A stretch of 38,917 nucleotides of DNA from Deltaproteobacteria bacterium (GCA_026417175.1 JAOADT010000001.1:1-38917), one strand, 5' to 3'. Shown: positions 1 to 38,917, numbered from the stretch's first letter. The notes: a model not told the origin generated them from the letters alone. Program-made: numbers and translations.

Positions 1-94
1 ACACATGACATCTACCGGAATCTAATAAAAAAATTTTTTCGACTTATGCGTATCAACAAGGCATATCTAGTTATCAATTGGATGCATAAAAGGT

Positions 95-123
95 TTGACT
101 AAAAAGCATCCGTGTGTTACAAA
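95..123 (+). promoter_or_regulatory. possible promoter of the F0 ATP synthase operon
   Basis: TTGACT at 95-100 and TACAAA at 118-123 are separated by 17 bases and lie just upstream of the first atp gene. A GGATGC/GCATCC inverted repeat (about 81-86 and 106-111) overlaps the spacer. The rest of 1-142 holds nothing I recognise. This is a sigma-70-like match only. Confidence 0.3.
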
Positions 124-142
124 CATTAGCGGTTAACATCTG

Positions 143-376
143 ATGAAAGAAAACATGAGATCTTTTTTAAGTTACGGGTCGTTAGGGATAGAACTTGGGC
201 TTTCGGTTGCGATAGGTATTGCTATAGGTTTTTTTCTCGACAGAGTATTTAAAACTTATCCGTACTTGACAATTATCTTCATGCTCTTTGGTATAATTTC
301 GGGCTTTAGAACTGTCTACAGGATCCTTAAAAAAATCGAACGGGAAAATCAACAAAATGAAAGAGGAAATAATTAG
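143..376 (+). CDS. AtpZ/AtpI-family small membrane protein of the ATP synthase operon
   Basis: This 77-residue protein has two predicted transmembrane helices (about residues 14-31 and 41-58) and a charged, hydrophilic C-terminus. The GIELGLSVAIGIAIGFFLD segment is the hallmark of the AtpZ/AtpI (AtpQ-like) proteins encoded first in many bacterial atp operons, where they are thought to help F0 assembly or divalent cation handling. It overlaps the next gene by 20 bases, so the two are probably translationally coupled. The start at 143 has only a weak ribosome binding site, and an in-frame ATG at 155 is an alternative. Family and operon context agree; the molecular role is not known from sequence. 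Confidence 0.8.
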   Translation: MKENMRSFLSYGSLGIELGLSVAIGIAIGFFLDRVFKTYPYLTIIFMLFGIISGFRTVYRILKKIERENQQNERGNN

Positions 377-749
377 GGATATTGAAAGGCTAAACATACT
401 TATCCTTGCTATAGGTTCTCTTACTATTCTTTTCACTTTCAGGGATTTCAATTACTTTTTAAGTTTTGCCATCGGAAGTGCACTAATGACGCTGAATTTT
501 AGGGTTTTAAGGGCGATTGTCTCAAAAGGCTTTCTCGGCGATAAAAATGAAAAAAAAGGCTTTTTCATAAAATTACCTTTAAAATTTCTGGGGCTTCTTT
601 CTGCTGTATCTGTTATAGTCATATTCGGAGACATTCATGTAATCTATTTCCTTTTGGGTATATCAACAGTTTTTATCTCGATCGTCTTCAGTCAAATGCC
701 GTTTATTAAAATCCTCTGCGCCGGAGGAAAGGAAAAAAATGGAACATGA
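357..749 (+). CDS. atpI: ATP synthase protein I
   Basis: This 130-residue protein has four predicted hydrophobic segments and lies between the AtpZ-like gene and atpB, the usual place for AtpI (UncI). AtpI is a membrane accessory factor implicated in assembly of the c-ring; it is not part of the finished enzyme. The sequence is poorly conserved in this family, so the call rests on topology, size and position as much as on residues. It overlaps the upstream gene by 20 bases and atpB by 11 bases, which indicates one transcript with coupled translation. Confidence 0.7.
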   Translation: MKEEIIRDIERLNILILAIGSLTILFTFRDFNYFLSFAIGSALMTLNFRVLRAIVSKGFLGDKNEKKGFFIKLPLKFLGLLSAVSVIVIFGDIHVIYFLLGISTVFISIVFSQMPFIKILCAGGKEKNGT

Positions 750-1437
750 AGCCTTTACCTGGACTTCTCTCATACCCTTTTTGAGGGACTTACCACCCCA
801 TGTTTCTAACGCTATATTTGTTTCTTTTATACTTGTCCTGGTTGTAGCATGCGGCTATAGACAATTAAAAAAGACAGAAGAAAACATAATCCCGGAGCCT
901 AGATTAAACTTTCGTAATTTCATTGAAATAATCGTTGAAGCTATCTCAAGGTTGGTTACCGATTCAATGGGGCCAAGAGGTAAAGAATTTATACTGATTG
1001 TGGGAACTCTGGCATTATTTATTCTATTTAACAACCTTTCTGGCCTCGTACCTGGTTTTTTGCCAGCTACGGATAATGTTAATACAACATTTGCCTGTTC
1101 TCTTACGGTTTTCGTTTTGACACACTATTACGGATTTAAAGAACATGGAGTAAAGTATCTAAAACACTTTACCGGTCCTTTCTGGTGGCTTGCACCCCTT
1201 ATGGTACCTATTGAGATAATAGGGCACCTGGCAAGACCTTTATCACTAGGACTTAGGCTTTTTGGGAATATAACGGGGGATCATCTCGTGACTGCCATAT
1301 TCTTCGGACTTGTTCCTCTTGTGATCCCTCTTCCTGTAATGTTTCTTGGACTTTTCGTTGCGTTCGTTCAAACCTTTGTTTTCATACTGCTTTCAATGGC
1401 TTATTTTTCGGGAGCCATTTCTCATGAAGAACACTAA
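739..1437 (+). CDS. atpB: F0F1 ATP synthase subunit a
   Basis: Subunit a forms the ion half-channels beside the c-ring in the cytoplasmic membrane. The 232-residue protein is of usual length and has five to six membrane helices. The family signature near residues 168-182, LSLGLRLFGNITGDH, contains the essential stator arginine (Arg173, equivalent to E. coli Arg210). A GGAGGAAAGG ribosome binding site lies about 8 bases before the ATG, inside the end of atpI. The gene sits 26 bases before atpE. No F1 genes and no b or delta genes follow, so this is a separate F0 cluster. Confidence 0.95.
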   Translation: MEHEAFTWTSLIPFLRDLPPHVSNAIFVSFILVLVVACGYRQLKKTEENIIPEPRLNFRNFIEIIVEAISRLVTDSMGPRGKEFILIVGTLALFILFNNLSGLVPGFLPATDNVNTTFACSLTVFVLTHYYGFKEHGVKYLKHFTGPFWWLAPLMVPIEIIGHLARPLSLGLRLFGNITGDHLVTAIFFGLVPLVIPLPVMFLGLFVAFVQTFVFILLSMAYFSGAISHEEH

Positions 1438-1463
1438 ACCTTTAAAGAAAGGGGTGAGATCTA

Positions 1464-1787
1464 ATGAAATGCGTGATTAGAGTAGTTGCCATCGTTCTGA
1501 TTGGAAGCTTCTTCGTTGGCACAGCCATGGCCGCCGAAGAAAAAGCGGGGCTTGATCCATCTGTAAAACAGATGATAGCCCTTGCTGCAGGCTTTGGTAT
1601 TGCCATCGCTGCCTTTGGAGGAGCACTGGGACAGGCAAGGGGAATTGCCTCTGCCCTCGACGGTATTGCCCGTAATCCTGGGGCGTCTGGAAAGATTGTT
1701 ACCCCCATGATTATAGGCCTTGCCATGATCGAGTCGCTAGTAATATACTCCCTTGTCGTGTCGCTTCTTTTGATATTCAAACTTTGA
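1464..1787 (+). CDS. atpE: F0F1 ATP synthase subunit c, with signal peptide and Gln-Glu-Ser ion site
   Basis: The ion-carrying c subunit is here 107 residues, longer than the usual 75-90 because an N-terminal signal-like segment (about 1-24, ending AMA) precedes the two-helix hairpin. The carboxylate is Glu90 in helix 2. Gln57 in helix 1 and Ser91 and Tyr95 in helix 2 align with Gln32, Ser66 and Tyr70 of the Ilyobacter tartaricus Na+ site, whereas H+-type c subunits usually have Ala or a hydrophobic residue after the Glu. The conserved loop ARNPGA (69-74) is present. A GGGGTGAG ribosome binding site precedes the ATG. Coupling to Na+ is inferred from these residues, not shown. Confidence 0.93.
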   Translation: MKCVIRVVAIVLIGSFFVGTAMAAEEKAGLDPSVKQMIALAAGFGIAIAAFGGALGQARGIASALDGIARNPGASGKIVTPMIIGLAMIESLVIYSLVVSLLLIFKL

Positions 1788-1793
1788 TCAATC

Positions 1794-1821
1794 AAGGAGA
1801 GGCAACATTATGCCTCTCCTT
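1794..1821. terminator. hairpin between convergent atpE and MFS gene
   Basis: An 11-bp perfect stem (1794-1804 with 1811-1821) and a 6-base loop lie just after atpE and overlap the stop codon of the convergent MFS gene. No strong U tract follows on either strand, so it may stop transcription from both sides only weakly. Confidence 0.55.
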
Positions 1822-3046
1822 CCCTTATAAACCTTTTGACTTTATAAAGACTAATAAGTCCGGGAATGGCAAGTCCAGAGCTTATAAAAAAAAACGGGAT
1901 CCAACCTACCGAGTCTGCCACAAAACCGGATGTGGGAGAAACTACAATTCTTCCAAGAGATGAGAGGGAAGAAATAATTGCAAATTGAGTCGCGCTAAAC
2001 TTTTTGTTGCATAGGTACATGAGAAATGCCATAAAAGCCGCGGTTCCCATTCCGCCAGATATATTTTCAAATGCAACGCAGAAAACGAATATAAAGTAAT
2101 TCTTACCGTAGATTGAAAGAAGTATGAAGCCGAGATTTGATACCATCTGTAAAAGACCAAAATAAAGTAGTGCCCTAAAAAGATTAATTCTTATCATTAG
2201 AAAAGCGCCCAAAAAGGCACCGATAATGGTGAATAAAATGCCTGCTCCTTTATTTACAGTTCCCACATCGGTGGGGGTAAATCCCACACTTTTTATGAGA
2301 AATGGTACGGTCATAGCTCCAAGATAAGCATCTCCCAGTTTGTACAGAAAAATGAATACAAATATAAGATACGATCCATGTCTATGATAAAGGTCTGCCA
2401 AAGGGACAATAATAAAGTCTTTGAAACCGTATTTCATTTCAATGACAGTGTCTTCTTCTTTTCCTATGAGCGTTCCAATGATTCCTATGATCACCAAAAA
2501 CGAAAGGACAAAATAGGTAAACTTCCAGCCTAAATTGTCCGCCATGATCATTGCGAGAGCTCCACTTGCAAGCATAGCCAGCCTATAACCCAACACAAAA
2601 AACGATGCACCTGGCCCCCGTTCTTCTGTATTGAGAGAATCAGCCCTGTACGCATCAACAACTATATCTTGCGACGCGGAAACAAAAGCAAGGAGAAACG
2701 TTAGTAATCCAACAATCCAAAGATGATAAGTAGGATCCACCCAAATGTACGAAATGACAATAAAGAAAAGAAAAAACTGCGTTAAAAATATCCATCCCCT
2801 TCTTCTTGTAAGAATGGGCAAACTCAATTTATCAAGAAATGGGGCCCATAGGAATTTAAACGTATAAGGTAACCCAACTATGGAAAATACTCCTAGAAGT
2901 TTAATATCAATCCCAGAAACGGCAAGGTACGCCTGAAGCGTGCCGCTTGTAAGAGGTAAAGGAAGACCAGAGGAAAAACCCAAAAGGGTCATTACAAGCA
3001 TCTTTTTTCTGAAAAACGGCAAAAGGTATGGGTTGGTCTTATCCAA
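1808..3046 (-). CDS. AmpG-like MFS transporter
   Basis: This 412-residue protein has about 12 membrane helices. The N-terminal LLGFSSGLPLPLTSGTLQAY, the FKFLWAPFLDKL segment and the SASQDIVVDAYR segment match the AmpG muropeptide permease family of the major facilitator superfamily. AmpG imports GlcNAc-anhydromuropeptides for peptidoglycan recycling, but many bacterial homologues in this family have unproved substrates. The gene starts 9 bases after xseA, so it is probably the last gene of the thi-xseA operon. The start used is TTG at 3046; the next ATG (residue 16) has no better ribosome binding site. Family call is firm, substrate is not. Confidence 0.75.
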   Translation of the reverse strand: MDKTNPYLLPFFRKKMLVMTLLGFSSGLPLPLTSGTLQAYLAVSGIDIKLLGVFSIVGLPYTFKFLWAPFLDKLSLPILTRRRGWIFLTQFFLFFIVISYIWVDPTYHLWIVGLLTFLLAFVSASQDIVVDAYRADSLNTEERGPGASFFVLGYRLAMLASGALAMIMADNLGWKFTYFVLSFLVIIGIIGTLIGKEEDTVIEMKYGFKDFIIVPLADLYHRHGSYLIFVFIFLYKLGDAYLGAMTVPFLIKSVGFTPTDVGTVNKGAGILFTIIGAFLGAFLMIRINLFRALLYFGLLQMVSNLGFILLSIYGKNYFIFVFCVAFENISGGMGTAAFMAFLMYLCNKKFSATQFAIISSLSSLGRIVVSPTSGFVADSVGWIPFFFISSGLAIPGLISLYKVKRFIREGEA

Positions 3047-3055
3047 AAAGGATCC

Positions 3056-4264
3056 CTAGAGACTTAACTTTCGTTCCACTTTACAGAGGAGCTTTCCTCT
3101 GTAGAGCAAAACGTATACTTCTTCGTCCTGCGTTACCTGGTCAGCATCCTTTACTATCTCACCTTTTTCTTTCGTGAAAGTTATGCTGTAACCCCGTTTT
3201 AATATACTTTCTGGGTTTAGATCATTCAATCTTTGATTTAGTGCCGAAAGACTATTACGTCTGGTTTTCAGATAATCGAACATTGCACGCAAAAAACCAA
3301 AGGAAACATCATCTAAATAAAGCTTCTGTTTATCAAAAAAGGACTTCTTTTGTTTTAGCTCCAGAAAAAGCCTATGAACAGTTGCCCTTTCCGTCTCCAC
3401 GATCCTTTTTATGCTTCTTTTTAGTCTTTCCGCCATGAGTTCAAGATTCTCTTTGAGAAGCTTCTTTTCCGGAACAACCACATCGGCGGCCGCAGTAGGT
3501 GTAGGAGCCCTAAGATCCGAGACGAGGTCTGCAATAGTAAAGTCTATTTCGTGTCCTATCCCCGTGACAACCGGTATCTCTGACCTAAAAATGGCCCGAG
3601 CGAGTTCTTCCTCATTAAACGGGGCTAGATCCTCAATTGAGCCACCTCCTCTGGCTATTATTATCACATCTACTTTTCTAGCTTGGTTAAAGTACTTCAA
3701 TCCCTCTATTATTTCGTATACAGCCTCCCTTCCCTGCACCCTAACCGGATAAATAAGTACTTGCATGTTATCGAACTTTTTCTTTATGATTCTGAGCATA
3801 TCCTTTATTGCAGCACCCAAAGGAGAAGTAATAATTCCGATTCTCTGGGGTAAAACCGGGATTTTTTTCTTCCACTTGGAATCAAATATCCCTTCCTCTT
3901 TTAGTTTTCTTTTTACCAATTCAAATTTAAGCGTAAGTAGACCCAAACCTTTTGTTTCAATCTCTTCAACCAAAAACTGGTATTCCCCTCTTTTCTCATA
4001 CACATCCACTCTACCCCTCAGAAGCACCGAAAGCCCGTCGCAAAGATCTTTTCCAAAGTATCTATCAAAAAAATTGAACATAACACACTTGATCACAGCT
4101 CCCTCATCTTTCAGAGAAAAATAGGCGTGTCCCGAGGGATAAATCCTCAGATTTGAAATCTCTCCTTCTAAAAAGATGTCTTTAAACTGACTATTTATGA
4201 ACCTTCTTATCTCAAATGTTAGTTCTGAGACCGTATATACCCGAAAAGGCCATGGATGGACCAT
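3056..4264 (-). CDS. xseA: exodeoxyribonuclease VII large subunit
   Basis: XseA is the catalytic subunit of exonuclease VII, which degrades single-stranded DNA in mismatch repair and damage processing. The 402-residue protein has the N-terminal OB-fold (about 1-100, with EGEISN and GHAYFSLKDE) and the catalytic domain with the GIITSPLGAAIKDM motif, the IIARGGGSIEDLAPFNEE motif and the VTGIGHEIDFTIAD motif. The C-terminus has the family's coiled region and the ILKRGYSITF motif. The ATG shares one base with the thiC stop (TAATG), indicating coupled translation. The small-subunit gene xseB, often adjacent, is not found next to it here. Confidence 0.95.
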   Translation of the reverse strand: MVHPWPFRVYTVSELTFEIRRFINSQFKDIFLEGEISNLRIYPSGHAYFSLKDEGAVIKCVMFNFFDRYFGKDLCDGLSVLLRGRVDVYEKRGEYQFLVEEIETKGLGLLTLKFELVKRKLKEEGIFDSKWKKKIPVLPQRIGIITSPLGAAIKDMLRIIKKKFDNMQVLIYPVRVQGREAVYEIIEGLKYFNQARKVDVIIIARGGGSIEDLAPFNEEELARAIFRSEIPVVTGIGHEIDFTIADLVSDLRAPTPTAAADVVVPEKKLLKENLELMAERLKRSIKRIVETERATVHRLFLELKQKKSFFDKQKLYLDDVSFGFLRAMFDYLKTRRNSLSALNQRLNDLNPESILKRGYSITFTKEKGEIVKDADQVTQDEEVYVLLYRGKLLCKVERKLSL

Positions 4265-5547
4265 TACTTTTTGAAATACTCACTAACTATCTTCATTGCG
4301 CAATATTCTCCGCACATGCTGCATACGTCATCTTTTAGTTTTCTTTCTTTTCTGAACTTTATAATCTTTTCCGGATCGATAGCGTATTTAATCTGTCCTT
4401 CCCAGTCCAGTGATTTCCTGCAAATTGACATGTTTTTGTCTCTCTCCAGTGCTTTCTTATTTCCCTTTGCGATATCAGCTGCATGCGCAGCAATCTTTGT
4501 AACTATTACTCCTTCCCACACATCTTCAGGAGTGGGAAGCCCAAGATGCTCTGAAGGTGTCACATAACAGAGAAAGTCAGCTCCGTAAAAACCAGCAAGT
4601 GCCCCGCCGATGGCGGAAGTGATGTGGTCATAACCAGGTGCTATATCGGTTACAACAGGTCCAAGCACATAAAAAGGAGCACCATCACATAACTTCTTCT
4701 GTAACAGGATGTTTGCTTCTATCAGATTTATGGGCACATGGCCTGGACCTTCTATCATAACTTGAACGCCCCTTTCTTTTGCCATTTTAGCTAGCTCACC
4801 AAGAGTTAAAAGTTCTTCAATTTGGGCTCTGTCTGTAGCGTCTGAAATAGAGCCTGGCCTAAGCCCATCTCCTAAGCTCAACGTCATGTCGTATTTTTTT
4901 GCTATTTCCAACACCCTATCGAACTGTTCGTAAAGTGGATTCTCTTTTTGGTTCACTATCATCCATTCCGCAAGAAAAGCCCCTCCCCTACTAACTATGT
5001 CCGTTATTCTCCCTTGTTTCTTTAGCCTTTCTAGCGCCTTTAATGTGAGACCACAGTGTACGGTTATGAAATCTACCCCATCAGCTCCATGCTTCTCTAA
5101 TACTTCAAATATCTCTTCAGGGTCCATACGAACAATACTTTTTTTCTTACTTACAGCTGATATGGCTGCTTGGTAAATGGGAACTGTACCTACTGGTATT
5201 TGAGCATGTTCGAGGATTATCCTTCGAATCTCATCCAGATTACCGCCAGTACTTAGATCCATAACCGTGTCTGCCCCTGCCTTTTTTGCCAGCTCTAGCT
5301 TTTTCAATTCCAACTCTATGTCAATGACCTCTGGAGAAGTCCCTAAATTCGCATTGACTTTTACAGAAAGACCAAAGCCAACGCCTTTTGGAACAAAATT
5401 CTTGTGTTCTCTATTAGCGAGAATCGCTATTTTACCCTCTTTTACACCCTCTAAAACAAATTGAGGGTCCACTCCTTCATCTTGGGCAATTCGTTTCATC
5501 TCTTCGGTTAAATGACCACGTTTTGCTTCAATCATCTGATTTTTCAT
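4264..5547 (-). CDS. thiC: phosphomethylpyrimidine synthase
   Basis: ThiC is a radical SAM enzyme that rearranges aminoimidazole ribotide to HMP phosphate, the pyrimidine half of thiamine. The 427-residue protein is the short form lacking the long N-terminal extension of the E. coli type. Characteristic motifs include the NANLGTS segment (about 65-71), GPGHVP and the C-terminal iron-sulfur cluster motif with Cys409, Cys412 and Cys416. The spacing is CX2CX3C, one residue shorter than the CX2CX4C of E. coli ThiC. The start overlaps the thiD-thiN stop (ATGA), and the stop overlaps the xseA start, so it is an internal gene of the thiamine operon. Confidence 0.95.
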   Translation of the reverse strand: MKNQMIEAKRGHLTEEMKRIAQDEGVDPQFVLEGVKEGKIAILANREHKNFVPKGVGFGLSVKVNANLGTSPEVIDIELELKKLELAKKAGADTVMDLSTGGNLDEIRRIILEHAQIPVGTVPIYQAAISAVSKKKSIVRMDPEEIFEVLEKHGADGVDFITVHCGLTLKALERLKKQGRITDIVSRGGAFLAEWMIVNQKENPLYEQFDRVLEIAKKYDMTLSLGDGLRPGSISDATDRAQIEELLTLGELAKMAKERGVQVMIEGPGHVPINLIEANILLQKKLCDGAPFYVLGPVVTDIAPGYDHITSAIGGALAGFYGADFLCYVTPSEHLGLPTPEDVWEGVIVTKIAAHAADIAKGNKKALERDKNMSICRKSLDWEGQIKYAIDPEKIIKFRKERKLKDDVCSMCGEYCAMKIVSEYFKK

Positions 5548-6878
5548 CTTAAAACTTTCTCCATTTTTTCCAGTAATTCAAAAGGGTCTCTTGCGAAAAG
5601 CCTTAACATCGGCTCTTTTCCTAAGTCTCCGGTATCGTATATAATATCGGGGATAAGGTCTGACTTTCTAAGAACCTCCTCTATCATAAAATCAAGGCTT
5701 TTCCCCTCTTTTATTTTAATTTCCTCGGGTTCAATTTTTCGATCGAAGTACATAACTCTCAAACCGTTTTTTTTTGCGTTTTCCAGAAGCTCTGGTGAGT
5801 ATTTTAAATTCATACAACTTCTCACTTGCGGATAGAGTTTCATAAAAGCAATGAGAGACCTTGCTACGTGACTAGATGAACCAAATTCAGGTTCAGCCTT
5901 GATGAGAATTTTCCCCCCGTGTTTTGATATACGCCCTGGGAATGCGCAAACATCTTCAATGCCCTTGGCATCTGGAAGTGCATAACATATGTTCATTTGA
6001 ACTTCAGGTATGAGATCCACAGGATTTAACCTTTCCAATCTTTCTTTTATCTCCCTGAGGGTATTTATTACCTCGAATTTTCTTGCTAAAACTCCTAACC
6101 GTCTAGAAAGAGACGAATACATGTATCCGTCTTCTTTGACCTTATAAGCTTCTTTTATGAGAACCTCAACAATAGCTTCAGCTTCAAAAAAAGCCTCAAC
6201 AGGCCGAAATCCACAGGTAAGAAAAAATAAAACAGAGGCTGAAAACATACATCCCGTCCCGTGCACCACTCTGTCAAGTCTTATTTTTCTCTTCTCTACA
6301 AAAGCACTCCCATCGTAAAATATGTCAACTGGGTCTCCCTCCAAATGGCCGCCTTTTATAATGACTGTCCTTGCTCCCATCTCCTTTAGCCTCATTGCGG
6401 CTTCTCTAATATCTCTCTCATTTACAATTTTTATTCCTGAAAGTCTTTCGGCCTCCTCTATGTTCGGAGTAATCATAGTGCACAGGGGGATTAAGAATTT
6501 TTTAAGTGATTCAATCCCTTTCTCAGTAAGGAGAGGATAACCATTTTTTGCTTTAAGCACAGGATCAACCACTATGGGAATCTGCCAGTCCTTCTCTTTC
6601 ATTACTGACACAATAATCTCAATGTATTCCTCATTTGCTAAAACACCCGTTTTTAAACCTCCCACCTTTATTCCTTCGTCCTCTATGCTTTGCAACATTC
6701 TTTTGAATAATTCTAAGGGTATACCGTGCAACGATTTCACGCCACTCGGCCCCTGTATCACAATGGAGGTAGGGATTCCCAGTCCATGACTTCCCAAACT
6801 CGAAAACACTTCTGTATCTTTTGTTATCCCGGCACCTGATGTGGGATCAAAGCCGGCAATAGAAACGAGTATCTTCAT
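5544..6878 (-). CDS. thiDN: bifunctional HMP(-P) kinase / thiamine-phosphate synthase (ThiD-ThiN fusion)
   Basis: The N-terminal domain (about 1-260) is the ThiD ribokinase-fold kinase, which phosphorylates HMP and HMP-P. It has an [15 protein letters not shown] motif and a GTGC anion-hole motif at 207-210. The C-terminal domain (about 275-444) is ThiN, an alternative thiamine-phosphate synthase that joins HMP-PP to the thiazole phosphate and replaces ThiE. The [19 protein letters not shown] segment near the C-terminus is typical. The fusion is common in archaea, Thermotogae and some anaerobic bacteria. ATGA overlaps at both ends couple it to thi4 upstream and thiC downstream. Confidence 0.93.
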
Positions 6879-7648
6879 TTAAGCTGACTCAATATAAGAT
6901 CAGCTACTTTTTTTCCTGAAAGGAGCATCCCTCCAAAAACAGGTCCCATTCGGTAAGAACCAAATGTGGCATTTGCTCCCATACCAGCAACATATAAACC
7001 TGGGTATACTTCTTTAGTGTTCTCAAGTGTCATCTCCTCGGCTACTTCAGCCCAAAGACACTTTTCTCCTTCTATTTTTCCTGAGGGTGTTTTTAGCTCC
7101 ACATTCATCTTCCTTTCAAGTACTTTCACAATTTCTATAGGATGACCCGTGGCATCAACAACTGCCTTGGCCATTACAGTTAGAGGATCCACGTGTAAAG
7201 ATGCCATCTCTACTGCAGTCCAGTTTATAACTACGCCCGCAACTCTATCCTTTCTAACTACTAAATCTTCAACGCTGATGAGGTTAAATATTTTTGCTCC
7301 GGCCTTAATTGCATTAAAACATACCCCAGAGACTGCTTCTATCGCATCTACCGTGTAATAACCTTCTTTATAAGGTTTTGTTTGTATCCCAAGTTCATCC
7401 AAGATTGTCTTCCCTTTTTCCTGCACAACAATCTCGTTGAACATCATACCGCCGCCCCACATACCACCACCTATTGAAAGCTTTCTTTCAAAAAGAACTA
7501 CCTTCAACCCACCTTTTGAGAGAAAGTAGGATGCTACAAGTCCAGAAGGACCACCTCCGCACACAACTACATCCACATCGAGACAGGAAAGTATTTTTTC
7601 AGTATATTTTTCTATAATCGCTCTCGTTATAATCCTCTCATCAATCAT
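6875..7648 (-). CDS. thi4: sulfide-dependent ADP-thiazole synthase (Thi4 type)
   Basis: Thi4 makes the thiazole half of thiamine from NAD and glycine. The 257-residue protein has the FAD/NAD-like dinucleotide fold ([14 protein letters not shown], 27-40) and the [13 protein letters not shown] motif (60-72). At the position of the suicide cysteine of yeast Thi4 it has His152 (in LHVDPL), as in Methanocaldococcus Thi4. This predicts use of free sulfide and multiple turnover and fits a sulfide-rich anaerobe. An AGGTATAAAGG ribosome binding site precedes the ATG. It opens the thiamine operon. No thiG, thiS, thiH or thiE lies in this window. Confidence 0.93.
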
Positions 7649-7676
7649 CCTTTATACCTCTTAAAAAATTTTGATT

Positions 7677-7685
7677 AGTATACCA
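7677..7685 (-). promoter_or_regulatory. extended -10 promoter of the thiamine operon
   Basis: On the minus strand TGGTATACT is a good extended -10 element (TGn plus TATACT), about 28 bases before the thi4 start codon. The predicted 5' untranslated region is only about 20 bases. There is no room for a TPP riboswitch, and no TPP-riboswitch signature was found in 7649-7800. Confidence 0.5.
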
Positions 7686-7764
7686 CACCTCGCTTCAAGA
7701 AAAGCAATAATAATTAAATAACTTTTTCTGATTCTAGATAAATGAGAATACTTAGGTCATTTTA

Positions 7765-7795
7765 TAAAAAAGAGGGGACCTACGTCCCCCCTCTT
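7765..7795 (-). terminator. terminator of the minus-strand TRAP operon
   Basis: An 8-bp stem (7770-7777 with 7788-7795) lies just after the dctP stop and is followed, on the minus strand, by a T tract (TCTTTTTTATAA). A degraded version of this hairpin region also follows the dctP pseudogene around 10780. Confidence 0.75.
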
Positions 7796-7804
7796 ATCTA
7801 AAGT

Positions 7805-8869
7805 TTAAGGTTTCCAAGCAGGATATGTAAGTTTGTTGTATTTTTCAACAAGCTCCTTTGCTGTTTTTATGATTTTGTCAGCATCGTGTCCTTTTTCTTT
7901 TAGGGATTTCGCGTATTCAGTTTCCACTGGTTTTAGGATTTCTACAAGTTTTTTTATCTCAGAGTCTGGGAAATATAGAAATTCATGGCCACCTGGCATT
8001 TTCTTTGCAAATTCCTCCCCTTTTTTCTGATGATACTGCCAAATTTGTCCTGCTTCCTTCATAGCCATATCTGCAACAGCTTCAAACGCATCTTGCAAGT
8101 CTTTAGGAAGGGATTTCCATTTGTTAAGGTTCATTGCTACCCAAAAATACTCGGAATAAAAATAGGGCATGAAGGTAGAGTATTTGAATATTTCGGCATG
8201 TTTCCATCCTTCAAGGGTCTCAGCGGGAGAAACTAGCGCATCTATGATGCCTTTTTTTGCAGCCAAATAAACATCTCCCATTGGCATAGCAACAGGTTCT
8301 CCTCCTACTGCCTTAACTCCAAGAACTCCAGAACCTGTAACTCTTATTTTTAAGCCTTTAAGTTGTTCGATCTTAGTTATAGGCTTGTTTGAATGTAACC
8401 ACCCTGGACCTGTTGCATAGAAGTACAAAACCTTTACGTTCTCAAATTCCTTAGGTTTCATTACCTTATAAAATTCCCAACCTGCATGTGCGGCAGCGTC
8501 TGCATTCTTTGGTGGAGCAATACCTGGCTGAGTCAAAGTGAGCATAACAGGGAACTTTCCGGGATTATAACCGCAGCTTGAAGTCGCGGAATCGGCTATA
8601 CCTTTTTCGACGCCGTCGAAAAGATCTGTCGCTTTAAGGAGAGTATCCACCGGATAGAATTTGATATCCAGTTCATATTTGTCCTTAACCTTACTCTGAA
8701 CAAGCTTGAAATAGCGAGGAAACTGTTCGGTATGTGTAAAGTGAGTCGAGCCCCACAGGTGCGCAAAGCTTATCGTGATTTTTTCTGTGGTATAAGCATT
8801 TGAACCGCAAAAGAGAAGCAAAATTACCATAAAAAAAATCATGGAAAGAACTTTTTTACCTCTAATCAT
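7805..8869 (-). CDS. dctP: TRAP transporter substrate-binding protein DctP (system 1)
   Basis: This periplasmic solute-binding protein for a TRAP carboxylate importer has 354 residues with an N-terminal signal peptide (about 1-25). The KGLKIRVTGSG segment (about 171-181) carries the conserved Arg176 that salt-bridges the substrate carboxylate in DctP proteins, and the DALVSPAETLEGWK segment is typical of the family. It is the last gene of a dctQ-dctM-dctP operon, with a 92-base gap to dctM and a ribosome binding site AAAGGGGGAAAAA. Its last 129 bases are nearly identical to the end of the pseudogene at 10808-11250. The substrate is an organic acid of unknown identity. Confidence 0.93.
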   Translation of the reverse strand: MIRGKKVLSMIFFMVILLLFCGSNAYTTEKITISFAHLWGSTHFTHTEQFPRYFKLVQSKVKDKYELDIKFYPVDTLLKATDLFDGVEKGIADSATSSCGYNPGKFPVMLTLTQPGIAPPKNADAAAHAGWEFYKVMKPKEFENVKVLYFYATGPGWLHSNKPITKIEQLKGLKIRVTGSGVLGVKAVGGEPVAMPMGDVYLAAKKGIIDALVSPAETLEGWKHAEIFKYSTFMPYFYSEYFWVAMNLNKWKSLPKDLQDAFEAVADMAMKEAGQIWQYHQKKGEEFAKKMPGGHEFLYFPDSEIKKLVEILKPVETEYAKSLKEKGHDADKIIKTAKELVEKYNKLTYPAWKP

Positions 8870-8961
8870 TTTTTCCCCCTTTGTTATTTTTTGTTATTGG
8901 GTCCTGGAAAACAGACCAAATCATACATTTCACTCACCCCCCTTCAACAGTGAAATGAAAG

Positions 8962-10266
8962 CTAATATGTTATAAATTTAGGCAGATACGTAGCTATCTC
9001 TGGAAATATGATTAAAAGCGCCGCGCAAACTATTATCCCTGCAAGGAATGGAAATATCCCTCTGAAAATTGTCTCCATTGGCACATCGGGAGCAACAGAC
9101 TTAAGCACATAAACATTTATCCCCACAGGAGGAGTTATAACGCCCATCTCCGTGACCAAAACAATTATTACTCCAAACCATATAGGATCAAAACCTAGTT
9201 TAATAACAACTGGATATATGATAGGCACTGTCAAAGTTATTAAGGCGAGTGAATCCATAAAGCATCCACCTATGAGGTATCCGAAGATTATAAAGCTCAT
9301 GATCACATAGGGCGAAACTTGAAGGTTACCTATCCATTCCGAAAGAGTAAAAGGCACCCTTGTTACAGCCATGAAATGGCCGAAAACGGTAGCGCCAAAA
9401 AGAATAAGAAATATCATTGCCGTAATCCTAGTTGTTTCCGCCAATGCACTTAGTAAATCTTTGAACCTTAACTGTTTTCGTATAAGGGCAATGAGCAATG
9501 CTCCGAAAGCGCCAGCAGCACCAGCCTCGGTTGGTGTAAAAATCCCAATAACAAGTCCACCCATTATGACTATGAAAAGAATCATAACCTCTACTAGCCC
9601 TCCAATTGCCTTAACTTTTTCCTTAAAACTAGTCCTTTCCGCAGGAGGTCCGAGTTTAGGTCTCCTCTTACAGATTATAAATACTGTTAGGGCAAATATT
9701 GTCGCCAAAATGATTCCCGGGATAATCCCAGCGATAAAGAGTTTTCCAATGGACTGTTCAGTTAGAATCCCATAAATGATAAGGATGGTACTTGGTGGTA
9801 TTAAAATTGCCAAAGACCCAGCACTCGCAACACATCCAGAGGAGAGAGATAGATCATACTTATATTTTCTCATAGCGGGTAATGCAACTTTACCCATGGT
9901 TGCGGCAGCAGCTGTGGTGGACCCGCAACATGCACCGAAGGCGGCACAAGCGTAACATGTAGCAATGGCTATCCCCCCTGGCAAATGACCAAATACCTTG
10001 TGAGCAGAATTGTAAAGCCTCTCTGCGATACCAGAGTAAGAAATGAGCGATCCCATAAGTATAAACATTGGGACAACAGTAAGCGCATAGGATGAAAAAT
10101 TCGCCCAAATATCTTTACTTAATATACCGAGTGCAGCCTTAAACGATGTCATTATGGCAAACCCGAAAAAGCCAACAAATCCCATGGTAAAGGCCACGGG
10201 CATCCTAAGTAAAAAAAGGACCACAAGTACAATAATCCCGACTAAAGCCAGCATTTCTGCGCTCAT
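8962..10266 (-). CDS. dctM: TRAP transporter large permease DctM (system 1)
   Basis: DctM forms the transport channel, driven by a Na+ or H+ gradient. The 434-residue protein has about 12 membrane helices. Family segments include AFGACCGSTTAAAATMG (about 115-131), LIPPSTILIIYG and the C-terminal GVITPPVGINVYV. An AGGTGA ribosome binding site precedes the ATG. It starts 4 bases after dctQ ends and is followed by dctP, so the three form one operon. It is closely similar in motif order to the second DctM at 20201-21508. Confidence 0.95.
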   Translation of the reverse strand: MSAEMLALVGIIVLVVLFLLRMPVAFTMGFVGFFGFAIMTSFKAALGILSKDIWANFSSYALTVVPMFILMGSLISYSGIAERLYNSAHKVFGHLPGGIAIATCYACAAFGACCGSTTAAAATMGKVALPAMRKYKYDLSLSSGCVASAGSLAILIPPSTILIIYGILTEQSIGKLFIAGIIPGIILATIFALTVFIICKRRPKLGPPAERTSFKEKVKAIGGLVEVMILFIVIMGGLVIGIFTPTEAGAAGAFGALLIALIRKQLRFKDLLSALAETTRITAMIFLILFGATVFGHFMAVTRVPFTLSEWIGNLQVSPYVIMSFIIFGYLIGGCFMDSLALITLTVPIIYPVVIKLGFDPIWFGVIIVLVTEMGVITPPVGINVYVLKSVAPDVPMETIFRGIFPFLAGIIVCAALLIIFPEIATYLPKFITY

Positions 10267-10270
10267 CGTG

Positions 10271-10753
10271 TCACCTCAATATGTTTTTAATCGATTTTCC
10301 AATTTCAACAAAAATGACAAGGCATAGAAAGAAACACATCAGGGATATTAGGTATATGTACGGATAGAATTCTAAATGGGCAGACATGGAAACCTCACCT
10401 GATCTCTTTACTTCACTGCCAAAAACGAACGTTTGCCACGAAACCATGATAAAAAATATTAAACTCATCAGCCCCGTGAAGAAATCTATTGCTGCCTGAG
10501 TCTTTGGACCCAATTTTGAAACAAAAAGTTCCACCTGAACATGACCTTTCTGCACCGCACTGTACGGAATGGCCAGCGCTATAGCGGCTGCTCCCAAAAG
10601 AGAAACAAAATCATAAAGTCCCGGTATAGGCCAGAGAGGCTTTCTTATGATTATGTCTGCAACCACAAGTAACATCATTAAAAAGACTCCGAATCTGGCG
10701 CCAATGTCTAGAAGTTTTGAAAAAAGCCCCACAATCCTTTCAAATTCTCCCAT
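10271..10753 (-). CDS. dctQ: TRAP transporter small permease DctQ (system 1)
   Basis: DctQ is the small four-helix membrane subunit that pairs with DctM. The 160-residue protein has four hydrophobic segments, with ALAIPYSAVQKGHVQVELF (about 76-94) as a typical DctQ signature. A GGAGGGG ribosome binding site lies before the ATG. It is 4 bases before dctM on the minus strand and 54 bases after the dctP pseudogene, suggesting an ancestral dctP-dctQ-dctM-dctP arrangement. Confidence 0.92.
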   Translation of the reverse strand: MGEFERIVGLFSKLLDIGARFGVFLMMLLVVADIIIRKPLWPIPGLYDFVSLLGAAAIALAIPYSAVQKGHVQVELFVSKLGPKTQAAIDFFTGLMSLIFFIMVSWQTFVFGSEVKRSGEVSMSAHLEFYPYIYLISLMCFFLCLVIFVEIGKSIKNILR

Positions 10754-10807
10754 TTTTCCCCTCCCTCCAGATTATGTATGGACCTAAGTCCTCTCTTTAT
10801 CTAAGGT

Positions 10808-11250
10808 TTAAGGTTTCCAAGCAGGATATGTAAGTTTGTTGTATTTTTCAACAAGCTCGTTTGCTGTTTTTATGATTTTGTCAGCATCGTGTCCTTTTTC
10901 TTTTAGGGATTTCGCGTATTCAGTTTCCACTGGTTTAGGGAACTTTCCGGAATTATAACCGCAGCTTGAAGTCGCGGAATCGGATATACCTTTTTCTACG
11001 CCCTCTATAAGATCTACAGCTTTAAGTAAGCTATCTCCTGGAAACCATTTAATATCCAATTTATATTTTTTCTTTGTAGCTTTCTCTACCATCTTACTTA
11101 AAATATGTCGGAAACAGGTGAACATGAATGAAGTGAGTAGATGGCCAAAAATGTGCAAAACTTACTGTGACCTTTTGTTGTGCATAAGATTCAGGTACGC
11201 AATAGTGAAAAAGGCACGAATATAAGAGACTGAAAATCGTGAATCTTCTC
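10808..11250 (-). pseudogene. decayed dctP paralogue (frameshift plus internal deletion)
   Basis: Reading from an ATG at 11250, an N-terminus with signal-like residues leads into VTVSFAHFWPSTHF, matching residues 31-44 of the intact DctP. It reaches a TAA at about 11100. The homology then resumes in another frame (KYKLDIKWFPGDSLLKA), so there is a frameshift. Further on, GKFP is joined directly to KPVETEY, which removes residues equivalent to about 108-312 of the intact protein, including the substrate-binding arginine. The final 129 bases match the intact gene with one difference. It cannot encode a working binding protein. An open frame of 116 codons remains but starts out of frame with the homology. 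Confidence 0.88.
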
Positions 11251-11482
11251 ATAAACCCCTCTTTTTTTGCTTAAAATTTTCTATCACCATGAAAGACGTT
11301 GTCAAGGACTCTTTAGCAATTAGATACTGATTCAAACTTCTACTTATGTTCAGTTTTATTCTAACAACTTGAATCAATTTTTAATATCATTATTCACAAG
11401 TATATTTTTTTCAGAATCCACGAGTCTATGCTTTTTGTAATCAACCTTTTAAAAAACAATAGTAATTACTTTTCTCATTTCT

Positions 11483-12838
11483 TTACGGCCGCATATATCC
11501 AATTAAATCTTTCACGTCCTCCATAAACTCAAGATTACTCACGAAATCGATTATCCTTCTAGCTTTCATTCTGTCTACGTTTCCGTAATCTGTTAGGGTT
11601 AAAAACCTTTCCAAATGTTCTTCTTCTGTGAGTGGATTACCTGGGAATCCGGGAGCAACATTGATTTCTTTTAAATATTCAACGTTATTTTTAGTTTTTA
11701 CACTCATACGGATTGCTGTGTGATTTATCTGATCTAGTTCCTTGCATGGTATAACTTCTATTCTATCTACGATCGAATTCACGGTAGGATCTTTGACGTA
11801 TGATTCTTCAAAATGCTCAAGTCGGCAACTTCCCCTTAAAAGGGAGCTTGCCACGCAGTATTTTATGTTGAACTGGGCATCTACACGAGGATTATCCCCT
11901 ATCTTAAATTCATGTCCAACAAGGTTATAAACATAGGGGGTCACCTCGATCTTTATACTTTCTACTTCCCTTGCTTTGAGTCCGCGCTCTTTTACAAGCT
12001 CAAGGATTGCCTCTATACTGCTCTGTGTAGCTCCACAAGCAGGAAATTTTTTAAATACGGTATTCTTCAGATAAAATTCGTTTCCAATGTTTTTGTAAGC
12101 ACTCTCGGCAGAGAGAAGATCTCTACCATAAAGATGGTAATAACCGTATATCCCCTCGAGAAAATTCAAAGGTCCAGTGATCCCATGCCTTGCATACCGT
12201 GCGCACATGATACCAGTATACGCGGTCCAACCTTGAACCACTCTCACTGCTAATGTTCCATCTATATTCGACTGAAAGCTGCCACCTGCTCTGTTTAGAG
12301 ATAATCCTAGTGCATTCCAACATTCCCTTTCATCAAGTTTAAGAAGCCTTGACGCGATTGATGTGGCCACAAAACCACTCACTATTCCTGTTGGATCAAA
12401 GCCATTATAAGCTTCTTCTGTCAAATTCAGTCTAGACCCCACTTCTAAACCTATGGTAAGAGCAGTCAAAAACTCCTTTCCAGAGACATGTCCAGTTATT
12501 TCTGAAGATGCCAGTGCAACAGGTACAGCAGTAGATCCCATGTGAAGACCTGGAACCATAGCATCACAGTAGTCTAACGCTCTGGCCATAGCTCCATTTA
12601 TTAATGCGGCGTGTTCTGCAGGTAGTTTATCATTGAACATGAAAACAGTGGCTTCTTCTATCCCTCCGAGTTTTTTGTAGTATTGATAGAGGCTCCAGAT
12701 CCCCTCTTCTTTTTTCCCGGCAATAGTTGTACCGCAAACGATCAATACCACATTTTTTACCACTTGCAGAACATCTTCTGGGATTTGATTGAACGAGAAG
12801 TTTCTTATGAAATCCACTACAACCTTTTCTGTTCGCAT
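11483..12838 (-). CDS. MmgE/PrpD family protein
   Basis: This 451-residue protein belongs to the MmgE/PrpD family, which includes 2-methylcitrate dehydratase, cis-aconitate decarboxylase and iminodisuccinate epimerase. Family segments seen are NGAMARALDYCDAM (81-94), HMGSTAVPVALA (99-110) and KKFPACGATQSS in the middle. The AGGAGG ribosome binding site overlaps the end of the mutase small subunit gene, so it is the last gene of the mutase operon. In this context it probably handles a dicarboxylic or tricarboxylic acid, or its CoA ester, before or after the mutase steps. The reaction cannot be chosen from sequence. No other propionate methylcitrate-cycle genes are near. Confidence 0.85.
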   Translation of the reverse strand: MRTEKVVVDFIRNFSFNQIPEDVLQVVKNVVLIVCGTTIAGKKEEGIWSLYQYYKKLGGIEEATVFMFNDKLPAEHAALINGAMARALDYCDAMVPGLHMGSTAVPVALASSEITGHVSGKEFLTALTIGLEVGSRLNLTEEAYNGFDPTGIVSGFVATSIASRLLKLDERECWNALGLSLNRAGGSFQSNIDGTLAVRVVQGWTAYTGIMCARYARHGITGPLNFLEGIYGYYHLYGRDLLSAESAYKNIGNEFYLKNTVFKKFPACGATQSSIEAILELVKERGLKAREVESIKIEVTPYVYNLVGHEFKIGDNPRVDAQFNIKYCVASSLLRGSCRLEHFEESYVKDPTVNSIVDRIEVIPCKELDQINHTAIRMSVKTKNNVEYLKEINVAPGFPGNPLTEEEHLERFLTLTDYGNVDRMKARRIIDFVSNLEFMEDVKDLIGYMRP

Positions 12839-12839
12839 A

Positions 12840-13232
12840 CTAGCCTCCTAAAAGAGTCCTTATCGTGGAAATTATCTTTTCTTTGGACGTCCCAGGCAAA
12901 AACACCTCGCTTATACCGAGTGCTTTTAACTTTTCTACGTCATCTGGAGGAATCACACCACCGAAGACTATTTTTCTTCCTTCTATGCCGTACCTAATCG
13001 CTAGTTCTCTTAATTTCTCTGCGTAATACATATGGGAGCCCTCAAGAAAGCTTAACCCTAAAATGTCTGCGTCCTCTTGCAACATAGCCTTTATAACCTT
13101 CTCAGGAGTATTATACAGTCCCATGTATACTACTTCGAAGCCCGCATCTTGTAACCATTTTGAAACTATTCTTATTCCATTGGTATGACCGTCAAGACCA
13201 AGTTTGGCTACAATTATCTTACCTCTGGACAT
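12840..13232 (-). CDS. B12-binding small subunit of acyl-CoA mutase (pair 1)
   Basis: This 130-residue protein is a stand-alone cobalamin-binding domain like those of isobutyryl-CoA and 2-hydroxyisobutyryl-CoA mutases. The base-off/His-on motif DGHTNG is intact, with the His that ligates cobalt at residue 16. The downstream GLSFLEGSH and FGGVIPPDD segments also fit. I place the start at the ATG at 13232, which has GGGGAGGGG just upstream; a TTG at 13256 in the same frame would overlap the large-subunit gene. The length then matches the second small subunit (131 residues). It is expected to dimerise with the large subunit encoded immediately upstream. Confidence 0.92.
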   Translation of the reverse strand: MSRGKIIVAKLGLDGHTNGIRIVSKWLQDAGFEVVYMGLYNTPEKVIKAMLQEDADILGLSFLEGSHMYYAEKLRELAIRYGIEGRKIVFGGVIPPDDVEKLKALGISEVFLPGTSKEKIISTIRTLLGG

Positions 13233-13248
13233 CTTCCCCTCCCCAAAA

Positions 13249-14889
13249 TCACCCAATTTTCAATTCAAAATCGTACGCCTTTCTTAGAGTCTCACATATC
13301 TCGCCTAAAGTAGCTCGATTTTCAATAGCGTTCACGACGGAAACAAAAATATTTGACCCTTCCTTCGCCTCCGTATAAAGTCTATCCAGTGCCATTTTTA
13401 CACTAGATGTATCCCTATTTTTCTTATAGTTTTTCACATAATCGATTCTTTCTTTTTGCATCTCAGTTGAATACACTTTAGAAATACTGATGGGGAGCTT
13501 TTCCTCTTTATCTTCAAATATGTTGAGTCCTACTATAAACTCCTCTTTTTCTTCTATCCTTCTCGCATACTCGTGGCGCCCCCTAGCTATTCTTTCATCG
13601 ATCCACCCTCTCTTAAAGCATTCAATAAATCCCCCCTGCTCTTCAATTTCTATCATCAGTTTTCTAATCTCTTCTTCAAATTTATCTGTAAGCCATTCGA
13701 TTACATAAGAGCCACCTAGTGGATCAACCACCTTCGTGATATTAGTCTCATATGCTATTATTTGTTGAATTCTTATAGAAAGCTTTTGAGCCTCTTCCGT
13801 GGGCAGTGCATACGCTTCATCGTATGATGTCGTATGAATTGACTGGGCTCCAGCAAGTACGGCAGCCAATGTCTGTATTGTAGCTCTAACAATGTTATTT
13901 AAGGGCTGCTGAGCAGTAAGAGCCAGGCCGGATGTTTGAATAGCCGTTTTAAACCACATGCTCCTTTCTTTTTCGGCTTTAAATTCTTCCTTTAGCATCT
14001 TTGCCCATATACGTCTCATGGCCCTTATCTTTGCTATCTCTTCAAGAAAATCCATACCAATGTCGGTAAAGAAGGCTATCTTACTTGCAAATTCATCTAT
14101 ATGGAAACCCCGGTCTAACAGTTTTCTTATGTACTCTTTCGCAATACACATGGCGAAGGCTGCTTCTTCTGGCGCCCTAAGGCATGTCTCACGCATGTTA
14201 TATGCGTTTACGTTTAGGATAGTCCATCTAGGAATGTTTTTTATGCAGTATTCCATAACGTCTATTCCGATCTTTATGTTACCTTCTAGCGGGAAAAGCG
14301 GAAATTCGGCCTCTCGCGTAGGACCAACGAGCTGGTTAAAACTGTCGTTCATTACAGTGCCTATTAATCCATTCTCAGGAATACCCCTTTTACGTGCCAG
14401 AAGAACATACATCGCCATAAGGACACAAGATGCAGGAGGAGAAACAATAAGCGTAGTACTCACTCTATCCAAAGGAATCCCATCAAAAAGTTTTTCCATA
14501 TCCTCTAGCGTTGAAATACTAGTCCCCACAAGTCCTATATCCCCTTCCACGAGTGGATGATCAGGATCGAGTCCGAGCTTTACAACCACATCCACATCAA
14601 TATTGAGTCCTGTTTGACCTGCGCTTAGGACAGCTTTCATCCTTTTGTTACTCTCTTCCGGTGTCCCATAGCCTGTCTGTTGTCTCCTCGTCCAAAATCG
14701 ACCCCTATACATATCTCTATGAATCCCGCGGGTAAAAGGGTAAGTACCTGGTATTTCCCGTCTGTCCGTTACATCATCTTGTGTGTAAAATTCCTTAAGC
14801 TCAATCCCCGAGGCCGTTTTAAAGTTTTTAGGTCTTTCTCCCCTTATATACGCATCAAAATCTATGTTTTCAGGCTTTTCACTCATCAT
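13249..14889 (-). CDS. acyl-CoA mutase large subunit, unusual active site (pair 1)
   Basis: This 546-residue TIM-barrel subunit belongs to the coenzyme-B12 methylmalonyl-CoA mutase family and has the split organisation of isobutyryl-CoA mutase. Conserved landmarks include WTRRQQTGYGTPEES (66-80), FDGIPLDRVS and VDPLGGSY. Aligned to Propionibacterium MCM, Tyr89 is Gln71, Ala116 is Asp98, Gln197 is Met180, Arg207 is Pro190 and His244 is Asn231. Tyr243 is kept as Tyr230. MCM needs Tyr89 and Arg207, isobutyryl-CoA mutase has Phe and Gln there, and 2-hydroxyisobutyryl-CoA mutase has Ile90 and Asp117. So the substrate is not predicted by any of these. Tandem ATGs mark the start after AAGGGGGGG. Not named mcmA for this reason. 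Confidence 0.92.
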   Translation of the reverse strand: MMSEKPENIDFDAYIRGERPKNFKTASGIELKEFYTQDDVTDRREIPGTYPFTRGIHRDMYRGRFWTRRQQTGYGTPEESNKRMKAVLSAGQTGLNIDVDVVVKLGLDPDHPLVEGDIGLVGTSISTLEDMEKLFDGIPLDRVSTTLIVSPPASCVLMAMYVLLARKRGIPENGLIGTVMNDSFNQLVGPTREAEFPLFPLEGNIKIGIDVMEYCIKNIPRWTILNVNAYNMRETCLRAPEEAAFAMCIAKEYIRKLLDRGFHIDEFASKIAFFTDIGMDFLEEIAKIRAMRRIWAKMLKEEFKAEKERSMWFKTAIQTSGLALTAQQPLNNIVRATIQTLAAVLAGAQSIHTTSYDEAYALPTEEAQKLSIRIQQIIAYETNITKVVDPLGGSYVIEWLTDKFEEEIRKLMIEIEEQGGFIECFKRGWIDERIARGRHEYARRIEEKEEFIVGLNIFEDKEEKLPISISKVYSTEMQKERIDYVKNYKKNRDTSSVKMALDRLYTEAKEGSNIFVSVVNAIENRATLGEICETLRKAYDFELKIG

Positions 14890-14952
14890 ACCCCCCCTTA
14901 TTCAAAGAGATGACCCCTAGAGCCTTTACAAGATCTTTCCATTGGTCAAATC

Positions 14953-16503
14953 CTAACCTCCATATTTTGCCCGGAGCTTTTGCTTCTCGATCTTCCCGGA
15001 AGGATTCCTGGGAATTTCATCAAAGAAGAAGTGTCGAGGCCTCTTATACCTGGGTAGGTTTTGTTCGCAATAGCTCTTCATCTCTTCAACAGTGAGTTTT
15101 TCCCCAGTTTTTGGACAGATAACAGCCGCTACAGCTTCACCAAGTCTCTCATCTGGTACCCCAATAACCGCTACGTCAAATATTTTCGGGTGTCTGTGAA
15201 GTACAGCTTCTATCTCCGCAGGATATATATTTTCCCCTCCAGAGATTATGAGATCCTTTTTTCTATCCACTATGTAAATAAAGCCTTCATCGTCCATCTT
15301 TGCAAGATCACCCGTATAAAGCCACCCTTCTCTTATCGTCTTAAATGTAGCCTCAGGATTCTTGTAATATTCTTTCATAATACCGTTTCCCTTGACGAGT
15401 ATCTCCCCAACCTCTCCAATTTTTACATCTTCTCCTTTTTCATTTACGATCCTCAAATCCCACAACAGAGTCGGTTTTCCTATGGATCCGATTTTCGATT
15501 CGTCTGCTTTTCCCAGATGTGTTATTCCAGGCCCACCAGCCTCACTTAACCCATAAGTTGTGTCATAGGAAACGTGTGGAAAATATGCCTTGAGTTTCTT
15601 AATGAGAGAAGTTGGTATAGGTTGCGCGCCCATATGGATGAGCCTTAATTTGTTGAGATCATATTCAACAAGCCTTATTTCTCCATTTTCTATTGCCCTT
15701 ATTATATCTAGAGCCCATGGAACAAGGAGAAAGACAAGAGTACATCTTTCCTTTGATAGAGTCTCAATTACTATGTCTGGCCTTATAAGTTCAGTTAGAA
15801 GTACATTTGTACCCCCCGTGATGAGACCACCTAATAAATGACCAATAGCCAGATGGTAAAGAGGCGGCATCATAAGTTGAACGTCGTCAGATGTCCACTC
15901 GTGACATATAGCCTCGGATAGAGCGGAAACCATGAGTGTTCTATGAGCATGTAAAACTGCTTTAGGTGCGCCCGTAGTACCTGATGTAAAATAGAGGGCA
16001 CATTCTTCTTCATCTCTGAGATCCACTTTCTCTGTTTCAACTGTAAATTTCTCAAATATATCTTCAAGCAATTCAATACCATCTACCTTTTTAGTTCCCA
16101 TTGAGATGAAACATTGTACGCCATCCAAGTAAGACCTAAGTGCCACAATTCGTTCTAGATATTCTTCATCAAAGAAAAACATCTGGGGTTCAGCTATATC
16201 GAAACAATACTTTATGTCCTCATTAGTGAACCTATAATTGAGCGGTACTACTACTGCCCCTGAAGCCATTATTCCAAAAAAAACTTCGAGCCACTCAATA
16301 GAATTTCGGCCAAGAAGGGCAACTTTTTTGCCTTTTCCAATCTTTCGACAACGAAGATATGAGGCAATTTTGGTCATTTTTTGATAAAATTCAAGCCATG
16401 TGACTTGCTTTCTTTCATTACTTATGGGTTTAATCTGAACATAGGCTATTTTTTCAGGATACATCCTCGCATTCTTTACAACTAGATCGACTATTGTGAA
16501 CAT
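14953..16503 (-). CDS. acyl-CoA synthetase (AMP-forming)
   Basis: This protein activates a carboxylic acid to its CoA thioester through an acyl-adenylate. It has the ANL-superfamily motifs in order: the phosphate-binding YFTSGTTGAPKA, the YGLSEAGG motif, the hinge-region YTGDLAKMDDEGF and DRKKDLIISGGENIYP, and the C-terminal PRNPSGKIEKQ with the catalytic lysine. I place the start at the ATG at 16503 (516 residues), which has AAAGGGGGG upstream; an in-frame TTG at 16536 is less likely. The gene lies between the two mutase pairs, so it probably supplies their CoA substrate. Chain-length or substrate specificity cannot be read from sequence. Confidence 0.9.
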   Translation of the reverse strand: MFTIVDLVVKNARMYPEKIAYVQIKPISNERKQVTWLEFYQKMTKIASYLRCRKIGKGKKVALLGRNSIEWLEVFFGIMASGAVVVPLNYRFTNEDIKYCFDIAEPQMFFFDEEYLERIVALRSYLDGVQCFISMGTKKVDGIELLEDIFEKFTVETEKVDLRDEEECALYFTSGTTGAPKAVLHAHRTLMVSALSEAICHEWTSDDVQLMMPPLYHLAIGHLLGGLITGGTNVLLTELIRPDIVIETLSKERCTLVFLLVPWALDIIRAIENGEIRLVEYDLNKLRLIHMGAQPIPTSLIKKLKAYFPHVSYDTTYGLSEAGGPGITHLGKADESKIGSIGKPTLLWDLRIVNEKGEDVKIGEVGEILVKGNGIMKEYYKNPEATFKTIREGWLYTGDLAKMDDEGFIYIVDRKKDLIISGGENIYPAEIEAVLHRHPKIFDVAVIGVPDERLGEAVAAVICPKTGEKLTVEEMKSYCEQNLPRYKRPRHFFFDEIPRNPSGKIEKQKLRAKYGG

Positions 16504-16541
16504 ATCGAGACCCCCCTTTCCAAATGATAGTTTCAAAAAAG

Positions 16542-16937
16542 TTAAGCTTGTTCGCTCAATGACTTTTTTATTTCATTTAGTATCTCGTCTTTTTTCGCCC
16601 CGGGTGTAAAAACGGCTTCTACCCCCATCTCTTTTAGAACTACAACATCCTTGGGGGGGATAATACCACCTACAAAGATTTTAACGTGGTTCAAATTATT
16701 GACCCGAAAAAGCTCAATTAACTTAGCAGTGTAAAAAATGTGTTCGCCACCATGAAAGCTCAAACCTACGGCATGCGCATCCTCTTCTATGACCATTCGT
16801 AAAATATGCTCTGCCGAATTGTAAACCCCTGCGTAGATCACTTCATAACCGGAATCTTTTAACCATCTCGATATTATCCTTAAAGCATTGTCGTGGGCAT
16901 CTAATCCCATTTTTGCCAAAATAATTCTTTTTCTCAT
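16542..16937 (-). CDS. B12-binding small subunit of acyl-CoA mutase (pair 2), variant motif
   Basis: This 131-residue protein is a stand-alone cobalamin-binding domain, paralogous to the one at 12840-13232. The cobalt-ligand motif reads DAHDNA (13-18): Asp13 and His15 are kept, but the final Gly of the DXHXXG consensus is Ala18. The GLSFHGGEH and VGGIIPPKD segments that contact the nucleotide tail are otherwise intact. A GAGGGTGTAAAGG ribosome binding site precedes the ATG. It follows the second large subunit by 34 bases and should be its partner. Binding of B12 is likely but the Ala change deserves testing. Confidence 0.9.
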   Translation of the reverse strand: MRKRIILAKMGLDAHDNALRIISRWLKDSGYEVIYAGVYNSAEHILRMVIEEDAHAVGLSFHGGEHIFYTAKLIELFRVNNLNHVKIFVGGIIPPKDVVVLKEMGVEAVFTPGAKKDEILNEIKKSLSEQA

Positions 16938-16971
16938 CCTTTACACCCTCTTTAGCCTTCTCAATCCGTAT

Positions 16972-18603
16972 TCAACATGGAATTTGATAATCCAACGCTT
17001 CTCGCATTGCGTCACATATTTCCTGCAATGTGGCTCCTGACCTAACAGCTTCCATAATAGGGATAACGAAGTTTCCCTGTCCCCCTCGTTTTGTGAATAA
17101 ATACAGATCCTTCAGTGCTTTATAGGTTAGCTCTCTTCCCGGCCTTTTTTTGTATTGAACGGAGTATTCTATTCGTTTTTTCTGCATGTCTGGACTATGT
17201 TCAAATAGTTCTATGTCGCTAGCAGAATCTTCACTTCTGAAAATGTTCACTCCCACTATAGCAAGATCACCGTTTTCGAGTTCATTCGCCAACTTGTATC
17301 TCGCCTCGTTTAATTCTTGCTCTATAATTCCCTTTTTAAAACATTCTATGAATCCCCCTTTTTTTTCGATCTCTTTAATAGCCTCCCATATTTTTTCTTC
17401 CATTTCATCAGTCAATGTTTCCAAAAAATATGAACCCCCAAGAGGATCTACCACCTTTGTGACACCCGTCTCATAAGCTATGATCTGTTGAGTTCTTATT
17501 GCAAGCTTTTGGGCCTTTTCAGTTGGTAAACAGTAGGCTTCGTCGTAACATGTTGTGTCCACTGATTGGACTCCACTTAGTACAGCTGTGAGAGTCTGGA
17601 TAGCGGCCCTTACAATGTTATTCATTGGCTCCTGAGCTGTAAATGTGAGAGACGACGTTTGTACGGCACATCTAAATCGCATACTCCTTTCATCCTTCGC
17701 TTTAAACATTTCTTTCATAACTCTGGCCCATATACGTCTCATCGCCCTAAACTTTGCGACTTCCTCAAATATATCTAGATGAACAGCGCAAAAAAAGCCT
17801 ATTCTCGGTCCAAAACTGTCCACGTCGAGGCCTCTTTCTAAAAGTCTCCTTACATAGTCCATGCCAAGGGATATCGCAAATGCCGCTTCCTGAACAGCAT
17901 TTACTCCACATTCTCTTATGTTTCTCGAATTTACATTAAGAACATTCCACCTCGGAACAGTTTTTAGCAGATATTCGATTAAATCAAGACCTATCTTTAA
18001 AGCTAAATCTATTGGGAAGAAAGCAGTATTAGCTTGAAATGTGGGTCCAACAAGCTGAGTAAAAGGGCAGTTCATTATTGTCCCAGAAAGATCATGGACC
18101 CTAATCCCTCTCTCATCAGCCATAAGTAAGTACTGACTCATTATTACTGCTGAAGACGGTGGGGGAAATATTAAAGTCGAACTGATTTTTTCTATAGGTA
18201 TGTCCTTAAATAGTGCCAACATATCCTCGTATGTACACATTGATGTTCCTTGTAGCCCAACATCTGCTCGCGCCAGTGGGTAATCCGGATCCAAACCAAG
18301 TTTGCCAGCTATGTCTGAGTCTATGTTTATTCCTGTTTGTCCCACCTTAAACAGAAATTTCAAAAGTTCATTGCTTTCTTCCGGTGTACCGAAACCACTT
18401 TGCTGTCTTCTGGTCCATAATCTCGCCCTGTACATGTCCTTATAAATACCCCTAGTGTATGGATATTCTCCTGCGTCTGGAAGTTTTTTGTTCCAGGACG
18501 TCTCATCATATATCCTTTTATATTCAATTCCCGAAATTGAACGAAAATGACGAAGTTTCTCTCCAACAGTGTGATCGTAATCTGTCATAAAAGTACTCTT
18601 CAT
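16972..18603 (-). CDS. acyl-CoA mutase large subunit, unusual active site (pair 2)
   Basis: This 543-residue paralogue of the mutase at 13249-14889 is very similar over the barrel (for example NNIVRA, IQTL, QQIIAYET and VDPLGGSY are shared). It has the same distinctive changes: Gln68 for MCM Tyr89, Asp95 for Ala116, Met177 for Gln197, Pro187 for Arg207 and Asn228 for His244. It differs further, with Arg227 where MCM has Tyr243 and Asp349 where MCM and pair 1 have His in the QSxHT motif. A GGGGGAAGG ribosome binding site lies against the ATG. It starts 9 bases after tetR. It may act on a different intermediate from pair 1 or form a mixed complex with it. Confidence 0.92.
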   Translation of the reverse strand: MKSTFMTDYDHTVGEKLRHFRSISGIEYKRIYDETSWNKKLPDAGEYPYTRGIYKDMYRARLWTRRQQSGFGTPEESNELLKFLFKVGQTGINIDSDIAGKLGLDPDYPLARADVGLQGTSMCTYEDMLALFKDIPIEKISSTLIFPPPSSAVIMSQYLLMADERGIRVHDLSGTIMNCPFTQLVGPTFQANTAFFPIDLALKIGLDLIEYLLKTVPRWNVLNVNSRNIRECGVNAVQEAAFAISLGMDYVRRLLERGLDVDSFGPRIGFFCAVHLDIFEEVAKFRAMRRIWARVMKEMFKAKDERSMRFRCAVQTSSLTFTAQEPMNNIVRAAIQTLTAVLSGVQSVDTTCYDEAYCLPTEKAQKLAIRTQQIIAYETGVTKVVDPLGGSYFLETLTDEMEEKIWEAIKEIEKKGGFIECFKKGIIEQELNEARYKLANELENGDLAIVGVNIFRSEDSASDIELFEHSPDMQKKRIEYSVQYKKRPGRELTYKALKDLYLFTKRGGQGNFVIPIMEAVRSGATLQEICDAMREALDYQIPC

Positions 18604-18612
18604 CCTTCCCCC

Positions 18613-19251
18613 TTAGGTATCCGGTTTCATAAAACGGCTTGTCATCGCTAGAGAACCGACTCCGTTCATAAATAGATTAAATACTATCTCAGAAAGCTTG
18701 TCCGGTTTTAAGGATCCTCTCGGATTGTACCACTTATAAATCCAGTTCATCATTGCGAAAAGGCTAAAGGTTACAGCGGTAGCAAGTTCCCTTTCTACAT
18801 TTTCTCCCAAAATCCCATTAATAATATTCAATACCATCTCGTAATATTTTCTTTCTTTCTTCTTTATTTCTTGAAGCAAGCTCTTCGGCAGATTATAAGA
18901 CTCATGGAGAAGAGTCTTTGCAAAGTTTTGTTGTCGCGAATAGTGAGTTATGTGATTTTTTACTATGTATCTCAGTTTGTCCTCATAACTGGAGATGCTA
19001 TCAACTATCTGCTCTAGGACATCTATGTCATTGTCTATATAACTAGAACAAATAGAGTAAAGAATATCAGCCTTAGAATCAAAATAGTAGTATATACCCC
19101 CTTTTGTGATTCCCGCAGCAACCGCAATCTCATCTATTGTCGTTTCGAGATATCCCTTACGACTAAAAAGACTGGCAGCAGCATTTAGCACGTTTTTCAC
19201 AGGTCCATCGCATTTATTTTTTTTGGGACCTATTCTTATTTTACGCTGCAT
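18613..19251 (-). CDS. TetR/AcrR family regulator of the mutase operon
   Basis: This 212-residue regulator has a TetR N-terminal DNA-binding domain. The helix-turn-helix lies at about 38-60 (IDEIAVAAGITKGGIYYYFDSK). The C-terminal ligand domain has no recognised specificity, but similar regulators control fatty-acid and acyl-CoA catabolic operons and respond to acyl-CoA. It is the first gene of the operon, 9 bases before the second mutase, and a dyad operator sits 8 bases before its start codon. This suggests autoregulation and control of the whole operon. Repressor function is inferred. Confidence 0.9.
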   Translation of the reverse strand: MQRKIRIGPKKNKCDGPVKNVLNAAASLFSRKGYLETTIDEIAVAAGITKGGIYYYFDSKADILYSICSSYIDNDIDVLEQIVDSISSYEDKLRYIVKNHITHYSRQQNFAKTLLHESYNLPKSLLQEIKKKERKYYEMVLNIINGILGENVERELATAVTFSLFAMMNWIYKWYNPRGSLKPDKLSEIVFNLFMNGVGSLAMTSRFMKPDT

Positions 19252-19259
19252 CAGTTACA

Positions 19260-19275
19260 TACCTACCAGTACGTA
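19260..19275 (-). promoter_or_regulatory. probable TetR operator
   Basis: The sequence TACCTACCAGTACGTA is a 16-bp dyad of the form TACnTACnnGTAnGTA, with all twelve specified positions obeying the symmetry. It lies between the tetR start codon and its predicted promoter, about where transcription begins. The size and symmetry are typical for TetR-family operators. Confidence 0.6.
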
Positions 19276-19284
19276 TAATAAAAA

Positions 19285-19313
19285 CTATTATCTCGACTTT
19301 GTGATTATGTCAA
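19285..19313 (-). promoter_or_regulatory. promoter of the tetR-mutase operon
   Basis: On the minus strand a perfect TTGACA (19308-19313) is followed after 17 bases by TAATAG (19285-19290); an alternative GATAAT lies at 19287-19292. The predicted start of transcription falls next to or within the TetR operator at 19260-19275. Confidence 0.55.
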
Positions 19314-19620
19314 GGAAATAATTTTTTATTTAGACAATACACAATTTCCAACTCAGCTACAATTCCTAAAGTTTTAAAGTCGTTTATGAAAACTTGCTTT
19401 GAATGTGTTTGCCTTTGATCTGGTAATGAAGTTTAAATACGGTATGACCGGCAATTTCTAAACGATTTTTAGCATTTTTGTCCTTAAAAAGATCCTATTT
19501 TACAGTTTCTATCAAGTGTGTAATTAACCGACTCCGGATCTATTGTAGCATGACGTAGTAACACACGGCTCCTAATGCTCGAATCTGGCTCCAGATATAA
19601 CTCTTACTTTAGATTAAATA
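19314..19620. other. non-coding stretch between divergent operons
   Basis: No gene was found between tetR and the second TRAP operon. Besides the elements listed separately, there is a perfect 6-bp dyad ATCTGG/CCAGAT at 19583-19596 with a 2-base centre. It could be an operator but no regulator can be assigned. Confidence 0.4.
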
Positions 19621-19624
19621 GTCT

Positions 19625-19672
19625 CTGTATACAGTAAATCTTGACACCCCTCACAAAATTGTATACATAATG
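19625..19672 (+). promoter_or_regulatory. promoter of TRAP operon 2 with paired TGTATACA palindromes
   Basis: TTGACA at 19641-19646 pairs with a -10 region around 19662-19671 (TATACATAAT). The perfect palindrome TGTATACA occurs twice, at 19626-19633 just upstream of the -35 and at 19660-19667 overlapping the -10. The two copies are 34 bases apart, about three helical turns. This arrangement fits an operator pair for a dimeric repressor. Confidence 0.5.
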
Positions 19673-19724
19673 AAAAGCTCTTCCATGGTGACTCAGAAAC
19701 CAAACACTCCCTCAGGAGGTAAAT

Positions 19725-20204
19725 ATGGCCTTCTTTGAGCGTATGAAAAGTTTTAATCGAATATTGTACATAATCAGTGGCTTTGTATTACTTTTCATGA
19801 TGTTTTTGACCGTGGCTGACACCGTCTTGAGATACTTTAAACGGCCCATCGTGGGAACATATGAACTTGTGGGTCTGGCCGCTGCTATAGTTTTAGGGTT
19901 TTCCATCCCTTACACAACATCAGTCAGGGGGCATATTGTTGTCGATTTTTTTACTATGAAGTTTAGGCCAAAAACGAGAAAATTCTGGCTTTTTGTTACA
20001 AGACTCTTGGGTGTGTTTTTATTTACCTTTATGGGTTACGAAATGATAGCTATGGCTAATGATTTAAGGATCTCTGGAGAGGTATCAGCAACACTAAAGC
20101 TACCATTTTATCCTGTTGCCTTAGGTATTGGGGTATGTCTGTTCTTACAAGTTCTCACACTTATTGCGGATGCTATAATTGTCCTAAAGGGGGAAAGAAA
20201 ATGA
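19725..20204 (+). CDS. dctQ: TRAP transporter small permease DctQ (system 2)
   Basis: This 159-residue protein has four hydrophobic segments and the DctQ signature VLGFSIPYTTSVRGHIVVDFF (split around residues 57-77). An AGGAGG ribosome binding site precedes the ATG. It overlaps dctM by 4 bases (ATGA), so translation is coupled. It is the first gene of a dctQ-dctM-dctP operon transcribed away from the tetR-mutase operon, which suggests that it serves the same pathway. Confidence 0.93.
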   Translation: MAFFERMKSFNRILYIISGFVLLFMMFLTVADTVLRYFKRPIVGTYELVGLAAAIVLGFSIPYTTSVRGHIVVDFFTMKFRPKTRKFWLFVTRLLGVFLFTFMGYEMIAMANDLRISGEVSATLKLPFYPVALGIGVCLFLQVLTLIADAIIVLKGERK

Positions 20205-21508
20205 GTTCAGAACTGGTTGGGGTAATAGGTTTCCTTTTCATGTTTTTTCTAATGGCAGTGGGTTTTGAGATAGGTTTTGCCATGGCGATAACTGGTTTTC
20301 TGGGTTTTGCCTACCTTGCATCTTTTCCGGCTGCATGTAATTTATTGGCCAAAGATGTTTATGATGTATTTACTACCTATAGCTTAACGGTTATACCCCT
20401 TTTTATCTTTATGGGACAAATAGCCGCTAATTCAGGGATTGGTAAAAAACTATACGATATGTCTTACAAGTTCATTGGCCACATACCAGGCGGACTTGCC
20501 ATGGCAACAAGCATTGCTTGTACATTTTTTGGAGCCATATGTGGGTCCACAACAGCGACTGCTGCCACTTTTGCAAGCGTCTCTGTGCCTGAGATGAGGA
20601 GATACAAATACGACGATAGACTGATCGGTGGTGTAATAGCTGCTTCGGGCGGTTTAGGTATAATGATCCCTCCAAGTGTCATTTTTATCGTATATGGAAT
20701 ATTTACACAGCTGTCCATAGGTACGTTGTTTATGAGTGGAGTTCTACCAGGTATATTGATTTGCGTACTTTTTTGTCTTGCGATTTACATATGGTGTAAG
20801 AAGAATCCCCTACTTGGTCCAAAAGGTGAAAGATCGACTTGGCGGGAGAGATTTAAGTCACTTCCGGGAGCTATAGAGATAATAATCATCTTTTTTATTC
20901 TTATGGGTGGAATAATGAAGGGGATTTTTACACCTACTGAAGGCGGCGCAGTCGGTGCCTTTGTAACATTATTGATTGTATTAATAACAAGGTCAATCAC
21001 GTGGGAATCATTTTACAAGTCAATACTTGATACTATAGTTTCCTCGTGCATGATTATGGTAATTGTGGCAGGAGCAACCATATTTGGGCATTTTATAGCG
21101 TTGTCGCGTATTCCTTTTACTGTGGCCTCCTGGGTTGGAGGTTTGGGACTACACCCCATCATAATAATGGCTATTATAATCTTCATCTATCTGATTGGAG
21201 GTTGCGTGATAGATGCTCTCGCGCTTATTGTTCTTACTATCCCCATTTTTTACCCTGTTATTCTTCATCTCGGATTTAATCCCGTTTGGTTTGGCGTAAT
21301 TGTTGTTCTCATAACCATGATGGGAGTTATAACTCCTCCTGTTGGTGTAAATAGCTATGTGGTGGCAGGCATATCAAAAATACCATTAAATACAGTGTTT
21401 TCAGGAATCTGGATTTTCCTCGCTTGTCTAGTTGTTGCGTCAGCACTTTTCATAGCTTTCCCAAGTCTTTGTTTGTTTTTACCAGAATACTTCGGGATGC
21501 TTAAATAA
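20201..21508 (+). CDS. dctM: TRAP transporter large permease DctM (system 2)
   Basis: This 435-residue channel subunit has about 12 membrane helices and the family segments FFGAICGSTTATAATF, MIPPSVIFIVYG and GVITPPVGVNSYV. The start at 20201 is chosen over an upstream in-frame ATG at 20135 because AAAGGGGGAAAG lies just before it, the protein then matches the length of the first DctM, and the ATGA overlap with dctQ is typical. It transports an organic acid together with Na+ or H+. Confidence 0.95.
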   Translation: MSSELVGVIGFLFMFFLMAVGFEIGFAMAITGFLGFAYLASFPAACNLLAKDVYDVFTTYSLTVIPLFIFMGQIAANSGIGKKLYDMSYKFIGHIPGGLAMATSIACTFFGAICGSTTATAATFASVSVPEMRRYKYDDRLIGGVIAASGGLGIMIPPSVIFIVYGIFTQLSIGTLFMSGVLPGILICVLFCLAIYIWCKKNPLLGPKGERSTWRERFKSLPGAIEIIIIFFILMGGIMKGIFTPTEGGAVGAFVTLLIVLITRSITWESFYKSILDTIVSSCMIMVIVAGATIFGHFIALSRIPFTVASWVGGLGLHPIIIMAIIIFIYLIGGCVIDALALIVLTIPIFYPVILHLGFNPVWFGVIVVLITMMGVITPPVGVNSYVVAGISKIPLNTVFSGIWIFLACLVVASALFIAFPSLCLFLPEYFGMLK

Positions 21509-21617
21509 GATGTACCAAAAAATTTATTAAAATTTATTAAGATGAACAGAAAAGAAAAATGAGTTGACAATTTGACCCAAATTTAATAAAAAAACAAATA
21601 AAAAAAGGAGGGTTAGC

Positions 21618-22664
21618 ATGAAATTTTTGAAATTTTCGGTTCTAAGCAAAAAAATCACAACGATTTTTCTTTTTCTCTCCTTTCTCTATTTTTGGTCTCT
21701 TGGGCTCCCATCAAACTTATTCGCCCAAAAAGCAATAGAATTGACCTTTTCCAATTTTTTTCCGGCAGCCCATAAAAACAGTAAGATAATGGAGGAATGG
21801 ATAGCAGAAATCGAGAGTAGAACCGGTGGAAAAGTAAAAATCAAATACTATCCAGGCGGAACTCTTACACCTGCGGCTCAGGTGTATGATGGCGTAGTAA
21901 AGGGGCTCTCAGATATTGGAGAAAGTGTTTTTGCCTATACAAGAGGAAAATTTCCTGTTATGGAGGCAATCGATCTTCCATTTGGATATAAAAGTGCAGT
22001 AATAGCAACCAATCTGGCTAATGCCGTTTATAAGAAGTTTCAACCCAAAGAGCTTGCGGATGTAAAAGTCCTAATACTCCATGCCCATGGTCCCGGGATT
22101 CTCCACACAAAGTTCCCGGTATCAAAATTAGAGGACCTAAAGGGGAGGAAGATAAGAGCAACGGGACTTGCATCAAAGATTGTTGCAGCTCTGGGAGCTG
22201 CTCCTGTGGGAACTACAATGCCAGAAACTTATGATGCACTGAGGACAGGGGTAGCTGAGGGAGCGCTTGCTCCTGCAGAAGCCCTTCAAGGATGGAAATG
22301 GGGTGAGGTAGTTTCTTACACAATTCAGAACTTTGGATCTGCTTACACATCTGCAATGTTCGTTGTAATGAATAAATCCAAGTGGGATTCTTTGCCAAAA
22401 GACGTGCAGAAAGTCTTTGAGGATGTAAGCGCCGAATTTACAAAAAAACAGGCTGAACTATGGGATCAAATAGACAAGGAAGGTTATGACTTTTTGAAAT
22501 CAAAAGGAAATAAAGTTGTCTCCTTATCACCAGAGGAAGATGCTCGGTGGGCTCAATCCGTAAAACCCATTATTGATGAGTACGTAAAGGATGCTACCGC
22601 AAAAGGTCTTCCTGGAGCAGAAATTGTGAAGTTCTGCCTGGATTTCATAAAAACCCAAAGATAG
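21618..22664 (+). CDS. dctP: TRAP transporter substrate-binding protein DctP (system 2)
   Basis: This 348-residue periplasmic binding protein has a signal peptide of about 36 residues ending near FAQ. The KGRKIRATGLAS segment contains the conserved carboxylate-binding arginine, and AEGALAPAEALQGWK matches the family. A strong GGAGGG ribosome binding site precedes the ATG. A 109-base AT-rich gap with an imperfect AAAATTTATT tandem repeat separates it from dctM. It is diverged from the first DctP, so the two systems may differ in substrate. Confidence 0.93.
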   Translation: MKFLKFSVLSKKITTIFLFLSFLYFWSLGLPSNLFAQKAIELTFSNFFPAAHKNSKIMEEWIAEIESRTGGKVKIKYYPGGTLTPAAQVYDGVVKGLSDIGESVFAYTRGKFPVMEAIDLPFGYKSAVIATNLANAVYKKFQPKELADVKVLILHAHGPGILHTKFPVSKLEDLKGRKIRATGLASKIVAALGAAPVGTTMPETYDALRTGVAEGALAPAEALQGWKWGEVVSYTIQNFGSAYTSAMFVVMNKSKWDSLPKDVQKVFEDVSAEFTKKQAELWDQIDKEGYDFLKSKGNKVVSLSPEEDARWAQSVKPIIDEYVKDATAKGLPGAEIVKFCLDFIKTQR

Positions 22665-22681
22665 CTTTACTGATAAGAAGC

Positions 22682-22745
22682 GAGAGGGGTGTGAGCCCCT
22701 CTCTGGTTAAATCAGTCTTAAAAAATGTACAAGCATGTACTTTTT
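22682..22745 (+). terminator. tandem hairpins after TRAP operon 2
   Basis: The first hairpin has an 8-bp stem (22682-22689 with 22696-22703) but no T tract. The second (22721-22745) pairs AAAAA and GTACA with TGTAC and TTTTT around a bulged T, and is followed by TTTTTGTTTC. Together they probably end the operon. Confidence 0.55.
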
Positions 22746-22981
22746 GTTTCTAACCCGTGGTGATACTCATGATGATCAATTGTCAATTTAGGTATAAGGC
22801 GGGGGATTGCTAACTGGATAATTGATGGTTCTTAAAAAAACTTTAAATAAAAAAATAACAACATAGAGTGTCATTTGAAACTTAAAAAAACTAAATTCCT
22901 AAATAGGTCAGTTAACAATGTGTGATAACATTTGGAGGACACCATTTTACGGGGTCTGTTGTTGTTTTCTTCCTCTGTTAA
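22746..22981. other. AT-rich non-coding stretch
   Basis: With the hairpins before it, this makes a 317-base gap without a gene. It is AT-rich and probably carries the promoter of the following gene, but no convincing -35/-10 pair stands out. Confidence 0.4.
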
Positions 22982-23629
22982 ATGAAGGGCTATTGCGGGG
23001 ATTCACTTCAAAATATAGTTTATTTCCCATCAATGAACTGTAAAAATCGTGAAATGTTTATAACCACAGGTTCCAATTTTGGTCTTTTTAGGGCGGGGTT
23101 ATTTGAAACAGGTGAACAAATCGGGGAAATATTCGAAGTGTACACAGGCTTATTTAAAAGACTAGTTCACGCCACTGTTTTTAGACAGCTTTTTCCCATT
23201 AAAGTTAAACTCAGGATCAAAAATTTAACCTTTGATACCCTGTATGTAGTTAGAGACAATATTTTTAGTGTGAAACGAAATTCGTATTTTCTTAAAGACT
23301 CATATGAGAGCGTTTTATATGAATATAGAATACCTGGTTTGAAAAGCTTTCTTAAATCAAATCTTTTTAAGCCATTTAGAGCAGCTGAGATAACGGATTC
23401 CACAGGTAACGTGATTTTTATTCTCAAATCTTCTTTTGGAGCCCGCAAATACGATCTTTTTTTAAGTTACAGCGAAGAAGATAGAATTGCTCATATTGAA
23501 TTGGAGACCAGTTTAATTACTTTCGGTCGAATTAAAGGATTTATTAGATTATTCAGTGATAATGAAACCTATATGCTCATAACCCTCTTTTGTGCAATAG
23601 TACTCATGTTGATGAAACAGAAAAGATAA
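22982..23629 (+). CDS. unrecognised protein, possibly Tubby/LURP-one-like, with C-terminal membrane helix
   Basis: I do not recognise this 215-residue protein with confidence. The middle (about 95-180) is rich in short beta strands, and a segment of the kind ITDSTGNVIFILK followed by KYDLF and IAHIELE resembles the repeating pattern of LURP-one-related / Tubby-C-like folds. A hydrophobic stretch near 195-210 could anchor the C-terminus in the membrane. The start is uncertain: the ATG at 22982 lacks a good ribosome binding site, and in-frame ATGs follow at residues 18 and 25. It is monocistronic. Codon use does not look foreign. Confidence 0.55.
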   Translation: MKGYCGDSLQNIVYFPSMNCKNREMFITTGSNFGLFRAGLFETGEQIGEIFEVYTGLFKRLVHATVFRQLFPIKVKLRIKNLTFDTLYVVRDNIFSVKRNSYFLKDSYESVLYEYRIPGLKSFLKSNLFKPFRAAEITDSTGNVIFILKSSFGARKYDLFLSYSEEDRIAHIELETSLITFGRIKGFIRLFSDNETYMLITLFCAIVLMLMKQKR

Positions 23630-24313
23630 CTTGGGACTGTTTTTGCGTATTTTTTTCGTTAATAAAGTTCAAATTTTCAATTCCTATAACCAAGATGAGA
23701 AAGGACGTGGATTTATCAACTTTGTTTTTGATTCCGTGTAGAAAAGGCAAAAAATGGAAATATCGAAATGATTAAACTTTAAAATAGATGTTCCTATCTT
23801 TCTCACTTATCCACAACCAAATTTCATTCTCATTTCTTGAAAAATTTTATGGTGTATTTACTTTCGGTTTGTAAATACAAAAAACTTTTAAAAATCATGT
23901 CAAATGGCATATATCATCTGGAATCCGTAAGAAAAATAATCCGAACAAATTCCCAAATTATTTCTCAATCATAATATTTGAATTGAATACATTTTTAGCA
24001 TGAAGATTCTTAGTGAGCAGAAATTTCTCTTAATATTAACCGATTTTAGGCTAATCTATTTCTCCTTCGAATACTTTTCAATCAAGACCCTATGGATAGA
24101 TACTAGTTTTTCCGTAGATGGCTTGTATGTAACTCCTTGACTCATGTTAGTTACTATTTTTTATTTTCAGGTAAAGCTGTAGATTCTTAATCGGTACAAC
24201 ATCTAGCCTGTAGATTTCTCTCAAATCCAAGTTAACGAACATTTTTCTGAGATTTCATATTTTCTTAACATACGCGAACTATAATTCTTCAAAGTTTTTA
24301 AACGGTAGAAAAA
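23630..24313. other. 684-base non-coding stretch with a DnaA-box match and an inverted repeat
   Basis: No gene is supported here. TTATCCACA at 23807-23815 is a perfect DnaA-box consensus. A 9-bp perfect inverted repeat, TGTATTTAC with GTAAATACA, lies at 23853-23879 with a 9-base loop. I see no cluster of further DnaA boxes and no flanking replication genes, so an origin is not supported. Confidence 0.4.
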
Positions 24314-25063
24314 ATGAATCATTGGATGGAGATCTTGGGTCTGCATTTTAAAAAAATGAGGATGGTTTACCCCAACGACAACCTGATAATACTCTTTGAC
24401 ATTGATGGCACTATATTAGACATGAGATTTTTCATCCTTTTTGTTCTTAGGGAATTTGATAGAAAACATGGAACTGATTACTTCAAAAATTTAACAGTAT
24501 CTGACATAGATTTTCATGAGTCACAACTCAAACTTCTTTTGAATAGGCTTTCAATCAAGGAACAAGATCAGATACGTATTCTTTCATACTATGAAAGCTC
24601 TTTTTTCTCAAAATTAACTATCAAAAGAGCCAACAGACCTTACAAAGGCGTTTTTGAGATAATGAAATGGTTTCAAACGGAGCCCAACACCTCTGTGGGG
24701 TTGAATACAGGAAGACCTGAATATCTTAGATTTAAAACCTTAAGTGCTCTCAATTTTCTCGGCAAACAGTTTGGCATTAGATTTAAAAGTGAGCTACTAT
24801 TCATGAACGATGCTGGACCCGACGCATTCATCCCACATGTAAAGAAGAAAGGTATCGAGTACTTTCGAAGAATGGGTTACCGAGTGTTTGCCTTTGTAGA
24901 TAATGAACCGGAAAACTTAAGGGCAATAGCGGAAATGGATGAAGTTGGAGAGATTCTTCTCCTCCATGCTGATACACTATCAAAATCGTGCAAAAGTCTA
25001 CTTACCGGAAACTGTGTAAGTGGCAAAGAATACGAGGTAGAAAAACTAAGGTCCGCAATTTAA
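24314..25063 (+). CDS. HAD superfamily hydrolase
   Basis: This 249-residue protein is a haloacid dehalogenase-fold phosphatase candidate. Motif I is FDIDGT (28-33), with nucleophile Asp29 and acid Asp31. Motif II is the Thr132 region (NTGRPEY), the motif III lysine is among Lys177-Lys179, and motif IV is FVDNEPENL with Asp196. A helical cap of about 90 residues sits between motifs I and II, as in type C1 HADs. The substrate cannot be predicted. It is monocistronic, with no clear ribosome binding site before the ATG, and a 205-base featureless gap separates it from the convergent pstB. Confidence 0.82.
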   Translation: MNHWMEILGLHFKKMRMVYPNDNLIILFDIDGTILDMRFFILFVLREFDRKHGTDYFKNLTVSDIDFHESQLKLLLNRLSIKEQDQIRILSYYESSFFSKLTIKRANRPYKGVFEIMKWFQTEPNTSVGLNTGRPEYLRFKTLSALNFLGKQFGIRFKSELLFMNDAGPDAFIPHVKKKGIEYFRRMGYRVFAFVDNEPENLRAIAEMDEVGEILLLHADTLSKSCKSLLTGNCVSGKEYEVEKLRSAI

Positions 25064-25268
25064 TTAAAACAATTAATAACCTTCATTTCCTTTCTGATCC
25101 AAGACGAGTTTGGCATTAGAACCCTCTCACCTTTATGTTCAAAAATTTTCCAAAGGAAAAGCTTATATTTATCAAAAATCTTCTATGTTTGTTAGAGTAA
25201 TATTGGCTCTAAAAATTATAAAAATGCCTGATAAAATTTTTTGATAGATTTGGTTTTGACGTTTTAAT

Positions 25269-26057
25269 TTATCCAAATCTACCTGTAATATAGTCTTCAG
25301 TCAGCTTTTCTTGTGGATTTGTAAATATTCTGTCGGTCTTTCCAAACTCAATGATTCGGCCAAGATACATAAATGCGGTGTAATCGGAAACCCTTGCCGC
25401 CTGCTGCATGTTGTGGGTAACAATGATTATGGTAAGCTCCCGCTTTAGCTCTATCATAAGTTCTTCTATCTTTGCAGTGGCTATAGGGTCAAGGGCAGAT
25501 GTAGGTTCATCGAAGAGTAGTATAGCTGGATTTGTCGCTATAGCTCTTGCTATGCACAATCTCTGCTGTTGTCCACCTGACAAGTCGTAGGCAGGTTTAT
25601 GTAATCTGTCTTTTACTTCATCCCAAAGCGCGGCACTTTTTAAAGATTTTTCTACAACCTCGTCCAGATAACTTTTTTTATTTATACCCCTTATTCTTAA
25701 GCCATATACAACATTCTCGTATATGGATTTTGGAAACGGATTAGGTTTTTGAAATACCATGGTTATCTGCATTCTCACTTTTATCGGATCCACTTCCGGA
25801 GAAAGAATGTTTAATCCATCAGGATGAAGTATTATTTCTCCTTCGTATCTGTTTCCCGGGTAAAGATCATGCATCCTATTAAAGCACCTAAGAAAAGTGG
25901 TCTTTCCACACCCTGATGGTCCTATAAGAGCTGTAATCTTTCCCCTGGCAACGGAAAGGTTAATATCTTGAAGAACTTTGTTATCTCCGTAATAGAAATT
26001 GAGGTTCCTTACCTCTGCCTTTATCTCATCAAAAAAAGCAAGCTCTGGTTTCACCAT
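25269..26057 (-). CDS. pstB: phosphate ABC transporter ATPase
   Basis: PstB powers high-affinity phosphate import from the cytoplasmic face. The 262-residue protein has Walker [10 protein letters not shown], the Q-loop segment [17 protein letters not shown] typical of PstB, the signature LSGGQQQR, Walker [13 protein letters not shown] and the switch histidine in IIVTHNM. It overlaps pstA by 7 bases. It is the last gene of the pstCAB cluster; the phoU gene that usually follows is absent. Confidence 0.97.
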
Positions 26058-26953
26058 CTTATCCTCTTTCTAAATCTGTACCTTATATAAATGGCAAGAC
26101 CGTTCATTAAGAGAGTCATGATCATAAGAACAATGCTTGCAGCAGCAGCATTCACATGGAATCCTTTCTGTGGTCTGGATACCCAATTGAATATCTGTAC
26201 GGGCATCACTGTGAATCCATCAAAAAGCCATTTAAATGATATGAAAGGAAATTCAAAGGTAAGAGGAGGAGAAGGTAAAAACGCGATGAACGTAAGAGCT
26301 CCAACAGTTATTAAAGGAGCTGTTTCACCTATGGCTCTAGATAAACCTATTATTATCCCTGTAAGTATTCCTCCCATAGAATATGGAAGCACGTGGTGTG
26401 CTATGGTCTGCCATCTGGTGGCTCCACAGGCAAATGACGCCTCTCTTATGGATTGAGGTATTGCCCTTATAGCCTCTCTAGTCGCTGTAATCACTATGGG
26501 TAGTATTAAGAGACCTAAAGCTAAACCCCCTGTCAATATGCTTTCCCCAAAGCCAAGTATGTAAACAAAAAGGCCTAACGCTAGAAGGCCGTAAATAATT
26601 GAAGGCACGCCCGCCAGATTAGCTATATTGATCTCTATCAAGTTTGTAAACCAGTTTCTCTTTGCGTATTCTTCAAGGTATATACCTGCGCCAACTCCGA
26701 GTGGTATCGCTGAAATCGCTGTTACAATCATAACTGCAAAGCTTCCAACCCACGCGGAAAGAATCCCGGCCTTTTCTGGAAACCGAGATGGAAAAGAGGT
26801 GAAGAATTTATAGTTTAGTCGGGAAGCACCGTCAATGAACAAATCTATAAAAAGTACCGTAATGAGTCCTAAACTTAAAAAGCAAAGTAAAAGGCCCGTA
26901 AGGGCAAATATAGTATCCAAGTACTTTGCTACCTTGATATTTTTGCCACCCAT
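26051..26953 (-). CDS. pstA: phosphate ABC transporter permease PstA
   Basis: PstA is one of the two membrane subunits of the phosphate importer. The 300-residue protein has six membrane helices and the ABC-permease EAA-type loop ([21 protein letters not shown]) followed by the [11 protein letters not shown] motif that is characteristic of PstA and PstC. It starts 22 bases after pstC and overlaps pstB. Confidence 0.95.
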
Positions 26954-26975
26954 CTGGTCACCCTCTTTAAAAAAC

Positions 26976-27860
26976 CTAATACCTTTCTCTGAATTTAATC
27001 CTCAAGAAAAAACTGACTACATTAGCAGCCAATGTTATAACAAAAAGTACAAGTCCAACAGCAAATATGGTGCTATATTCAAGTGTGCCATGTGGAACAT
27101 CACCCAAACTCACCTGGACAATATAGGAAGTAAATGTCTGAACTGGCTCTAAAGGATTTAAAGTCCAATTTGGCATCATACCAGCTGCTATAGCAACGAC
27201 CATTGTTTCCCCGACTGCTCTCGAAATACCCATTATGAAGGCTGCCGCTATCCCCGAAAAAGCTGCCGGGACCACCACTCTTAAAGAGGTTTGAAGCCTT
27301 GTAGCTCCCATTGCATATGAACCCTCTCTTATACCCATAGGAACAGCCCTCATGGCATCCTCACTAACGGAACTCACATATGGTACGATCATTATGCCCA
27401 TTATGATACCAGGACTTAATGCATTAAACCCAGAAAGGTCTGGAATAAATTTTTGAAGCCATGGAGTAAGGAAAAGTAAGGCAAAATATCCGTATACAAC
27501 CGTGGGAACAGCGGCAAGAAGTTCCAAGATAGGTTTTAGGACCTCTCTAAGCTTGGTTGGCGCGTACTCGCTGATGTAAATCGCAGTGATTAGCCCCACT
27601 GGAAGTGCAACTGTAAGGGCTATCACGGTCGTTAAAAAAGTACCAGCGACCAAAGGAAGTACACCGAATTTCGGATCTGCAAAAAGGGGTGTCCACTGCG
27701 TGCCAGTGAGGAATTCTTTCATCGAAACTCTTTTAAAAAACCCGTAAGAATCGTAAAAGAGTACCCATACAATACCGAGAGTTATAAATATGGAGAAAGC
27801 AGCGCATAAGAATAGGGAAAAAACTATGATTTTTTCTTTAAAAATCGACAATCTACTCAT
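26976..27860 (-). CDS. pstC: phosphate ABC transporter permease PstC
   Basis: PstC is the partner membrane subunit of PstA. The 294-residue protein has six membrane helices, the loop REGSYAMGATRLQTSLRVVVP and the motif ISRAVGETM. The ATG at 27860 has no clear ribosome binding site (TTGTAAAAA precedes it), unlike most genes here. It lies 582 bases from pstS, so it probably has its own promoter or is expressed by read-through. Confidence 0.95.
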   Translation of the reverse strand: MSRLSIFKEKIIVFSLFLCAAFSIFITLGIVWVLFYDSYGFFKRVSMKEFLTGTQWTPLFADPKFGVLPLVAGTFLTTVIALTVALPVGLITAIYISEYAPTKLREVLKPILELLAAVPTVVYGYFALLFLTPWLQKFIPDLSGFNALSPGIIMGIMIVPYVSSVSEDAMRAVPMGIREGSYAMGATRLQTSLRVVVPAAFSGIAAAFIMGISRAVGETMVVAIAAGMMPNWTLNPLEPVQTFTSYIVQVSLGDVPHGTLEYSTIFAVGLVLFVITLAANVVSFFLRIKFRERY

Positions 27861-28405
27861 TTTTTACAATTTACAGTACCTTATGCGATTAAAGTGAAAG
27901 AGACTCCTAACCCTTATGGCCGAATAATAAATTTTGTCCACTAGGAAAATCACCAAGTCTTCGCATACATTAATCCTGTATTTTCTCAAAATCGGCCAAT
28001 CACCCTCTGGCATCAGAGTCTCTCTAATCAAGTAAGATTAATTTTAAAATTATAGAACCATTGTTTGCCATAAATTGAAATTGTAAAAAACGTACCGAAA
28101 CGCAAAATGCGACATAATAAGTTTTTAAATCTTTATAGACCGTTTGTCAACAAATTCATACTGTACGGACAGCTACAAGGCTAAATAATAATTTCTGGGG
28201 CTAATAAAAAGCTCTCTTTCTAGTATAAACGACTATTCGAGACTGTTTACCCTTTCATTAAGTTACTCAAATCTATACGATTTACTTTTTAATCCTGTTA
28301 AAAACCCTGATAAAAATAAGATAAAGGTCTCCGAGCCTCTCGTATTAGTGTATGCTTTCATGTTTTTGACTCAAGAACAAAACATCCATAACTTCAGTTA
28401 AACCG
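27861..28405. other. long non-coding gap between pstS and pstC
   Basis: Together with the pstS terminator this is a 582-base gap inside the pst cluster. It is AT-rich and I found no open frame, RNA gene or 11-bp-periodic Pho repeat in it. A small hairpin CTCTG/CAGAG lies near 28001-28014. Confidence 0.4.
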
Positions 28406-28425
28406 GGGCAGGCATAAGCCTGCCC
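28406..28425 (-). terminator. hairpin after pstS
   Basis: A perfect 8-bp GC-rich stem, GGGCAGGC with GCCTGCCC and a 4-base loop, begins 18 bases after the pstS stop. The T tract on the minus strand is weak (CGGTTTAAC). It may be an attenuating terminator that raises pstS expression over pstCAB. Confidence 0.6.
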
Positions 28426-28442
28426 TTCTTAAGGATTATGCG

Positions 28443-29441
28443 CTATTTTTTCGCTTCCCTCTTTAACAATTCCTCAATACTCATTCCAACTTCTAGCTCA
28501 CCACCAAATACCGTCCCAGTCACCCTCTTAGAAAACCTTTCAGTGGCTAGCTGGTAGGCCTTCGGAGGTAGTGGAATATATCCCACCTCTTTTGCGAGTT
28601 TAGGAACGTTTTTCAGATAAAATTCAACAAACTCTTTCACTTCAGGTTTTTTAAGCGAAGCCATGTTTACGTAGATAAACAGGGGTCTAGAAAGGGGTTG
28701 ATATGATCCATTCATTACAGTTTCCATTGAGGGAGCCACAGCTTTCCCAGTCTTAGGGTTAACTATTGGAACAAGTTTGAGTTTGTCTCTATTTTCCTCG
28801 TAATACGCAAAACCAAAGTAACCTAAACTGTATCTGTCACCGGAAATCCCTTGAACCAGGACGTTGTCATCCTCGCTTGATGTATAATCACCTCTAGAAG
28901 CCTTTGCCTTTCCAACTATTGCTTCGGTGAAATAATCAAATGTACCCGAATCGACCCCTGGTCCAAAAAGCTTAAGTGGAGCATTTGGCCAATTGGGTCG
29001 TATCTGGTTCCACTTTGTAATCGTACCTTGGGCTGCAGGTTCCCACATTTTCTTCAGCTCTTCTACTGTGAGTTTATCTACCCAGTCATTCTTCGGATTT
29101 ACCATCACCGCAAGACCATCATATGCAATTGGAAGTTCTATATATTCCACCCCACCGCTTTTACATGCCTCAATCTCAGCTTTAAGCATAGGTCTCGAGG
29201 CATTTGAAAGATCTGTTTCTCCCCTGCAAAATTTTTTGAATCCGCCTCCAGTTCCGGATATTCCCACAGTTACCTTGATTTCACCTTTTTTTGCTTTCTG
29301 AAATTCCTCTCCAATGGCCTCTGTAATTGGATAAACTGTACTCGATCCGTCAATTTTTATGATTTTATCGGCGGCAAAAAGAGAGTTGAGAAAAATAGTC
29401 GCAATAAAACATGCAGTTAACAATAGGTTCTTTTTTAGCAT
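28443..29441 (-). CDS. pstS: phosphate ABC transporter substrate-binding protein
   Basis: PstS binds phosphate in the periplasm. The protein has a signal peptide (about 1-23, ending LFA), then the phosphate-loop segments [31 protein letters not shown] and [12 protein letters not shown] that are the PstS signature. I place the start at the ATG at 29441 (332 residues) because AAGGAGGG lies just before it and the predicted promoter -10 is only a few bases upstream of the alternative ATG at 29483. Confidence 0.95.
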
Positions 29442-29486
29442 TTGATTATCCCTCCTTAGTTCATTTTTTTGTGCTTTTGGCATGAT

Positions 29487-29542
29487 ATTATATAACTTTG
29501 CTAATTTAAGCTTCTATTAAGAAAAAGTTAATTTTCAATTAA
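29487..29542 (-). promoter_or_regulatory. Pho-box array and -10 of the pstS promoter
   Basis: On the minus strand TTAA recurs four times at exact 11-base steps (first bases at 29542, 29531, 29520 and 29509). A perfect TATAAT follows at 29492-29487, where a PhoB-activated promoter would have its -10, and no -35 is seen. The 11-bp period is that of PhoB/PhoP half-sites, though the unit differs from the E. coli CTGTCAT. Confidence 0.7.
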
Positions 29543-29544
29543 TT

Positions 29545-31272
29545 TTAGATCCCTAAAGGAAGGGTTATAATAAAGGAGCTCCCCTCTCCGGGAGCACTTT
29601 TTACATATATTTTTCCATTATGAAGCATAACTATATGTTTCACTATAGAGAGACCAAGACCAGTTCCGTTGTGCTTTTTAGACCTCGATTTATCAACTAC
29701 ATAAAACCGTTCAAATATTCTTTTTTGATGTTTTTCTGGTATTCCTATGCCTGAATCTTCGACCCTTATTTCCACCGAATCTTCCATCTTTCGAGCCTCC
29801 ACCTTTATATGCCCTCGATCCGTATACTTTACTGCATTATCCAGTAAATTTATAAATAGCTGCTCTAGCTGGAATCTGTCACCTTTAAGTTTTAAATTTT
29901 CCTCCACATTCACGATAAGCTTAAGATTTTTCTGCCTAATTTTCTGCTCAAAAAGTTTTGTTATCGGTACTATCATTTCCTTTAAATCTAATTCTTCTAT
30001 CTCCATGAGAGATTTACCTTCTTCAAGCTTGGAAAGTAGTAAAAGATCGTTGACTATGCCGATTAGCCTGTCAGTGTTTCTCTTGATTATATCAATATAG
30101 GTCTTATCCTTTAGACTCTCATCGTATTCTAATGTTTCCGCAAAACCCTTAATCGCACTAAGAGGGGTTCTCAGTTCATGGGAAAGATTTGCAATGAAAT
30201 CCCGTTTCATTCTTTCTACTTCTACTGTCTCAGTTATATCATGAAACAAATAAACCCTTTCACCAGATGGACTGATCAACGATCCCGTTAACTTAAAGTG
30301 ACGTCCTTTTATTTTAATTTCCTTCGATATATTTTTTTCTCCTCTCGCTATTAACGATGTGTGCTCCCGATAAAATTCATTGAAAGTAGGTTCTCTTATG
30401 AGCTCCCAATAGTACATACCTTCGTAGATTTCATCTTCAATGAAATCTTTAAATGACTCATTAAAAAACTTAATTCTTCCAATTTCATCTAGTACTAGAA
30501 GAAGATCTGATATTCTTTTTAAAATGGCTCTATAATCGTTAATCTTCTTCGACAATGCGAGCAAATCTTGCCTAAGCCTATCGATCATCACATTGAACTC
30601 TTCTACATCTACTTTAAGCTTTCCGGTAGTTAAAAAACTAAGGTCACCTGTTAAACCCTCTTGAGCTATTTTTTTGGATAGCTGTCTAATAGCTGAAACC
30701 GGCCTATATGTTTTTCTTGAAACAATAAAGACGTAAATTACGAAAAGTAATGAAATGGAGATCATATACACTACGATCAGTGCTTTTAAAGTAAAACTTT
30801 CTAAGCCGATTTCTGAGAGCGGATAAGACAGGACAAGGACCCCTAGTACAAAATCATTCCTTTTTAATGTTTTTACAAAGATGATTACGTCTTCGCCATC
30901 TACTTTACCTAACTTTTTGAAAATATTATCTCCATTTTTTAAGACCTTCATAACCTCTTCAGAAATCAACGTCTTTACTTTTTGTTGTGATAAGTACTGG
31001 GGTCTACCTGATCTGTCAAATATTCCTATTTCAGCCTTCATAACATCTTTAAGAAATGATGCCTCCCTTTTTAGCATTTCCGTGTTTCGGTCAACTAGAA
31101 ACTGTGAAATATTCCTTTCAAAGAGGGGGCTAATTTTTTCAATTTTATGAACATGCACCTCAACTAGCTGACTTCTTTGAAATTTTATGAAGTAAATGTA
31201 AAAAAGGATGCTAAAAAAAATTAAAACTACAAAAAAAGAGAGTGCAACTTTTAGTAGAAAGCCATGTGACAC
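29545..31272 (-). CDS. phoR: PhoR-like sensor histidine kinase
   Basis: This 575-residue membrane kinase has two membrane helices (about 7-29 and 163-184) around a periplasmic sensor region, then a HAMP linker (about 185-240), a PAS domain (about 245-350), a HisKA domain with phospho-acceptor His365 (ANLSHELRTP) and a HATPase domain with NLLDNAVKYT, EDSGIGIPE and GTGLGLSI. The start is GTG at 31272, 6 bases after phoB. The large periplasmic region differs from the minimal E. coli PhoR and resembles Gram-positive PhoR. Position next to phoB and pst supports a phosphate-starvation role. Confidence 0.9.
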   Translation of the reverse strand: MSHGFLLKVALSFFVVLIFFSILFYIYFIKFQRSQLVEVHVHKIEKISPLFERNISQFLVDRNTEMLKREASFLKDVMKAEIGIFDRSGRPQYLSQQKVKTLISEEVMKVLKNGDNIFKKLGKVDGEDVIIFVKTLKRNDFVLGVLVLSYPLSEIGLESFTLKALIVVYMISISLLFVIYVFIVSRKTYRPVSAIRQLSKKIAQEGLTGDLSFLTTGKLKVDVEEFNVMIDRLRQDLLALSKKINDYRAILKRISDLLLVLDEIGRIKFFNESFKDFIEDEIYEGMYYWELIREPTFNEFYREHTSLIARGEKNISKEIKIKGRHFKLTGSLISPSGERVYLFHDITETVEVERMKRDFIANLSHELRTPLSAIKGFAETLEYDESLKDKTYIDIIKRNTDRLIGIVNDLLLLSKLEEGKSLMEIEELDLKEMIVPITKLFEQKIRQKNLKLIVNVEENLKLKGDRFQLEQLFINLLDNAVKYTDRGHIKVEARKMEDSVEIRVEDSGIGIPEKHQKRIFERFYVVDKSRSKKHNGTGLGLSIVKHIVMLHNGKIYVKSAPGEGSSFIITLPLGI

Positions 31273-31278
31273 GAGGTC

Positions 31279-31962
31279 TCAGTCCTCTTCTATTTTGTAC
31301 CCTACCCCTCTCACACTTTTTATGTATCGTCCCATCTCTCCTAGTTTTTCCCGTATATGCCTGATATGCACATCTATAGTTCTATCGACCACTGTTTTTT
31401 CGTCTCCCCAGAGATAATCAAGTATATTCTCCCTTGTCAACACTAAACCCCTTTTTTTCAATAGTAGCTCTAGTATCCTAAATTCCGTTGTGGTCAAATC
31501 CAACTTCTTTCCATCTAAATGTGCTTCGAACCTATCCGGATAAAGAACAAGCCTCTCTTCTAGTTTCAGTTGATTTACAAACTGTGGCCCGTACGTCCTT
31601 CTTAAAACAGCTTTAGCCCTAGCTATGAGCTCTCTGACTGAGAAAGGCTTTGTTACGTAATCGTCAGCCCCAACTTCGAGTCCAACAATTTTATCTGTTT
31701 CTTCGACCCGCGCTGTAAGCATTATTATTGGGATTTTAGTGAATTTTTCTTTGCTTCGTAAGCTCTTACATACTTCTACTCCATCCATATCTGGAAGCAT
31801 AAGATCCAGAATAATAAGATCGGGTATCTCTTTGGATAGTTGAGAGAAGAACGATTCCGCCGTGAAAAAAGTTTTCACTCTGAACCTGTTTTTTATGAAG
31901 TTAACCTTTATAAGTTCACATATGTCAGGCTCATCATCCACGACAAAAACTAATTCATCCAT
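31279..31962 (-). CDS. phoB: PhoB-like response regulator
   Basis: This OmpR/PhoB-type regulator has a receiver domain (about 1-120, with acidic Asp9 and Asp10, phospho-acceptor Asp53 in ILDLMLPD, and Lys in YVTKPF) and a winged-helix DNA-binding domain (about 130-227, with DVHIRHIREKLG and RGVGYKIE). I prefer the ATG at 31962 (227 residues), since family members begin with two or three residues before the first beta strand; an ATG at 31983 is possible. It is followed closely by phoR. It is the likely reader of the 11-bp TTAA arrays near pstS and the porin. Confidence 0.92.
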   Translation of the reverse strand: MDELVFVVDDEPDICELIKVNFIKNRFRVKTFFTAESFFSQLSKEIPDLIILDLMLPDMDGVEVCKSLRSKEKFTKIPIIMLTARVEETDKIVGLEVGADDYVTKPFSVRELIARAKAVLRRTYGPQFVNQLKLEERLVLYPDRFEAHLDGKKLDLTTTEFRILELLLKKRGLVLTRENILDYLWGDEKTVVDRTIDVHIRHIREKLGEMGRYIKSVRGVGYKIEED

Positions 31963-32064
31963 CCTACTAAAACACCTTACCATCTAGGCCTAGCTTAAGT
32001 CAAATTTTGTTTTTTACGAAGCTGACTCCTTGCGTTCAAACTATCAGAGCAAATCAACGAAAAA

Positions 32065-32108
32065 TTATACAAATCTTAATTCTCCCTTAACAATGGCTAA
32101 ATATCCTT
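32065..32108 (+). promoter_or_regulatory. Pho-box-like array upstream of the porin
   Basis: Four 11-base units start at 32065 (TTAT), 32076 (TTAA), 32087 (TTAA) and 32098 (TAAA), with C before the last three. This copies the period and unit of the array before pstS. It lies between phoB and the porin and could serve either. A good -10 is not obvious downstream. Confidence 0.5.
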
Positions 32109-32249
32109 AAGCACAGGGACAAGACAAATACATGAGAAAAAAGGGAGGTGATATCGATGTAGTCAATGTTGGACTTAAAGGAAACGAAAGCATTTACCGT
32201 CCCATAAAATGGCCATAATTGTATGGAAAAACTCAAAAAAGGAGGTATC

Positions 32250-33605
32250 ATGAGTAAGAAAAAAGGATTTTGCAAGAGATTAGTTTTTGAACCTATTGTG
32301 GTACTTATTGTCATTCTATTTCTTGCTCATCCAAAAGTACTTGCGGATACAGGCGATCCCGCGATGGATACCCTTATAAAGAAAATGGAAGAAAAGGGCC
32401 TGATCACTAAAGATGAAATAGAGAAAATAAAAGAGGATGTTAGAAAAGCAGTGAGCGAGAGAAACAAAAGGATAACAAAAGACTTAAAACTTCCTTTTGA
32501 CTTACGTGTTCGCTTACAGCCAAGATTCGAATATGGCGATCTACTGATAGACGATAACAAAAGATACACAGAGGAATCAGACCTATACATGAGACGACTC
32601 AGAGTATCTTTTCTGAAAGAATTTGAAAAACCACCATTTGGAAATAAGGTATGGGCATCCATAACGTTCGACGCAGATAGGTTAGAAATGGACTTAGATA
32701 AAGGGGCAAGAAAAGATCCTGATAGAAAGGTAAATGTTAATACCGTTGAATTAGGCTGGTTATTTGCCGACCAATTCGGTATTTATCTAGGATACGACGT
32801 TCCGCCTTCATACAGAAACACCTCCTCAGGGAAACATTTAATCATTGATGGTCCAACTGCGCTTATGTCAGCATCAGATAAACTGACAGGTGGACCCCAA
32901 GTACACGTAAGGCTGTTTGGACAACTTGGGAACGGGGTGTTCAAATACACACTTGCCTATGGTGATGGCCCAAACTCGCTAAGTAAACTTAAGGATATAG
33001 ATAGTGATGCTACAAAGTTGAATAACAAAGAATGGGGTGACCTTTTATCAGCGAGAATAGAATTTGCACCTCCAGGCCTTGTTGAGAAAGGCTGGGATGA
33101 TACGAACATGGGAAAAGAAAATTTTCTCTCAATAGGTTTGGGAGGAGCAATAACAGGAAAAAAACGATATCAAGCAGGTACGAGCAAACCTGACGTGCAT
33201 GTAAGACTAAGCACATTCAACCTTGATCTTTCAGGCCGATACAGGTGGGGCGAAATATCTTTCACTAGTTCTGCGGGTTACATGCGCTTTAAAAAGAATT
33301 TCAGTTATAAGGAGGACGAATCTCCTAGGGGCTACTACATTCAGGCCGGTATCCTCTTGCCCGGAAAAGTCTTTTCTGGACAAATTGAGCCTGTAGCAAA
33401 ATACGACCTGTGCGATACTGACAAGGCTGGAAAGAGAAAAACCAAGGAAAAGACATTTGCTTTGGGATTCAATCACTATATTTCGAAACACAATCTGAAA
33501 TGGGGATACAACTATGTCCAAACAAAATATGAGAGGGACGTAAGAGTAGCTTTAAACGATAGCACACGGAAGGTTCACCAGGTTCAACTTCAGTACGAAT
33601 TCTAA
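32250..33605 (+). CDS. OprO/OprP-like phosphate-selective porin
   Basis: This 451-residue outer-membrane beta-barrel protein has a signal peptide (about 1-32), a short coiled-coil segment (about 36-75, MDTLIKKMEEKGLITKDEIE), and a barrel of alternating strands that ends in a C-terminal phenylalanine, as outer-membrane proteins do. OprO/OprP porins take up phosphate or polyphosphate. The start at 32250 is chosen over an in-frame ATG at 32223 because AAAAAAGGAGG lies just before it. Placement beside phoBR and downstream of a Pho-like array supports phosphate selectivity; the family also contains porins of other specificity. Confidence 0.85.
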   Translation: MSKKKGFCKRLVFEPIVVLIVILFLAHPKVLADTGDPAMDTLIKKMEEKGLITKDEIEKIKEDVRKAVSERNKRITKDLKLPFDLRVRLQPRFEYGDLLIDDNKRYTEESDLYMRRLRVSFLKEFEKPPFGNKVWASITFDADRLEMDLDKGARKDPDRKVNVNTVELGWLFADQFGIYLGYDVPPSYRNTSSGKHLIIDGPTALMSASDKLTGGPQVHVRLFGQLGNGVFKYTLAYGDGPNSLSKLKDIDSDATKLNNKEWGDLLSARIEFAPPGLVEKGWDDTNMGKENFLSIGLGGAITGKKRYQAGTSKPDVHVRLSTFNLDLSGRYRWGEISFTSSAGYMRFKKNFSYKEDESPRGYYIQAGILLPGKVFSGQIEPVAKYDLCDTDKAGKRKTKEKTFALGFNHYISKHNLKWGYNYVQTKYERDVRVALNDSTRKVHQVQLQYEF

Positions 33606-33620
33606 AGGTTCGTATGCTAA

Positions 33621-33666
33621 AAAGGGAACCTCTTGTCAGGAACAAGGGGTTCCTTTTCTTTTTTCC
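33621..33666 (+). terminator. intrinsic terminator of the porin gene
   Basis: A 12-bp stem with one G-T wobble (33625-33636 with 33642-33653) and a 5-base loop is followed by TTTTCTTTTTT. It begins about 20 bases after the stop codon. Confidence 0.9.
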
Positions 33667-34058
33667 GCCATTATTAAAAACAAATTTCTATAGCGGCAAT
33701 GGTCCTTTGCAAACTTACATCATGCTAACTACTCAGGTGCAATAACAATTCTAAAGAAAGTTTAGGTTGTCTACCCGTAATAATACTCAGCTTTATCTCC
33801 TTATGGAAAAGGATCACCGTCTTACAGCTTAGGCTAAAGAGACGAATCTTTAATTCGGGTCTCATAAGAGATATTAAGAACACATAACCTTATTCTTGCC
33901 GTGTTTAAAGTTTCTTCGTCTTTTAAGTCTTAAAGGCCTATGGTTTGCGAATCTAAAGTTCTTCAAATAGGTACCTATTTCAACATGAAATACTCTGGTG
34001 AACTACTGCTATACTACATTCTCATCCTTTATTCACCTAAACTAAAGACTCTCAGGAA
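33667..34058. other. non-coding stretch between convergent genes
   Basis: No gene is supported in these 392 bases. A 9-bp stem with a 2-base bulge (33839-33863, GAGAC-GAAT with ATTC-GTCTC) lies in the middle without a T tract and has no assigned role. Confidence 0.4.
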
Positions 34059-35174
34059 TCAGAGAAAGTTTTTTAGCCCTAAGTCCTCTAATAACTTTAA
34101 TAGTACATTCAGTCCCTTCTTCTCTGGGTGATCTTGGATCGAAACCCATTGAACAAGTTTCTTGATTGCGCGACCGGAGACCATAGCTTCTTGGGCCATT
34201 TCTTTTCCCTGAAGTAACGTGCCACACTTTTCTGCTATGTAAAGAATTGCTCCCGCGTTGATAGCCGTGAAATTAACGCAAGCCTCAGAACCTTTTCCAG
34301 CTAAGACCAACAAAAATCTTTTCACTTCTTCTTCCATATTTTCTTTAGACTGAATGTCTGAAAGTTTACACCTGGGAATACCAAAGTCCTCAGGTTCAAG
34401 TTCATATCTTGTCATTTTATCTCTGGAAAACTCTATCACCTTAGTTTTACCACAAGGGGATATTTCATCCATACCTTTGTTTAAACCTTCTACCTCCCCG
34501 TGGGCAACCATGCCCTTTTCGTAACCTATCCTTTTCATGAGGTTTGCCATCTTCTCTATTATCCTGCTACTGTATACTCCTCTAATAGCTAATTGTGGAA
34601 TAACAGGAGAAGCAAGAGATGCAGAAATGTTAAAGGTTGACCCAAAATACATCTTGGACAGAATTCGGGCAAGCGCACCCGGATGAACTTTAGCACTCAT
34701 GCCATTAAATAATCCTATACCTGCTTCTTTTACGCTTTCAGCTACCTTTTCTACAGGAGCCTCCACATCCAAGCCCAGAGCTTCTAGTATATCCACGGTT
34801 CCACACTTGCTAGTAAGCGCTCTTGCTCCGTGTCTCACCATAATTACTCCAAGAGAGGATGCCACTATTGCCGACGCAGTGCTTACATTGAACGTGTAGA
34901 GATTATCCATCCCCGTGCCTGAATTTTCAACAAGTGGACCCGGAAGACTTGTTTGTACCTTAATTGTATCCAGTTCGTAGATAGCCTTCCACGCTCCGTA
35001 TAACTCATCCACTGTTTCACCCTTGGCAACAAGAGCAGCAAGAAAAGCGCCTTGCTGAACCTCCGACTGTCTGTTTAAAAGTACATCAGAAAACATCTCG
35101 TAAGATGTTTTTTCATCTAGATCTTTCTTTTCTATAAGGCTCATAATGTGACGACCAAAACTTCTTGGATCCAT
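34059..35174 (-). CDS. TrpD-like (glycosyltransferase family 3) phosphoribosyltransferase homologue
   Basis: This 371-residue protein has the anthranilate phosphoribosyltransferase fold, with an N-terminal helical domain and the motifs GTGMDN (86-91), NVST (96-99), RHGAR (114-118) and TSKCGTVDILE (121-131). These correspond to the PRPP and metal site. However, the anthranilate-contact region (the RT-FN-GPL-NP segment of TrpD) reads FGSTFNISASLASP, lacking the arginine and the GPLxNP element. No other trp gene is near. It lies 12 bases after the dehydrogenase and behind the cobalamin riboswitch. I infer a phosphoribosyl transfer or phosphorolysis on another base, perhaps linked to cobamide metabolism. 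Confidence 0.8.
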   Translation of the reverse strand: MDPRSFGRHIMSLIEKKDLDEKTSYEMFSDVLLNRQSEVQQGAFLAALVAKGETVDELYGAWKAIYELDTIKVQTSLPGPLVENSGTGMDNLYTFNVSTASAIVASSLGVIMVRHGARALTSKCGTVDILEALGLDVEAPVEKVAESVKEAGIGLFNGMSAKVHPGALARILSKMYFGSTFNISASLASPVIPQLAIRGVYSSRIIEKMANLMKRIGYEKGMVAHGEVEGLNKGMDEISPCGKTKVIEFSRDKMTRYELEPEDFGIPRCKLSDIQSKENMEEEVKRFLLVLAGKGSEACVNFTAINAGAILYIAEKCGTLLQGKEMAQEAMVSGRAIKKLVQWVSIQDHPEKKGLNVLLKLLEDLGLKNFL

Positions 35175-35186
35175 TCTATTCTCCTC

Positions 35187-36161
35187 CTATCCAGAATTAG
35201 GGTAAATAAGCACCTTCATACCTTTTCTTTCTTCTACAACTTGGATTGCTTTCTCTATCTCGTCTAAAGAAAATCTGTGAGTTATTAAATCTTCCACTAT
35301 AACAGCTTTATCCTCAATCAATTGGAGGGCTCTTACCGCATGTCTCAAACAAGAACCATAACTACCAACAACACTCTGCTCTTTATAGTGGATTGTATTA
35401 AAGTCAATTTCGATATACTTTTGGTCATTTAGAAGACCGGAAAAAATGACTAATCTACCTCGTGCGGTAAGACAGTTTAGGGCCTCTCTATAAGCAGAAG
35501 GTGAGCCTACAGCTACAAAACAGACATCGAATGTTAGCCCAGCGGGATTGTCTATCCCATTTGCAAAAGCCATTCTTGGTGCGTATGGTTCGATTATAGT
35601 CGGATACGCGCCGAGTGCTAACGCTACTCTTTTGAGAAGATTCCCTACTGGACCCGCTCCCCAGATACCCACTGATTCACCACTTTTTAAACCTGAAAGC
35701 TCTATAGCATTTAAGCAACATGAGAGTGGCTCGGCAAACACAGCTTCCTCAAAAGAGATGGTATCTGGAATCTTTATTACAGAAGCCTGAGGAGATAACA
35801 CATACTCGGCAAAACCACCAGGTCTGTGAAAGCCCATAATTTGCATTCTTTCACATAAATTCTCGGCCCCTTTGATACAATTTTTGCATACCCTACAGGA
35901 AGTTCCAGGATAGATGTATACCCGATCTCCCAATTCTATCTCCTCAACATCACTACCCTTTTCTACAACCTTTCCAACTACTTCTTCACCCGGTATACAT
36001 GGTAGTACCAAATCCCTATGCCCATACTTTAACACTTTTAAATCCGTGCTACAGAACCCTGCAATTTTTACTTCAATTACCACCTCATCAGGTCCGGGAC
36101 GAGGCTGAGGTGCATTATCAAGCTTGTATAAACCAACTTTTTTTAGAATTAAAGCCTTCAT
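35187..36161 (-). CDS. medium-chain zinc-dependent dehydrogenase
   Basis: This 324-residue protein is an MDR-superfamily alcohol/polyol dehydrogenase. The structural zinc set is complete (Cys89, Cys92, Cys95, Cys103). The catalytic zinc ligand Cys37 is present, but the usual GHE motif reads GEE (58-60), so Glu59 replaces the His ligand. The NAD-binding GAGPVG motif is at 168-173. A GGAGG ribosome binding site precedes the ATG. It is the first gene after the cobalamin riboswitch and is followed after 12 bases by the TrpD-like gene. Threonine or polyol dehydrogenases are the nearest general type; the substrate is unknown. Confidence 0.85.
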   Translation of the reverse strand: MKALILKKVGLYKLDNAPQPRPGPDEVVIEVKIAGFCSTDLKVLKYGHRDLVLPCIPGEEVVGKVVEKGSDVEEIELGDRVYIYPGTSCRVCKNCIKGAENLCERMQIMGFHRPGGFAEYVLSPQASVIKIPDTISFEEAVFAEPLSCCLNAIELSGLKSGESVGIWGAGPVGNLLKRVALALGAYPTIIEPYAPRMAFANGIDNPAGLTFDVCFVAVGSPSAYREALNCLTARGRLVIFSGLLNDQKYIEIDFNTIHYKEQSVVGSYGSCLRHAVRALQLIEDKAVIVEDLITHRFSLDEIEKAIQVVEERKGMKVLIYPNSG

Positions 36162-36175
36162 GTTCTAACCTCCAA

Positions 36176-36217
36176 AAGAAAAAAGGGTTCCGACGGTAAG
36201 ATCCGTCGGAACCCTTT
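36176..36217 (-). terminator. riboswitch expression-platform terminator
   Basis: A 15-bp perfect stem (36182-36196 with 36203-36217) and 6-base loop are followed on the minus strand by TTTTTTCTTTT. It lies between the cobalamin aptamer and the dehydrogenase start, as expected for transcriptional control by B12. Confidence 0.92.
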
Positions 36218-36224
36218 ACCATCA

Positions 36225-36415
36225 GGTTACCGACATACTGGCTCGGAGGTCTTCTGGCTTCTCCCATAGGCACCCAACCTTCCCACCCGCCTAAAGACGG
36301 GCAGTGGCATTCTTTTTGGTACCTACTTGCCTTCAATAACCATGAAGGCAGGAGTCACAGCGGCGGGTCCGCCACGGATTTTCACCGTGTTCCGAGATCC
36401 GAACCAGCTGACAGA
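36225..36415 (-). promoter_or_regulatory. cobalamin (adenosylcobalamin-type) riboswitch
   Basis: On the minus strand the aptamer has the conserved core ACGGTGAAAATCCGTGGCGG followed by CCCGCCGCTGTGA, then AATGCCACTG, the GGGAAGG-TTGGGTG segment and the B12-box-like GAGAAGCCAGAAGACCTCC. The order and spacing match the class found before B12 synthesis and uptake genes. High cobalamin would favour the terminator just downstream and switch off the dehydrogenase and TrpD-like genes. Confidence 0.93.
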
Positions 36416-36468
36416 AAATTTATAGCTTAAAAGAAAAATGAATGTCAACCTATACAGTAAGTGGGGCT

Positions 36469-37356
36469 TCAAAGGCTAATACTCTTCAAAAATTCCATAG
36501 GGTTCTTTGTAACAGATGCTATAACGTCATCCTCTGGAAAACCTTTCTCAAAAAGTCTCTGTAAACAAAAAGCCAGAGGATAACACCCTCCCTTTAACTT
36601 ACTCCCTTTCTTTCTTTTTTGATCAATACATAAAGTCCCACTATAGGAGTCAGAAACAAGAACTATGCGATTTTTCTTTTTAAGGGTGAATATAAGTCTT
36701 AAAGTGTTCAGATCTACATGTTCAAGGTCACCAATTGCCTCCACGTATATATCCTCATTCAAAAGCCCAAACCCCGCAATTCCCACTTCCCTGTGATGGA
36801 TACCTCTCATGGCATTAAAAATATGCGTTATATACTTTGCTCCATTTTTGTATCCTTCTTCTGCCTCGGTATAGGTAGCATCTGAATGCCCCATACCTAC
36901 AATAATCCCCTTTTTGACTATTGTTCGAATTAGTGCCGCTGCACCGTTAAGTTCAGGTGACAAAGTTATCATCTTGACTATATCGTTGAAGCCATCGATG
37001 AGTTCTTCTAATTTCTTTTCATTCGGACTCAGAAAAAATCTCTTATCAAGTGCTCCAGCCTTCTTTTTGTTCAAAAAAGGGCCTTCCAGATGGACACCTA
37101 GAATTCTTGCCGTATCTAAAGAACCTGATACTTTAGACTGGATCTCCATAGCTTTCTTACAAGCATGCAAGATGGTCCTCATTTTTTCAATTGGGCCTGG
37201 GTAGATGGATAGAATTATATTTCTTGTACCTAAAGAAAAATGGACCTTTGCGATCTCAAGTAATTCTTCTGGAGACGATGTTTCTGTACTTAAACCTTTG
37301 ATACCGTGGGTATGAATATCTGTGATAACTAGGTCTTTAAACCTCTCCGCATCCAA
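36469..37356 (-). CDS. NagA-like amidohydrolase
   Basis: This 295-residue protein resembles N-acetylglucosamine-6-phosphate deacetylase. It has the TIM-barrel motifs ITDIHTHG (11-18), GVHLEGPFL with the metal-binding Glu, MITLSPE, GHSDAT, THIFNAM and a catalytic Asp in LVSDSYSG. It is about 80 residues shorter than usual and begins directly at the barrel, so the small beta-sandwich domain is missing. The only in-frame start is TTG at 37356, 9 bases after the MvhD gene, without a clear ribosome binding site. It is probably translated from the hdr transcript. The sugar substrate is not certain, as no other amino-sugar genes are nearby. Confidence 0.78.
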   Translation of the reverse strand: MDAERFKDLVITDIHTHGIKGLSTETSSPEELLEIAKVHFSLGTRNIILSIYPGPIEKMRTILHACKKAMEIQSKVSGSLDTARILGVHLEGPFLNKKKAGALDKRFFLSPNEKKLEELIDGFNDIVKMITLSPELNGAAALIRTIVKKGIIVGMGHSDATYTEAEEGYKNGAKYITHIFNAMRGIHHREVGIAGFGLLNEDIYVEAIGDLEHVDLNTLRLIFTLKKKNRIVLVSDSYSGTLCIDQKRKKGSKLKGGCYPLAFCLQRLFEKGFPEDDVIASVTKNPMEFLKSISL

Positions 37357-37365
37357 AGATTTTTT

Positions 37366-38214
37366 TTACGCCACTTCCTTTTCTTTCTCCCGTTTTATCA
37401 ATCTTTTTTCTTCAGGTGGTGGAGGAGGCACATTAACACCGATAAGCTTTGTGACCGCCCTGAATTTTGGCGGACATACATCTAAACACGTCCCACATTT
37501 TATGCACTTATCCTGATCTATCACGTGAACCATACCCCTTTTGCTATCTATGGCATCTACGGGGCATCGTCTAGCACACGTCATGCATGCTTGACATTTC
37601 TCTGGCTCTATGTAATAGGAGGGGATTTCCTTGAAAAGGTTCTCTATCTCTTCGGCTGTAAAAAATTCGTTCCAACTCTCTGGAGAATTTTTATCAAGTT
37701 TTGTTTTGAGCTTTTCTCTCTTTACAATTTTTATGTACGGCACAAGACGTAATATCTCTTTGATTCTTCTTACTAATTCTTCTTCCGACATCCCTTCTCC
37801 AACTCCAACTGGACCGAGCTCTTTTATCTTTTTAACCATCTCATTTACGGTCTCTGCAAAATACTGTCCCATACTCGCATTCATAAACTCGATCCTCAAC
37901 CTTTCCGGATAAAGACCTATATGTTCCATTATCCTTTTTGCGAGTAACGTCATAGTTAACGCATGGTAATTTCCATGAGTAGTATAGTTACACTCGTCAA
38001 GCCTACATCCGCCTATATAAACACCATCCATCTTATTAAGGAATGCCCTGAACACAAAAGCAAGATCAACTCTTCCACTACACATTACCCTAATTATTCT
38101 TATTTCTGGTGTGTATTGCAGCCTGGAAACTCCAGCCATATCCGCAGCACCGTATCCTCACCAGTGACAGAGAAAACCTATTATCTTTGGTTTAAACTTC
38201 ATAGGCTTCACCAT
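37366..38214 (-). CDS. mvhD: selenocysteine-containing MvhD-ferredoxin fusion (hydrogenase iron-sulfur subunit)
   Basis: MvhD passes electrons to heterodisulfide reductase HdrA in flavin-based electron bifurcation. Conventional calling would start at 38139, but reading upstream through an in-frame TGA (38158-38160) gives IIGFLCHWUGYGAADMAG, the MvhD N-terminus with Cys16 and Sec19. The start at 38214 has AAGGAGGTGA at a good distance. The protein (282 residues) has the MvhD domain with CSGRVD and GCRLDEC (about 20-140) and a C-terminal pair of 4Fe-4S motifs (CQACMTCARRCP and CIKCGTCLDVCP, about 205-250). It lies 27 bases after hdrA. Confidence 0.93.
38123..38135 (-). promoter_or_regulatory. 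possible SECIS hairpin
   Basis: CTGGA and TCCAG form a 5-bp stem with a GTT loop, 22 bases downstream of the UGA codon and inside the coding sequence. Bacterial SECIS elements lie in this window and expose a G and U in the loop. A lower stem is not clear. Confidence 0.5.
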
Positions 38215-38241
38215 CCGCTTTCACCTCCTTCCCATTCTGTT

Positions 38242-38917
38242 TTACGAAGCAACTTTTTTTACTTCTTCTAAAATCTCTTTTTCCGGATTTGCCGCATCTA
38301 TCTGTGCGAAAAGTTGCTCATCTCTGTAATGTTGTAGCTGAATCGCTCCTGTTGGACATTTGGAATTACAAAGTCCACATCCCTTACATAGAACGGGATT
38401 CATTCTTGCTTTTTTACCTTGTTTAGTTTCGTAAATTTCTATTGCTCCGTAGGTGCATATTTCACTACATGCCCCACATCCCATACATCTTTTCTCATCG
38501 ACTATACATACTGAACCAGATGCTATCACGGTATCATGAGAAATTAAAGTGATCACCCTTCCTGCCGCTCCTAAGGCTTGGCTTATAGCTTCATCTATGT
38601 GCTTTGGATAATGAGCGATTCCGCAAAGGTAAACCCCATCAGTGCTGAAATCAACTGGTCTGAGCTTCACATGTGCTTCTTTAAAGAAATCATCAGGTCC
38701 TAACTGGGCATTATACAGCAAAGATATCTCTTTGTTGCTCTCCGGTGCGATTACAGCAACAGCAAGTGAAACAAGATCCGCGTCAATTTCCAAGGTCTTC
38801 TCAAGAATGGGATCGAATACGGTAACCCTGATCAGTTCTTTTCCGCTTTCTTTGACAAGTTTCACGGAAGGCTTTTTTTGTGGTTCGTACCTTATAAACC
38901 TTACACCCTTTTTAGAT
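38242..38917 (-). CDS. hdrA: heterodisulfide reductase subunit A-like protein, 3' part
   Basis: The frame is open from the window edge to the stop at 38242, so the N-terminal part lies outside. The visible part has the end of the FAD domain (VYLCGIAHYPKHIDEAISQA), which is an HdrA hallmark, and two 4Fe-4S motifs (CMGCGACSEICTYGA and CKGCGLCNSKCPTGA). HdrA bifurcates electrons between ferredoxin and a disulfide or other acceptor. It is followed by mvhD, so an Hdr-Mvh-type electron transfer complex is encoded. A GTG at 38865 is internal, since in-frame residues of the family continue upstream. Confidence 0.92.
   Translation of the reverse strand, partial: SKKGVRFIRYEPQKKPSVKLVKESGKELIRVTVFDPILEKTLEIDADLVSLAVAVIAPESNKEISLLYNAQLGPDDFFKEAHVKLRPVDFSTDGVYLCGIAHYPKHIDEAISQALGAAGRVITLISHDTVIASGSVCIVDEKRCMGCGACSEICTYGAIEIYETKQGKKARMNPVLCKGCGLCNSKCPTGAIQLQHYRDEQLFAQIDAANPEKEILEEVKKVAS

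Follow-up and report, generated by a model that had tools for sequence, protein, structure and literature searches.

A cobalamin riboswitch-controlled dehydrogenase and TrpD-like protein as a candidate module of the lower-ligand branch of cobamide assembly

Whether a microbe can use a given B12-type cofactor is decided by the lower ligand. Among the described systems close to the one considered here is the BluB/CobT2 fusion of Propionibacterium freudenreichii, which produces DMB as well as activating it, with channelling (PMC4657239). Anaerobes that form 5-hydroxybenzimidazole cobamides carry loci in which BzaF (or BzaAB) neighbors CobT, and ArsAB is devoted to a single lower-ligand class. According to Shelton et al., 42% of predicted bacterial cobamide producers have no known benzimidazole-synthesis or phenolic-attachment gene (PMC6461909).

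Here, we describe a pair of genes, encoding a dehydrogenase and a TrpD-like protein, of which the open-access literature yielded no description (most subscription papers lay outside the search, such that absence is not proven). The only open-literature paper found to contain "anthranilate phosphoribosyltransferase," "cobalamin," and "CobT" together is PMC8620254; in its figure of variable regions in an Antarctic Chlorobium, the gene key lists trpD and an unnamed dehydrogenase and gives them no cobamide-synthesis role.

A riboswitch-led operon and its two proteins

The pair lies in a 38,917-nt stretch of DNA from a Deltaproteobacteria bacterium (GCA_026417175.1, JAOADT010000001.1:1-38917), which was analyzed in its entirety and is hereafter called the window. 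Its leader and two genes are arranged as follows:

36228..36418, minus strand: complete cobalamin riboswitch aptamer (RF00174; cmscan, 55.0 bits, model positions 1-189)
36182..36217, minus strand: intrinsic terminator hairpin with a 15-bp stem, a 6-nt loop, and a T-tract (from sequence and folding)
35187..36161, minus strand: Zn-type MDR dehydrogenase of 324 aa, sorbitol/threonine-dehydrogenase-like (Pfam ADH_N, E 7.6e-28; ADH_zinc_N)
34059..35174, minus strand: TrpD-like phosphoribosyltransferase paralogue of 371 aa (Glycos_transf_3, E 9.9e-55)

The aptamer match (36418-36228) exceeds the gathering score of 31.5 bits (E 3.8e-11), covers all 189 model positions, and was recovered again by a scan of the whole genome, in which the total number of cobalamin riboswitches is only three. 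The terminator (36217-36182) sits between the aptamer and the start of the dehydrogenase, where it constitutes the expression platform, and the leader region folds far better than its shuffled counterparts (z, -6.1); from this anatomy, transcription is predicted to be off at high B12. The two genes follow on one strand with a gap of 12 bp, and the operon (34059-36161) contains no further B12 gene. A complete aptamer and terminator ahead of a two-gene operon had been proposed from an inspection of the DNA without database searches (the sequence-only reading), and all of these elements are confirmed. Given that such riboswitches number only three in the genome and that the arrangement recurs in dozens of genomes, the association of riboswitch and pair is not due to chance. 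Beyond the riboswitch, on its upstream side, the same strand carries a short NagA-like amidohydrolase gene followed by FlpD- and HdrA-type genes (window 36469-38865).

The TrpD homologue is, judging from its sequence and gene context, not a tryptophan enzyme. Its TIGR01245 (trpD) score of 261 is above the cut-off of 199, versus 401 for the genuine TrpD of this genome, which is encoded within a trp operon on a separate contig; the window protein is thus neither the sole TrpD of the genome nor in a trp-operon context. Phylogenetically, the TrpD-like family, which includes members from many phyla and from archaea, is split from true TrpDs by a branch with 100/100 support. An AlphaFold2 model (pLDDT 91.7) has a confident TrpD fold, whose best match among solved structures is TrpD of S. 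solfataricus bound to PRPP and anthranilate (1zyk), at 27% identity and with a Z of 45.3 and a deviation of 1.7 A across 340 residues. The sequence-only reading held that this protein keeps the PRPP and metal motifs and has lost the anthranilate-binding elements, which is borne out by the family alignment: GTGMD (GTG-D), N-x-S-T, and M-D-E are retained, and the segment that reads PxRKEIGIRT..GPLTNP in TrpD reads --SQIRFGST..ASLANP in the family. The region that in TrpD contains the anthranilate arginine (PxRxxxGIRT) is thereby shortened, with SQIRFGST in its place; the anthranilate-contacting arginine is R193 of the Mtb enzyme and R164 of the S. solfataricus enzyme (compare the titles of PDB entries for Mtb R193 variants).

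The dehydrogenase is expected to be an NAD(P)-using redox enzyme. In an alignment of 89 sequences, whose numbering is used here and exceeds that of the protein by one, C38, E61, and E145 as zinc ligands, C90/93/96/104 as structural cysteines, and glycines G169/G171/G174 are near invariant. The third catalytic position, 60, is occupied by His or Glu, with Glu in about 40% of members, including the window protein (GEE versus GHE). In these 89 members, a Lys takes the place of the His that usually serves as proton relay, and the family has a specific GHRDL motif.

Elsewhere, the window encodes the B12-dependent mutases that had been predicted from the sequence: two methylmalonyl-CoA-mutase-type large subunits, each with a stand-alone B12-binding small subunit (window 12840-18603). 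They flank an acyl-CoA ligase gene and adjoin one for an MmgE/PrpD protein, and together they likely form an acyl-CoA mutase cluster.

Relatives, B12 gene neighborhoods, and known lower-ligand routes

In the sample of the window's phylum, 14 of 395 genomes match the TrpD-like protein at E <= 1e-62, and 11 do so by the family profile. When genome_contigs was queried with a single sequence, no match was returned, but a scan with an 11-sequence alignment gave 305 candidate relatives, the best 80 of which were taken on. With earlier loci these amount to 95, or 92 distinct loci after records from the same contigs (L033 and L057, L034 and L050, L035 and L096) were merged. Carriers include Thermodesulfobacteriota, Nitrospirota, Bacillota, Aquificota, Chloroflexota, Actinomycetota, Kiritimatiellota, Spirochaetota, and archaea. 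No relatives were detected in the viral contigs searched, and the plasmid matches listed have identities of at most 34% and are mostly annotated as trpD. Among the weaker order-level matches, two loci were left out of the family, namely, L012, which is a real trp-operon TrpD, and L013, which resembles it, and three divergent loci were retained as outliers only. Of these three, L043 and L044 contain a dehydrogenase/TrpD-like pair (~36% identity) with no riboswitch or CobT nearby and may represent a sister system that acts on a different substrate, and L042 has its divergent member beside a molybdopterin oxidoreductase, with no dehydrogenase.

The dehydrogenase is encoded within 3 kb of the TrpD-like gene at 89 of the 92 loci. 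A cobalamin riboswitch lies upstream at 57 of the 81 bacterial loci, a count obtained by applying an in-house conserved-core pattern to the loci and Rfam to a subset of them (pattern-only loci have the pattern as their sole evidence), and at none of the 11 archaeal loci when these same searches are applied. Among 475 whole loci that had been shuffled, the pattern matched 7, and Rfam agreed at all 17 of the pattern-positive loci that it also covered; because the pattern overlooked some riboswitches found by Rfam, the figure of 57 may be low. At eight pattern-negative loci, L072 among them, an Rfam search returned no riboswitch. CobT is encoded within 4 kb at 29 of the 92 loci (the window's own operon is not one of these), and further neighbors across the loci include CobU, CobS, a CobD-type aminotransferase, CbiB, CbiZ, and transport genes. 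L065 contains two strong cobalamin riboswitches (3530-3715 and 7624-7807), one ahead of the dehydrogenase and TrpD-like genes and the other ahead of CobU-CobT-CobS. From this gene context, we consider the conserved link between the pair and B12 to be strong. The sequence-only reading had named two findings that would count against it in combination, a normal cobT under its own riboswitch in this genome and orthologues unlinked to B12 in other species; the first is present, but the orthologues are clearly linked.

In 15 of the 29 loci with a nearby CobT, the dehydrogenase is fused N-terminally to that protein; Pfam places ADH_N at the N terminus and DBI_PRT at residues ~355-710 of the fusions in L041, L082, L101, and L104. 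The fused CobTs group in a single clade (92/93), and in them the GEGTGAA motif, which holds the catalytic base of the well-studied CobT, is retained. More generally, 45 of 49 genomes that contain the pair have a CobT scoring above the PF02277 cut-off. Neither window protein has a PF02277 (CobT) domain by Pfam, and the genome encodes a separate CobT in a riboswitch-led operon (btuB-cbiB-cobD-[AsnB-like]-[DUF71]-btuF-...-btuC-btuD-cobU-cobT-cobS). The AsnB-like and DUF71/Dph6-like genes between CobD and BtuF in this operon (L018:11635-13187; the genome's own contig C22, ~71.6-73.2 kb) fit the DUF71-B12 subgroup, for which a part in B12 salvage has been predicted (PMC3541065). Each of the five fusion genomes that were examined (G442, G452, G455, G461, and G463) has an additional, unfused CobT, which adjoins BzaF in G452 and G461, and one genome with a separate, unfused pair (G425) also has a CobT adjoining BzaF. 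This suggests that the pair is served by a CobT of its own, in addition to the one of the BzaF-CobT route.

Known routes to benzimidazoles are sparse among the carriers. BluB exceeds the TIGR02476 cut-off in 1 of 49 genomes, and the window's own genome has no BluB above that cut-off; of 50 genomes, 8 have a member of the BzaF clade and 2 have BzaAB-like pairs, which leaves most without a recognized benzimidazole route, though the incompleteness of metagenome-assembled genomes may hide some. Because PF01964 or TIGR04386 scores by themselves fail to separate ThiC from BzaF, ThiC-family homologues were sorted by tree and BzaF profile (at least 785 bits for BzaF, and at most 542 for other ThiC homologues), and the labels BzaF and BzaAB denote tree position, profile scores, and gene arrangement. 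The window's own genome has no match to the BzaF profile. Its only ThiC-family gene is in the thiamine operon at window 4264-7648, together with a ThiD-like kinase fusion and a Thi4-type thiazole synthase gene.

Two possible clues to the pair's function were followed and rejected, and a third idea was set aside. The pair is present in Trichlorobacter records (L050, L070, and L072), and Trichlorobacter lovleyi makes DMB-cobalamin according to a review, with G. sulfurreducens making a 5-hydroxybenzimidazole cobamide; a link to DMB through T. lovleyi was dropped, as strain SZ is absent from the best 80 of the 305 relatives and pSZ77 from the plasmid matches listed. The purinyl-cobamide of Desulfitobacterium is uninformative, its purine having come from yeast extract. 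That the pair is a strict alternative to BzaF was also rejected: in the phylum, BzaF occurs in 2 of 11 genomes with the pair versus 78 of 384 others, and thus is neither excluded nor enriched, and the fusion lineage often has both. On account of this independence, the pair is not simply a BzaF substitute.

Candidate roles in cobamide assembly

A lower-ligand role is the best reading of the pair, since its orthologues are tied to B12 (a riboswitch at 57 of 81 bacterial loci, CobT at 29 of 92, fused at 15). This part of the sequence-only reading stands, but its casting of the TrpD-like enzyme as a stand-in for CobT does not. That the pair belongs to the lower-ligand branch of cobamide assembly is highly probable. 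For the more specific model, in which dehydrogenase and TrpD-like protein act as a B12-repressed two-enzyme module of the base branch, upstream of CobT, we put the chances at about even, and by analogy with known systems it is an equally open bet whether the pair would make or modify the base or instead perform another step of this branch.

Under the base-supply model, a scarcity of cobamide would, to judge from the leader's anatomy, let transcription pass the terminator. The TrpD-like enzyme would then use PRPP to phosphoribosylate a small acceptor, aromatic or heteroaromatic but other than anthranilate and presumably lacking a carboxylate, and the dehydrogenase would oxidize or reduce either the product of the TrpD-like enzyme or its acceptor, before or after the transfer. 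(We tentatively place PRPP transfer first and redox second.) The resulting base would pass to CobT, which would form the alpha-ribotide for CobS. Because an inverting PRPP transfer, as in TrpD, yields a beta-ribotide, the product of the TrpD-like enzyme cannot itself be the alpha-ribotide used by CobS; the latter still has to be made by CobT, in keeping with CobT's constant company. That the module supplies a base is inferred from the BluB-CobT2 and BzaF-CobT precedents, and, by analogy with the former, CobT's fused partner likely provides its base. Counting against base supply are the 63 of 92 loci that show no CobT in the surrounding 4 kb, the coexistence of BzaF and the module in some genomes, where a second base has no evident need, and the window operon itself, which is without another B12 gene.

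Alternatively, the TrpD-like enzyme could recharge CobT's donor: from PRPP and a released nicotinate-like acid, it would make the beta-ribotide (NaMN or an analogue) that CobT uses, two inversions then giving the alpha-ribotide, and the dehydrogenase would set the redox state of the carrier. This scheme accounts for the adjacency and fusion to CobT regardless of the base, as well as for the independence from BzaF, and it makes use of a PRPP site in an inverting fold and of the fact that nicotinate, like anthranilate, is a small aromatic acid. We nevertheless regard it as unlikely: it has no need for a dehydrogenase, TrpD's carboxylate-binding arginine has been lost, NAD synthesis normally provides NaMN, and CobT is common in genomes that do not contain the module.

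Slightly less likely still is a role in salvage or remodeling, in which the pair would degrade or recycle parts of imported cobamides (an unwanted base or ribotide, or aminopropanol), with the threonine-dehydrogenase-related enzyme acting on the linker. CbiZ adjoins the pair in a few Geobacterales loci (cluster 11), BtuFCD-type transport genes are near it in others, and the pair occurs in small Dehalococcoidia genomes. Set against this, those few CbiZ neighbors compare with CobT at 29 of 92 loci, the fusion partner is CobT and not CbiZ or CobD, and the pair is also found beside CobS, the CobD-type aminotransferase, and CbiB.

We consider it improbable that the pair spares B12, i.e., that it is a B12-independent substitute for a B12-dependent reaction that is switched on at low B12, like MetE. 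Cobalamin riboswitches are generally known to govern such isozymes as well (PMC8620254), and the lack of another B12 gene in the window operon would suit this role. The CobT, CobS, CbiB, or CobD-type neighbors at many loci and the fusion to CobT, however, indicate synthesis rather than sparing. Moreover, a pair of TrpD and dehydrogenase corresponds to no known B12 enzyme.

Finally, the original proposal that the TrpD-like enzyme replaces CobT, activating the base directly while the dehydrogenase shapes the ligand, is consistent with the phosphoribosyltransferase fold and riboswitch control but very improbable, given that CobT is above cut-off in nearly all module genomes (45 of 49), often beside or fused to the pair and with GEGTGAA intact, that this genome's own cobT lies in a riboswitch-led operon, and that a TrpD fold using PRPP would yield the beta anomer.

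Comparison with described systems

Overall, the pair looks like an undescribed route for supplying the lower part of cobamides in many anaerobic bacteria and some archaea. We tentatively suggest an oxygen-independent lower-ligand pathway with no relation to BluB, BzaF/BzaAB, or ArsAB: TrpD-derived PRPP chemistry and a dehydrogenase would make or tailor the base, which a dedicated and sometimes fused CobT would then attach. If true, such a pathway, common to bacteria and archaea, would explain part of the cobamide producers that are without known lower-ligand genes. As a two-gene, riboswitch-controlled marker that occurs in many phyla and is fused to CobT, the pair makes this gap testable, and it would aid the prediction of cobamides in uncultured methanogens, sulfate reducers, and syntrophs. 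The automatic label "anthranilate phosphoribosyltransferase" can also be corrected for the TrpD-like family.

In its components, the module is related to two well-known enzyme families. With TrpD (TIGR01245), the TrpD-like protein shares the fold (Z 45.3 to 1zyk), the PRPP and metal motifs, and ~24 to 36% identity to solved structures, from which it differs in its deleted or replaced anthranilate-arginine region, its placement in a separate clade (100/100), and its B12 rather than trp gene context. The dehydrogenase has the zinc ligands and the GxGxxG nucleotide-binding motif of Zn-type MDR dehydrogenases (threonine, sorbitol, and galactitol-1-P), whereas the Lys at the proton-relay position, the GHRDL motif, and the fusion to CobT set its family apart.

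As a system, the module resembles ArsAB in being dedicated to one lower-ligand class, as proposed here, although ArsAB consists of two CobT paralogues in tandem and the module of one CobT and proteins of other folds. Like the BzaF (or BzaAB)-CobT loci through which 5-hydroxybenzimidazole cobamides are made anaerobically, it belongs to anaerobes, neighbors CobT (an arrangement seen for BzaF in this genome set too), and would supply a base; BzaF, however, is a radical-SAM paralogue of ThiC, and the module contains no such gene and mostly occurs in genomes without BzaF. The BluB/CobT2 protein of Propionibacterium freudenreichii likewise has an oxidoreductase domain N-terminal to a CobT domain and acts in the lower-ligand branch (PMC4657239). 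In contrast to BluB, which is a flavin-destroying enzyme of the nitroreductase fold and needs O2, the module has a Zn-type MDR dehydrogenase that is partnered by a TrpD-like protein, and it is almost always found without BluB.
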